From Bacteroidales bacterium (lineage in GTDB: Bacteria; Bacteroidota; Bacteroidia; Bacteroidales; UBA12077): 51,044 nt of DNA. The DNA lies in NCBI GenBank assembly GCA_019038645.1, contig JAHOYT010000029.1, forward strand, positions 1 to 51,044, written 5' to 3'. The position numbers and the translations under genes were made by a program. The notes under the pieces were generated by a model. It was not told the origin of the DNA. It saw only the letters and a list, made by a program, of their open reading frames with translations, and did not search any database. This document shows positions 1 to 51,044 of this stretch, piece after piece; positions within the stretch are counted from its first letter, which is position 1; every line of letters begins with the position of its first letter.

Positions 1-75
1 ATTTTATAATAAAAACAGCAAATAAACAGTTTGTTATTCAGGAGTGTTGAGGTCGTTCAATAATTTATTTATTTG

Positions 76-83
76 TATCTTTG
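76..83 (+). promoter_or_regulatory. Promoter -7 element upstream of ftsX
   Basis: TATCTTTG matches the Bacteroidota -7 consensus TAnnTTTG. Transcription would start near position 90, which is downstream of the GTG at 44 and upstream of the ATG at 104, so this site decides in favour of the later ftsX start. No well-spaced TTG -33 element is visible. Confidence 0.6.
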
Positions 84-103
84 CACGATTATTTAAAAAA
101 AGA

Positions 104-982
104 ATGGGTAAAAAAGAGACAAATACTACAAAGCGAAGATTAAGAAGTTCTTACTTTACATCGGTTATTAGTATTTCTTTGGTGCTTTTTCTTCTGGGCA
201 TGCTGGGCATGTTGGTTTTAAATGCGAAACGTTTATCTGAATATGTGAAGGAAAATATTGGATTTTCAGTTATTCTGAAGGAAAATGTTAAAGAAGTTGA
301 TGTAATATTATTGCAAAAAAGTCTTGATGCTACTGAATATGTAAAATCCACGAAGTATATAACTAAGGAGGAAGCAGCAGAGGAGTTAAGGAAAGAGCTG
401 GGTGAAGATTTTGTAGAGTTTTTAGGTTTTAATCCTTTACTCGCCTCAATAGAAGTTCATATGTATGCAGATTATGCTAATCAGGATAGTATTGAAATTA
501 TAGAAAAAGATTTTAAGCAGTACGAGCAGATAAAGGAAGTTTTTTACCAAAAATCGTTGATTAGCCTGGTTAATGAAAATATTAGAAAAATCAGCATTAT
601 CATTTTAATATTCAGTGGCTTGTTATTTTTGGTTGCAATAACTTTGATAAACAGCACAATCAGATTATCTGTTTATTCAAAACGGTTTTTGATTAATACA
701 ATGCAACTTGTTGGTGCAACACGTGGTTTTATTCGAAGGCCATTTTTATATAAAAGTGCAGGAAATGGAGTTATTGCAGCATTACTGGCCCTGGGATTTT
801 TGGCAGGAGTGTTATATGCAGCACAAAAAGAATTTAAGGAAATTGTTAGTTTTCAGGACATAGAAATTGTAGGAATATTATTCTTTAGTGTATTAATATT
901 TGGTATTATTATTAATTGGATTTTAACATTTTTTGCGGTATCCAAATATTTACGAATGAAGGTTGATAAATTATATTATTAA
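104..982 (+). CDS. ftsX: Cell division protein FtsX (ABC transporter-like permease)
   Basis: A 292-aa membrane protein of the FtsX family. With FtsE it normally forms the FtsEX complex, which couples septum constriction to peptidoglycan hydrolase activity. One membrane segment lies near residues 20-40, then an extracytoplasmic domain with the typical KENVKEVD...YVKSTKYITKEEA pattern, then three C-terminal membrane helices with the QLVGATRGFIRRPF loop seen in FtsX. The reading frame is open back to a GTG at 44, but the promoter at 76-83 and the basic MGKKETNTTKRR start favour ATG 104. It heads a tight plus-strand run with DUF3098, uppP and truB. No ftsE is adjacent. Confidence 0.92.
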   Translation: MGKKETNTTKRRLRSSYFTSVISISLVLFLLGMLGMLVLNAKRLSEYVKENIGFSVILKENVKEVDVILLQKSLDATEYVKSTKYITKEEAAEELRKELGEDFVEFLGFNPLLASIEVHMYADYANQDSIEIIEKDFKQYEQIKEVFYQKSLISLVNENIRKISIIILIFSGLLFLVAITLINSTIRLSVYSKRFLINTMQLVGATRGFIRRPFLYKSAGNGVIAALLALGFLAGVLYAAQKEFKEIVSFQDIEIVGILFFSVLIFGIIINWILTFFAVSKYLRMKVDKLYY

Positions 983-998
983 TTAAAATAGTTAGAAA

Positions 999-1259
999 AT
1001 GTCAAAAAAGAATATACCAGAAGAAAAAAAGCTTGGATTTGCTCTTGGACGAGAAAACTACATTCTTTTAATTATTGGTTTTGTAATTATCGTATTTGGC
1101 TTCCTCTTAATGATTGGGGGAAAAGCTGAAAATGTTAATGAGTTTAACGAAAAAATATTTAGTTTCAGACGAATTACTCTTGCTCCAATAATAGTTTTGT
1201 TGGGTTTTGTATTTGAGATTTATGCTATTATGAAAAAACCCAAAGAAACAGAAGAATAA
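999..1259 (+). CDS. DUF3098 family small membrane protein
   Basis: An 86-aa protein with two hydrophobic segments, roughly residues 22-42 and 60-78, and a short basic N-terminus. It matches the DUF3098 family, a small Bacteroidota membrane protein of unknown function that is commonly found between ftsX and uppP. It lies 16 bp after ftsX and 18 bp before uppP, so co-transcription is very likely. The neighbourhood suggests a role in the cell envelope or division, but nothing in the sequence shows a mechanism. Confidence 0.8.
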   Translation: MSKKNIPEEKKLGFALGRENYILLIIGFVIIVFGFLLMIGGKAENVNEFNEKIFSFRRITLAPIIVLLGFVFEIYAIMKKPKETEE

Positions 1260-1277
1260 AAATTTCTAAAATACATT

Positions 1278-2069
1278 ATGAATTGGATTGAAGCATTAGT
1301 CCTTGGAATTATTCAAGGACTTACAGAGTTTTTGCCTGTTAGCAGTAGCGGACATTTGGAATTAGTAAAGGCAATTTTTAGCAATGAAGCTTTACCCGGG
1401 GAAAGCATGTTTATGACAGTTATGCTTCATGGTGCAACTGCATTGAGCACTATAGTTGTATTTCGAAAAGAGATATGGGAAATTATTGTGGGCTTATTGC
1501 AGTTTAAATGGAATGAAAAAACTATATTTTCTGTTAAAATAATTTTATCAATGATTCCTGCTGCATTTGTTGGAGTTGTTTTTAATGAACAAATTGAATC
1601 TTTATTCGAAGGTAATATTATTCTTGTTGCATTTATGTTATTAGTTACTGGAGGATTATTGTTTTTAGCAGATAAAGCAAAAACGACTAAAAAGGGAGTA
1701 TCTTATGTCAATGCATTAATTATTGGGTTATCACAAGCAATAGCTATAATGCCTGGAATTTCGCGCTCAGGAGCTACAATTTCCACATCCGTTTTGCTTG
1801 GAATAGATCGCACAAAAGCTGCGCGTTTTTCTTTTTTAATGGTCGTCCCTCTTATTTTGGGAAAAATGGCACAGGACTTATTATCACCCGATTTTACTTT
1901 ATCATCTGATATGGTAATCCCAACAGCAATTGGATTTACAGCAGCCTTTTTAACGGGTTTGTTAGCATGTAGCTGGATGATAAAACTCGTAAAACACAGT
2001 AAACTTACTTATTTTGCATTGTATTGTTTTATGGTAGGTATAATTGCAATAATATACTCAGTTGCATAG
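1278..2069 (+). CDS. uppP: Undecaprenyl-diphosphatase UppP/BacA
   Basis: A 263-aa integral membrane phosphatase that converts undecaprenyl diphosphate to undecaprenyl phosphate, recycling the lipid carrier for peptidoglycan and surface polysaccharides. The family signatures are clear: GLTEFLPVSSSGHLEL at residues 14-29, including the catalytic Glu17 and Ser cluster, and the second PGISRSGAT loop near residues 160-168. About eight hydrophobic helices are visible and the length is normal for BacA. The stop codon is followed directly by the truB start with no intergenic base, so translation is probably coupled. Confidence 0.96.
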   Translation: MNWIEALVLGIIQGLTEFLPVSSSGHLELVKAIFSNEALPGESMFMTVMLHGATALSTIVVFRKEIWEIIVGLLQFKWNEKTIFSVKIILSMIPAAFVGVVFNEQIESLFEGNIILVAFMLLVTGGLLFLADKAKTTKKGVSYVNALIIGLSQAIAIMPGISRSGATISTSVLLGIDRTKAARFSFLMVVPLILGKMAQDLLSPDFTLSSDMVIPTAIGFTAAFLTGLLACSWMIKLVKHSKLTYFALYCFMVGIIAIIYSVA

Positions 2070-2795
2070 ATGAAGTTTGAAGTAAAAAAGATAGAAGAGT
2101 TTCAAACAGGGAAAATAATACCTGTTAATAAACCATACGAATGGACATCATTTGACGTTGTAAAAAAGATAAAAAACCAAATAGGAAAAAGGTTAAGACA
2201 GGAATTTGATATCCGCATGAAGAATTTTAAGGTTGGTCATGCAGGAACACTTGATCCTTTGGCAGAAGGGCTTGTTCTGGTTTGTACCGGGAAAGCCACA
2301 AAAAATATTAGTGAACTAATGGCTGATGAGAAAGAGTATGTTGCAACGATCGAATTGGGGAAAACTACTCCATCGTATGATCTGGAAACTGAATACGACT
2401 CGTCGTTTCCTGTGGATCACATTAGTGAAGAGTTAATAAAAAAAGAGCTAAATTATTTTATCGGTGAACAAGATCAGGTACCACCTGTTTATTCAGCTAA
2501 GAATATTAATGGAAAAAGAGCGTATGAGTACGCACGAAAAGGAGAAAAAATAGAACTAAAAGCAAACAAAATCACAATATCTGAACTGGAACTTATAGAT
2601 TGTAATTTACCATTAATAACATTGAGAATAGTTTGTAGCAAAGGAACATATATTCGCTCACTTGCTCATGATTTTGGGAAAAAATTAAAATCCGGAGCGC
2701 ATTTGGTTAAGTTAATAAGAATCCGTATTGGAAGCTATACACTGGATTCTTCGGTAACATTACAGGAATTCGAAAAACTTTTAACAAATTTGTAA
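2070..2795 (+). CDS. truB: tRNA pseudouridine(55) synthase TruB
   Basis: A 241-aa enzyme that isomerises U55 to pseudouridine in the T-loop of tRNAs. The N-terminal KPYEWTSFDVV motif and the catalytic loop GHAGTLDPLAEG, with nucleophile Asp62, are intact. The later motifs VPPVYSAKNINGKRAYEYAR and CSKGTYIRSLAHDFG are also present. The start codon abuts the uppP stop. The protein lacks a long C-terminal PUA domain, as is common for short TruB forms. It is followed after 64 bp by queA, another tRNA modification gene. Confidence 0.96.
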   Translation: MKFEVKKIEEFQTGKIIPVNKPYEWTSFDVVKKIKNQIGKRLRQEFDIRMKNFKVGHAGTLDPLAEGLVLVCTGKATKNISELMADEKEYVATIELGKTTPSYDLETEYDSSFPVDHISEELIKKELNYFIGEQDQVPPVYSAKNINGKRAYEYARKGEKIELKANKITISELELIDCNLPLITLRIVCSKGTYIRSLAHDFGKKLKSGAHLVKLIRIRIGSYTLDSSVTLQEFEKLLTNL

Positions 2796-2859
2796 CAAAT
2801 TCAATATTGCTGCGTATAAGCAGGTCACTCATGTATAATCATATAAATCATTTAAATTA

Positions 2860-3909
2860 ATGAAATTATCTCAGTTTAAATTTAATCTTCCAAAAGAACT
2901 TATTGCAAAATTTCCATCAGAAAACAGGGACGAAGCCCGAATGATGGTAGTGCATAAAGATACAGGAAAAATTGAACACAAAATTTTTAAGGACATTGTT
3001 AATTATGTAAACGACAATGATGTAATGGTATTTAATGATACCAAGGTTTTTCCTGCACGTTTATATGGTAATAAAGAAAAAACAGGAGCTAAAATAGAAG
3101 TGTTCCTTCTGCGCGAATTAAGCAGGGAGCAAAGACTTTGGGATGTATTAGTTGATCCGGCACGTAAAATAAGAATTGGTAATAAATTGTATTTTGGAGA
3201 AGATGATTCGTTAGTTGCAGAGGTAATTGACAATACAACTTCAAGAGGTCGTACACTTAGGTTTTTATTTGATGGCTCATACGAAGAATTTAAAAAAACG
3301 CTGTATGAACTTGGGGAAACTCCGTTACCAAGATTTATAAACAGAGAGGTTGAACCAGAAGACAAAGAACGTTATCAGACTATTTATGCAAAGCATGAAG
3401 GAGCTGTTGCTGCACCAACAGCGGGAATGCATTTTAGCCGCGAGCTTATGAAACGGCTGGAAATTAATGGCGTTAATTTCGCTGAAATTACTTTACATGT
3501 TGGTTTGGGAAACTTCAGGAGTGTTGATGTTGAGGATCTTACAAAACACAAAATGGATTCTGAAAAGATTCATATTTCAGAAGAAGCCGTAAAAAGAGTG
3601 AACAAAGCAAAGGATAGCAAAAACAATGTAATAGCTGTTGGAACAACGGTATTAAGAACTCTTGAATCTTCAGTTTCAACCATAGGGCATTTAAAACCTT
3701 ATGATGGCTGGACAAATAAATTCATTTTCCCACCTTACAAAGTGAAAGTTGCAAATATGATGGTATCTAATTTCCACCTTCCGTATTCGACTCTGTTAAT
3801 GATGGTTTGTGCATTTGGTGGGTTTGATGTAACTCTGAATGCTTATAAAACAGCAATAAAAGAAGGATATAGATTTGGAACCTATGGTGATGCTATGCTA
3901 ATAATATAA
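2860..3909 (+). CDS. queA: S-adenosylmethionine:tRNA ribosyltransferase-isomerase QueA
   Basis: A 349-aa enzyme of the queuosine pathway that transfers and rearranges the ribosyl group of SAM onto 7-aminomethyl-7-deazaguanine in tRNA to give epoxyqueuosine. Recognisable signatures are [21 protein letters not shown] near the start, [14 protein letters not shown], the central [10 protein letters not shown] and the C-terminal [16 protein letters not shown]. The length is normal. It is the last gene of the ftsX-queA run and is followed by a strong palindromic terminator. Confidence 0.96.
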
Positions 3910-3930
3910 AATATTTGATTAATAAAAAGG

Positions 3931-3958
3931 AAGGGTTGGCATATGCCAACCCTTTTTT
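3931..3958. terminator. Bidirectional palindromic terminator between queA and the UDG gene
   Basis: A perfectly palindromic 24-bp sequence (3931-3954), with stem half AAGGGTTGGCAT, is followed by T residues on the plus strand. A-rich sequence before it gives a U-tract for minus-strand transcription. It sits between two convergent genes, so it can end both transcripts. Confidence 0.85.
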
Positions 3959-3960
3959 GT

Positions 3961-4545
3961 TTAGCAATATTCAGAATGATGATTTTCATTAACCATCTCA
4001 CGATATTTTACTACTACTTTTTTAAAATCCTCCCACACAGGGCGTTTTAATTTCTCGTTTCTTAATAATGCAGACGGATGAAATGTTGGCATAACCAATC
4101 TGTTATTCCATGTCATCCATTCTCCCCGGACTTTTGTAATTTTAGCATCCGGATCAATCAGTCCTTTTAAAGCTGTAGCTCCCAAAAGAATAATAATTTT
4201 AGGATTGATCAATTCAATTTGTTTATATATATAAGGAATACAAGTTTCCCTTTCTTCCGGTAGCGGATCTCTGTTATTCGGAGGACGGCATTTTACAATA
4301 TTTCCGATAAAAACATGATCTTTTCTGTTAAAACCGCAAACATCGAGTATTTTATCAAGCAACTGTCCTGATTTTCCAACAAATGGACGACCTCGCTGAT
4401 CCTCATAATAACCAGGGCCTTCGCCAATACACATTATTTCAGCATTACTGAATCCCTCTCCAAATACAACATTTGTTCGGGTTTTGCTTAATACGCATTT
4501 TGTACATTGATTAACTTCCAGTTTTAATTGTTCGAAATCATCCAT
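3961..4545 (-). CDS. Family 4 uracil-DNA glycosylase (iron-sulfur type)
   Basis: A 194-aa uracil-DNA glycosylase that removes uracil from DNA in base excision repair. Four cysteines with the family 4 spacing are visible: Cys14-x2-Cys17, then Cys86-x15-Cys102, the expected [4Fe-4S] ligands. The catalytic and uracil-binding motifs GEGPGYYED (41-49), FVGKSGQLLD (55-64) and FHPSALLR (155-162) are intact. It is sometimes labelled as phage SPO1 DNA polymerase-related protein. It stands alone, convergent with queA. Confidence 0.93.
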   Translation of the reverse strand: MDDFEQLKLEVNQCTKCVLSKTRTNVVFGEGFSNAEIMCIGEGPGYYEDQRGRPFVGKSGQLLDKILDVCGFNRKDHVFIGNIVKCRPPNNRDPLPEERETCIPYIYKQIELINPKIIILLGATALKGLIDPDAKITKVRGEWMTWNNRLVMPTFHPSALLRNEKLKRPVWEDFKKVVVKYREMVNENHHSEYC

Positions 4546-4647
4546 ATATAGAATGTCTTAATTCATAACATTTTGTGTAGTGCATTTATTTACTCTGGTC
4601 CGGAAATCACTATTTTAATGTTTCTATAATTTTATGCTAAAATTAAA

Positions 4648-4680
4648 ATAAAAAAAGGGAGCTCAAAACGAACTCCCTTA
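4648..4680 (-). terminator. Intrinsic terminator of the rplM-tsf operon
   Basis: The 7-bp stem AAGGGAG / CTCCCTT (4655-4661 and 4673-4679) is followed on the minus strand by a U-rich tract, the complement of the A run at 4648-4656. It lies just beyond the tsf stop codon. Confidence 0.8.
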
Positions 4681-4700
4681 AAAAATATATAATAAAAAGA

Positions 4701-5525
4701 TTATTGTTTAATTGAAAATCTTTTAAATTCAGATACGGTTAAGTCTTTATCAGCTTGTTGTAAATATTGCTGAACTGACATTTTACCTTCTTTTATGAAT
4801 GCCTGACTAAGTAAAGTGCTTTCTTTGAAAAACTTATTCAATTTACCCTGAGCAATCTTATCTACTAAATTTTCTGGTTTTCCTTCAGCAATCGCCTGAT
4901 TTCTTCCGATCTCAAGTTCTTTTTCAATTGTATCCTGAGAAACCTGATCCTTATTTACAGCAACCGGGTCCATTGCAGCAACCTGCATTGCAATATCTTT
5001 ACCAATTTGCTCATCAACACCTGATTTGGTTAAACCAACAAGAGCAGCTAATTTTTTATCGCTATGGATGTAAGATGAAACTAGTTCTGCTTCAATCTTA
5101 TCGAAATATGTTAAATCTATTTTTTCACCAATAACTCCTGTTTGCTCAGTAATTTTATCAGAAATTTTCATTCCGTCAATTTCAAGATTTTTTAAACCCT
5201 CAAGATCGGATGGAAAATTTTCAATAGCTATATTCAAAATCGTTTCAGCTAGTTTTACAAAATCTTCATTTTTAGCAACGAAATCAGTTTCGCAATTCAA
5301 AGATATAACAGCGCCTTTGGCCCCGCTTGCTTTTGCTAAAACAACTCCTTCGCGGGCTTCCCGGTCAGACCGTTTGTTAGCAATAGCCATACCTTTTTCA
5401 CGGATAATCTGTTGTGCTTTATCGAAATCTCCCTCAGCTTCAACCAATGCTTTTTTACAATCCATCATTCCGGCACCAGTCATTTTCCTTAATTTATTTA
5501 CCTCAGATGCAGTTATTTGAGCCAT
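4701..5525 (-). CDS. tsf: Translation elongation factor Ts
   Basis: A 274-aa nucleotide exchange factor that regenerates EF-Tu-GTP. The N-terminal UBA-like segment contains VNKLRKMTGAGMMDCKKAL, the family signature, and the core includes SLNCETDFVAKNEDF, the segment that contacts EF-Tu. The length is typical. It follows rpsB by 29 bp, the nearly universal rpsB-tsf order, and is the last gene of the ribosomal operon before the terminator at 4648-4680. Confidence 0.97.
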   Translation of the reverse strand: MAQITASEVNKLRKMTGAGMMDCKKALVEAEGDFDKAQQIIREKGMAIANKRSDREAREGVVLAKASGAKGAVISLNCETDFVAKNEDFVKLAETILNIAIENFPSDLEGLKNLEIDGMKISDKITEQTGVIGEKIDLTYFDKIEAELVSSYIHSDKKLAALVGLTKSGVDEQIGKDIAMQVAAMDPVAVNKDQVSQDTIEKELEIGRNQAIAEGKPENLVDKIAQGKLNKFFKESTLLSQAFIKEGKMSVQQYLQQADKDLTVSEFKRFSIKQ

Positions 5526-5554
5526 ATTCTTAAATTTTTACTGTTTTGAATTAA

Positions 5555-6493
5555 TTATTCCTTTGTTTCTTTTTTAGCATCTTCCTTTACCTCTTCTACT
5601 TTATTCTCTACCTTTTTTGCAGTTTTCTTAACTTCCTTCTTCTCTTCTTTCTTAGGTTCTTCAACCTTTGCTTTCTCTTCTGTCTTACTGGCAGATTCTA
5701 CAGGAGTTTCTTCAACTTTTCTTGCACTGGTTTTTTTAGCATCAGTAATTGGCTTTTTTTCACCTTTTTTATTCTCTTTTGAATGTCCTTCTTTTTCCTT
5801 TTCCATTTTTCTTTCGTCTAAACCTTCCTGAATCGAATCAGTAACTTTATTCAAAAGTAATGAAATTGATTTCGAAGCATCATCGTTTGCCGGAATAGGG
5901 AAATCAATCGAAGATGGATCTGAATTTGTATCAACAATTCCAAAAAGAGGAATATTAAGTCTTTTTGCTTCTCTTACAGCAATATGTTCTTTTGAAACGT
6001 CAACGATAAACATTGCGGCCGGAAGTCTTGTCATGTCAGAAATACTTCCTAACATTTTTTCAAGCTTGGCTCTTTGACGTGTAATTTGTAGCTTTTCTCT
6101 TTTTGCAAGGTTCTTAAAAGTACCATCAGTTTCCATTTTGTCAATAGAAGACATTTTCTTAATGGCTCTACGAATGGTAGGGAAATTAGTTAACATACCT
6201 CCTGGCCAGCGTTCTGTTACGTAAGGCATTTGGGTAGGCTTAACTTTTTCTGATACGATATCTTTAGCTTGTTTTTTGGTTGCAACAAATAAAATCTTGC
6301 GACCTGATTTAGCTATTTGTTTTAAAGCATCACATGCTTCGTTTAATTTTACTTCAGTTTTTTGCAGATCAATAATGTGAATTCCGTTACGCTCCATAAA
6401 AATATAAGGAGCCATTGCAGGATTCCATTTTCTTTTCAAGTGTCCGAAATGAACACCGGCTTCTAATAATTCATTAAAACTTGTTCTTGACAT
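5555..6493 (-). CDS. rpsB: 30S ribosomal protein S2 with an extended Lys/Glu-rich tail
   Basis: A 312-aa ribosomal protein S2. The first 225 or so residues are a canonical S2 (LLEAGVHFGHLKRKWNPAM, TERWPGGMLTN, GIVDTNSDP). The last 85 or so residues are a low-complexity Lys/Glu/Ala extension, so the protein is longer than the usual 240 aa. Such charged tails are seen in Bacteroidota S2 and are probably disordered. The gene is preceded by a 115-bp spacer containing a structured element that may control rpsB-tsf. Confidence 0.97.
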   Translation of the reverse strand: MSRTSFNELLEAGVHFGHLKRKWNPAMAPYIFMERNGIHIIDLQKTEVKLNEACDALKQIAKSGRKILFVATKKQAKDIVSEKVKPTQMPYVTERWPGGMLTNFPTIRRAIKKMSSIDKMETDGTFKNLAKREKLQITRQRAKLEKMLGSISDMTRLPAAMFIVDVSKEHIAVREAKRLNIPLFGIVDTNSDPSSIDFPIPANDDASKSISLLLNKVTDSIQEGLDERKMEKEKEGHSKENKKGEKKPITDAKKTSARKVEETPVESASKTEEKAKVEEPKKEEKKEVKKTAKKVENKVEEVKEDAKKETKE

Positions 6494-6532
6494 TTCTTAA
6501 TTTTTTAACGTTTACATTCTTTTTAATCAGTC

Positions 6533-6570
6533 AATTGATGAGTAGCTCCATGCAGGACGTCTCAACAATT
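6533..6570 (-). promoter_or_regulatory. Candidate structured leader RNA upstream of rpsB-tsf
   Basis: In the rpsI-rpsB spacer, minus-strand RNA can form a 10-bp stem, AATTGTTGAG (6570-6561) against CTCATCAATT (6542-6533), with a single U-U mismatch. The loop holds a small TCC/GGA stem. An autoregulatory S2-binding leader at this position is known in other phyla; here the function is inferred from position and structure only. No clear TAnnTTTG promoter was found in the spacer. Confidence 0.45.
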
Positions 6571-6608
6571 TAGATACTAAACGGAATATTATCCAACAGA
6601 ATATTACT

Positions 6609-6995
6609 CTATCGTTTACTAAATTGAAATTTCTTGCGCGCTTTTGGTTGACCAGGTTTTTTACGTTCTACAACTCTTGGATCACGAGTTACAAATCCAG
6701 CTTTCTTCAAAGCATCCCTGTATTCCGGATTTACTTCGATTAATGCTCTTGTAATTCCTAATCGAACAGCTTCAGCTTGTCCTTTTGTTCCACCACCAAA
6801 AATGTTAATTTTAATGTCGTATTTTCCAACAACATCAACTAATTCCAATGGTTGATTTACAATGTACTGAAGTGGTTTTGTAGGGAAAAAGGTTTCCATA
6901 TCACGTTTGTTAATAGTAATTTTTCCTTTTCCTTCACTTAAATATACCCTTGCAACAGCAGCTTTTCTTCTTCCTAAAGTATTTATTACTTCCAT
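6609..6995 (-). CDS. rpsI: 30S ribosomal protein S9
   Basis: A 128-aa ribosomal protein S9. It begins with [13 protein letters not shown] and ends with the conserved basic [11 protein letters not shown] tail, which reaches the ribosomal P site. The internal [19 protein letters not shown] motif is also canonical. It follows rplM with only 5 bp between them, the standard L13-S9 pair. Confidence 0.97.
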
Positions 6996-7000
6996 ACTAA

Positions 7001-7456
7001 TTATTTAATTGATTTTAAATCTACTTTTTTTGGTTTTTGTGCTTCCTGTGCATGCTCAATGCCTTCATAAACATAAAGGTTTCTAAATAAATCTCTGCCA
7101 AGACGATTTTTTGGCAGCATTCCTTTTACAGCTTTTTCCACTACTGCAATAGGTTTTTTTGCTAATAAATGTTCGGGGGAAATAAATTTTTGTCCACCCG
7201 GATAACCAGAATGACTCACATATTGTTTCTCAGTCATTTTATTTCCGGTCAATTTAATTTGGCTAGCATTAATAACAATTACATTATCGCCACAATCAAC
7301 ATGTGGAGTAAAAGAAGGTTTGTTTTTACCTCTTAAAATCATTGCTACTTTAGAAGCTAACCGGCCTAAAATTTCATCTTTCGCATCAACAAGAATCCAT
7401 TCTTTCTGAACAGTTGCCTTGTTTGCTGATACTGTTTTGTAACTCAATGTATCCAC
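7001..7456 (-). CDS. rplM: 50S ribosomal protein L13
   Basis: A 151-aa ribosomal protein L13 and first gene of the operon rplM-rpsI-rpsB-tsf. Family signatures are [47 protein letters not shown] and the [20 protein letters not shown] segment near the end. A promoter lies at 7522-7550. The roughly 60-nt 5' UTR contains a short inverted repeat, AATACA/TGTATT (about 7490-7512), which could be part of a leader structure, but this is weak. Confidence 0.97.
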
Positions 7457-7521
7457 TTTAAAACTCCTAACTTTTTAATTAATACCTAAATACAAAATGT
7501 TTTCCTGTATTTTCCGGATTG

Positions 7522-7550
7522 CAAAAATACAATTATTTTTTATAAATCAA
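7522..7550 (-). promoter_or_regulatory. Promoter of rplM operon
   Basis: On the minus strand the -7 element TATTTTTG (7529-7522) is preceded by TTG (7550-7548) with an 18-bp spacer, close to the Bacteroidota consensus. A second -7-like motif, TATATTTG (7643-7636), lies further upstream and could be an additional start. Apart from these and the promoter of the next gene, the 319-bp spacer 7457-7775 shows no gene. Confidence 0.65.
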
Positions 7551-7745
7551 GAAAATTATCAACAAATTATTTGTTAATAACCTGACTTACAAATAATGAA
7601 CTTTTTAATTCAAAATAATTCGTAAAAACGAGCGGCAAATATAGTTACTTTTTTAGATTAAATCGACTAACAAAACGATTTGTAATAATAAATTATAAAT
7701 AATTTTTCAAAACGAAATACTTTTTTTATCTCAGCTATCTTTATT

Positions 7746-7753
7746 TATCTTTG
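7746..7753 (+). promoter_or_regulatory. Promoter -7 element of the O-antigen ligase-like gene
   Basis: TATCTTTG lies 22 bp before the ATG at 7776 and matches TAnnTTTG exactly. A clear TTG at the -33 position was not found. Confidence 0.55.
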
Positions 7754-7775
7754 AAGCTATAGATTTGTGTAGAGT

Positions 7776-9356
7776 ATGAGAATATTTAATATTACTTTCA
7801 ATCATTTTAAGCTTTATTATTTTGGATTGATATTAATAGCAACATGTTTGCCATTGTCGAAATTTGCTTTAAGTATTTCGATGATATTCTTAATATCAAA
7901 CTGGGTGCTGGAGCAGGAATTTAAAAAGAAATGGGAAGAGCTTAAAAATAATAAACCGATATTAATATTTACAGGAATATTTATTGTCCATATTATCTGG
8001 CTTATAAATACCGTAAATTTTGTTTATGCATTTCATGATTTAGGAAATAAGGCTATACTTTTATTATTCCCCATTATTATAGGAACATCAAAAAAGTTAA
8101 ATATCCGGCAGATTAAAATAATATTGATCTGGTTTTCACTTGCAGTTATTGCTTCAACTTTAATAAGTACTTCAATTTTAACAGGCATTATTAATTATCC
8201 AATTATGGATATCAGGGATATTTCTATTTTCATGTCTCATATTCGACTTAGTTTATTAATTAATTTTAGCATATTTTCATTGGGATATATTTTGTTTTCC
8301 GGAGGATTTAAAAACAGAAAAGTTGAATCAGCGATTTACTCATTAATAATTGTGTGGCTTATTGTGTTTCTGTATTTATTAAAATCGTTTACAGGAATAA
8401 TAATATTTTTTGTTTTACTTTTTGTGGTCATCGGATTTTTCTCTTTTAAAATCAGAGATATAGTTCCAAAGCTGTTTTTGCAATTAGCGCTGATTACAAT
8501 TTTTTTAGTATCGGCTTCATATTTAACACACTCAATTTCAAAACATTATTCCGTAAAAAAAATTAACATTGACAAGCTGGAGAAATATACTCAATCAGGG
8601 AGTTTGTACTCTCACACTTTAGAAAAAGGTCAGATCGAAAACGGGAATTATGTATGGATATACTTTTGTCAAAAAGAACTGATAGAGGAATGGAATAATA
8701 TAAGCGAAGTCAAATACAATGAAAAAGATCAAAAAGGTCATCTGATAAAAAATACATTAATAAGATACTTGACTTCGAAAGGGTATAGAAAAGATTCAGT
8801 GGGTGTATCGAAATTAACACAGGTAGATATTTATAATATTGAATCAGGATTGTCAAATTATATTTTTGAAGATAAGTATGCTATATATCCGAAAATATAC
8901 GAAGCTATCCGGGAAATTGATGCTTACAAAAAAGGATTTAATATAGTAGGAAGTTCAATAACACAAAGGTTTGAATTTTGGAAAACTGCAGCAGGTATAA
9001 TAAAAAATAATTTTTGGTTTGGTGTCGGAACTGGTGATGTTCAGGATTCTTTTGATATTCAATACGAACTGGACAATACTCCTTTGCCTTTGGGGAATAG
9101 ATTGAGAGCACATAATCAATATGTTACCTTTTTTCTGACTTTCGGTTTGGTCGGATTTAGTTTGTTATTATTTTCAATGTTGTATCCAGTATTTAAACTT
9201 AGGGCGTTTTATAATTATTTATTTATGGTCTTTTTTATAATTGCCTTATTGTCATTTATTAATGAAGACACATTAGAAACACAAATTGGAATAACATTTT
9301 TTTCGTATTTTTACTCGCTTTTTTTATTTGGGTATAAAACGAATCTTAAAATATAG
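7776..9356 (+). CDS. O-antigen ligase / polymerase-like (Wzy_C) membrane protein
   Basis: A 526-aa polytopic membrane protein with about ten hydrophobic helices. The diagnostic part is near residues 410-455: FWFGVGTGDVQDSF followed by RLRAHNQYVTFFLTFGLVG, the periplasmic-loop and helix pattern of O-antigen ligases and polymerases (WaaL/Wzy_C). The large soluble loop at about residues 255-400 is longer than in enterobacterial WaaL. The likely role is transfer or polymerisation of a lipid-linked glycan at the periplasmic face. The substrate cannot be told. No glycosyltransferase cluster is adjacent; the next gene, 5 bp on, is a deaminase. Confidence 0.75.
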   Translation: MRIFNITFNHFKLYYFGLILIATCLPLSKFALSISMIFLISNWVLEQEFKKKWEELKNNKPILIFTGIFIVHIIWLINTVNFVYAFHDLGNKAILLLFPIIIGTSKKLNIRQIKIILIWFSLAVIASTLISTSILTGIINYPIMDIRDISIFMSHIRLSLLINFSIFSLGYILFSGGFKNRKVESAIYSLIIVWLIVFLYLLKSFTGIIIFFVLLFVVIGFFSFKIRDIVPKLFLQLALITIFLVSASYLTHSISKHYSVKKINIDKLEKYTQSGSLYSHTLEKGQIENGNYVWIYFCQKELIEEWNNISEVKYNEKDQKGHLIKNTLIRYLTSKGYRKDSVGVSKLTQVDIYNIESGLSNYIFEDKYAIYPKIYEAIREIDAYKKGFNIVGSSITQRFEFWKTAAGIIKNNFWFGVGTGDVQDSFDIQYELDNTPLPLGNRLRAHNQYVTFFLTFGLVGFSLLLFSMLYPVFKLRAFYNYLFMVFFIIALLSFINEDTLETQIGITFFSYFYSLFLFGYKTNLKI

Positions 9357-9361
9357 GAAGG

Positions 9362-9835
9362 ATGTCAGAGAAAGAAAAAGATTTTATGAGAACAGCTATT
9401 GGTCTTTCAATTGATAACATTGAAAATAACGGAGGACCTTTCGGTGCTATTATTGTTAAAGAAGGAAAAGTTATTGCAACTGGAGTAAACAGAGTTACTA
9501 CAAATAATGATCCTACTGCACATGCAGAAGTAAATGTAATTAGAAAAGCTGCTGAAATACTTGGCACATATGATCTTAGTGGATGCGAAATATATTCATC
9601 GTGTGAACCTTGCCCGATGTGTCTTGGGGCAATTTATTGGGCCAGGCTTGATAAATTATATTATGGCAACACAAAACAGGATGCCAAAGATATTGACTTT
9701 GATGATTCTTTTATTTATAAAGAATTGGATTTGCCAGTGGAAAAAAGAAAAATACCTACCGTACAAATTCTTCAGGACGAAGCAATTCAGGCTTTTAATA
9801 AATGGAAAAACAAAGCGGATAAAATTGAATATTAA
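9362..9835 (+). CDS. Guanine deaminase-like nucleoside/nucleobase deaminase
   Basis: A 157-aa zinc-dependent deaminase of the CDA fold, closest in appearance to bacterial GuaD, which converts guanine to xanthine. Zinc ligands are His54 in PTAHAEVNVIR, with proton shuttle Glu56, and Cys85/Cys88 in SCEPCPMCLGAIYWA. The FDDSFIYKEL segment near the C-terminus is typical of GuaD rather than tRNA adenosine deaminase TadA. The stop codon shares one base with the start codon of the next gene (TAATG), which suggests coupled translation with the DNA glycosylase. Confidence 0.85.
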   Translation: MSEKEKDFMRTAIGLSIDNIENNGGPFGAIIVKEGKVIATGVNRVTTNNDPTAHAEVNVIRKAAEILGTYDLSGCEIYSSCEPCPMCLGAIYWARLDKLYYGNTKQDAKDIDFDDSFIYKELDLPVEKRKIPTVQILQDEAIQAFNKWKNKADKIEY

Positions 9836-10350
9836 TGAAAAGGCTTCAGCGTGAATTCTTCAGCAGAGATGTTCTTGAAGTTGCCCCTGACTTATTAGGA
9901 AAAAATCTGGTTAGAAAATTCAGTAAAAATAAGATTGAGAAGTATCTGATTACAGAAGTTGAGGCATATCGCGGGAAAGAGGATCTTGCTTGTCATGCCA
10001 GTAAAGGCCGTACTCCGAGAACTGAAATTATGTATCACAACGGAGGTCTTATTTATGTTTATTTGATATATGGGATGTACTGGATGCTTAATATTGTTAC
10101 ATCAATTAACGAAATTCCTCAGGCAGTTTTAATTCGTGGAATTACAAATTTTAACGGTCCCGGAAAACTCACAAAAAAGCTTAGTATCGATAAATCATTC
10201 TACGGAGAAGATTTAATTAAATCTGATCGTTTATGGATTGAAAGCGATGATATCATCTCAGAAATAAAGTATAAAACTACGCCTCGTATTGGAATTGATT
10301 ATGCAGGAGAGTGGAAGGACAAAACATGGAGATTTGTTCTAAAAGATTAA
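9835..10350 (+). CDS. DNA-3-methyladenine glycosylase (AAG/MPG family)
   Basis: A 171-aa base excision repair enzyme of the AAG/MPG family, which removes alkylated and deaminated purines. Visible signatures are DLLGKNLVRKF, the TEVEAYRG segment with the presumed catalytic Glu, DLACHASKGRTPRTEIMY and GLIYVYLIYGMYWMLN. It is somewhat shorter than the usual 190-200 aa. The gene overlaps the deaminase stop by 1 nt and its own 3' end overlaps the convergent next gene by 4 nt. Confidence 0.9.
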   Translation: MKRLQREFFSRDVLEVAPDLLGKNLVRKFSKNKIEKYLITEVEAYRGKEDLACHASKGRTPRTEIMYHNGGLIYVYLIYGMYWMLNIVTSINEIPQAVLIRGITNFNGPGKLTKKLSIDKSFYGEDLIKSDRLWIESDDIISEIKYKTTPRIGIDYAGEWKDKTWRFVLKD

Positions 10351-11471
10351 AGATTTTTCAGAAAAAACCGCTCATTAATAACAATAATAACACCCCAGGT
10401 ATATTCCAGGTTTGATTCTAAAATGTCATAGTAAGTTTCAAATCTAACACCAAGATTTATCCCTTTAAATATATCTTTTTGATAATTTAATTTAGCTGTT
10501 ACAAGTTGTCTGACAGGCTCTTCAACAAAGAACTTGGTTCTTGAATAAGTTTCATAAACGGGATTACCTAAAGGAGCAACGAACTGATTTCCGTACCAGT
10601 AACCTAAAAGAAAATCAAAACTATTATTTACTAATTCTACTGTTGGGTAAAACCCGGTTCCGTCAATATACATTTGTTGTTTATTAGGAGACATGTCCTG
10701 ATAACTAACTACATAAGAGGAAATAATTATTTTATGAAGAAATTTTCGCTGTATTGATTTTTGAAATGATAAGCCTGTAGCATTATTAAATAATGTGGTC
10801 AATGGCACCTCATTATTGGCATTGATTTGTCCGCCTTCATGTCTTACAATATTCTGAAACGGAACAGATAATTTGAATTGGTTTTCTTTTTTCAGAATAA
10901 CAAATTCTGATGACAAGCCCACATTAAAAATTTCCTGAAAAGGATCGCCCTGAAGTATTTGTTGTTCCCAATCGAGCCACAAATCAGCAAAAATACGTTC
11001 ACTGTTCCACAAAAATTGAATTCCATTCTCGATATTATTATTTAAAAAACGTTCAAAATCAAAAACAGGTTCAATTAATCTGTGGTTGTTAGTTCCGTAA
11101 ATATTTCCCAGCACAAAATCAAAATTTGAATTTATTTTGTATTGAAAAGAAAGAAGTAATGAAGCATTTATTTCGTTTTCACGTCCGTAATATGAAAGAA
11201 GATTTGCTCCAGCCATTAATTTTATTCTGGAGTTTGGAAAATACTGAATTTTTGGGGACAGATTAAATCCCAAAAGAGTATATCCTTCAGCCACGGGTCC
11301 AAAATATTCGTTGTTTTTAATAAAGTTGATGTTGTCAATTTCAAAAAACAGCTTGCCTGAGTCAGAAGGATTAATCTTATAATCATGTGTATAGTAAGAG
11401 TAACCGGATTGTGAAAAACAATGACCTGATAAAACAATCAAAAGAAAAATGAAATATACTTTAAAATTCAT
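10347..11471 (-). CDS. Exported beta-rich protein, putative outer-membrane protein
   Basis: A 374-aa protein with a clear Sec signal peptide ending near residue 21 (FLLIVLSGHCFSQS). The rest is rich in alternating hydrophobic and aromatic short segments, and many strands are separated by turns such as NSNFDFVLGNIYGTNN, suggesting a beta-barrel or outer-membrane porin-like fold. No family was recognised. The cysteine before FSQ could be mistaken for a lipobox, but the context (GHCFSQS) favours ordinary cleavage after the FSQ region. It is convergent with the glycosylase gene, sharing 4 nt. Confidence 0.6.
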   Translation of the reverse strand: MNFKVYFIFLLIVLSGHCFSQSGYSYYTHDYKINPSDSGKLFFEIDNINFIKNNEYFGPVAEGYTLLGFNLSPKIQYFPNSRIKLMAGANLLSYYGRENEINASLLLSFQYKINSNFDFVLGNIYGTNNHRLIEPVFDFERFLNNNIENGIQFLWNSERIFADLWLDWEQQILQGDPFQEIFNVGLSSEFVILKKENQFKLSVPFQNIVRHEGGQINANNEVPLTTLFNNATGLSFQKSIQRKFLHKIIISSYVVSYQDMSPNKQQMYIDGTGFYPTVELVNNSFDFLLGYWYGNQFVAPLGNPVYETYSRTKFFVEEPVRQLVTAKLNYQKDIFKGINLGVRFETYYDILESNLEYTWGVIIVINERFFLKNL

Positions 11472-11625
11472 ATCAATTGAATCTGTTTTCGAAAATAAGA
11501 AAAATCACTCAAATCATTTTCATAATAAGCTATAAATTAAAGAATAGTTATAATTAACCCGTTAATTTATCGTTATTTGTTTTAATTTTAGACCTTAAAT
11601 TTTTGTTAAATCAACTTTACGGAAA

Positions 11626-14600
11626 ATGAAAAATTACCGGTTTTATAATAACCTGGCAGGTTGGATTGTCTTTTTAATTGCAGCGATAGTTTATTTGTTA
11701 ACCATTGAGCCTACGGCAAGTTTCTGGGATTGCGGAGAATTTATTGCTTCTGCATACAGACTTGAAGTGGGGCATCCTCCGGGAGCTCCGTTTTTCATGA
11801 TTCTGGGAAGAATATTTACTTTATTCACCACCAACCCTGCGAATGCAGCAAAAATGGTTAACATTCTTTCCGCAACGGCGAGTGCTTTTACTATTTTGTT
11901 TTTATTCTGGACAATAACACACTTTGTTAGAAAGATTACTGTTAAGGATAGCAATTTTACAACCGGAAGCATCATTACTATTATTGGTAGCGGATTAGTT
12001 GGAGCATTAGCATATACTTTTTCTGATTCTTTTTGGTTTTCGGCCGTGGAAGCGGAAGTATATGCCACCTCATCACTATTTACAGCAGTAGTTTTCTGGG
12101 CTATTTTAAAATGGGAAGATGAATCAGACAGGAAATTTGCAAACCGATGGCTGATTTTTATTGCTTATCTTATTGGATTGTCAATTGGGGTTCACCTGCT
12201 TAATTTATTAGCCATTCCGGCAATTGTATTTGTTTATTATTTTAAAAGATATAATGTAACCAAAAAAGGAATTTTTGCGGCTTTTGTTATTTCTGTAATA
12301 TTGCTTGGTACAATTATGTATATTATAATTCCGGGATTTCTGAAAATAGCCTCCTGGTTCGATTTATTATTTGTTAACGGCTTTGGATTGCCATATAATT
12401 CGGGAGCATTATTCTATGTTTTGTTGGTAATCGGATTAATTGTTTGGGGAATAAGATATACACAGCGTAACGGTAAGGTAGTGTATAATACAATTATCCT
12501 CGGAATTACTGTTATACTGATCGGTTATTCTTCTTTTGCCATGGTAATTATTCGCTCATCTGCTGATCCACCGATGGATCAGAATAATCCGGATAACGTT
12601 TTTGATTTGTTATATTATATAAATCGCGAACAATACGGAGACAAACCATTACTATACGGTCAGAGTTTCGATGCTCCCGCAATAAATAATAAAAAAACAA
12701 AACCTGTTTATATTAAAAAAGACGGGAAATATGCAATTGCTGATTACAAAATAAAAGTTGAATTTGATCCACGGTTTACATCATTATTTCCACGAATGTA
12801 CAGTGGTGATAAAAAACATATAGATGAATATAAAAAATGGGTAAAACTATCCGGCAGGCAAATGTCTGTGACAAACAATATGGGTCAGGTTGAAAAAAGA
12901 GTGAATCCTTCATTTTCTGATAACATAGCGTTTTTCGTTAAATACCAGATTGGACATATGTATTTAAGATATTTTATGTGGAATTTTTCCGGCCGGCAAA
13001 ACGATATTCAGGGACATGGAAATGTTTTAAAAGGAAACTGGATAAGTGGGATTCCGTTTATTGATAATGCAAGACTTGGTGATCAGGATCTGGTGCCGGA
13101 ACATTTAAAAAATAATCCGGCAAGGAACCAATATTTTATGTTGCCGCTGTTATTGGGATTAATAGGGTTAATATTTCATTACAGGCAAAATAAACATGAT
13201 TTTACAGTTGTTCTAATGCTCTATGTTTTAACAGGCATAGCAATAGTAGTTTATTTAAATCAGTATCCTTTACAACCGCGCGAAAGGGATTATGCATTTG
13301 CGGGATCTTATTATGCCTTTTCAATATGGTTGGGACTGGGAGTTGCAGGATTGGTTAACTTCATAAGTAAAAAAATACCAAAAATACCATCTGCAGTTTT
13401 AACAACAATAATTACACTTATTTTAGTGCCCGGAATAATGGCCTCAGAAAACTGGGATGATCATGACAGATCAGGAAGATATACAGCACGTGATCTGGCA
13501 TATAATTATCTGAATTCGTGTAAAGAAAATGCAATATTATTTACAAATGGCGATAACGATACATTCCCGCTTTGGTATGCTCAGGAAGTTGAGGGTATCA
13601 GAACTGATATAAAAGTTTGTAATTTAAGTTACTTACGAGCAGCCTGGTATATTGATCAGATGAGTCGAAAATCCTATGAGTCGGAACGAATGCCATTTTC
13701 ATTGACACATGACAAATATCATAAAGGAAACAGAGATATATTGCCAATATACGACAGAGTTGGTCAGGCTGTTGATGTTAAAGATGTTGTTGATTTTATT
13801 GCAAGTGACGATCCTAAAACCAAAATTAGCTCTCCTTTTGTGGCAAACGAAACAATTAACTATATACCTACTAAAAATTTTAAATTAAAAATTGATGCTG
13901 ATCATGTAGTAAAAAAAGGCATTGTTAGTGAAAAATACAGAGATCGCATAACTGAGGAGATGCAATGGAACTTTAAGCAGAACTTTTTGTATAAAGATGG
14001 ATTAATGTTGCTTGATATTCTGGCAACCAATAATTGGGAACGACCCGTTTATTGGGCTATGACAGTAACCAGCACAAAGTACTTTAATCTTCAGAAATAT
14101 TTTAAAGTTGATGGTTTAACATATCAGCTTGTTCCTGTTGAAGCAAGTACAGAAAGGTTTTATAACGGTGAGGTTGATTCTGAGTTGATGTTTGATAATA
14201 TAATGAATAAATTTCGCTGGGGCGGAATAGAAGAAAATGACATATACTATGATGAAAACAATATCAGAATGTTTTCAAATTTGCGTAGTAGCTTTGGTCG
14301 ATTAGCGGAGAAATTAATTGAAGAAGGGAAAAGAGATTCTGCATTGTTGGTTCTTGACCGTTGTATGGATTTGTTTCCGGATCATAAAATTCCTTACAAT
14401 AACACTTTGCTTTCTGTTATTTCAGCATATTATCATGCTGGTGCGGTAGAAAAGGCCAATTTATTAGTTGAGGAACTTTCAGGTAAAATGTACATTGAAC
14501 TGGATTATTATTTCGGTATTGAAACTAAATATACAGTGGGAACAATGGATATTACATCCGAAAAACAACTGGATCTTTATATTCTTCAGGAACTTTACAG

Positions 14601-14682
14601 AATAACAACAAGTAATAATCAATACGAGCAAAGCAGGCAAATAGAAGAGAAGTTTATGCAGTATATGCAGCTTTATAGTTAA
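11626..14682 (+). CDS. DUF2723 (TMEM260-like) membrane protein
   Basis: A 1018-aa protein. The N-terminal half carries the DUF2723/TMEM260 domain, starting with GWIVFLIAAIVYLLTIEPTA and FWDCGEFIASAYRLEVGHPP, followed by about twelve membrane helices. The C-terminal half is soluble and ends in helical repeats that look TPR-like (about residues 880-1010). The acidic first loop and the architecture resemble lipid-linked-sugar glycosyltransferases, and the human TMEM260 homologue is an O-mannosyltransferase. A role in protein or lipid glycosylation at the periplasmic side is inferred. It is followed after 7 bp by a polysaccharide deacetylase gene. Confidence 0.8.
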   Translation: MKNYRFYNNLAGWIVFLIAAIVYLLTIEPTASFWDCGEFIASAYRLEVGHPPGAPFFMILGRIFTLFTTNPANAAKMVNILSATASAFTILFLFWTITHFVRKITVKDSNFTTGSIITIIGSGLVGALAYTFSDSFWFSAVEAEVYATSSLFTAVVFWAILKWEDESDRKFANRWLIFIAYLIGLSIGVHLLNLLAIPAIVFVYYFKRYNVTKKGIFAAFVISVILLGTIMYIIIPGFLKIASWFDLLFVNGFGLPYNSGALFYVLLVIGLIVWGIRYTQRNGKVVYNTIILGITVILIGYSSFAMVIIRSSADPPMDQNNPDNVFDLLYYINREQYGDKPLLYGQSFDAPAINNKKTKPVYIKKDGKYAIADYKIKVEFDPRFTSLFPRMYSGDKKHIDEYKKWVKLSGRQMSVTNNMGQVEKRVNPSFSDNIAFFVKYQIGHMYLRYFMWNFSGRQNDIQGHGNVLKGNWISGIPFIDNARLGDQDLVPEHLKNNPARNQYFMLPLLLGLIGLIFHYRQNKHDFTVVLMLYVLTGIAIVVYLNQYPLQPRERDYAFAGSYYAFSIWLGLGVAGLVNFISKKIPKIPSAVLTTIITLILVPGIMASENWDDHDRSGRYTARDLAYNYLNSCKENAILFTNGDNDTFPLWYAQEVEGIRTDIKVCNLSYLRAAWYIDQMSRKSYESERMPFSLTHDKYHKGNRDILPIYDRVGQAVDVKDVVDFIASDDPKTKISSPFVANETINYIPTKNFKLKIDADHVVKKGIVSEKYRDRITEEMQWNFKQNFLYKDGLMLLDILATNNWERPVYWAMTVTSTKYFNLQKYFKVDGLTYQLVPVEASTERFYNGEVDSELMFDNIMNKFRWGGIEENDIYYDENNIRMFSNLRSSFGRLAEKLIEEGKRDSALLVLDRCMDLFPDHKIPYNNTLLSVISAYYHAGAVEKANLLVEELSGKMYIELDYYFGIETKYTVGTMDITSEKQLDLYILQELYRITTSNNQYEQSRQIEEKFMQYMQLYS

Positions 14683-14689
14683 AAAGGAA

Positions 14690-15319
14690 ATGATTAGAAC
14701 GGAACGTATAGCAGCAAAAATTGTCAGAGACCTAACATGGCATTTTACCGGAAGGGACAATGAGCTTTTTTTAACATTTGACGATGGCCCCACACCGGAA
14801 ATTACTCCATGGGTTCTTTCTGTTTTAAAAGATTTTAACGCTAGGGCAACATTTTTCTGTATTGGTAAAAACGTTAAAAAACATCCTGAGCTTTATAATC
14901 AAATTATTAACGAAGGACATTCAGTTGGCAATCATTGTTATTCTCATATTAAAGGCTGGCGAACAAGAAATAAAAAATACATAAGGAGCGTAGAAAAAGC
15001 TGCACAGTTTATCGATTCAGATTTATTCAGGCCACCGTTCGGTCGAATCAGGCCAGCACAAATTAATCGGCTAAAAAAGAAGTTTAATATTGTTATGTGG
15101 GATGTTCTTAGTAGAGATTATAATAATAAAATTGATAAGGAAAAATGCCTGCAGTATGTTATTGATTTTTCAGAATCAGGTTCAATCATTGTTTTTCATG
15201 ATACAAAAAAAGCTGAAAAAAAATTGAAATATACTTTACCAAAAGTCTTGAAACATTTCTCAGAAAAAGGATTTAGTTTTAACCTGATAGAAAATTCAAA
15301 GAGCTCTTCTTTTGATTAA
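14690..15319 (+). CDS. Polysaccharide deacetylase (NodB homology domain)
   Basis: A 209-aa carbohydrate esterase family 4 protein. The five motifs are visible: TFDDGP (29-34, with Asp31 as base and Asp32 as metal ligand), the metal-binding GHSVGNHCYSH with His82 and His86, RPPFGR (114-119), WDVLSRD (137-143) and VFHDTKK (168-174). It would remove acetyl groups from N-acetylated glycans of the wall or surface. No signal peptide is evident. It is probably co-transcribed with the DUF2723 gene. Its last 24 nt overlap the convergent nucleotidyltransferase gene. Confidence 0.9.
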   Translation: MIRTERIAAKIVRDLTWHFTGRDNELFLTFDDGPTPEITPWVLSVLKDFNARATFFCIGKNVKKHPELYNQIINEGHSVGNHCYSHIKGWRTRNKKYIRSVEKAAQFIDSDLFRPPFGRIRPAQINRLKKKFNIVMWDVLSRDYNNKIDKEKCLQYVIDFSESGSIIVFHDTKKAEKKLKYTLPKVLKHFSEKGFSFNLIENSKSSSFD

Positions 15320-16471
15320 GAATTTGTAAATCAGAAAAAAAGGCCTAAGGACATAATAAAGGAAAAATAGACTTTTTGGAAGCTTTAATAATTCCCAATC
15401 CGACAAATGAGTTCTTAACCGGTATATTAATTCAAAATAATACCTGAAATCAGCCTTAAGTTGTAAACGGTAAAAAACAAATTTCATTTTCCCTTTTACT
15501 CCTTGCTGACTTAAATCATTAATATGAATTGAGTTTAATGGAATTTTTATCAAATTCTTTTTAAAATCAAAATTTGCAAAATCAGGCAGGTCGGTTTTAT
15601 ATATTAAATGTGATAATAAACACGCCTGAATAAAACATTTTTGAAGCTTTAGGTTTTTCGATAATTCAAATGCCTTTTTTATATCGTCGGGACTGGACTT
15701 TACTATTAGTCTGGAAAAGTCTTTTAGCCAGAATAGTCTGTACCATTGATGGATTGATCCGTGAGCAGCCTGATAAACCATGTTATCAATTTTTGAAATA
15801 TAGGATAACTGATAATTTGAAACCTTTAATTTCCGTGAGTTTGAAATTATTTGATTGGTTTCTAAATCAAAAAAGGTTTTGGGATTTGTTATGCTCCAGT
15901 GTAACTCAATATTAATGGGCTGTACAGGATGTGTAAAATGATAATGATGACTAAGCCTATAGTTTATTCTCTTTTGCTTTTCTGTAAGAATAATTTTTGG
16001 ATATATGCATTTAAAATCTAATTCTTCGAGTATACTACTGGTCTTTTTAACATTACTTTTTTCAACCAGAAAATCAATATCACCAAAATTTCTGTATCCT
16101 ACATCCTTATAAAGCTCCAGCGAAAGTAACGGACCTTTAAAAAAGCAATGAGGAATATTATTTTCGGTGAGTTTCTGATGAATACGAATAGCATGAATTG
16201 CGTAATTGAGAGATTTTTTTGAATGTTCCAGCCTGATTTCAATTAACTTCTCGTAAGTAGGAATAGGAATGTTATCAGCTAAAAAAGCGGAATGTTTTAA
16301 TACATGCGAAACAAGCCTGTGTTTTACAGTAAGATTAACAAACTCGTCCCAATCAATTTCATTTAAATTCCCCGAAAAAGGGTATTGACCTAACTCATCT
16401 TGTGAAAGAAAAATTAACAATTTCAATTCATTCGAAAATCGTTCTTTTATGTATTTTACGTATTGGTTCAT
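15296..16471 (-). CDS. Nucleotidyltransferase family protein of the lasso peptide locus
   Basis: A 391-aa protein of the NTP_transf_5 family (uncharacterised nucleotidyltransferase, Pfam PF14907). The active-site region is FFKGPLLSLELYK (110-122) and YRNFGDIDFLVE (126-137), with the paired acids Asp131 and Asp133 expected to bind metal. Its start overlaps the stop of the cyclase gene by 4 nt, so the two are translationally coupled. Relatives occur in lasso peptide clusters beside HPr-kinase-like genes, where they are thought to add groups to the phosphorylated peptide. Here the same role is inferred; the donor substrate is unknown. Confidence 0.8.
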   Translation of the reverse strand: MNQYVKYIKERFSNELKLLIFLSQDELGQYPFSGNLNEIDWDEFVNLTVKHRLVSHVLKHSAFLADNIPIPTYEKLIEIRLEHSKKSLNYAIHAIRIHQKLTENNIPHCFFKGPLLSLELYKDVGYRNFGDIDFLVEKSNVKKTSSILEELDFKCIYPKIILTEKQKRINYRLSHHYHFTHPVQPINIELHWSITNPKTFFDLETNQIISNSRKLKVSNYQLSYISKIDNMVYQAAHGSIHQWYRLFWLKDFSRLIVKSSPDDIKKAFELSKNLKLQKCFIQACLLSHLIYKTDLPDFANFDFKKNLIKIPLNSIHINDLSQQGVKGKMKFVFYRLQLKADFRYYFELIYRLRTHLSDWELLKLPKSLFFLYYVLRPFFLIYKFLIKRRAL

Positions 16472-18363
16472 TTAAATAATTTCGGATTTTTTTTAATAAA
16501 AAGAATCAATTTAAGGTAATTATAAAAAGCGCCCGGATTAATATTTTCGTTTGTTTCTTCTGATCTTTTACATAATTGAAGAAACCATTGCTCATACCTG
16601 TCTATATCAATATAACTTTTAATTGTTTCATTTGATTTGACACGATTTATTAATTCTAAAATATTGTTTTTATCATTCATTGTTCTCATAAAAACGGTTG
16701 GAATTGTTGCACCACTTTTATCATTCCTCCATTGAATTTCTTTTGGAACTATACTATCAATAGCTTGTCGGATAATATATCTTCCAATCCCGTTTCGAGC
16801 TTTTAATCTTGCCGGTATTGCCAGATAATATTCTATTAATCTTTTGTCAAGCAAAGGATAACGGTATTCAATTCCATATTTTCGTGCAATTAAAGAACAA
16901 TGCTCAAGTCGTTGTGAGACATGAGGATGTGTAATTCTTTCAATGTTTTTTTCCTGTAATTTCAGGCCTTGGGCTTTTTCATAATTTGCAAAGTATCTTT
17001 CTTTAATATTCAGCCGTTCAGAAAAATCTTTATTTATAGCCAGATTTTCAAATTTCCTTAACCACCAGGGTTTTTCGTATTTTATTGAAGTAACAATTTT
17101 AGCAATAAGAGGAATTTGAGATTTCAGATAATATTTAAAAAGAGCTTTTAAATATTGAGCTGTATTGAGTTTTTGATTTTTTAGGTCATCTTTTAATTCT
17201 TTCCACTGTTTCTTAGTAGCAAGTTCAGTAAGATATCCCAATGATTTTGATGTTACAACTTCATCTCCACCAAATCCGGACAATAACACAGAAACATTTT
17301 CTTGCATAGCAGAATTATACAAATGATCGGAAAAAACTCCGAAATTTTGTTGTGTAATTCCATTAGAGGCAGTTACGTTTTCCGAAATAGCCTCAATCAG
17401 GGTCTTGTTTTCTGATTTTATAAAATGTCGTTCTGAAATTTCACAATAATCTGCTAAAAGATTTATGTAGTCCCGCTCATCTTTGAATGGATGAATTTTA
17501 CTTAAAAGATGATCGGGCAATACATGAGAAAATGTTTTTAATTTTACAAATTGTGATGCAATTGCAGTAACACTTGACGAATCAATGCCTCCGCTTAATT
17601 CAGCCCCAACAGAATTATGACCGTCCGTCCTGCATTTTACAGATTCAATAAGTATGGATTTGAATTCTTTAATTATTTCTTCATTGCTTTTAGAATGAGC
17701 TTTTTGAGGTTTTAAATCCCAATATTGTATAATTTCTGTTTCGCCGTTTTTTAAAGTTAAATAATGTGCCGGAGGTAGCTTCCTGATTTCATTATATGTT
17801 GTCCTGCATTTTTCAGATTTAACAATGGAAATTGAATCGGCAATATATTGTTCATCAACACTAAAACTTAGATCGCTCTGTGCTAAAACTCCGGGAATGT
17901 CCGATGAAAAAATAAAACTATTATAATCAAAATAGTAATTAAAAGGCTTAACTCCGAAATGATCTCTTGCGCAAAAAAGTTCTTCTTTTTCTGAGTTCCA
18001 TATTGCAAAGGCAAAATCTCCCAACAGGTATTTTAAGCAGTCTTTACCCCATTTTTGGAATGCTTTTAAAATAATAAAATCATCGGCTAAGGATTTTTCC
18101 GGAATTTCTAATTCCGCAAGAATTTCAGTTTTATTATATAATTTGGAATCTGAAACAATTGTTAACTCAGAGTTTGTTTCGGGATCTTGATCTGCATTAC
18201 TTTTAAACGTAGGGAAAATTACTTGTCCTAATCCCCAATGATTTTCAATTATCAAGTCCTTTTTTACCTGAGAAGAAACACATATCTCATCAATACTTTT
18301 GCTAAAAAGAGATTTACTTACCGGGATTTGATTAGTATTAATTCTTCCAAATATGGATTTCAT
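16468..18363 (-). CDS. Lasso peptide cyclase (asparagine synthetase-like, C protein)
   Basis: A 631-aa asparagine synthetase B homologue. The C-terminal synthetase domain has the ATP pyrophosphate loop AELSGGIDSSSV (about residues 255-266) and LLSGFGGDEV. The N-terminal glutamine amidotransferase-like domain starts MKSIFGRI and lacks the catalytic Cys2 of true asparagine synthetases, as expected for lasso cyclases, which adenylate a Glu/Asp side chain of the core and close the macrolactam. Synteny with B1, B2, kinase and precursor supports this function over asparagine synthesis. A promoter lies at 18380-18387; the gene is divergent from the kinase gene. Confidence 0.85.
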   Translation of the reverse strand: MKSIFGRINTNQIPVSKSLFSKSIDEICVSSQVKKDLIIENHWGLGQVIFPTFKSNADQDPETNSELTIVSDSKLYNKTEILAELEIPEKSLADDFIILKAFQKWGKDCLKYLLGDFAFAIWNSEKEELFCARDHFGVKPFNYYFDYNSFIFSSDIPGVLAQSDLSFSVDEQYIADSISIVKSEKCRTTYNEIRKLPPAHYLTLKNGETEIIQYWDLKPQKAHSKSNEEIIKEFKSILIESVKCRTDGHNSVGAELSGGIDSSSVTAIASQFVKLKTFSHVLPDHLLSKIHPFKDERDYINLLADYCEISERHFIKSENKTLIEAISENVTASNGITQQNFGVFSDHLYNSAMQENVSVLLSGFGGDEVVTSKSLGYLTELATKKQWKELKDDLKNQKLNTAQYLKALFKYYLKSQIPLIAKIVTSIKYEKPWWLRKFENLAINKDFSERLNIKERYFANYEKAQGLKLQEKNIERITHPHVSQRLEHCSLIARKYGIEYRYPLLDKRLIEYYLAIPARLKARNGIGRYIIRQAIDSIVPKEIQWRNDKSGATIPTVFMRTMNDKNNILELINRVKSNETIKSYIDIDRYEQWFLQLCKRSEETNENINPGAFYNYLKLILFIKKNPKLFK

Positions 18364-18379
18364 GTAAAATCTGTTTTAA

Positions 18380-18387
18380 CAAAGATA
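18380..18387 (-). promoter_or_regulatory. Promoter -7 element of the cyclase-nucleotidyltransferase operon
   Basis: TATCTTTG on the minus strand lies 16 bp before the cyclase ATG and matches TAnnTTTG. It is back to back with the kinase promoter at 18456-18463, so the 117-bp spacer holds both promoters of the locus. Confidence 0.6.
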
Positions 18388-18455
18388 AACAAAATACAAA
18401 AGATTATTCTACAGCCAAAAACTCCAATAATGCTTAGTTTTAAGGGATTTTCGTG

Positions 18456-18463
18456 TAAATTTG
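18456..18463 (+). promoter_or_regulatory. Promoter -7 element of the kinase-sulfotransferase-B1-B2 operon
   Basis: TAAATTTG matches TAnnTTTG and lies 17 bp before the ATG at 18481. It supports that start over an upstream in-frame extension that would overlap the cyclase gene. No TTG with ideal spacing is visible. Confidence 0.55.
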
Positions 18464-18480
18464 TGATTGTTATTTGGAAT

Positions 18481-19377
18481 ATGGCAGAGACATTTACATA
18501 TAAAGCATTTGGGTTAATCATAAAGTCTGATTTTGAGATTCCGGAATTGCTGGTATTTAAAGGGTTACCTGATGTTCAGATTAAATCTGGTAAAGCTCCC
18601 GTTCAGCTCAAGGAAATAACAAAATACGGTGTAAAATACCAGGCTGCTAAAAATGAATTTTTACTGGAAGTAGATCATATTGCAAAGTACTATGTAAATG
18701 ACGGAGCACAGATAGTTGTTGAACCCTATAAAGGTGCTGTAGATAAGGAAGTCAGACTTTTTTTATTAGGCTCTGCTTTTGGGGCATTATTTCTGCAAAG
18801 AGGTTTATTGCCTGTGCATGGCAGTACCGTAAAATTTGGTAATTCAGCAACAATATTTACAGGATTAAGTGGTGTTGGCAAATCTTCAATAGCAGCTTAT
18901 TTTGTCAGTAAGGGATATCATGTTTTAGCAGATGATATAAGCGTTGTAAATCACAAACTGGAAGTTGTTCCCGGATTTCCTAATATGAAAATTTGGAATG
19001 ATGTGTTGCAAAAATTAGATATTAATGAGAAATCTTTGGCAGAAATAAGACCAAATATGAAAAAATTCCAGCTACCTGTTAATGATAATTATTTTAATGA
19101 AGCTCTTGCACTAAAAAATATCGTAATCATCATCACAAAAAATTCACCCGGTTTTGAATACGAGGAGCTAAGCGGAATTAAAAAATTTAATGCCATAAAA
19201 AGCAATACTTACAGATATAGATTTGTTCAGGCACTTGAGCAACAACTTGATCATTTTCAGTTATTAAATAAGCTTTTACCCGAAATTAAGGTTTATAAAG
19301 TGACACGACCACAATCGCCATTATCGTTAAGCGAGTTTGGGAACTTTCTTATAAATACTATGAAATTAAATGTATAA
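18481..19377 (+). CDS. HPr kinase-like lasso peptide kinase
   Basis: A 298-aa protein resembling the C-terminal catalytic domain of HPr kinase/phosphorylase. The P-loop GLSGVGKSS (about residues 135-143) and the following HVLADDISVV segment, with its acidic pair, are the family hallmarks. Homologues in lasso clusters, such as that of paeninodin, phosphorylate the hydroxyl of the C-terminal Ser of the precursor. The precursor found here ends in Ser, which fits. The frame is open upstream to 18238, but the promoter at 18456-18463 selects ATG 18481. The last codons overlap the sulfotransferase gene by 8 nt. Confidence 0.83.
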   Translation: MAETFTYKAFGLIIKSDFEIPELLVFKGLPDVQIKSGKAPVQLKEITKYGVKYQAAKNEFLLEVDHIAKYYVNDGAQIVVEPYKGAVDKEVRLFLLGSAFGALFLQRGLLPVHGSTVKFGNSATIFTGLSGVGKSSIAAYFVSKGYHVLADDISVVNHKLEVVPGFPNMKIWNDVLQKLDINEKSLAEIRPNMKKFQLPVNDNYFNEALALKNIVIIITKNSPGFEYEELSGIKKFNAIKSNTYRYRFVQALEQQLDHFQLLNKLLPEIKVYKVTRPQSPLSLSEFGNFLINTMKLNV

Positions 19378-20236
19378 AAAAAACATTATATGGCTTGCAA
19401 GTTATCCTAAGTCGGGGAATACCTGGTTTAGAATATTTCTTACAAATTTGTTAAGCGATTCTGATACTCCTGCCAATATTAATGATCTGACAGAAACCTC
19501 CATATCAAGTTCCCGAAAAATATTTGATGAATATACAGGTCTTTCATCATCCGATTTAACATTTGAAGAAATTGACAGGATGCGACCTGATGTTTATCGG
19601 ATGCAATCGCTTGAATCAGACGAACTTTTATTCAAAAAAGTCCACGATAAATATTATAGCATAGAAAACGATCAGGCTCTTTTCCCTGCTGAAATATCCA
19701 AAGGAGTTATTTACTTTATCAGGAATCCTTTGGATGTGTTGGTTTCGTTTGCATATCATAGTGCAAGACCTGTTAATAAAATGATTTCAACTCTTAATGA
19801 TTCAAATTACGCGTTTTGTGATAATAAGGACAAATTACAAAATCAATTAAGACAGATTATAGGAAGCTGGTCAGATCATGTAAAAAGCTGGGCCGAGCAA
19901 ACAAACATTCCTGTTCATGTTGTTCGTTATGAAGACATGGTTAATTCAACTTTCGATAGTTTTAGCAAAGCAGTAAAATTTATTGGATTAAAGAAAACAG
20001 AAACTGAAATCTCAGATGCGATTAAAATGAGTGATTTTTCAGTATTGGCGAATCAGGAAAAAAAGGATGGCTTTAAAGAAAAGACAATAAAATCGAAATC
20101 ATTTTTCAGAGAAGGCAAAATTGGCGACTGGAGAAATCACCCGGAAGAAATAATAATGAAAGAAATTATTGCGAATCACAAAGATGTTATGATGAAATTT
20201 GGGTATTTAAATTCTAAAAACAAATCGGTTTTTTAA
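19370..20236 (+). CDS. Sulfotransferase family protein of the lasso peptide locus
   Basis: A 288-aa PAPS-dependent sulfotransferase (PF00685 type). The 5'-phosphosulfate loop WLASYPKSGNTWFR lies near the start, the 3'-phosphate motif YFIRNPLDVLVSFAYH is near residues 118-133, and GKIGDWRNHPEE near residue 250 resembles the GxxGDWK motif. The gene is tightly packed between the kinase (8-nt overlap) and B1 (2-bp gap), so a tailoring role on the lasso peptide is likely. Candidate acceptors are the hydroxyls of Tyr8, Tyr13, Ser or Thr in the predicted core. The acceptor is not known, and carbohydrate substrates cannot be excluded. Confidence 0.85.
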   Translation: MYKKNIIWLASYPKSGNTWFRIFLTNLLSDSDTPANINDLTETSISSSRKIFDEYTGLSSSDLTFEEIDRMRPDVYRMQSLESDELLFKKVHDKYYSIENDQALFPAEISKGVIYFIRNPLDVLVSFAYHSARPVNKMISTLNDSNYAFCDNKDKLQNQLRQIIGSWSDHVKSWAEQTNIPVHVVRYEDMVNSTFDSFSKAVKFIGLKKTETEISDAIKMSDFSVLANQEKKDGFKEKTIKSKSFFREGKIGDWRNHPEEIIMKEIIANHKDVMMKFGYLNSKNKSVF

Positions 20237-20238
20237 TT

Positions 20239-20529
20239 ATGAGTAAAATAACAATCACATTGAATACAATTATTCAGAGAAACAATGAAACTCTAACCAG
20301 CGACCTTGATGGCGAAAAAGTAATGATGAGTATCAAACGTGGAGAATATTATGGACTCGGTAAAACCGGAACATTTATTTGGGATAATATTGATGAGCCG
20401 GTTACAATAAGCGATCTTGTAACTATGATTACAGAAAAATATAATGTGGATAAAAACCGGTGTTTGAACGATATTAAACCTTTTATTGCTGATTTAGTTG
20501 AAAAAGAGTTGATTATTGCAACCAATTAG
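20239..20529 (+). CDS. PqqD-like lasso peptide B1 protein (RiPP recognition element)
   Basis: A 96-aa protein of the PqqD family, which forms a small winged-helix RiPP recognition element that binds the leader peptide and presents it to the protease. The N-terminal strands (ITITLNTIIQRN, TLTSDLDGEKVMMSIKRGEYYGL) and the C-terminal helices around ISDLVTMITEKYNV and IKPFIADLVEKELI match the fold. It sits 2 bp after the sulfotransferase and 34 bp before B2, the usual split B1-B2 arrangement of Gram-positive-like and Bacteroidota lasso clusters. Confidence 0.88.
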   Translation: MSKITITLNTIIQRNNETLTSDLDGEKVMMSIKRGEYYGLGKTGTFIWDNIDEPVTISDLVTMITEKYNVDKNRCLNDIKPFIADLVEKELIIATN

Positions 20530-20563
20530 TTTTGTAAACGTTTAAAAAAGATGAACATATACT

Positions 20564-21001
20564 ATGTTCAAATTGTTAAGAAAATATTATAGCATAGATA
20601 AAACTGAACGTAAAATTTTGAACCGGACTTTCTTTTGGTTGATTTATGCTTTTATCCTGGTTAGGATAGTTCCCTTAAAATGGTTTAGCCATCTTTTGGG
20701 TGAATTTAAAAATGAAGTAGTAGTTGAAATAAATTCCGGGCAAAAGGGATTAATTCAAATGCTAAGAAAAAATATAAGAAGGTGGAAACGCTATTTACCC
20801 TGGAAAGTAAAATGTTTCGAGGAAGCCATTGCAGGGAAAAAAGTTCTTGCAAAATATAAGATAGGCTCAACACTTTATTTGGGTGTTGATAAGAACACAA
20901 ATAAAGAGTTAATAGCTCATGCATGGTTAAAAGCAGGGAATGAAATTATTATTGGCAAAAAGGGATTTGAAAAATTTGTTGTTGTTGGATTTTATAGCTA
21001 G
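20564..21001 (+). CDS. Lasso peptide B2 protein (transglutaminase-like leader peptidase)
   Basis: A 145-aa cysteine protease of the lasso B2/transglutaminase-like family. The likely catalytic Cys84 is in WKVKCFEEAIAGKKVL and His119 in AHAWLKAGNEIIIG, the characteristic HAW motif. A hydrophobic segment near residues 23-37 may anchor it to the membrane. It removes the leader after recruitment by B1, freeing the alpha-amine of Gly1 for cyclisation. The third acidic residue of the triad is not obvious. The precursor gene begins 135 bp downstream. Confidence 0.87.
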   Translation: MFKLLRKYYSIDKTERKILNRTFFWLIYAFILVRIVPLKWFSHLLGEFKNEVVVEINSGQKGLIQMLRKNIRRWKRYLPWKVKCFEEAIAGKKVLAKYKIGSTLYLGVDKNTNKELIAHAWLKAGNEIIIGKKGFEKFVVVGFYS

Positions 21002-21117
21002 AAAATAAATTATTATAATATAGAAAGTGGTATAAATCATTTTTACAGAAAAAAACTTGTAGAATAAATAAAAGCATAATAAATTTACTGTAAATAAACT
21101 ATTTGCGTATAATTTAA

Positions 21118-21125
21118 TAGTTTTG
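21118..21125 (+). promoter_or_regulatory. Promoter -7 element of the lasso precursor gene
   Basis: TAGTTTTG is an exact TAnnTTTG match in the 132-bp spacer after B2. It would place the transcription start near 21131. A dedicated promoter is common for lasso precursors, which are needed in excess over the enzymes. Confidence 0.5.
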
Positions 21126-21136
21126 CACCAATTTTG

Positions 21137-21316
21137 ATGATGGAATATAAATGTGATGAGATGGAAGAATTGAAGAATAATAAAGAAGAAGATAAAACCG
21201 ACAATAAAATTCTCTGGGAAGTTCCCAAACTTTATTCTTTAGATAAAGGAAAAACTGAAGGTGGAACTTTGATGAGCACTTATGAAGATGCTGATTATTC
21301 AGATCCAAACTCGTAA
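21137..21316 (+). CDS. Lasso peptide precursor with predicted core GGTLMSTYEDADYSDPNS
   Basis: A 59-aa peptide when started at the first ATG. ATGs also occur at 21140 and 21161; the promoter at 21118-21125 would leave almost no leader for the first two, so 21161 (50 aa) is a serious alternative. The leader holds a WEVP motif, equivalent to the YxxP element recognised by B1, and ends KTE, giving the conserved Thr at position -2. The core is encoded at 21260-21313. Gly1 to Glu9 would form a nine-residue ring, and the tail DADYSDPNS ends in Ser, the expected kinase target. There is no Cys in the core, so it is a class II lasso peptide. The prediction rests on motifs and context. Confidence 0.85.
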   Translation: MMEYKCDEMEELKNNKEEDKTDNKILWEVPKLYSLDKGKTEGGTLMSTYEDADYSDPNS

Positions 21317-21335
21317 ATATTTAAAAAAACATACA

Positions 21336-24300
21336 ATGAAAAAACTCTTATTAGCACTTATTTTATTTTCGATTTTATCAAATAGGGTGTTTTCTCAGAA
21401 CTTTATTTTATCGAATTCAATAACCAGTAGTTCAAAGGTTAGAACTGCAGAGCTAAAAAAGGTAAGCGATGGAGTGTTGTATTATGGAGATTTCATTGGC
21501 ACCCTGAATGTAACAGGAAATCCTTCAGCTGATGTGAGAGATATTTTTCTTGCAAAATACAATGATAGTTTTGAATTAGAATGGATACAACAGATTGGAG
21601 GAACTTTAAAGGACTGGGCGTATGATTTAGTTGTTCATGATAATTATATATATATAGTTGGAAGGTATCAAGGCACATGCATATTCGATGGTGGTGCTGA
21701 GGTATTGTCAGCTTTAGGAATTGTTTATGATTCCTTTTTAGCTAAATATAAGTTAGATGGAACATTTGTGTGGGCGAAACCTTTTGCCTATAACGAAGCA
21801 GATCAACAAGCAACAACTATTGATGTTGATAAAAATGATGATTTGATTATTGGAGGATTCTATACAGATTCAATAACGTTTGAAATTGATAAATTTATTT
21901 CGGCCAACGGAATGTTTTATTCAAAGGCTGATACTTCAGGAGCTCTTCTTTGGGTAGAAAATATCCCTACCGATAATACAGGTAGTAAAATACAAGCAAT
22001 TAGTGCTTTCGATGACGGATACTATTTTACAGGTAATGTAGAAGGAGCTGCAACATTTGATATTGGCGGTATTGCTAGTAATGATCCTTTATTTAGTGAT
22101 GTATTTTTATATAAAACAGGATTTACAGGGACTGGTTCCTGGTTGCGGAAAACATATGGATACGGATCAGCTGATACTAAAACAGGAACTATTACTGGCG
22201 ACGATTATGGTAATATTTATTTTACCGGACTTTACGGAGGAACATACATTGAAGTTGATGAAAACAGTTCTCAAATATCGTCCCAAACTCTTGTAAATAA
22301 TGGAAGTTTAGATGCATTTATAATTAAATATAATAAAACAGGCGATTTAAGCTGGCACTATAATTATGGTAATGCCGGGGAAGAATGGGCCAGAGATATA
22401 GAATTTAAAAATGGATTTTTATATTTAACAGGATATTTTAGCGACACATTATTTGTTGAGAATGATACATTAATCTCAAGTGACCCTCTTGATTATGATG
22501 CTATTTTGGGAATGTTTGACTCCGAGGGTAATATGTTAAGAGCAGCACATATCGAAGATGCAAATGATGGAACTACATCAGGTATTGCGCTTAGCGTAGA
22601 TAGTGAAAACAATGCATATTGGGGAGGCGATTTTAAGGCATCACAAATAACAATTGGAGATAGTACATTTAATAAGTCGGGTATTCAGTCTGGTTTCATT
22701 TCAAAATATAAACCAACTTATACTGTGGCTTTTACAAAAAAACAAAATCTTACTTGTAATGGAGATAGCGATGGAGAATTGATAGTAACTCCTTATTTTG
22801 GTGTACCACCATTTAATTATAACTGGAGCCATGATGTAGGATTAAATGATTCAACTGCAACAGGGTTGCCTGCAGGAAGATATACTGTTACGGTAACAGA
22901 TTTTTTGGATTCCATTGCAACTATATTTTATGATATAACTGAACCCGATGCTTTTATATTTGATCCTACAATTACAGATGTTACAACATGTAGTTATAAT
23001 TCAAATGGAGCTATTGATTTAAATGTTTCCGGAGGTAATGGAGGCAATACTTACTTTTGGATTGGAGAAGAAACAGAGAATATTGAAGATCAAACAGGTC
23101 TTGGTATTGGAAGCTTTTATGTTACAGTTACAGACACAGAAGGATGTACAAATGATACAGCAATAAATATTACAGGTCCTGAACCAGTTATCTTTAACGG
23201 AACTTTAGTTACAGATGATTCCGGAGTAGATCCTATACATAATGGTGCAATAGACTTAGTATTAGTTGGTGGATCTACCACTCCTGCAAACTATGGAGCT
23301 TCATGGACTGGTCCTTCCGGATATAATGCAGCAACACAAGATATTTCAAGCCTCGCAGCTGGGACATATTATGTTACTGTAACAGATGAGAACAGTTGTT
23401 TATTTGACTCGAGTTTTACAGTTGTAGATTTAGATACATTATTTGCTTATATTTCAAATAAGAAAGATGATTGTACGGGACTCCCTGGTGATGGCACGGC
23501 ACAAGTTAGTTATTATACACCAAATGCAACTGCCGTAATATCTTATTCATGGAGTCATGATGGAGGTTTAAATGATTCGGTTGCAACAGGATTAGCAGCT
23601 GGATTATATTATGTTACTGTTACTGATAGTGATTTATCTGAAACATCTGTGGATAGTGTTCAGATATTAGATTTAGGCTATACAATGACAGGGGATTTAG
23701 ATGGAACTCTAGATGTGAATTGTAAAGGTGATTCTGATGGTTATATAGATTTAACAGTTATAACTCCAGGACAATCACCATATTTATATGAATGGAGTAA
23801 TGGCGACACAACACAGGATATTATCAATTTACCAGCAGCTACATATAGTGTTACAGTTACTGATGATAATGCATGTACATTACAAATATCAAATTATACA
23901 ATATCAGAGCCAGCTTTAGATTTAACGGTACCACCACCTGGTATTTCTTCATATATTTTATGTTACGGTGATTTAAATGGAGCGCTTTTAGCCGATCCTT
24001 CAGGTGGTAATGGAGGTTATACTTATAAGTGGAACGACCCTGGGGATCAAACAAGTAATCCGGCTACAGGGCTGGAAGCAGGATTTTATACTGTAACTGT
24101 AACTGACTCTAAATTATGTACTGCATCTTCAGGTGTTAATCTTACTCAACCAGATGTTCTTACTGTTTCAGGTATTATAGGTGATTTAACTTGCTTTGAT
24201 GATAACAGTGGAACAATTGCTTTAACAGTTGGGGGGGGGACTCCTTCATACGATTATTTTTGGTCCACTTCAGATGGTAATGGATTAGCTGTGGTTGATA

Positions 24301-25157
24301 AAAATCAAAATGGATTATCCGCGGGATCCTATGAAGTTACTATTACTGATGGAAATTTATGTGAAGTTTCAGATACTTTTATTGCAGCAGAGCCTTTACA
24401 GATACAAATAGATACAGAAAATAAAACGGATATTACAACATGTAATGGAGATGCTACCGGCACTATTACAATTACAGCTTCCGGAGGAACAGGAGTTTTA
24501 ACATACACATTGAATCCAGGAGCAGTTCAAACTAATACAACAGGAATATTTTATGGTTTAATTGCAGATACTTATACAGTAGATGTTGATGATGATAATA
24601 ATTGTGGGCCGGTTAAGTCAAGTTCAATTGCAATTGCCGAACCATTAGTTATTACTATTGATTCGGAAAACTCAACAGATGCATCTTCTCAAACTACAGC
24701 TGATGGAACAATAACAATTACCGCCTCTGGTGGTACCGGAAATTTAACTTTTACTTTAAAACCGGATAATACATCAAATCAAACAGGAATATTTACATCC
24801 ATATTGCCTGAAGATTACACTGTAGAAGTTAGTGACGAGAATGATTGCGGACCTTTGACTTCAGGTATAATTACAGTTAGTTTCCCTGATGCAATTGAAG
24901 ATATATTAGCTAATGATAGAATCAGAATATATCCGAATCCAACATCTGATAAGATATTTATTGAGGTTGATATCGATAATGATAATCTGAGTGTGGAAGT
25001 TTTAAGCGTTTCCGGACAGATATTATTGAACAAAGTTATTAAATCAAACGGAGTTACTAAGGATGAGCTTGATTTATCCAGTTATCCAAAAGGTGTTTAT
25101 TTTATAAGAATTTTTAATAATCAATTTAACTTTACAGATAAGATATTATTGCAATAA
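21336..25157 (+). CDS. T9SS-secreted cell-surface protein with SprB repeats
   Basis: A 1273-aa exported protein. A Sec signal peptide (MKKLLLALILFSILSNRVFSQ) is followed by a propeller-like region to about residue 460 with repeated FLAKYN/W/GG...D units. Residues about 470-1185 hold roughly nine SprB-type repeats, each ending in a form of AGxYxVTVTD. A type A T9SS sorting domain (IRIYPNPTSDKIFIEV to KGVYFIRIFNN) closes the protein. It is likely an adhesin or gliding-type surface protein. The frame stays open upstream to 21282, but ATG 21336 precedes the signal peptide. It starts 20 nt after the lasso precursor with no terminator between them. A nine-G run lies at 24231-24239. Confidence 0.88.
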   Translation: MKKLLLALILFSILSNRVFSQNFILSNSITSSSKVRTAELKKVSDGVLYYGDFIGTLNVTGNPSADVRDIFLAKYNDSFELEWIQQIGGTLKDWAYDLVVHDNYIYIVGRYQGTCIFDGGAEVLSALGIVYDSFLAKYKLDGTFVWAKPFAYNEADQQATTIDVDKNDDLIIGGFYTDSITFEIDKFISANGMFYSKADTSGALLWVENIPTDNTGSKIQAISAFDDGYYFTGNVEGAATFDIGGIASNDPLFSDVFLYKTGFTGTGSWLRKTYGYGSADTKTGTITGDDYGNIYFTGLYGGTYIEVDENSSQISSQTLVNNGSLDAFIIKYNKTGDLSWHYNYGNAGEEWARDIEFKNGFLYLTGYFSDTLFVENDTLISSDPLDYDAILGMFDSEGNMLRAAHIEDANDGTTSGIALSVDSENNAYWGGDFKASQITIGDSTFNKSGIQSGFISKYKPTYTVAFTKKQNLTCNGDSDGELIVTPYFGVPPFNYNWSHDVGLNDSTATGLPAGRYTVTVTDFLDSIATIFYDITEPDAFIFDPTITDVTTCSYNSNGAIDLNVSGGNGGNTYFWIGEETENIEDQTGLGIGSFYVTVTDTEGCTNDTAINITGPEPVIFNGTLVTDDSGVDPIHNGAIDLVLVGGSTTPANYGASWTGPSGYNAATQDISSLAAGTYYVTVTDENSCLFDSSFTVVDLDTLFAYISNKKDDCTGLPGDGTAQVSYYTPNATAVISYSWSHDGGLNDSVATGLAAGLYYVTVTDSDLSETSVDSVQILDLGYTMTGDLDGTLDVNCKGDSDGYIDLTVITPGQSPYLYEWSNGDTTQDIINLPAATYSVTVTDDNACTLQISNYTISEPALDLTVPPPGISSYILCYGDLNGALLADPSGGNGGYTYKWNDPGDQTSNPATGLEAGFYTVTVTDSKLCTASSGVNLTQPDVLTVSGIIGDLTCFDDNSGTIALTVGGGTPSYDYFWSTSDGNGLAVVDKNQNGLSAGSYEVTITDGNLCEVSDTFIAAEPLQIQIDTENKTDITTCNGDATGTITITASGGTGVLTYTLNPGAVQTNTTGIFYGLIADTYTVDVDDDNNCGPVKSSSIAIAEPLVITIDSENSTDASSQTTADGTITITASGGTGNLTFTLKPDNTSNQTGIFTSILPEDYTVEVSDENDCGPLTSGIITVSFPDAIEDILANDRIRIYPNPTSDKIFIEVDIDNDNLSVEVLSVSGQILLNKVIKSNGVTKDELDLSSYPKGVYFIRIFNNQFNFTDKILLQ
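24231..24239 (+). repeat. Homopolymeric G9 tract inside the T9SS surface protein gene
   Basis: Nine consecutive G bases encode Gly-Gly-Gly in the context TVGGGTPSYDYFW. In an AT-rich genome such a run is exceptional. Loss or gain of one base would shift the frame and remove the C-terminal T9SS sorting domain, so the tract could act as a slipped-strand switch. Confidence 0.7.
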
Positions 25158-25179
25158 GCAAAATAAATTAGAATATTAC

Positions 25180-25236
25180 GAAGAAGCTGTCTCAAAAGCA
25201 ACAAAAAGAGCTTTCGAGACAGCTTCTTCTTTATTG
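25180..25236. terminator. Long hairpin terminator after the T9SS surface protein gene
   Basis: A perfect 14-bp inverted repeat, GAAGAAGCTGTCTC (25180-25193) and GAGACAGCTTCTTC (25216-25229), has an inner AAAGC/GCTTT stem and is followed by T-rich sequence. The GCTGTCTCAAAAG core looks like an end motif found at many intergenic hairpins in Bacteroidota, so it may also be a dispersed repeat. Confidence 0.75.
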
Positions 25237-25259
25237 TTAATATACGGTGATAAATTAAT

Positions 25260-25290
25260 TTGTAGCATTTCTTTTAGATAATTATCTTTG
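25260..25290 (+). promoter_or_regulatory. Promoter of purD
   Basis: TTG (25260-25262), a 20-bp spacer and TATCTTTG (25283-25290) form a textbook Bacteroidota promoter, 21 bp before ATG 25312. It rules out an earlier in-frame start. Confidence 0.75.
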
Positions 25291-25311
25291 TTTCCAATAA
25301 AATTATTAATT

Positions 25312-26589
25312 ATGAACATACTTCTTTTAGGTTCGGGCGGCCGCGAACATGCTCTTGCGTGGAAAATTAGCCAGAGTAATAAAATCAGTAAATTGTTTAT
25401 TGCGCCGGGAAATGCCGGAACATCAGAATTTGGTGAAAACATTGAACTTAATCTATCAGATTTTAAAGCAATAAAAAACCTTACTATTGAGAAGGAAATA
25501 GAAATGGTCATTGTTGGTCCGGAACAACCTTTGGTTGATGGAATCAGCGATTATTTTTTAAATGATAAGGATTTAAAAGCGATTCCGGTTATTGGCCCGG
25601 TTAAAGCAGGAGCTATTTTGGAAGGAAGCAAGGACTTTGCAAAAACATTTATGAGCAAATACGGGATTCCTACTGCCGGATATAAATCTTTTACAAAAAA
25701 CAATATCGATAATGGAAAAGCTTTTCTGGAAGAACTTTCAGCACCATATGTTCTTAAAGCCGATGGTCTTGCAGCCGGGAAAGGAGTCCTGATATTAGAT
25801 GATTTAGAAGAAGCCAAAAGTGCTTTAGAAGAAATGCTAAATGGTCAATTTGGGAAGGCCAGCAATACTGTAGTAATTGAAGAATTTCTGAGTGGTATTG
25901 AGTTATCTGTTTTTGCTGTTACTGATGGGAAATCATATAAGATACTACCAGAAGCTAAGGATTACAAAAGGATTGGAGAAGGAGATACCGGACTAAATAC
26001 AGGAGGCATGGGAGCGGTTTCTCCCGTTCCTTTTGCAGATAAGGAATTTATGGACAAAGTGGAAAAAAGGATAGTAAAACCAACTATAGATGGATTAGTT
26101 AATGAGAAAATCAATTATAAAGGGTTTGTTTTTTTTGGATTAATAAATGTTGGAGGAGACCCATGGGTAATTGAGTATAATGTTAGAATGGGAGATCCTG
26201 AAGCGGAAGTTGTAATTCCAAGAATTGAGTCGGATATTGTTGAATTATTTGTACACATTAAAAATGAAACTCTGGAAGAGGCAAATATTGAGTTTAGCAA
26301 AAATGCCTGTGCTACCGTTATGATGGTTTCAGGTGGGTATCCGGGAGAATATTCAAAAGGCAAACAAATAGAAATCCCTGAAATTAATGACTCTATAATA
26401 TTCCATGCCGGAACCAGGAGAAATGATTCTGGAATTGTAACCGCCGGAGGGCGTGTAATAGCAGTATCATCAATGGGGGAAAATATTTTTGATGCTCTGG
26501 ATAAGAGCTATAAGAATGCCGGGTTAATAAATTTTGAGGATAAATATTATAGAAACGATATCGGATTTGATTTAAAATATAAAGGATGA
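25312..26589 (+). CDS. purD: Phosphoribosylamine-glycine ligase PurD
   Basis: A 425-aa ATP-grasp enzyme of purine synthesis that joins glycine to phosphoribosylamine. Signatures are LLLGSGGREHALAWK at the N-terminus, VGPEQPLVDGI, the ATP-grasp segments YVLKADGLAAGKGVLI and GGMGAVSP, and EYNVRMGDPEAEVVIPRI. The length is normal. The start at ATG 25312 is chosen because the promoter ends at 25290. The stop codon overlaps the next gene start as ATGA, so the membrane protein behind it is translationally coupled. Confidence 0.96.
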   Translation: MNILLLGSGGREHALAWKISQSNKISKLFIAPGNAGTSEFGENIELNLSDFKAIKNLTIEKEIEMVIVGPEQPLVDGISDYFLNDKDLKAIPVIGPVKAGAILEGSKDFAKTFMSKYGIPTAGYKSFTKNNIDNGKAFLEELSAPYVLKADGLAAGKGVLILDDLEEAKSALEEMLNGQFGKASNTVVIEEFLSGIELSVFAVTDGKSYKILPEAKDYKRIGEGDTGLNTGGMGAVSPVPFADKEFMDKVEKRIVKPTIDGLVNEKINYKGFVFFGLINVGGDPWVIEYNVRMGDPEAEVVIPRIESDIVELFVHIKNETLEEANIEFSKNACATVMMVSGGYPGEYSKGKQIEIPEINDSIIFHAGTRRNDSGIVTAGGRVIAVSSMGENIFDALDKSYKNAGLINFEDKYYRNDIGFDLKYKG

Positions 26590-27584
26590 TTTCAGCTATT
26601 TTAAAAAGCAACAGGCCGGGAGTTATAGTTCTTATAGTTTTTACCGGAATTCTCACATGGGGATATTCATTTTTAAATCCGGTTGTTATTGCATTGCCTC
26701 TGGATAATTTTAATATGCCGTTGTATAGTTTTCTGGCGGTTATTTCCCCTGGAGATTCTTTAATATCAGTATTTATAGGATTTGTTTTAGTTTTATTGCA
26801 GGCCTTTATGTTAATACAGTTTAATAAAAAATATATTCTCATCAATTACAGAACATATTTACCGGCCTTTTTCTATATTTTAATTTCTGGCAGCTTTATT
26901 CCGTTGCAAAGATTAAATCCTGTTCTGATTGGAACAATTTTTATTTTTATCTCGTTAGATTATATTTTTAGCACTTATAGAATAGAATATGCTTTAAATA
27001 AACTTTTTCTGGCAGGATTTTTTGTATCAATTGCATCTCTTTTCTGGGCTCCGTTTGCGATTTTTATTAGCATAATTTGGATCTCATTATCTTTTCTCAG
27101 ACCATTTATTGGTCGAGATTGGATTGTTAGTATTCTAGGATTTTTTACCCCGTATTTATTTGTCTTTGTTCTATATTTTGTATTTTTTGACAGAATAGAA
27201 TTAGTGGGTTTAGCAGAAAGCATAAATGCTGGTTTCGGTCTGATTAAAGAGTTTAGTACTCTACATTTATCGTATTATTTATTTTACGGATTTTTATTAT
27301 TTATAATCATAAATGCCAGTTATACTATTGTTGTAAATTATCAAAAGAAAAAAATTAAAACCAGAAAATACTTTGGAATCAACTGGTGGATATTTGTAAT
27401 TTCTCTGTTGTTATTTTTATTTTTTAAGAATGTGTCTTATGAAATAATTTATTTATTTGGCATTCCCGTTTCTTTTCTTCTAACAGATTATTTTTATACT
27501 ATTAAGAAGGATTGGTATTTGAATAGTATAATTGTTATACTTATAGGTTTAATTGTATTTATACAAATAACAGCTCATTATTAA
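26586..27584 (+). CDS. DUF6427-like integral membrane protein
   Basis: A 332-aa very hydrophobic protein with about ten membrane helices and few charged residues. The N-terminus (MISAILKSNRPGVIVLIVF) and overall pattern resemble the DUF6427 family of Bacteroidota membrane proteins, whose function is unknown. It overlaps purD by 4 nt (ATGA), so it is translated from the same transcript, although no purine-related function is evident. The stop codon lies inside the hairpin that ends the operon. Confidence 0.65.
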   Translation: MISAILKSNRPGVIVLIVFTGILTWGYSFLNPVVIALPLDNFNMPLYSFLAVISPGDSLISVFIGFVLVLLQAFMLIQFNKKYILINYRTYLPAFFYILISGSFIPLQRLNPVLIGTIFIFISLDYIFSTYRIEYALNKLFLAGFFVSIASLFWAPFAIFISIIWISLSFLRPFIGRDWIVSILGFFTPYLFVFVLYFVFFDRIELVGLAESINAGFGLIKEFSTLHLSYYLFYGFLLFIIINASYTIVVNYQKKKIKTRKYFGINWWIFVISLLLFLFFKNVSYEIIYLFGIPVSFLLTDYFYTIKKDWYLNSIIVILIGLIVFIQITAHY

Positions 27585-27595
27585 TGAGCTGTTAT
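27567..27595. terminator. Palindromic hairpin between convergent operons
   Basis: Fourteen-base arms ATAACAGCTCATTA (27567-27580) and TAATGAGCTGTTAT (27582-27595) are perfectly complementary around one base. The upstream gene's stop codon lies within it. It is followed by AT-rich sequence but no long T run, so strength is uncertain. It separates the purD operon from the convergent minus-strand operon. Confidence 0.6.
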
Positions 27596-27621
27596 AAATT
27601 ATAAATGGTATAGTGGAAAGA

Positions 27622-28071
27622 TTATAATCTTTTTACAAAGGATAATAATGCAACTGCCAAACCCTGATCTCCTTCCTTAAAGGAAATAAAAATATGGTAT
27701 ACACCCGTTGTGGTGCATTTAAAATCAAAGGTAGGATAACTTTTTCCTGTTGCAACAACATAGTTAGTTCCCAGCAACCTGTTATTATCATATAACTGAA
27801 TAATTGCTTCTCCGGAATAGTCTTTCGAATTGCAAATAGAAAAACGATATTGTGTGCTTTTGCTTAATACAACTGAATGACGTGCAGTAGGAGGTTCTTC
27901 TCCCGGTTTCGCAGCTTCCAGTTTAATCTGAAAATCCTTTAAATAAGTAGCATCACCGGCTATAATACCACAAATATCAACTAATTCTTGTCCTGATTGT
28001 GCAAAGGATTTGTTGGTATTTCCCAGAATGATGATTGCAAATAAGGCAAAAATTATATAAAAGTATCTCAT
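27622..28071 (-). CDS. Small exported protein of unknown function
   Basis: A 149-aa protein with a Sec signal peptide (MRYFYIIFALFAIIILGNTNKSFAQ). The mature part of about 124 residues looks beta-rich: STQYRFSICNSKDYSGEAIIQLYDNN, then TYPTFDFKC-like and GVYHIFISFKEG segments, similar in layout to small periplasmic beta-sandwich domains that follow a lipid or sugar-binding pattern. No family was recognised. It begins 2 bp after the lipoprotein gene, so the two are co-transcribed and may work together. Confidence 0.7.
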   Translation of the reverse strand: MRYFYIIFALFAIIILGNTNKSFAQSGQELVDICGIIAGDATYLKDFQIKLEAAKPGEEPPTARHSVVLSKSTQYRFSICNSKDYSGEAIIQLYDNNRLLGTNYVVATGKSYPTFDFKCTTTGVYHIFISFKEGDQGLAVALLSFVKRL

Positions 28072-28073
28072 AT

Positions 28074-28985
28074 TTACAACTGTATTATATTATTCCGAAC
28101 CTCTACAGTTTTATCAATAATTCTCATCAATGTTTTATTGGAGATTTCAATATACTGTTTGTCATTTTGTTTTATAATCAACATACCATCTTCTTCAACT
28201 GCTTCAGGTTCTCCCATCTCGTAGGTTATAGTCACTTCTCTGTAAATCTCTTGAATCTCAGTTAAATCATCGATTAATTCCTTGAAGCGTGGATCTCTTT
28301 CGTAATTTTTTAATAGTAACATTAAATTACTTAAAATTATTTTCTGTTCTCCTATTTTTTCAGAAAGTTCAGCATTTGGAGACTCTTTAATAACCTCGCC
28401 TAATAAATACATACTTTCAATCCACACACCAGCAACAATTAAAGAACTTAAATTACTACGATTATTTTCATTCAAATACCGGTCCATTTGGTTAAAATTC
28501 TGAACTGAAATTGTCATTAATGAATCAAGATTCTGATTATTAGTAACTAAGCGTTTTAGTGTTGAAAAATCAAAGAACTGTCCCACTCGTATTCCGTCAG
28601 CGAGTGTTTTTATAGCAGAAATATAATCGATAACTGCACCTGTTTTATTATACATATTCTGATAACCAAGATCAGCACCATAAATACCTAGTCCCAGGGC
28701 TTTTTGAAAGCTTGTGTTATAATTATCAATATAATCAGTACTGGCAAGATAATTTTTTGAATACGGAACTCCAACTGCTTTTATCAAAGCTGCAATTTCT
28801 ACAGGGGAAGATATATTTTGAACAATTTCTTCCATTGCCTGTTCAGAAATTTCCAGTTCTCCTTCATACAGAATGGAATCAGGCACCTCAAATTCAGTAG
28901 AAAAATCTGTGTCCTTTTGTTTATCAGATCGGCAGGCTGAAAATATTAATAATAGTAATAGTATGTATATCAATCGTTTGCTCAT
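28074..28985 (-). CDS. Putative lipoprotein of unknown function
   Basis: A 303-aa protein with a lipoprotein signal ([18 protein letters not shown]), where Cys18 follows a hydrophobic stretch and would be lipidated. The mature region is mostly helical and acidic, with segments such as SAIKTLADGIRVGQFFDFSTLKRLV and IKESPNAELSEKIGEQKIILSNLML. No domain was recognised. ATG 28985 is preferred to an upstream TTG in the same frame. It lies 78 bp after the ABC transporter gene and has its own possible -7 element, so it may be a separate transcript with the 149-aa protein gene. Confidence 0.7.
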   Translation of the reverse strand: MSKRLIYILLLLLIFSACRSDKQKDTDFSTEFEVPDSILYEGELEISEQAMEEIVQNISSPVEIAALIKAVGVPYSKNYLASTDYIDNYNTSFQKALGLGIYGADLGYQNMYNKTGAVIDYISAIKTLADGIRVGQFFDFSTLKRLVTNNQNLDSLMTISVQNFNQMDRYLNENNRSNLSSLIVAGVWIESMYLLGEVIKESPNAELSEKIGEQKIILSNLMLLLKNYERDPRFKELIDDLTEIQEIYREVTITYEMGEPEAVEEDGMLIIKQNDKQYIEISNKTLMRIIDKTVEVRNNIIQL

Positions 28986-29015
28986 AATCAATATGGTTGT
29001 TTTTCACTTATACTG

Positions 29016-29023
29016 CAAATTTA
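29016..29023 (-). promoter_or_regulatory. Possible promoter -7 element of the lipoprotein gene
   Basis: TAAATTTG on the minus strand, 30 bp upstream of the ATG at 28985, matches TAnnTTTG. No TTG is found at the right distance, so it may be a weak internal promoter of the large operon. Confidence 0.4.
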
Positions 29024-29063
29024 ACACATCTTATAAAGATATAAAAATATTCAATATCTCGTA

Positions 29064-32000
29064 TTATTTTTTAAACTTAATCTTTTCAGGCAGATCAAGT
29101 AGTTTTTTTAGTACTTCGTAATACAGAGTGATATAGAAAAAGATTGTCATTATCCAGACAAAAATCATATTAAACCAGAATGTATCATGATATTTTCCTG
29201 CAAAATACTTTCTGGGTGCGTAAAAGTGAGACCTGAAATTAAAATAGCCCTCAATATCCGGATCTCTGTAGACAGGATCTACTTGTTGTACTAATTCGTC
29301 TTTATATTGTATAATCTTATTTTTTTCAAACACCTTTTTTACCTGATCTTCAACACTCTCATTGTGGAAAGCATCACGCTTATTACGGTATAAATCAGGG
29401 GTAGTTTTTAACAGATAACGAATTTTATTTTCTTTTTCATTATTTGCTTTTTGAAATATAGTACTATAATAGGAATCCAGGTTATCTATAAATTCTCTGG
29501 TTTTACTAATTACAATATCGTTTAACAAAGCTGTATCTAACTGATGTCCTGACTCAAGTGGTATCCCGGTTCTTATTTCTTCCTTGGGGAGTTCAGTTTT
29601 TAGTAACCTTAAACTATTTGTTATATTCTTTTTTACTTCCTGATTATCTTCAAATTTACACCAGTTATCTTCAATGTAGACAAGATGTTTATCCAGTTCA
29701 GGAATATAATAAACCTGTTTAAAGTCGGCATTACTTTCACGTTTTTCTATTTCGTAGAAATTCTTCTCAAATTCATTATTTTTAAACTGGTTTACCATTA
29801 AGGCCTCAAAGGACCACTTGGTAGGCATGAATTCTGCAATAAACGGAACTTTTTTCACACTTCCGATTGAACGATTCATTTTATCAAAAGGAAACATTGC
29901 GCCGCTTAATATCATCATTGGAATCATTACCAGCGGAATAAGTATATATATTGTAACAGCAGAATTAAAGGATGCTGAAACATTTAATCCCATCATATTG
30001 GCAAATGCTGCAGTTGTAAAAAGTGCAAACCAGTATTCAAATGTCATTTCCTTTATACCTAAAATATTGTTTGCTATTAAAACGAACAAAATGGCCTGAA
30101 TAGCAGAAATAGTGAACAGTATAAATATTTTTGAAATAAGATAACTGGATCGACTTAAATTAAGAAATGCTTCACGTTTTAATATTTTTCTGTCGCGGAA
30201 TATCTCTTCGGCACTTACAGTTAACCCCAGAAACAAGGCAACAATAAGGCCCATAAATATATAAATATGAATATTTTCGTTTTCCCTGAATATGTAAAGA
30301 TTGGAATTAGGGTCAGCAATGTAACGAATAATGTATGACAGGATAAAACCAAGTACCGGAGCTTCTAACAGGTTTAGGGCTATATATTGTGTATTGCTTA
30401 TTTTAGAAAGGAAGTCCCGAATTGTATAAATCTTTAATTGTTTAATCCACGAGGGAATATTAAGAGTGGTAGGGGGGGCGTCTTTTACATCCTGAATTTC
30501 TTCAATTTTAATATTTTCATCAAAATTTTCTTCCCATTTTAAAGGAGAGATTTTTCTTTTCGGTGTGTATTTCCCGTATTCATCAACTACTTTAGCCTCT
30601 ATAATGTTAAAAATAAGTTCAGGGTTAACATTACCACAGGTAGGGCATTCTCCAACATCACTATTGATTTGTGCATCAAGTCGTTTAAAGTACATTACCC
30701 CTTCAACAGGATTGCCGTAATAAATCATATAGCCACCAGTATCCAGAATCATCATATTGTCAAACATTTTATATATGTCTGATGATGGCTGATGTATAAC
30801 AACAAAAATGAGTTTCCCTTTAAGGGCAAGCTCTCTAAGCAGGTCCATAACATTTTCGGAGTCTCTGGAAGAAAGACCCGAGGTAGGTTCGTCAACTAAA
30901 AGGATTGACGGTTCTCTGATAAGTTCAAGGGCAATGTTCAATCTTTTTCGTTGTCCTCCACTAATCATTTTGTTCATCGGAGAGCCAACTTTCAGGTCTT
31001 TTCGATCGTATAAACCTAAACTTGTAAGAGTTTTACTTACCAGTTCAACAATTTCTTCTTCCGATTTATCATTGAAACAAAGCTTGGCATTATAGTAAAG
31101 GTTCTGAAAAACCGTTAATTCCTCAATAAGTAAATCATCCTGAGGGATATAACCAATAACTCCTTCGAGTTTTTCTTTTTCCTTATGAAGGTTTATTCCG
31201 TTTATTAGTATTTCTCCTGAAGTGGGTACGTTTAATCCTGTGAGAACACTAAGCAGGGTAGTTTTTCCTGCACCGCTGGCACCCATAAGGCCTATTAATT
31301 TACCCTGATCTTCTGAGAAATTTATATTTCTTAATCCAACACCACCGTTCGGGAAAACAAAGTTTATATCTCTTGCAATATAAGAGATTTTTGTTGCGCT
31401 ACTATCTGTTAAATAATGTGCAACAATATCGCTATAATATATAGGTTTACCTTTTGGTAGCTTAATTGTACCTCCGCTTGCAAACAAGTATATTCTGTTA
31501 TTGTTAACCGGAAGACCATTAAGGAACAGATCTTCGTTACCATTGTAACGCATAAAATAGAGATCTGCGCTTTTAACCTGAAGGATAAAGATGTTGCCGT
31601 CTAAGGCCTCAACTCTAAAGTGTTTAGCATTTTTACACTCACTCTCTTTATCATTAATGATAAGATTGCCGACACTATCAATTTCTGAGATTTCGTTATT
31701 AATAACAAAACTTTCAACACTTTGAAATTCTTCTTTGGTTAGCTTAAATACTTCGGCAACTGTATTAATAATTGCCATTCGTTGTTCGGAGAACTTTCTA
31801 TCGGCATTTACCAACTCAAAAAGTCTTACCAAAACAATAACCTTTTGCTTTTGAGTAAGAGTTTTGTTAATTTTTTTACATAATCCCAGGATTCGAACAG
31901 AATCTTTAACAGAAGTTAATTTTACCGTTTCATTTTTTTCTACTTTCTCTCCTGTGATACCGGCTTTTTCATCAAAAAGAGCCATGTATTCAGGCACTAC

Positions 32001-32126
32001 TTCATCATTTAATTGTTGAGTTAAGAAGTTTTTTACGAATTCCCTTTCACTGGATTCTACACCTTCGTCTTGTTTTGCAATAATAGCAAACAACTGCATA
32101 AGGGCTCTTAAAATCTCTTCACTCAT
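29064..32126 (-). CDS. ABCG-type ABC transporter with TerB-like and FHA-like N-terminal regions
   Basis: A 1020-aa fused ATPase-permease. Residues 1-150 are helical and resemble a TerB/DjlA domain (LMQLFAIIAKQDEGVESSEREF). Residues about 155-245 are beta-rich and FHA-like (LFLNGLPVNNNRIYLFASGG). The ATPase has Walker A GASGAGKTT, signature MISGGQRKRLNIALE and Walker B ILLVDEPTSGLSS. A linker carries a CPTCGN motif. The ABC2-type membrane region starts near residue 590, with a long soluble insert of about 200 residues before the final helix. The transported substrate is unknown. It lies 47 bp after the SiaC-like gene in the same operon, so it may be the output of that switch. A C7 run lies in the linker (30472-30478). 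Confidence 0.85.
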   Translation of the reverse strand: MSEEILRALMQLFAIIAKQDEGVESSEREFVKNFLTQQLNDEVVPEYMALFDEKAGITGEKVEKNETVKLTSVKDSVRILGLCKKINKTLTQKQKVIVLVRLFELVNADRKFSEQRMAIINTVAEVFKLTKEEFQSVESFVINNEISEIDSVGNLIINDKESECKNAKHFRVEALDGNIFILQVKSADLYFMRYNGNEDLFLNGLPVNNNRIYLFASGGTIKLPKGKPIYYSDIVAHYLTDSSATKISYIARDINFVFPNGGVGLRNINFSEDQGKLIGLMGASGAGKTTLLSVLTGLNVPTSGEILINGINLHKEKEKLEGVIGYIPQDDLLIEELTVFQNLYYNAKLCFNDKSEEEIVELVSKTLTSLGLYDRKDLKVGSPMNKMISGGQRKRLNIALELIREPSILLVDEPTSGLSSRDSENVMDLLRELALKGKLIFVVIHQPSSDIYKMFDNMMILDTGGYMIYYGNPVEGVMYFKRLDAQINSDVGECPTCGNVNPELIFNIIEAKVVDEYGKYTPKRKISPLKWEENFDENIKIEEIQDVKDAPPTTLNIPSWIKQLKIYTIRDFLSKISNTQYIALNLLEAPVLGFILSYIIRYIADPNSNLYIFRENENIHIYIFMGLIVALFLGLTVSAEEIFRDRKILKREAFLNLSRSSYLISKIFILFTISAIQAILFVLIANNILGIKEMTFEYWFALFTTAAFANMMGLNVSASFNSAVTIYILIPLVMIPMMILSGAMFPFDKMNRSIGSVKKVPFIAEFMPTKWSFEALMVNQFKNNEFEKNFYEIEKRESNADFKQVYYIPELDKHLVYIEDNWCKFEDNQEVKKNITNSLRLLKTELPKEEIRTGIPLESGHQLDTALLNDIVISKTREFIDNLDSYYSTIFQKANNEKENKIRYLLKTTPDLYRNKRDAFHNESVEDQVKKVFEKNKIIQYKDELVQQVDPVYRDPDIEGYFNFRSHFYAPRKYFAGKYHDTFWFNMIFVWIMTIFFYITLYYEVLKKLLDLPEKIKFKK

Positions 32127-32173
32127 AATTTTAAGTTAAAAAATGACACAAGAAAAATAACAATTACCTGCAA

Positions 32174-32554
32174 TTACATTGTATAACTTACCTGTTCAAA
32201 CGGTATATCAACAATATCAGCATACTCTTCACCTGCCTCTTCCATATCCTCGTCGTCATCGGGGAAGAACCATTTAATTACAACTTCTTTACCATTCTCG
32301 TGCATTTCTTCAAGTTTCATTAAAATGTCAAGAATTAATTTTGAAGATGCGGTGTTAAAGTAAACAAGTTTAAACGCGAAAACGGTTTTGTCATTTGCTT
32401 CATCCTGATAATCTTCCAGCCAGTTTAATACAGGCTCATAAAATGTAGTTACGTCTTCAGGTAGCGATCTGCCTGAAATTTCAAAAATACCATTGTCTTT
32501 ATCAAGAATAATGGTTGGAGTATCGTCAGTACCTTTGAGCTTTATTACTTCCAT
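32174..32554 (-). CDS. SiaC-like phosphoprotein (DUF1987)
   Basis: A 126-aa protein of the DUF1987/SiaC family, with an acidic C-terminus (FFPDDDEDMEEAGEEYADI). In Pseudomonas aeruginosa SiaC is phosphorylated on Thr68 by SiaB and dephosphorylated by SiaA, and unphosphorylated SiaC activates the diguanylate cyclase SiaD. Thr68 is present here in the segment VYFNTASSK. The kinase gene lies 12 bp upstream and a PP2C-type phosphatase before that. No diguanylate cyclase is in the window, so the partner is unknown. Confidence 0.88.
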   Translation of the reverse strand: MEVIKLKGTDDTPTIILDKDNGIFEISGRSLPEDVTTFYEPVLNWLEDYQDEANDKTVFAFKLVYFNTASSKLILDILMKLEEMHENGKEVVIKWFFPDDDEDMEEAGEEYADIVDIPFEQVSYTM

Positions 32555-32566
32555 AATATTAATTAT

Positions 32567-33142
32567 TTAAGCGTTTCTAGAAATTGATGATGTTAACAAG
32601 AAAAACGAACTTCCTTCGTCAATGGGTAAAAAGTGGTATTCAAGTTTATTGCCTGTTTTTCGGGCTATGTCAATAAACCCTAATCCGGCACCACCTTTTT
32701 CAGAAAGTCTTCCTTCTTTCATCTGGTTTTTATAAAGCTGCTTAAGACCTTCTTTGTCTAAGCTGTTAATCTGGTTGAGCATCTCGGTAAGTTCTTCGAT
32801 TTTATCATTTTCGATAACATTACCTGTTGTTACATGATAATCTTTTTTTCCTTTGCTTACCATGAATATGCCTCGGCCTGCAAAAAGAAAATCATCAGAC
32901 CCAAATGAATCTGCATGTTTACTAATGTTTTGCAAACACTCAACCATTACGTGGAATACCTTCTTTTGTACAGAATTATCTTCTGACTCCTTAGCCATAT
33001 TTGATTCTGTTAAAGAAGTAAATGCTTTGGTAATCTGGTGAGTTATTTCACCTTCGTATACCAAAGTAATTTCGTGAGCCTTCATAGATCTGTAAAAATC
33101 ATAAACAAATTCCAGAAAGCCTTTTACATTACTTTTATCCAT
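32567..33142 (-). CDS. SiaB-like protein kinase (DUF6272)
   Basis: A 191-aa protein of the SiaB family, which is related to GHKL-type ATPases and to anti-sigma kinases such as SpoIIAB. The segment VFHVMVECLQNISKHADSFG (about residues 72-91) corresponds to the N-box, and GGAGLGFIDIARKTGNKLEY (about 149-168) to the glycine-rich ATP lid region. It is expected to phosphorylate the downstream SiaC-like protein on Thr68. It is encoded between the PP2C phosphatase (38 bp upstream) and SiaC (12 bp downstream), the order SiaA-SiaB-SiaC of the Pseudomonas locus. Confidence 0.82.
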   Translation of the reverse strand: MDKSNVKGFLEFVYDFYRSMKAHEITLVYEGEITHQITKAFTSLTESNMAKESEDNSVQKKVFHVMVECLQNISKHADSFGSDDFLFAGRGIFMVSKGKKDYHVTTGNVIENDKIEELTEMLNQINSLDKEGLKQLYKNQMKEGRLSEKGGAGLGFIDIARKTGNKLEYHFLPIDEGSSFFLLTSSISRNA

Positions 33143-33180
33143 AGGTTGTAAAATTAATATTTATTAAAAATAATAAAAAA

Positions 33181-35790
33181 TTAAAATTCTATTCCAATTA
33201 ATAACACATCATCGATCTGTTTGTTTTTACCCATCCATTTTTTAAAATCAGTTTCAAACAAGTTTGAATACTGCTGCATGGAAAGATTTTTGTTTTCAGT
33301 AATAGTTGACCTGATGCGTTGAGGAGAGTATTTCCTTCCTTCAGGGCCGCCTACCTGATCCGGCATTCCATCAGAAAATATAAATACTTTATCTCCTTTT
33401 AATATTTCAATTGTATGATTTGCAAAGTCTTTTTCTGCTTTTTTTCTGTGGGGAATACCTCCGATAGCTTTTCTGTTCCCTTTATGTTCTAATAATTCTC
33501 CGTTTCTTAACAGATACAACGGTCGGTGTGCACCGGAATACTGTAATTCCTTCTTTTTTAAATCAATTCGGCAAAAAGCGATATCCATTCCGTCCCTGGC
33601 GTCTGCATCAACTCTGTCCTGTTTTAACGTATTTCTTACACCAAAGTGCAGTTTGTCAAGTATTTGTCCGGCAGTGTAATTAACATCATGATCAACAATG
33701 TTATTTAACTGAAAATACCCTATAAAGGATAAAAGTGCACCTGGAACACCATGTCCGGTACAATCAACTGCCGAAATATATAGTATATCCTCTTTTTTAA
33801 AGAACCATGGAAAATCGCCACTTACAACATCTCTTGGCATGTAGAAAATAAATGATTTTGGCAAATACTCCTGTAAAATTGCAGTGCTTGGGAGTATTGA
33901 TGTTTGAATACGCTGTGCATAATTTATACTCTCATTTATTTTTCTGTTTTTATCTTTTATTTCCAGCTCAATTTGTTTTGCTTCGGTGATATCGTGGCCG
34001 ACAAATAAAATAGTTTCAAGCTCATTTTCATTAAATTCAGGGATTGCATTAAAATTCATAATTCGCTCGCCTAACCTGGCGGTTGGCATTGTTAATTCCT
34101 GATTTAATTTTTGATTGGTTTTTCTTATTTGCCGGACTGTATCTTTAAAAAATGTTATTAATTCAGTCTTAATCTTTAAATCATCAAGCCTGCTATTCAT
34201 TATATCTTTAGATACAATGCCTATATAATCATCAACCATAGGATTCGCATAAAAGAATTGTCCTTTCGTATTCATCCTCAGAATTAAATCAGGACTGTTT
34301 TCAGAAAGAGATTGCATTTTACTTTTCATCCTCTCTTCTTTTTCAGCTCTTTTTCTTTCAGTTATATCCTGCGAATTAAGAATAACTCCATTTATAGCCG
34401 GATCATTGAGTAAGTTTCGCCCGGTTGTTTCAATGTGAATCTTTTTACCGTCTTTTTTAATATAAGTGTACTGAATAGTTCTTGGAGTATGCTGATCTTC
34501 CAGTAATTGCTCAAACATTTCCTTCATAGCTGCTTCTCCTTTTGCAGTTAATCTGTCCATGTCCTTACCGTTCATCATTTCTTCGGGAGTATATCCAAGA
34601 ATTTTCGTAACCGATGGGCTTTCGTATTTTAATTTAATTTCACTGTCATAAATTGAAATAACCTCGGAGGCATTTTCAAGCAAAGAATGTAAGCGTTTTT
34701 GGGCATTTCCAACCTCTTTAATTTGAGTTCCAAGATTTTTGTTTGATATCTCCAGCTCTTCCTGTGTGGCCCTCATCTCTTCCGCATTCTGCCGAAGCTG
34801 CTCTTCATTAGCTTTAAGTTCAACAGTCATTTGTTGAGATTCCTGAAGCAGCTTCTCCGTTTTTTGATTCATACTTAAATTATACAGAGTACGGGCTATA
34901 ATCTCACCTAATTCTTTTAAAAACTTAATTGTTAACGCGGGAAATTCATCCTCAATTGATGCAAATTCGAGGATTCCCTGAAGTTTTTCTTCAGTAATTA
35001 GCGGAACAATTAAAATACTGGATGGTTTTTTATCACCTAGGATTCCTGATGTTATGGTTGTATAATTTTCGGGGATTTCTGTACGATAAACAATATCCTG
35101 CTCATATGCACATTGCCCGATGAGTCCTTCACCTATTCTGAATTCCTGTGTAACATATCTTTTTCTGTTATATGCATATGTTGCACGGTTAATAAGTTTG
35201 TTTTCTTCGTTATCAAAAATATAAAATGTACCCTGAATAATATTAATGTATTTTATAAGCTGAACAATTACTTCATAAGCCAGTTCATCTATATTATTAT
35301 GCATTCGAAGAATACGCGAAATTAAATCTTTCCCTTCTGAAATCCAGTTTTGTTCTTTCTCATTTTTATTATTAGAAAGTAAATTATCCCGCATTACGAT
35401 TAATGATCTGCCAATAATATCATCAGCATCAACATCCTGATCTTCATCATCATAAACACCCTCGCCAATTTTTTTGGCAAAAATTGCATTTCGATTTATG
35501 TCCTGATCACGTTGTTCTATTATAAGTTTAAATACTTTATTGTCTTTTTCTCTCTTTCTTACAGAAAAGTAAAGAGTAATACCAACAACAAATGGTAGTA
35601 AATCTATAAGCCAGTGTACAGGATTGTTTATATGGATTTCTTTTATTGTATAAAAAGAAACGCTTAGATTATTAGTAATAATATCTGTTATCCATGAAAT
35701 GAAAAGAAAAATCAGAGAAATTCCAATTCCAATAATTATATCATTATAGGAAACGGAACTAATTTGTGTCTTATTTTTCTTTAAAGCCAT
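33181..35790 (-). CDS. Membrane GAF-PAS-PAS-PP2C phosphatase (SiaA-like)
   Basis: An 869-aa sensor phosphatase. Two membrane helices (about 18-37 and 60-78) are followed by a GAF domain (about 150-310), a Glu-rich coiled coil (about 312-365), two PAS domains (about 366-485 and 495-610) and a SpoIIE/PP2C domain (about 640-869). The PP2C metal-binding acids are all present: VVSGDFPWFF, AVDCTGHGVPGALLS, FIFSDGMPDQ and IDDVLLIG. It is expected to dephosphorylate the SiaC-like protein. In place of the HAMP sensor of Pseudomonas SiaA, it uses intracellular GAF/PAS sensing. The EEMRAT sequence at residues 337-342 resembles half of a chemoreceptor methylation site. Confidence 0.88.
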   Translation of the reverse strand: MALKKNKTQISSVSYNDIIIGIGISLIFLFISWITDIITNNLSVSFYTIKEIHINNPVHWLIDLLPFVVGITLYFSVRKREKDNKVFKLIIEQRDQDINRNAIFAKKIGEGVYDDEDQDVDADDIIGRSLIVMRDNLLSNNKNEKEQNWISEGKDLISRILRMHNNIDELAYEVIVQLIKYINIIQGTFYIFDNEENKLINRATYAYNRKRYVTQEFRIGEGLIGQCAYEQDIVYRTEIPENYTTITSGILGDKKPSSILIVPLITEEKLQGILEFASIEDEFPALTIKFLKELGEIIARTLYNLSMNQKTEKLLQESQQMTVELKANEEQLRQNAEEMRATQEELEISNKNLGTQIKEVGNAQKRLHSLLENASEVISIYDSEIKLKYESPSVTKILGYTPEEMMNGKDMDRLTAKGEAAMKEMFEQLLEDQHTPRTIQYTYIKKDGKKIHIETTGRNLLNDPAINGVILNSQDITERKRAEKEERMKSKMQSLSENSPDLILRMNTKGQFFYANPMVDDYIGIVSKDIMNSRLDDLKIKTELITFFKDTVRQIRKTNQKLNQELTMPTARLGERIMNFNAIPEFNENELETILFVGHDITEAKQIELEIKDKNRKINESINYAQRIQTSILPSTAILQEYLPKSFIFYMPRDVVSGDFPWFFKKEDILYISAVDCTGHGVPGALLSFIGYFQLNNIVDHDVNYTAGQILDKLHFGVRNTLKQDRVDADARDGMDIAFCRIDLKKKELQYSGAHRPLYLLRNGELLEHKGNRKAIGGIPHRKKAEKDFANHTIEILKGDKVFIFSDGMPDQVGGPEGRKYSPQRIRSTITENKNLSMQQYSNLFETDFKKWMGKNKQIDDVLLIGIEF

Positions 35791-35805
35791 ATAACTAATA
35801 ATAAT

Positions 35806-36579
35806 TTAATACTTAATTAATTCTTTACCAATTTTATCTGAAATACTTTCAAATAGATCATTAAAGATTTTACTAAATTTTTTAAATGAAGCAAGTTCAA
35901 TAATCCCAACAGTTTCGTCATTAAGTATTATTGGCGCTATTAACAAATTATTTGGAGAACTGCTACCCAGGCCAGACAAAATAGTTGCATAATTTTCAGG
36001 GATTTCTTTCAGATTTAATGCCGTTTTATTTTTTGCAACCTGACCGGATAATGTTTCGCCGTATTTAAAACTTTTGGGTTGCTCTTCGCCAAAATAGGCA
36101 TATTTACCTGCAATATTGAAAATGTCGGATTCCTTTTCTTTCACAAAAAGTAAACCCTGAACTATATCAAACTCCTTAGCCAGATTGCTCAGGATTTTTT
36201 CAGAATATTTTATTAAATTTAATTTCGCATTTTCTTTGGGTAGAATTTTACTAATATAATATTCTATATTGGCTGTTTCTTCTTCAATAATTTCTTTGTC
36301 TGATTCCTTGTGTTTTGAATTATCTCCAATAATCTGAGTTTGCTTATTAGAATAAATATTTTCAGATTCGTTTTTATTTGTTAGCAGAATAAAAAGCACA
36401 AATAAAAATAAAACAAGTATTGCAGCCAGAATTAAAAGAAAGTAAATAATATTTTGATCTTCGAAAAGTTGATTGGAAAGAATCATATTTCGGATTTTAC
36501 CGAAAAGTGTAAAAAAAACAGTCAGCTCAATAATGAGCACGATAAATGCAAGTGTTTTATATATTTTTAAACGATTCAT
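35806..36579 (-). CDS. Membrane-anchored GAF domain protein
   Basis: A 257-aa protein with two N-terminal helices (about residues 10-30 and 42-65), a charged linker and a GAF domain (about 110-255). The GAF sequence closely resembles that of the neighbouring phosphatase: here EIPENYATILSGLGSS, there EIPENYTTITSGILGD. It lacks an output domain. It lies 15 bp upstream of the phosphatase and 9 bp downstream of the CheB-like gene. It may form mixed dimers with the phosphatase sensor or tune its signal; this is inference. Confidence 0.75.
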   Translation of the reverse strand: MNRLKIYKTLAFIVLIIELTVFFTLFGKIRNMILSNQLFEDQNIIYFLLILAAILVLFLFVLFILLTNKNESENIYSNKQTQIIGDNSKHKESDKEIIEEETANIEYYISKILPKENAKLNLIKYSEKILSNLAKEFDIVQGLLFVKEKESDIFNIAGKYAYFGEEQPKSFKYGETLSGQVAKNKTALNLKEIPENYATILSGLGSSSPNNLLIAPIILNDETVGIIELASFKKFSKIFNDLFESISDKIGKELIKY

Positions 36580-36588
36580 TTAAAACTG

Positions 36589-37146
36589 TCATTTTAATTT
36601 TAGTAAAAAGCTTATTATTTGCTCAGTTGTGAATATATGATCAACTGTTGTTTGTTTTAACGAGGCTTCAGTCATGGTTTTTACCTGGCATTCATTTGGG
36701 TCCTGCACAATTGCCAATCCCCCCGATTGTTTTAATTTTTTCAGTCCATAAGCTCCATCGCGATTTGCTCCGGACAGAATTATACCGACTAGTTTATCGC
36801 GATAAGCCTGTGCTGCTGTTTCAAATGTAAGATCAATTGAAGGACGGGAATGATTAACGGGTTCTTCAGTTGATAATGCAATACGTTTATTTAGTTCTAC
36901 ATACATATGATAATTGGATGGAGCAAGATATCCTTTCCCAGGCTTTATTGTTTCCTTATCATAAGGTTCAAGAATAGGAATTGTTGATTTTATTGATAGT
37001 GCTTCCACAAATCCCGAACGTACATGTTTTAATCTGTGCAAACACAACAATACAGGCAATGGAAAATTCTTTGGTAATGAACTTAATATTTTTGTAATTA
37101 CCTGAAAACTTCCTGCTGAACCACCAATTACTACTGCTTTATACAT
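36589..37146 (-). CDS. Stand-alone CheB-type methylesterase domain protein
   Basis: A 185-aa CheB methylesterase catalytic domain with no receiver domain. The Ser-His-Asp triad can be placed at Ser10 in VIGGSAGSF, His37 in LCLHRLKHVRS and Asp130 in SGANRDGAYGLK. The TMTEAS segment near the end is also typical. CheB removes methyl groups from receptor glutamates. The absence of a receiver means it is not controlled by CheA phosphorylation. It lies 6 bp after a CheR-like gene in the operon. Confidence 0.9.
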   Translation of the reverse strand: MYKAVVIGGSAGSFQVITKILSSLPKNFPLPVLLCLHRLKHVRSGFVEALSIKSTIPILEPYDKETIKPGKGYLAPSNYHMYVELNKRIALSTEEPVNHSRPSIDLTFETAAQAYRDKLVGIILSGANRDGAYGLKKLKQSGGLAIVQDPNECQVKTMTEASLKQTTVDHIFTTEQIISFLLKLK

Positions 37147-37152
37147 TTATTA

Positions 37153-37983
37153 TTATGATAATTTCTTTTTATAAATACTTTCGGTTTTATTAATTAAAGT
37201 ATAGTCCTTATCTGAGTTCCAGTACTCGACCTTTTCATTGTTTCCAATAATAAGATGTCCTCCGGGAACCAGACAATTGTATATAATTTTCATAAAACGT
37301 TCCTGTAAAATTTGATTATAATAAATCATTTGGTTTCGGAACAATATTAATTTGATTCCCTTAGGATAATCATCAAATATAATATTTTGTTTTATAAATT
37401 TGGTATTCTCAATTAAAGAAGTGTCCCAATGAGCGTTATCATTTTCAATTGTGTAAAAATCTGAAAGTTCACTTTCGCTAAAGATTCTTTTGAAATTGGC
37501 ATCGTTGACTTCAGTTTTTTTAGAATCAAAAATGCCCTTTTTCGTTTTTTCAATATCCAGTTCGCTTATACTTGAGGCTATAAACTGAACGTTTTTATGC
37601 AAATTTAACTTCTTAAGAATTATTGCGGTTGAGTACAATTCCTCGCCTGAAGATACTTCAGGAAACCAAATTTTAAAGTTAACAGCATCCTGAACGTTTT
37701 TAGGGAAAATATCTTCTTTAAAAACTCTCCAAAGTGAAGGATCGCGGAACATTTCAGTATTTTCAACACACATCTCCTGAAGAAATATTTCGAAAAAAGC
37801 ACGATCATTTTCAATTTTATTAATAAATCCTTCAGCATCCTTTAAATTATGATTTAGAATTACCCTCTCAACTCTTCGTTTAAAAAAAGTAAGAGCATAA
37901 TTTTTAAAATCATAATTATATACATCCTGTAATGTCTTAATTATGTTTCTTGTATCTACTATGCCTAGTTCATATCTATTCAT
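37153..37983 (-). CDS. CheR-like protein with degenerate SAM site
   Basis: A 276-aa protein with the CheR fold. The N-terminal helical domain (FFKRRVERVILNHNL) and the NTEMFRDPSLW segment are kept, as is LILFRNQMIYYN. The SAM-binding motif, AGCSTGQE in its paralog, is changed to PEVSSGEE (residues 108-115), and the acidic residue that holds the SAM ribose, ASD in the paralog, is ASS (136-138). It therefore may bind SAM poorly or not at all and could serve as a regulatory partner of the second CheR. It begins 21 bp after that gene. Confidence 0.8.
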   Translation of the reverse strand: MNRYELGIVDTRNIIKTLQDVYNYDFKNYALTFFKRRVERVILNHNLKDAEGFINKIENDRAFFEIFLQEMCVENTEMFRDPSLWRVFKEDIFPKNVQDAVNFKIWFPEVSSGEELYSTAIILKKLNLHKNVQFIASSISELDIEKTKKGIFDSKKTEVNDANFKRIFSESELSDFYTIENDNAHWDTSLIENTKFIKQNIIFDDYPKGIKLILFRNQMIYYNQILQERFMKIIYNCLVPGGHLIIGNNEKVEYWNSDKDYTLINKTESIYKKKLS

Positions 37984-38004
37984 TGTATAATACTTTTCTT
38001 TCTT

Positions 38005-38844
38005 TTATTTTTTCCGGTATGCTTGTCCTTTTTTATCAAACTTTGATGTTATTTCACCAAGCATTGTTTCGTGCATACCAAGTACCAGATAACCATTTGT
38101 ATAAAGATGATCATGAAATAACTTAAACACTTTATTTTGCAAGCTGTACTTAAAGTAAATAATTACATTTCTGCATAAAATAAGATCAAATTTTGCAAAA
38201 TACAGATTCCCGCCTTTAACCAGATCATGCTGTCTGAATATGGGCTTTTGTCTGAGAAAATCATTTATTTGAATTGAATCGGATACTTTATCGATTTTAA
38301 AATATTTGGAATATGGAACATCATTGTATTCTTCATAATTAAAGGGATTCTCCTTTATTACTTTGTCAAAATTATCAAGGTATCCGATATTAAAACGGTA
38401 CTTATAATTTCCCTTTTTTGCTGCTTCAAGAGCATCTGTGTTTAAATCGCTGGCAAATATTTTAGCTTTATCGAGTAATCCAAGTTCATTTAATAAAATC
38501 ATCATGGAGTAAACTTCCTGACCGGTAGAACATCCTGCATGCCAAATATTTATGCTTTTGTTTTCTGAGAACTTTGGCAAAATCCTGTATTTCAAAGTTT
38601 GCCAGGTTTGTGGATCGCGGAAAAGTTCTGTTGTATTAACTGTAATATCTTTTACAGTTTTCTCTAGAAAAGCTTTACTTGACTTAAGTTTGTTGATCAG
38701 ATTGATCAAATCAGTATTATTATCAATAAGAATTTTTTGTAAACGACGTTTTAGTGACTTTTCAGAATACTCACTAAAATCGTAACCCGACGAGTTCTTT
38801 ATAGTATTAACAAAAAATTGAACTTCTTGATCTGATAAAATCAT
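38005..38844 (-). CDS. CheR-type protein-glutamate methyltransferase
   Basis: A 279-aa SAM-dependent methyltransferase of the CheR family. The N-terminal SLKRRLQKIL helix, the NTTELFRDPQTW loop, the SAM motif WHAGCSTGQEVYSM (101-114), Asp133 in FASDLNTDAL and LILCRNVIIYFK are all intact. It methylates glutamates of chemoreceptor-like proteins in known systems. It is the first gene of the operon, behind the promoter at 38913-38920. No chemoreceptor gene occurs in the window, so the target is unknown. Confidence 0.88.
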   Translation of the reverse strand: MILSDQEVQFFVNTIKNSSGYDFSEYSEKSLKRRLQKILIDNNTDLINLINKLKSSKAFLEKTVKDITVNTTELFRDPQTWQTLKYRILPKFSENKSINIWHAGCSTGQEVYSMMILLNELGLLDKAKIFASDLNTDALEAAKKGNYKYRFNIGYLDNFDKVIKENPFNYEEYNDVPYSKYFKIDKVSDSIQINDFLRQKPIFRQHDLVKGGNLYFAKFDLILCRNVIIYFKYSLQNKVFKLFHDHLYTNGYLVLGMHETMLGEITSKFDKKGQAYRKK

Positions 38845-38912
38845 TCGGAGTTTTCAGTTAAAAAGTGATATACTTAGTACGCGAATTTATTAAAATAGTT
38901 TGTTTAAAAATG

Positions 38913-38920
38913 CAAAAATA
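38913..38920 (-). promoter_or_regulatory. Promoter -7 element of the CheR-Sia operon
   Basis: TATTTTTG on the minus strand lies 68 bp upstream of the first CheR gene and matches TAnnTTTG. No consensus TTG at the proper distance was seen. The rest of the 418-bp spacer 38845-39262 is AT-rich and shows no gene I can support. Confidence 0.5.
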
Positions 38921-39262
38921 GATAATTAACTTGTATTGAAAAAAATATGTTTAGTTAATTACTTTTATAATTAAAAATAAATACACTAATCGAAAGTTTA
39001 AAACGAATTTGACAAATCTAAACCTACATTAGTAATCTCATTGTATTAAAGGTATAAAAAATTCCGGACATCATGTATTTGTTCTATTATAATATGTCTT
39101 TTTTTGATGAAGGGAGACTTAAACAAATATATTCAGCCAGAAAGAATTGACAAAACAATGTACAAACCATAATTGAAAATTAGGATTCTGGTTTGTTTAA
39201 AACGAAAAATAACCTGAATGATTTATATCATCACAAACATTTCGGAATAAATATGTTAAATG

Positions 39263-40315
39263 TTATTTCAACATTACTTTAACAACTACTGGTTGATGAT
39301 CAGAGTGTTTGAAGTTGAAGTTTTGTGTTTTCACATTAACCGGAAATATGTTTGGCGACATAAGATAAAAGTCGATTATTGGTGTAATGGTTTTTCCTTT
39401 TTGATATGGCGCATTTAAATATCGGTTTGTTGGAGTTTCCGGGTCATAAAGCCATGTCCAGCTTTCATGTAAATAATCAGCATTTATTGGATTTAAAACA
39501 AATCGCTTTGTCGGAGAGTTTTCTTTAATATCTGAATAGTCTATGTCGGGAGGATTTTGATTCCAGTCACCACCAACAATGATGTAATTTCCATTGTTGA
39601 ATTCTTCCAGTAAAAAAGTTTTAAGATATTCCATCTGTTGTTTCTTTAACGTCCCGTCATCGTAAGCTGAATTATGCGTGTTAATAATAATTAATTCTTT
39701 TTGGTCACTTGTGGGAAATCGTTTTACTAAAAAACATCTGTCAAGCATAAATAATTTTACGGGCCAGGAGTAATTACCGGGAAATGAATATCTAACTACT
39801 GTTTTTGGATTATATTTTGCGAAACTAACCAGACCTGAGCTTACCCTTCCCAAAGGATTTGTTACCGGAGATGGAACAAATGTTACATCGTAGTTTTTAC
39901 CAAAAAAACTGTTAAAATCAGGTAAAATTTTAATAAAGGAGTCGAGTTCGTTAATATAATAACTTCTTTTTGAATGCAAATCAACTTCCTGAAGTAAAAT
40001 AAAATCTAAGCTATCATTGTTTTTTAATGTTGATTTTACAAAATCAAAATTTTCATAAACATTTTCTTTCGATGTTCGCACCTGTTTACCTCCATCGTAG
40101 AAAAAATCCATATCATCACTTAATCCACAATAACCAATGTTCCATATCATCAAACTTATTTCTTTGCTAACATCAATCGTGTCAGGAGTTTCTGATTCGT
40201 ATACTTGTTCAGTTGGTTCAGGCTTATAATCAGATATTGAAGCATAACCAACAAACAAAACAAACAGAATAATAAGAACAACAATAATTTTAATAATAAA
40301 CTTAATTATTTTCAT
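39263..40315 (-). CDS. Endonuclease/exonuclease/phosphatase (EEP) family protein, membrane anchored
   Basis: A 350-aa protein with a single N-terminal hydrophobic segment (about residues 5-26) that acts as an anchor or uncleaved signal. The rest is the EEP metallophosphodiesterase fold. Catalytic motifs are present: LMIWNIGYCGL, ILLQEVDLHS with the metal-binding Glu, INTHNSAYDDGTLK, VGGDWNQNPP and the final SDHQPVVVK. The substrate may be nucleic acid, a phospholipid or an inositol phosphate; sequence alone does not decide. It stands alone between the signalling operon and purQ, which is divergent. Confidence 0.85.
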   Translation of the reverse strand: MKIIKFIIKIIVVLIILFVLFVGYASISDYKPEPTEQVYESETPDTIDVSKEISLMIWNIGYCGLSDDMDFFYDGGKQVRTSKENVYENFDFVKSTLKNNDSLDFILLQEVDLHSKRSYYINELDSFIKILPDFNSFFGKNYDVTFVPSPVTNPLGRVSSGLVSFAKYNPKTVVRYSFPGNYSWPVKLFMLDRCFLVKRFPTSDQKELIIINTHNSAYDDGTLKKQQMEYLKTFLLEEFNNGNYIIVGGDWNQNPPDIDYSDIKENSPTKRFVLNPINADYLHESWTWLYDPETPTNRYLNAPYQKGKTITPIIDFYLMSPNIFPVNVKTQNFNFKHSDHQPVVVKVMLK

Positions 40316-40388
40316 GATTATATGTTTTAAATGATTTTACTAAAATACAGATTTATTTTATTTCAGGCAGAAACCCGAAATTAATTAT

Positions 40389-40419
40389 TTGTTCAGGATA
40401 TGAAATAATTATATCTTTG
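40389..40419 (+). promoter_or_regulatory. Promoter of purQ
   Basis: TTG (40389-40391), 20 bp, then TATCTTTG (40412-40419): an excellent Bacteroidota promoter. The transcription start near 40426 leaves a 5' UTR of about 70 nt, which holds a perfect TGACGTCA palindrome near 40472 and a six-codon ATG ORF near 40449. No known purine regulator site was recognised. Confidence 0.72.
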
Positions 40420-40497
40420 AGTTGAAATAAAATTAGTTTAGTTAAGTCATGTTGTTGTTAGTCAGATGATTTGACGTCATTTTCAAAAACATTTCTA

Positions 40498-41196
40498 ATG
40501 AAATTCGGAGTTGTAATTTTCCCTGGTTCAAATTGCGATCAGGATATGATATATGTTCTACGCAATATAATGGAACACGAAGTAGTTGAACTTTGGCATA
40601 AAGATACCGGTATACAGGATGTAGATGCGATTGTTTTACCAGGTGGCTTTTCTTATGGCGATTATCTCCGTTCAGGTGCCATTGCCCGTTATTCACCTAT
40701 TATGGAAAAAGTAATAGAATTTGCAAATAACGGTGGCTTTGTGTTTGGTGTTTGTAATGGATTTCAAATACTTTGTGAATCAGGATTATTACCAGGAGCA
40801 TTATTACATAACGAAAATCAAAAATTTATTTGTAAAAATATTTATATTATTCCTGATAATAACTCCAGCAGTGTAACGGCAAAACTCGATAAGCAAAGAT
40901 CATTAATGATCCCGATTGCACATGGTGAAGGCAGATATTTTGCTAAAAAAGAAGTATTGCAGGAAATGCGCCAGAACGATCAGATATTATTCAGGTATTG
41001 CAATAAGTACGGAGAGGTTACTTCCGAAGCAAACCCGAATGGCTCGGTTGAAAATATTGCAGGTATTTGTAATGCAAATAAAAATGTTATTGGTATGATG
41101 CCACATCCTGAACGTGGAGCAGATGATGAATTAGGAAATACGGATGGCCGGTTGATCTTTGAATCAATGTTATCATTTCTGGGAAATCATAAATAA
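40498..41196 (+). CDS. purQ: Phosphoribosylformylglycinamidine synthase glutaminase subunit PurQ
   Basis: A 232-aa class I glutamine amidotransferase that supplies ammonia to PurL in the fourth step of purine synthesis. Signatures are VVIFPGSNCDQD, VLPGGFSYGDYLRSGAIA, the nucleophile loop FGVCNGFQILCESGLLPG and the His/Glu motif MMPHPERG. A separate PurQ implies the small-PurL/PurS type of enzyme, although those genes are not adjacent. The frame is open to 40471, but ATG 40498 directly precedes the conserved N-terminus. It ends before a hairpin terminator at 41218-41247. Confidence 0.95.
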   Translation: MKFGVVIFPGSNCDQDMIYVLRNIMEHEVVELWHKDTGIQDVDAIVLPGGFSYGDYLRSGAIARYSPIMEKVIEFANNGGFVFGVCNGFQILCESGLLPGALLHNENQKFICKNIYIIPDNNSSSVTAKLDKQRSLMIPIAHGEGRYFAKKEVLQEMRQNDQILFRYCNKYGEVTSEANPNGSVENIAGICNANKNVIGMMPHPERGADDELGNTDGRLIFESMLSFLGNHK

Positions 41197-41217
41197 TAAA
41201 ATATTTTCTATTATATG

Positions 41218-41247
41218 GCCTGAGATTCTTAAATTCTCAGGCTTTTT
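41218..41247 (+). terminator. Intrinsic terminator of purQ
   Basis: The stem GCCTGAGA (41218-41225) and TCTCAGGC (41235-41242) is followed by TTTTT, a standard rho-independent terminator 21 bp after the purQ stop codon. Confidence 0.85.
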
Positions 41248-41340
41248 CATTTCATTTTCAGAAACAAATCAAAAAATTAATTGTTGACTTTTCAGATTGT
41301 AATAATTTCATATATTTAAGATGAATTCGAATAAGTAATT

Positions 41341-41457
41341 ATGGGTTTAACGCAGGCAATTGAATCAGGAACCGATATAAGGAATTTTTCTGAAGAAAAA
41401 TTTCCTGTTGAGTATATGAAAAAATTAGTTCGCAGAGCAGGATTGGATCCGGTGTAA
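41341..41457 (+). CDS. Possible small protein of 38 residues
   Basis: A short ORF starting at ATG 41341 encodes 38 residues, beginning MGLTQAIESGTDIRNFS and ending YMKKLVRRAGLDPV. It lies in the 298-bp spacer between purQ and the ArsC-like gene, past the purQ terminator and 37 bp before the next start. The composition looks protein-like, with an amphipathic basic C-terminal helix. It could be a real small protein, or a fragment of a lost gene. No family was recognised and no clear promoter is visible. Confidence 0.4.
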   Translation: MGLTQAIESGTDIRNFSEEKFPVEYMKKLVRRAGLDPV

Positions 41458-41494
41458 ACAATTATCAACCATATAAATTTTTAAACTCATAGAC

Positions 41495-41842
41495 ATGTCA
41501 TACAAAATTTACCATAACACAAGATGCAGAAAAAGTCGTGCAGGACTACAATATTTGGAAGAAAAAGGAATAACACCGGAAATTATTGAATATTTAAAGG
41601 ATCAACATTTTTCAGAAAAAAGTCTGAAAGATATTTTAAATAAGCTTGGATTGAATCCTCAGGAAATAATCAGAACACAGGAAGCTGACTATAAGCAAAA
41701 ATATAAAGGCAAAGACTTCTCAGACAAAGACTGGATTAAGATTTTAGTAGAAAACCCCAAATTAATAAGACGCCCTGTTATAGTGAAAAACGATAAAGCT
41801 GTTCTTGGAGATATTGTACAACATATTGATGCCTTGCTATAA
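41495..41842 (+). CDS. ArsC/Spx family protein (arsenate reductase-like)
   Basis: A 115-aa thioredoxin-fold protein of the ArsC family. The catalytic Cys11 is in YHNTRCRKSRAGL, and the conserved LIRRPVIVKNDKAVLGD segment follows near the C-terminus. Full arsenate reductases use this Cys together with glutaredoxin and a basic loop of arginines. The short length and lack of an arsenic-resistance neighbourhood make the physiological role uncertain. It is often annotated arsenate reductase (glutaredoxin). Confidence 0.85.
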   Translation: MSYKIYHNTRCRKSRAGLQYLEEKGITPEIIEYLKDQHFSEKSLKDILNKLGLNPQEIIRTQEADYKQKYKGKDFSDKDWIKILVENPKLIRRPVIVKNDKAVLGDIVQHIDALL

Positions 41843-41948
41843 ATTTCGTATCTTTTCATTTCTTTTAACGGACGATTATTTAATTGTTAATTAACTGATT
41901 GTCTGCCAATTAAATTATTGTAAAATATAAACTAAAAATTATTGTCTT

Positions 41949-43565
41949 ATGCCTACTCCCGAATTTAATTATCAGGATCCTTTTCCATTAGGGAAAGATG
42001 AATCTGAATATTATTTGTTAACCAAAGATCACGTTTCTGTTTCTCAGTTTGAGAGTGAAACTATTTTAAAGGTGGAGCCTGAAGCGCTTACAAAACTGGC
42101 CAACGCTGCCTTAAGAGACACTTCTTTTATGTTGCGCACAAGTCACATTAAGCAGGTAGCTTCAATTTTAGATGATTCTGAAGCAAGTGAAAATGACAAA
42201 TATGTTGCTGTTGCGATGCTTCGTAATGCAGAGGTATCTGTGAAAGGCAAACTACCTTTTTGCCAGGATACTGGTACAGCAACTATAGTTGCTAAAAAAG
42301 GGCAAAGGGTGTGGACTGGTGGAGGCGATGAAGAAGCTCTTTCGAAGGGAGTTTATAAAACATATACAGAAGAAAGTTTGAGGTATTCGCAAACCATTCC
42401 TTTGGATATGTACAAAGAAAAGAATTCAGGAACCAACCTGCCGGCACAGATTGATATTCATGCAACCGATGGTGATGAGTATAAATTTCTTTTTGTTGCC
42501 AAAGGAGGAGGTTCTGCAAATAAATCAGCATTATACCAACAAACAAAAGCATTGCTTAATCCTGAAAAGCTTGAAAGTTTTCTTATTGAAAAACTGAAAT
42601 CGCTTGGAACAGCGGCTTGCCCTCCATACCATGTGGCATTTGTTATTGGAGGCACATCTGCAGAATCGTGTTTAAAAACTGTTAAGCTTGCTTCTGCAAA
42701 ATATTTAGATAATCTTCCAACAAAAGGAAATGAAGGAGGACAGGCTTTTCGTGATATTGAACTTGAAAAAAAGATATTAAACGCTGCTTATAAACTGGGA
42801 ATCGGAGCTCAGTTTGGTGGTAAACATTTTGCATTAGATATACGAATAATTCGTTTACCAAGGCATGGTGCTTCATGTCCTGTTGGAATGGGTGTTTCAT
42901 GTTCAGCCGACCGAAATATTAAGGCTAAGATAAATAAAGATGGTATCTGGATTGAAAAGATGGAAGACAATCCTGGAAGATTTATTCCGGATGCACTTCG
43001 TAAAGATGATGAAAAAGGTGCTGTAACTATTGATTTGAATCAACCAATGAAAAGCATTCTGGGTGTATTGTCGAAACATACTGTTGGAACCAGATTATCA
43101 CTTAATGGAACAATCATCGTTGGTCGCGATATTGCTCATGCTAAACTGAAAGAACGAATAGAAAATGGAGAAGGTTTACCACAATATATAAAAGATCATC
43201 CGATATATTATGCCGGACCGGCAAAAACACCTGAAGGAATGCCATCAGGATCATTTGGTCCTACTACAGCAGGACGAATGGATTCGTATGTTGATCTTTT
43301 CCAGAGTAATGGAGGAAGTATGATCATGATTGCAAAAGGTAACAGAAGTAAAGTTGTTACAGATGCTTGTAAAAAACACGGGGGATTTTATTTGGGAAGT
43401 ATTGGTGGCCCTGCCGCATTGCTTGCACAGGAAAACATTACTAATGTTGAATTGTTGGAATATCCTGAACTAGGAATGGAAGCAATTTATCGTATCGAAG
43501 TTAAAGGTTTTCCTGCTTTTATTCTTGTAGATGACAAAGGCAATGATTTTTATAGTATGCCTTAG
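41949..43565 (+). CDS. Fumarate hydratase class I (iron-sulfur)
   Basis: A 538-aa single-chain class I fumarase that interconverts fumarate and malate with an oxygen-sensitive [4Fe-4S] cluster. The three candidate cluster cysteines lie in [25 protein letters not shown] and [11 protein letters not shown]. The N-terminal catalytic domain is followed by the beta-type domain with [19 protein letters not shown] and [13 protein letters not shown]. The length agrees with FumA/FumB-type enzymes. It is a single gene with its own palindromic terminator at 43592-43623. Confidence 0.94.
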
Positions 43566-43591
43566 TAAAAGAATACAATTTGATTAAAACT

Positions 43592-43623
43592 ATAGCCTTA
43601 TGGAATTCCATAAGGCTATTTTA
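43592..43623 (+). terminator. Perfect palindromic terminator after fumarase
   Basis: A perfectly palindromic 28-bp sequence (43592-43619), with stem half ATAGCCTTATGGAA, is followed by TTTT on the plus strand, 26 bp after the fumarase stop codon. Confidence 0.85.
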
Positions 43624-43634
43624 ATAGAAATATA

Positions 43635-43642
43635 TAAATTTG
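43635..43642 (+). promoter_or_regulatory. Promoter -7 element of the TetM-like GTPase gene
   Basis: TAAATTTG, an exact TAnnTTTG match, is 22 bp before the ATG at 43665. No TTG is present at the -33 distance. Confidence 0.5.
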
Positions 43643-43664
43643 TTGCCTTTATCAAACTTTGTAA

Positions 43665-45623
43665 ATGAATCCAAAAATTCGAAATATAGGAATCCTTGCT
43701 CATGTTGATGCAGGAAAAACTACTATAACAGAAAACTTTCTTTTTTTAAGTGGTCAAACCAAAAAACTTGGAAGTGTAGACGATGGAACTACGCAAACCG
43801 ATTTTATGGCTGTTGAACGAGAGCGAGGAATTTCTGTTCGTTCATCCAATACAACATTCGATTGGGAAGGTGTAAAAATTAATTTAATTGATACTCCGGG
43901 TCACGTTGATTTTTCTGCCGATGTTGAAAGGGTCTTAAGAGTTATGGATTGCGCTGTAATAGTTATTTCTGCTGTTGAGGGTGTTCAGGCGCATACCGAA
44001 ACCTTATGGAATGCTTTGCAGAATTTGAAAATCCCCACAATTATTTTTATTAATAAAATTGATCGAGCTGGTGCAGATGTAGAGTTGGTTATAAACGAAA
44101 TTCGAAAAGAGCTAACAAATAATATAGCGGTACTTTCCGAAGTTTCAAATGAGGCTACTACAAATGCGAATGTTAGTTTCTTATGGAATAACGAAGCTTT
44201 GAATGATACTATAATAGAGGCAATTGCCAATACCGATGAGGATGTTTTGAGTAAATATCTTGATGAACACAAATTTTCTTTTGGCGAGTTAGATGAATCT
44301 TTAACAAAGGCAGTAAATAATTGTAATTTATATCCTGTTTTAATGGGATCTGCTAAAAACTCAATTGGAGTTAGAGAATTGTTAAATGCTGTTATCCATT
44401 ATTTGCCGGGACAGATTGCTGATAAAACGAAACCTTTATCTGCACTTATATATAAAATTACTCACGATAAAACCATGGGGCAAATTTCTCATGTAAAGGT
44501 ATACAATGGAGAAATAAGGAATCGTGAAGCTATTAAAAATGCTTCACAGGAAATTAACGAAAAGGTTACACAAGTTCGAAAGCTAATTTCGAATAAGTTT
44601 GAAGATATTGGCGAAGTATTTGCCGGTGATATTGCAGGAATTTGCGGATTACAGAATGCAAAGGTAGGAGATATCCTTGGCGAATTTTCGGATGTTTTGC
44701 CAGAAGATATTTCTTTAAGAACGCCATTGCTTACAGTTCAGGTAAAAGCTGAGAATGATAAAGATTATCCTGCTTTAGCTCAAGCATTACAGGAGCTTTC
44801 GAGAGAAGATCCTACTCTTGACTTTGAGTGGTTGAGAGAAGATAAAGAACTGCATGTTAAGATAATGGGATGGATTCAGATTGAAGTTATTGAGAAAATC
44901 CTTGAAAATAGATTTAGTATAAAAGCAAAATTTGATGATCCTACCGTAATTTATAAAGAGACACCAACCAAAACAGGTGAAGGATTTATTCGGTATTGGA
45001 TGCCAAAACCTTGTTGGGCCATAATGAAATTCTTGATTGAACCTGCCGAGATTGGAAGTGGTGTAAAGTATGAATCCAAAATTAGCGTTGATGATGTTCA
45101 ACAGAAATATCAAAATGAAGTTGAGCGAACAATTCCAAATGCTTTGAAACAAGGAATAAAAGGCTGGGAAGTAACCGATCTTAAAATTACATTAATCGAG
45201 GGTGAAGATCATCAGGTGCATTCTAATCCGGGAGATTTTATTGTGGCAACGCCAATGGGAATTATGAATGGATTAGCAAATACCGATACTACATTATTAG
45301 AATCGTTAATTTCTTTTAAAATTTCGGCTACTGAAGATTTATTAGGAGCCATTACAAGTGATATTACTCAAATGCGTGGAACCTTCGGTAGTCCTGAAAT
45401 GGAGAATGGTAAATTTATTTTAAGCGGAATTTTACCTGTTGCAACATCGCTGGATTTTCCTGTTCGGTTAAGCTCACGATCAGGTGGTAAAGCAAAAATC
45501 TCAACCAAATTCCATGGTTATCAGGAATGCTCTGATGAATTAGGACAAGCCAGAGAATACAAAGGGATTAGTCCATTGGATACTTCAAAATGGATTTTAA
45601 AAGCAAGAAAGGCTTTGCAATAA
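43665..45623 (+). CDS. TetM/TetO-like translational GTPase (ribosomal protection protein family)
   Basis: A 652-aa EF-G-like GTPase. G motifs are AHVDAGKTT (12-20), DTPGH (76-80) and NKID (130-133). The N-terminal KKLGSVDDGTTQTDFMAVERERGIS and C-terminal LLESLISFKISATEDLLG segments resemble ribosomal protection proteins of the TetM type rather than EF-G. It lacks the exact TetM domain IV loop residues that can be recalled, so tetracycline resistance cannot be claimed. It is chromosomal, single-copy in appearance and has local base composition, so it is probably a housekeeping paralog rather than a transferred resistance gene. Confidence 0.8.
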   Translation: MNPKIRNIGILAHVDAGKTTITENFLFLSGQTKKLGSVDDGTTQTDFMAVERERGISVRSSNTTFDWEGVKINLIDTPGHVDFSADVERVLRVMDCAVIVISAVEGVQAHTETLWNALQNLKIPTIIFINKIDRAGADVELVINEIRKELTNNIAVLSEVSNEATTNANVSFLWNNEALNDTIIEAIANTDEDVLSKYLDEHKFSFGELDESLTKAVNNCNLYPVLMGSAKNSIGVRELLNAVIHYLPGQIADKTKPLSALIYKITHDKTMGQISHVKVYNGEIRNREAIKNASQEINEKVTQVRKLISNKFEDIGEVFAGDIAGICGLQNAKVGDILGEFSDVLPEDISLRTPLLTVQVKAENDKDYPALAQALQELSREDPTLDFEWLREDKELHVKIMGWIQIEVIEKILENRFSIKAKFDDPTVIYKETPTKTGEGFIRYWMPKPCWAIMKFLIEPAEIGSGVKYESKISVDDVQQKYQNEVERTIPNALKQGIKGWEVTDLKITLIEGEDHQVHSNPGDFIVATPMGIMNGLANTDTTLLESLISFKISATEDLLGAITSDITQMRGTFGSPEMENGKFILSGILPVATSLDFPVRLSSRSGGKAKISTKFHGYQECSDELGQAREYKGISPLDTSKWILKARKALQ

Positions 45624-45625
45624 AA

Positions 45626-45686
45626 CTGTTCCAAAAAATTAGATTCTTCGACTTTGCTCAGAATGACTTACATTTTTTTGGAACAG
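45626..45686. repeat. 61-bp inverted-repeat element, likely bidirectional terminator
   Basis: CTGTTCCAAAAAA (45626-45638) and its perfect complement TTTTTTGGAACAG (45674-45686) enclose a 35-bp core with TTCGACTTTGCTCAGAATGAC-like sequence, which resembles intergenic repeat elements that recur in many bacterial genomes. It lies between the convergent GTPase and DUF4097 genes and can fold in either strand. Confidence 0.7.
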
Positions 45687-45698
45687 CAAGCAATCAAA

Positions 45699-46388
45699 CT
45701 ATTTATCTTTTCTCAAATAAATATCACCACTTATAGTTTCCAGAAAAATTCTGGTTCCACCATTGTTTAATCGTTTTGATAAATCGCGTTTACCGTAATG
45801 ATGATAACCCTCATATTTTCTATTGTTAAACTCAAAATCGCTATACATCCCTCCGCTTATAGTACTTAATTCCAGATCAGCATTATGTTTTTCAGGCAAA
45901 GAGATATCTATAAATCCACTTATGGTATTAATATCCATTCTTCCAAGTACACCTTTAATGTCAATATCTCCGCTTATTGTTTCAATTTCAAGATCAATAT
46001 TTGCAGGTACTTTAACTTCAAAGAAAAGATCCATTTCAACAGAGTTGTATGTAATAGTATGTCCGTCTTCATCTACAATTCGTTTCCTTGTTTGTAAACT
46101 TTTCATATTTTCAATTTCAGATTTGAATACAATTCCAGTAGATCTTTGATTCAATTCCAGTTTAAATTTATCATTGTCTTCATTATTGTTAATTGAGACT
46201 ATAACTTTAACGTATACTTCATTTTTATTCCAAGTTGTAACTGTTATTTGATCAGCAAATTCAAAGTTTAGTGTTAATTCCTCATTTTCTTTTATTGGAG
46301 ATGATTTCTCAACTATTTTTTGACTAAATAATGTGTTCGAGAAAGACATAAGAATGGCCAGAACACATGTGAAAATTAAATTTTTCAT
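45699..46388 (-). CDS. Exported DUF4097-like beta-repeat protein (downstream copy)
   Basis: A 229-aa protein with a Sec signal peptide (MKNLIFTCVLAILMSFSNTLFSQ). The rest has short beta repeats of the type ISGDIDIKG, ISGFIDISL and ISGDIYLRK, typical of DUF4097 putative adhesin domains, which form beta-helix-like stacks. It is probably periplasmic or exposed at the outer membrane. It is the fourth gene after the ECF sigma factor and a paralog of the upstream DUF4097 gene (46520-47308), from which it is separated by a 131-bp spacer with an inverted-repeat element. Confidence 0.8.
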   Translation of the reverse strand: MKNLIFTCVLAILMSFSNTLFSQKIVEKSSPIKENEELTLNFEFADQITVTTWNKNEVYVKVIVSINNNEDNDKFKLELNQRSTGIVFKSEIENMKSLQTRKRIVDEDGHTITYNSVEMDLFFEVKVPANIDLEIETISGDIDIKGVLGRMDINTISGFIDISLPEKHNADLELSTISGGMYSDFEFNNRKYEGYHHYGKRDLSKRLNNGGTRIFLETISGDIYLRKDK

Positions 46389-46431
46389 GATATTTTAATT
46401 TGAAGATTTATTAAAAATGGATGTTAAAAAA

Positions 46432-46510
46432 GGCTGTTCCAGGAGGTTTAACTATGAAAGCACTCGATAGTTAAATTTTTTAAACAAAAATCTGAGTTCC
46501 CAAAACAGCC
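46432..46510. repeat. 79-bp nested inverted-repeat element between DUF4097 genes
   Basis: Outer arms GGCTGTT (46432-46438) and AACAGCC (46504-46510) enclose an inner inverted repeat TTTAACTAT (46447-46455) and ATAGTTAAA (46467-46475). The left end GCTGTTCCA is also the end motif of the element at 45626-45686. It could be a terminator, a processing site or a MITE-like remnant. Confidence 0.5.
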
Positions 46511-46519
46511 AGTAAGATT

Positions 46520-47308
46520 CTACTTCTTACGAAGATAGATATTATCATTAATGGTTTTAAGATTGATATTTACTCCTCCACCATTTATTTTTCCAACAAT
46601 TTTCTGACCACCGCCAATATAGCTTAAGCCATCCTTGCTTTTTGTTTCAAAATCAATATCAAAGTTAGTAAAAATTTCGCCATTGATAGTACTCATTGAA
46701 ATATTTGCAGGAGTATTTGATGGCAACGTGATGTCGATTATACCATTTGTAGCATGAAGCGATATTGGTGCTTGTTGATTAATTGTTCCGAAATCAATAT
46801 TTATATCGCCATTTGTTAGGTTAAGAATAACAGGTCCGGTAACATTCTCCAGATCAATTCCAGGATTTAATACAGACACTTCCAGTTCACTGCTAAAATT
46901 CTTAACTTTAATATCATCACTTGCAAACGGACTTCGATAATCAATTTTTACATTTATTCCTTTTGGAACTTTAAATGTATAATATGCATCTTCTGATTGT
47001 TTGCTTGCACCAGCGATTTCAATTACGTTTCCGTTGGTATTAACCTCTAATCCAATTCCTGTATTATCTTCGGCTCCAGAGCCATATAATGACTTTAAAC
47101 CGTCGGCTCTTTCAGGCTTTTTCTCAAATCGGCTTGTTTCAATAATTAATTGAGAGCCTGTAGTTTCTTCAATGCTTATTCTTCCTGTCATATTTTTTAT
47201 AAATATCTGACCGGATTGTTTTACATCGTATTTAAAATCTTGTGCGTAACACGCACTTATTCCAAGTGCTAAAATTGCTGTTATTATAAATGATCCTATT
47301 TTTTTCAT
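46520..47308 (-). CDS. Exported DUF4097-like beta-repeat protein (upstream copy)
   Basis: A 262-aa protein with a signal peptide (FIITAILALGISACYAQ) and a beta-repeat region of the DUF4097 type. Regular strands such as VILNLTNGDINIDFG, SLHATNGIIDITLPS and NISMSTINGEIFTNF show a 20-22-residue periodicity. The ending NLKTINDNIYLRKK is nearly the same as that of its downstream paralog. The ACYAQ site could read as a lipobox, but the cleavage site after YAQ is equally good. It follows the anti-sigma gene by 90 bp and belongs to the sigma operon. Confidence 0.8.
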   Translation of the reverse strand: MKKIGSFIITAILALGISACYAQDFKYDVKQSGQIFIKNMTGRISIEETTGSQLIIETSRFEKKPERADGLKSLYGSGAEDNTGIGLEVNTNGNVIEIAGASKQSEDAYYTFKVPKGINVKIDYRSPFASDDIKVKNFSSELEVSVLNPGIDLENVTGPVILNLTNGDINIDFGTINQQAPISLHATNGIIDITLPSNTPANISMSTINGEIFTNFDIDFETKSKDGLSYIGGGQKIVGKINGGGVNINLKTINDNIYLRKK

Positions 47309-47346
47309 AATTCTTTATTTTACTGATTATTAAATATTAATTTTTA

Positions 47347-47375
47347 GCCTGTCTGCCGACAGGCAAGTTTGCCGG
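47347..47375. repeat. GC-rich hairpin repeat between the anti-sigma and DUF4097 genes
   Basis: GCCTGTC (47347-47353), loop TGCC, GACAGGC (47358-47364) is followed by a GCCGGC (47371-47376). The sequence is strikingly GC-rich for this genome and resembles dispersed GCCTGTCGGCAGAC-type repeats seen between genes in many bacteria. Confidence 0.6.
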
Positions 47376-47398
47376 CTATATTATTTAAAATTGTAATC

Positions 47399-48199
47399 TT
47401 ATATAAATACTTTTAGTCCTTCCTGAACCTGTTCTTTTACAACAGGTATGGTATTATCATTATTTAATATTTCCTGGAATATTTTCTTAGCTCTTGATTC
47501 CTGCATTTGGGTTAATAAATTTATTAAAGTGATTTGTAATGCAGGATCTTCTTCTTTTTCTAAAACTTCTATAAATGCATCCCGGATTTCTTCACTTTCA
47601 GAATATTTTACCAAAGCATTGGCTGCTGCCATTCTAACATTAATATTATCGTCGCTCCTAAAAGTATTAACCAAAGTATTAATAGTTTTATCATCTGATC
47701 TGAGTTGTTCATTTATTACATTAACAGCATTTAATCGCTGACTGGCTGTGGGTTGACGAAGCGAAGCCATTGTCGCTGTTTGTTGAATTGAATATATCTC
47801 AGAGCGAAGAGCTGCAATTTCTGCACTTTGGTATGACTTTATTTGTAAACTTTGACCAAGGAAAAAGCCAAGACTTAATAAAACAATAATACTTGCTGCA
47901 TATTTCAGATAATTCCTATAGTCTTTATTTTGATTTGCTGAAGATTTAATATTTTTCAAAGAAGTATTAAGCTGTTCCTTTTCTACTTCCAGCATTGTGT
48001 AAAAATCAACTTTTAGTTGCTCGTCAGGTTGCTCATCTTCAAATATCTGCATGTCATCCAGTAATTGCCTGGTTTGTTTATGCTCTGTTCTACATGTTTT
48101 GCAGGTTAATAAATGTTCTTCAATCTGAATTTTTATATCAGCCGAAATATTTTCTTCGATAAAATCAATCAATACGTTCTGTATGTTTTTACATTCCAT
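47399..48199 (-). CDS. Anti-sigma factor with zinc-finger and HEAT-like C-terminal domain
   Basis: A 266-aa membrane protein. The N-terminal zinc-finger of the zf-HC2 type has ligands Cys3, His29, Cys33 and Cys36 (EEHLLTCKTC) and is expected to bind the sigma factor. One membrane segment lies at about residues 98-119. The periplasmic part, from about residue 160, shows helical HEAT-like repeats (NVRMAAANALVKYSESEEIRDAFIEVLEKEED). It starts 11 bp after the sigma factor gene, so the two are coupled. The HEAT-like region may sense an envelope signal, or bind the DUF4097 proteins encoded downstream; this is inference. Confidence 0.85.
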   Translation of the reverse strand: MECKNIQNVLIDFIEENISADIKIQIEEHLLTCKTCRTEHKQTRQLLDDMQIFEDEQPDEQLKVDFYTMLEVEKEQLNTSLKNIKSSANQNKDYRNYLKYAASIIVLLSLGFFLGQSLQIKSYQSAEIAALRSEIYSIQQTATMASLRQPTASQRLNAVNVINEQLRSDDKTINTLVNTFRSDDNINVRMAAANALVKYSESEEIRDAFIEVLEKEEDPALQITLINLLTQMQESRAKKIFQEILNNDNTIPVVKEQVQEGLKVFI

Positions 48200-48210
48200 A
48201 ATTCAAAGTT

Positions 48211-48753
48211 TTAAGCAAGTTCAAAATAAAGTTCCCGTAATTTGTGCATTGCTCTGTGTACTTTAACTTTAATCGCTGTTACTGAGTTTCCTGTTATGTC
48301 AGATATTTCCTTGTATTTTAATCCCTGAAACCTACTTAATTCAATAATTTCTCTTTGTTCAGGGTTTAGTTGGTTTAAAGCTTCGTGCAATATGTGTTTT
48401 TTTGCTTCAAATTCCATTTCTTCTAATGCTGATTTGCTATCCTGTTCAATTTGCTCGGGCTCATTAAAATCAGACTTTAAAAATTTGTTCTCCTGATAAT
48501 GTTTTAAATGAACGTTTCGTGCAATCTGGTACATCCAAGATTTAAACTTCCATTGTTGGTCATATGATTCGCGATATGAAATTATTCTGCGAAAAACATT
48601 TTGCGTTAAATCACTGCTAATATCTTTATTGTTGGTTAATCGCAAAAAGAAATTATAAAGTTTTACATGATATTTTTCGAATAATGGAGCCAAAGAATCC
48701 AGATTTCCATTTTTTACTTTTTGCATTAAATGTTCGTCATTGAATTGTTCCAC
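48211..48753 (-). CDS. ECF-type RNA polymerase sigma factor
   Basis: A 180-aa sigma-70 family protein of the ECF class with regions 2 (LTNNKDISSDLTQNVFRRI, then WKFKSWMYQIARNVHLKHY) and 4 (LNPEQREIIELSRFQGLKYKEI and GNSVTAIKVKVHRAMHKLRE). The domain 4 helix-turn-helix is intact. It heads the operon sigma, anti-sigma and two DUF4097 proteins, so the DUF4097 proteins are likely both targets and part of the response. A TAnnTTTG promoter was not seen; an ECF-type self-regulated promoter cannot be identified without the consensus. Confidence 0.92.
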   Translation of the reverse strand: MEQFNDEHLMQKVKNGNLDSLAPLFEKYHVKLYNFFLRLTNNKDISSDLTQNVFRRIISYRESYDQQWKFKSWMYQIARNVHLKHYQENKFLKSDFNEPEQIEQDSKSALEEMEFEAKKHILHEALNQLNPEQREIIELSRFQGLKYKEISDITGNSVTAIKVKVHRAMHKLRELYFELA

Positions 48754-48865
48754 AAACGGTAATTTTAATTTTGTTTCTGTATTGGTTATCTTTTTTTTAA
48801 AAAAAGGTTACAATACCTAGTAAAAATAAAACAAATAATTTTACAATCATTTGTAATTCAAAATA

Positions 48866-48898
48866 ATAAAAAAAGCGTTCCATTCAATGGAACGCTTT
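48866..48898 (-). terminator. Intrinsic terminator of sppA
   Basis: Arms AAAGCGTTCCATT (48872-48884) and AATGGAACGCTTT (48886-48898) are perfectly complementary. On the minus strand the hairpin is followed by a U-tract (complement of the A run 48866-48873). It lies 19 bp beyond the sppA stop codon. Confidence 0.85.
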
Positions 48899-48917
48899 AA
48901 TATCAATAGTAAAAAAA

Positions 48918-50684
48918 TTAATAAATATCTATTTCGTATGGTATTCTTGCCTGAATCCCTTGTTGTTTAATAATGTTCTGAAGATTTTCGTAATATTTAT
49001 ATTCAGCTCCAAGTTCCTGTTTAAGAATTGATGCTTTTACATTGCCCTGTAAATCTTCTAATAGTTGTTGGAACGGATCTTTAAGTTTAGGGAAATCAAC
49101 AACTCTGTATTTTTCCAGATTAGCAGCTTCGGCAGCCAAAGCAATTGCATCTTCCAAACCACCAAATTCATCAATCAATCCGATTTCTATTGCATTTACA
49201 CCACTCCATACACGTCCCTGACCAATTTCATCAACTTCTTCTTTTGTCATGTTTCTTCCTTCGGCAACTTTAGTAATAAAGGTTTCATAAAAATTTTCAA
49301 CCAAATATTGAAAAATCTCTCTTTCTTCAGGTCTGAATGGTCGTGTTACGGAACCTATATCTGCAAACTTGTTAGTTTTAGCAACATCAACATGGATTCC
49401 CAGCTTTTCGTTAAGTAGCTCTTTGCCGGAAAAAAACAAGCCAAAGACGCCAATGGATCCTGTAATAGAATTAGGACTGGCAATAATTTTTTGCGCAGGA
49501 GCAATAATATAATATCCGCCGGATGCTGCAACATCACCAATTGAAGCTATAACTGGTTTTGTTTCCTGTGCTAATTTTACTTCGCGCCAAATAACTTCTG
49601 AAGCTAAAGCACTACCGCCACCTGAATTTACTCTCAAAACTATGGCTTTAACAGATGAATCTTTCCGGGCTTTTCTTACAGCTCTTGAAATACGATCAGA
49701 CCCAATTACTCCTTCTCCGCCTTCGCCCATTAATACAGTTCCGCTGGCATAAACAACTGCAATTTTATTTTTTTCCAATGACTTACGTTTCTTGTCCGGA
49801 ACTTTAGAATAACTACTTAAGGAAACACTTTCAATTTTACTTTCTTCTGTTTTATTTGTTAATTCTGCCAGCTCTGAAAGAATCTCATCTTTGTATTTTA
49901 AGCCGTCGATTAAACCACTGCTTACTGCCATATCAACATCTTTTAAAGTAAGATTGTCAGCTAGTTCGTTTATCTTTTCAACGCTAATATTTCTTTCTTT
50001 AGATATATCTTCAAGAATATGATTCCAGATTGAACCCATATAAGCCATAACTTGCTTACGGTTTTCATCACTCATTTTATTATACATATAGGGTTCAACA
50101 TAACTCTTGAATTTACCATGACGAATAATCTGAGGCTCTACACCAAGTTTTTCCAATGCTTCTTTGTAAAACATTATTTCAGATCTTAATCCTACCAGAA
50201 TCATTAATCCTTCCGGATTCAGATAAACTTTATCGGATATACTGGCTAAATAGTAAGTAGGTTGTGTATAATTGTCGCTGTAACTTATAATAAATTTACC
50301 TGATTCTTTAAAATCGATCAGTGCATTTCTGATTTCTTCAACAGTTCCAATACCAGCCGAAATAAATGTTAAATCAAGATAAATTCCATCAATATTGGGA
50401 TCTGTTTTAGCCTTCTTTATATTCGATAGAATATCGTTTAATCCAAGTTGAGGAGCTGGTTTGAGGGTAGAAAAATCAAAACCTTCCATTGGATTTTTAT
50501 TGCTCCTGTCCATTATAGGCTGACTTAGCTCTATGTGCAGAATTGTATTTGATTTAATTTTCACCTGTTGTTCCTGAGAAGAAACCATAACCCCGATTCC
50601 TCCAAGAAGAATTAAAAACATTAACAAACCTGCAACTAAAACTCCAAGAACTGATGCAAGGAGATACTTAAAAAAACTTTTCAT
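48918..50684 (-). CDS. sppA: Signal peptide peptidase SppA, long (type A) form
   Basis: A 588-aa membrane-bound serine protease that degrades cleaved signal peptides. An N-terminal membrane anchor (about residues 7-33) precedes two tandem ClpP-like domains. The catalytic dyad is formed by Lys193 in GKFKSYVEPY and Ser388 in GDVAASGGYYI. The second domain also carries VNSGGGSALASEVIW and SPNSITGSIGVF. The length is that of the duplicated SppA of Escherichia coli. It is divergent from the folK gene and ends at the terminator at 48866-48898. Confidence 0.94.
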   Translation of the reverse strand: MKSFFKYLLASVLGVLVAGLLMFLILLGGIGVMVSSQEQQVKIKSNTILHIELSQPIMDRSNKNPMEGFDFSTLKPAPQLGLNDILSNIKKAKTDPNIDGIYLDLTFISAGIGTVEEIRNALIDFKESGKFIISYSDNYTQPTYYLASISDKVYLNPEGLMILVGLRSEIMFYKEALEKLGVEPQIIRHGKFKSYVEPYMYNKMSDENRKQVMAYMGSIWNHILEDISKERNISVEKINELADNLTLKDVDMAVSSGLIDGLKYKDEILSELAELTNKTEESKIESVSLSSYSKVPDKKRKSLEKNKIAVVYASGTVLMGEGGEGVIGSDRISRAVRKARKDSSVKAIVLRVNSGGGSALASEVIWREVKLAQETKPVIASIGDVAASGGYYIIAPAQKIIASPNSITGSIGVFGLFFSGKELLNEKLGIHVDVAKTNKFADIGSVTRPFRPEEREIFQYLVENFYETFITKVAEGRNMTKEEVDEIGQGRVWSGVNAIEIGLIDEFGGLEDAIALAAEAANLEKYRVVDFPKLKDPFQQLLEDLQGNVKASILKQELGAEYKYYENLQNIIKQQGIQARIPYEIDIY

Positions 50685-50806
50685 ATGTATTTTGTTTTAA
50701 TTATTATTCATTGTTATTTGATAAAATTATACTTTTAAATTATTATCACAACAAATTAGTAGCTGGAAAGTTAATTTTATTACAACTTTTTGTAAAATTT
50801 TTTGAA

Positions 50807-51044
50807 ATGAAGAACATTGTATTTTTGTTAATTGGCGGAAATTTAGGTAATCGATTTAAACTGTTAAACCTGGCAAAAAGCGATATTCAAAAAGAAATAG
50901 GGCGAATTAAAAAAGAATCGTCTGTTTATGAAACTGCAGCATGGGGTTTTAATTCTGAAAATGATTTTCTAAATCAGGTTTTACTTGTAAATACAGAATT
51001 TACACCAACCCATGTCCTTGAAAAATGTTATAAAATTGAAAATA
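50807..51044 (+). CDS. folK: HPPK FolK, N-terminal part (runs off the window)
   Basis: The first 79 codons of a 6-hydroxymethyl-7,8-dihydropterin pyrophosphokinase, a folate synthesis enzyme. Recognisable features are LLIGGNLGNRFKLL, RIKKESSVYETAAWGF and ENDFLNQVLLVNTEF, the ATP and pterin-binding segments of HPPK. The gene begins at ATG 50807, 122 bp from the divergent sppA start, and continues beyond the right edge, so the end position is only the window border. Confidence 0.88.
   Translation, partial: MKNIVFLLIGGNLGNRFKLLNLAKSDIQKEIGRIKKESSVYETAAWGFNSENDFLNQVLLVNTEFTPTHVLEKCYKIEN

Follow-up and report, generated by a model that had tools for sequence, protein, structure and literature searches.

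What does a lasso peptide locus of the Bacteroidales make when it carries genes for a kinase, a sulfotransferase and a nucleotidyltransferase beside its core machinery, and on which group of the peptide would the sulfotransferase act? The window analysed here, by which we mean the whole stretch of 51,044 nucleotides, holds such a gene set (N, C, K, S, B1, B2 and the precursor A) at positions 15296–21316. Judging from the genes alone, we are fairly confident that the locus belongs to the paeninodin/pseudomycoidin type of lasso peptide clusters, with a dedicated sulfotransferase added, and that its product is probably phosphorylated, probably sulfated and possibly glycosylated.

The core machinery is that of a lasso peptide, as the sequence-only reading had proposed. 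C (16468–18363, minus strand), a macrolactam cyclase with the asparagine-synthase fold, finds its best model in the lasso cyclase NF033535 (418.8 bits, E-value 4.1e-125, under the curated cut-off of 525), and scores 241.2 bits against the asparagine synthase model TIGR01536 (cut-off 267.1). Its N-terminus reads MKSIFG and it therefore lacks Cys2; this and the two scores rule out a true asparagine synthetase. B1 (20239–20529, plus strand), a PqqD-type leader-binding protein (RRE), and B2 (20564–21001, plus strand), a transglutaminase-like leader peptidase, both exceed the curated lasso cut-offs (NF033536, 98.5 bits against 80; NF033537, 74.8 bits against 33); B2 also passes that of PF13471, and B1 matches PDB 9x90_B (1.5e-18) and TbiB1 (8.2e-9). 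In relatives, too, C accompanies B1 and B2. The point singled out beforehand, namely whether profiles would assign the cyclase to asparagine synthesis and B2 to another family, came out in favour of the lasso assignment, over the cut-off for B2 and as best model for C.

The three tailoring genes that had been suspected are likewise real. N (15296–16471, minus strand), whose start overlaps the stop of C by 4 bases, encodes an NTP_transf_5 nucleotidyltransferase-like protein (PF14907, 7.7e-47, 160.4 bits, cut-off 31.2). K (18481–19377, plus strand) is an HPr-kinase-like lasso kinase which scores 28.7 bits with Hpr_kinase_C, below the gathering score of 33.3, and retains H113, K134, D151 and D152, the H-K-D-D motif that the available part of PMC9266682 ascribes to lasso kinases. 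The kinase frame as listed, of 379 residues with a start at 18238, overlaps C; judged by its frame and by comparison with the homologous stretch, the gene most likely starts at the ATG at 18481. S (19370–20236, plus strand), which overlaps K by 8 bases, is a PAPS sulfotransferase (PF00685, 4.6e-26, 92.2 bits, cut-off 22). Consensus promoters are no more frequent than in shuffled sequence (30 vs 32.2); terminator-like sites are (9 vs 2.7), several of them lying inside genes.

Lasso precursors have Thr at position -2 and an acceptor Asp or Glu at positions 7–9. A (21137–21316, plus strand; its ATG is at 21137 or 21140) has no match among the Pfam or NCBIfam models, and was recognised by its leader motif and core: a leader with WEVPKL... 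that terminates in ...WEVPKLYSLDKGKTE, with T-E ahead of GG and hence Thr at -2, and the core GGTLMSTYEDADYSDPNS, with Glu at position 9, NS as its last residues and, accordingly, a C-terminal Ser. The leader resembles the lasso-like motif [Y/W]xxPx[LIV..] given in the available text of PMC13381572. A macrolactam ring between Gly1 and Glu9 is predicted, and the computed mass of the lasso (linear core minus water) is 1903.742 Da. Searching 104 loci that carry S with a leader profile returned a core at E ≤1e-3 in 25, which form our confident set, and at E ≤0.5 in 36; all core counts below come from this list. The conservation of the leader is circular here, because some of these leaders went into training the profile, and the last residue is free of that circularity: it is Ser in 23 of the 25 confident cores, compared with 9.0% of small ORFs.

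These parts suggest a route. B1 would bind the W-x-x-P-x-L leader, K would phosphorylate the C-terminal Ser of the precursor, and S, together with K, would transfer sulfate from PAPS; B2 would then cut off the leader after Thr-Glu and C would join Gly1 to Glu9, while N may decorate the phosphate, the addition being a hexose in the single case that has been studied.

Is S an active sulfotransferase that belongs to this pathway? Its motifs SYPKSGNTW, R118, S126 and His92, which we take to be the 5'-PSB, the 3'-PSB (R118 and S126) and the histidine with its usual role, are invariant across 18 aligned S sequences, and its structure model (pLDDT 91.8) has as top fold match in the PDB Teg12 with a peptide-antibiotic aglycone. 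We surveyed 247 genomes of the order, 29 with B2 and 218 without: S occurs in 21 of the former and in none of the latter, in counts that ignore kinship. The sequence-only reading had held the combination of genes to be unusual for Bacteroidota, and this is not supported, since all 21 genomes with S have the lasso B2, 20 of them have N, and S–K pairs sit in lasso loci of many phyla; a gene set of this type is already known and widespread. C was found at 13 of the 22 extended S-bearing loci of the order, several of which are cut by contig ends, and in two genomes (G033 and G053) B1 is the sole lasso gene next to S, K and B2 being located on contigs other than that of S.

S is coupled to the lasso kinase in many phyla. 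Of 80 relatives of S, 68 have K as their immediate upstream neighbour on the same strand, and among the five cluster proteins compared these two show the tightest co-variation; at 13 of the 80, none of B1, B2 and C lies within the available flanking stretch. A corresponding tie of S to N is unsupported within the lasso genomes of the order (N in 20/21 with S, 7/8 without). The coupling of K and S suggests that the sulfate acceptor lies at or near the phosphorylated C-terminus. We tentatively propose, as a possibility about which we remain doubtful, that a single tailoring module made up of K and S recurs in lasso clusters across phyla, in which S works only on a C-terminus phosphorylated by K, and then perhaps extended by N, so that the tail would bear both phosphate and sulfate. 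Such a doubly anionic cap, if real, has no description that we could find in the literature searched.

It is quite possible, short of probable, that S instead sulfates a side chain of the core, independently of the C-terminal phosphate. The most likely acceptor would then be one of the two tyrosines of the core, Tyr8 and Tyr13, both flanked by acidic residues (T-Y-E-D and D-Y-S-D); Tyr is present in 19 of the 25 confident cores of S-bearing loci, and phenol-type sulfotransferases stand with Teg12 among the nearest solved folds. However, the other 6 cores have no Tyr, so that it is not a universal acceptor and a tyrosine sulfotransferase is rejected as a general rule for all relatives; a side-chain acceptor also leaves the travelling of S with K unexplained. 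Rather unlikely, to our mind, is a sulfated phosphoglycosyl tail, in which S would act on whatever N puts on the phosphate, be it a sugar or another group: PsmN attaches a hexose to phospho-Ser, according to the available parts of PMC9266682 and PMC8498205, and nearly all S-bearing genomes of the order carry N, but N is equally common in the lasso genomes without S, and was detected at only 42 of the 80 loci of S relatives, where the flanks are truncated and divergent forms of N may escape the profile.

The supply of PAPS agrees with the distribution of S. APS kinase is found in 19 of the 21 genomes of the order with S (and not found in the other 2 at the threshold used) vs 106 of the 226 without; restricted to genomes with B2, the latter figure becomes 2 of 8, all these counts again ignoring kinship. 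In the genome of the window, APS kinase adjoins CysD- and CysN-like genes; PAPS may also feed assimilation there, because a second gene with a PAPS_reduct domain is present. That K itself is an APS kinase feeding S is ruled out as a needed step by the normal APS kinase of those 19 genomes, that of the window included. Elsewhere in the order, C adjoins TauE, a PAPS_reduct-domain protein and a GTPase–APS-kinase fusion in one genome (G165), some 3 kb separate APS kinase from S in G053, and N adjoins APS kinase in G125; these neighbourhoods, seen in 3 of the 21 genomes, are a hint that PAPS genes may be physically linked to the cluster.

ABC exporters (D) are common in lasso clusters, without being universal. 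None of the usual type was found in the locus: a scan of 45 proteins of the window gave no ABC_membrane hit. Three such proteins are encoded elsewhere in the genome. A motif scan put the number of loci with exporter-like ORFs at 16 of 102; we set this count aside because the scan missed an exporter, at locus L071, that Pfam shows. The missing exporter, together with a cyclase under its cut-off, could point to a locus that is decayed, silent or yielding a linear peptide. This we consider highly improbable: all seven frames are open with their motifs kept, and two genomes of the same genus (L056 and L057) retain all the genes and the leader, while their cores have diverged.

What began as a remark in annotation becomes something that can be asked concretely, namely whether S needs K, once the S family is seen to be limited in the order to lasso-bearing genomes, mostly with APS kinase, and tied to the lasso kinase across phyla; the precursor is defined, and the masses to expect can be calculated. 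Lasso clusters with kinase, sulfotransferase and nucleotidyltransferase genes have been published (PMC4289311, PMC8498205, PMC11381294), the sulfotransferase being noted as early as 2014 (PMC4289311); the available parts of these three sources hold no statement that all three occur within one cluster, and our limited literature search returned no functional study of a lasso-cluster sulfotransferase.

Compared with known systems, the locus shares with that of paeninodin (Paenibacillus dendritiformis; PadeK and ThcoK, likened by description only) the cyclase, B1/B2, the HKDD kinase and a precursor with terminal Ser (PMC9266682, available part), and differs in adding N and S, in having no exporter within the locus and in belonging to Bacteroidota, not Bacillota. 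With pseudomycoidin (Bacillus pseudomycoides; PsmK and PsmN, the latter compared by description) it shares the kinase and the NTP-transferase for the C-terminal Ser; it has S in contrast, a sulfotransferase not being mentioned for pseudomycoidin in the available text. A paeninodin-like operon with nucleotidyltransferase and sulfotransferase is described for Paenibacillus polymyxa CR1 and Paenibacillus sp. APC 4171 (PMC11381294), both Bacillota and likened here by description; in the available text the word kinase is absent and no function is given for the sulfotransferase. Teg12 and StaL have the fold of S and, by their PDB titles, macrocyclic peptide substrates, but with about 20% identity, and these substrates are glycopeptide antibiotics. 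Finally, the linear polyphosphorylated peptides share the HprK-like kinase, the RRE, the NTP-transferase and the lasso-like leader motif; in the available part of PMC13381572, they have no cyclase and lose their leader to a signal-peptidase-like enzyme, whereas C and B2 are both present in the window.

The seven genes that the sequence-only reading had placed in the lasso locus (15296–21316) are all found in the window. Those for the NTP_transf_5 nucleotidyltransferase (N) and the lasso cyclase (C) are on the minus strand and share 4 bases; those for the HPr-kinase-like protein (K), the PAPS sulfotransferase (S), the PqqD-type leader-binding protein (B1), the transglutaminase-like leader peptidase (B2) and the precursor (A) lie on the plus strand, with K and S overlapping by 8 bases. 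B1 and B2 both score above the cut-offs of the curated lasso profiles, and the window B1 has solved lasso B1 proteins as relatives. The lasso cyclase model is the top match for C, with a score below that model's cut-off, and the HPr kinase match of K is weak. K carries His113, Lys134, Asp151 and Asp152, which at least 21 of the 22 aligned kinases from S-bearing loci retain; these residues match the His-Lys-Asp-Asp motif given for lasso kinases in the accessible text of a review (PMC9266682). No ABC_membrane-type ABC exporter is present among the 45 window proteins scanned, and three ABC_membrane genes lie elsewhere in the same genome.

A is an open frame on the plus strand that ends at 21316 (leader ...NKILWEVPKLYSLDKGKTE, core GGTLMSTYEDADYSDPNS), and its core finishes in Ser. 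By the usual lasso rules, we take Thr to occupy position -2 and the ring to join Gly1 to Glu9. The leader motif applied to A comes from the accessible part of PMC13381572. A large protein that combines SprB repeats and a type IX secretion tail (21336–25157) begins about 20 bases past the precursor stop, and a similar protein, judged by eye, follows the precursor in the comparison locus L096 (11660–16729). The window also holds a block of SiaC, DUF6272, PAS/GAF/SpoIIE, CheB and two CheR genes (32174–38844), after which comes, in the same orientation, an ABC-2 transporter that carries a TerB domain (29064–32126).

The locus is real and probably functional. It belongs to a type already known and frequent in the lasso-bearing genomes of its order, and the earlier suggestion that a Bacteroidota cluster combining three tailoring enzymes would yield a peptide with unusual groups overstated its novelty. 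The points of note are the role of S and its tie to K.

Across the 247 Bacteroidales genomes surveyed, S occurs at 24 places in 21 genomes, the window's own counted, and 22 of these places have B1 within the short locus, the remaining two lying at contig ends. B2 is found in 29 of the 247 genomes, including all 21 with S. Longer stretches, many of them ending at contig ends, were taken for 22 of the 23 places outside the window, and contain B1 (21), K (19), B2 (16), C (13) and N (13). The three S places without K belong to two genomes (two places in G033, one in G053), both of which have K on a separate contig. S-B1 pairs away from the B2 of the same genome were seen in L058 (as K-B1-S), L060 and L067; these may represent either split lasso clusters or a second role for B1 and S.

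APS kinase, which supplies PAPS, is found in 19 of the 21 genomes with S versus 106 of the 226 without it (Fisher p 1.2e-4, relatedness ignored) and, among the B2-bearing lasso genomes, in 19 of 21 with S versus 2 of 8 without (p 0.0014, relatedness likewise ignored). The two S-less lasso genomes that have it (G160 and G161) share a genus or family with S-bearing genomes, and at the threshold used it was not detected in the S-bearing G033 and G223. In the window's own genome the APS kinase gene has as neighbours a gene with a PAPS_reduct domain and one for an EF-Tu-type GTPase; we read these two as CysD and CysN. A gene for a YcaO-domain protein also adjoins it (L177, contig 65, 9213–11264).

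In a scan of named genomes we took the best 80 of 584 S relatives, among which L105 and L146 are near or full duplicates of loci already in the comparison set and L134 and L135 are near-identical. By record title, these 80 come from Bacteroidota, Chloroflexota, Acidobacteriota, Verrucomicrobia, Cyanobacteria, several Proteobacteria classes and others. In 68 of the 80, K lies immediately upstream of S in the same orientation (ORF gap -507 to 765 bases). At least one of B1, B2 and C is present in 67 loci, and two or more are present in 62. Thirteen have none of these three genes: five with K directly upstream (L103, L115, L139, L149, L156) and eight without it (L157, L158, L167, L170, L171, L172, L174, L175). 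Since these eight fall within the last 19 rows of the 80, the S family at large is not exclusively a lasso one. L167, with no lasso gene detected, carries four genes of the S-type sulfotransferase family.

Co-variation was followed, after removal of three duplicates and with N left out, in 52 loci that have K, S, C, B1 and B2. The K-S pair ranks top of the ten pairs (distance correlation 0.78, partial correlation 0.57), S-B1 has the second-ranked partial correlation (0.33), and 0 of 500 permutations reached the K-S value. Among 18 loci of the phylum drawn by B1, 12 have K without S (L078, L080, L081, L083–L088, L090, L093, L094) and L079 has both. Taken with the K-S counts, this indicates that in lasso loci S accompanies K, and that K is frequently found without S. 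Two kinase genes per S-bearing locus occur in L076, L123 and L126; in L076 they lie on both sides of S, and the first lacks the P-loop pattern. In L057 (9440–9958) and L096 (9957–10505) a small ORF, absent from the window, separates S from B1; we take it to resemble REP-associated transposases.

The 5' motif SYPKSGNTW, His92, Arg118 and Ser126 are invariant in an alignment of the window S with 17 relatives. The closest fold to the predicted S model (pLDDT 91.8) is Teg12, in a structure that contains PAP and teicoplanin aglycone. Estrogen and other cytosolic sulfotransferases come next, and TEG12 also ranks first in the profile search. These motifs and this fold make PAPS very probably the donor used by S.

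At E ≤1e-3 the leader profile gave 25 distinct cores from 25 of 104 S-bearing loci. Ser ends 23 of these cores, versus 2658 of 29634 small ORFs, and the other two end in Leu (L063) and Asn (L102); relaxing the threshold gives 26 of 29 and 34 of 40 ending in Ser. The C-terminal Ser is thus a near-constant hydroxyl and, by analogy with paeninodin, would be the site of K. Given this residue and the K-S coupling, we favour sulfation that requires the phosphorylated C-terminus or takes place beside it. Sulfation of a variable Tyr, Ser or Thr side chain, at least one of which is present besides the last residue in all 25 cores (Tyr in 19), is about as likely, and a sugar added by N is a possible acceptor too. 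Several precursor candidates per locus are seen in L129, L130, L149 and L153, the candidate cores of the last ending in Arg-Ser or Arg-Thr.

Neither a sulfated lasso peptide nor an assayed lasso sulfotransferase appears in the titles or abstract openings among the matches listed, which leave subscription papers mostly uncovered, and no word starting with 'sulf' occurs in the accessible text of the 2022 review of lasso modifications (PMC9266682). The accessible portions of four other sources do not state that kinase, sulfotransferase and nucleotidyltransferase share one cluster, and they do describe these genes in lasso clusters: HPr kinase and sulfotransferase in some clusters of a 2014 survey (PMC4289311); HPr kinase and nucleotidyltransferase in Butyrivibrio clusters of a 2020 rumen survey (PMC7533575); all three kinds of gene in Bacillota clusters of a 2021 review, which also describes pseudomycoidin, with hexoses linked through phosphate (PMC8498205); and nucleotidyltransferase and sulfotransferase in a paeninodin-like operon of a 2024 paper, a pair previously described, according to the same paper, for P. 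polymyxa CR1 (PMC11381294).
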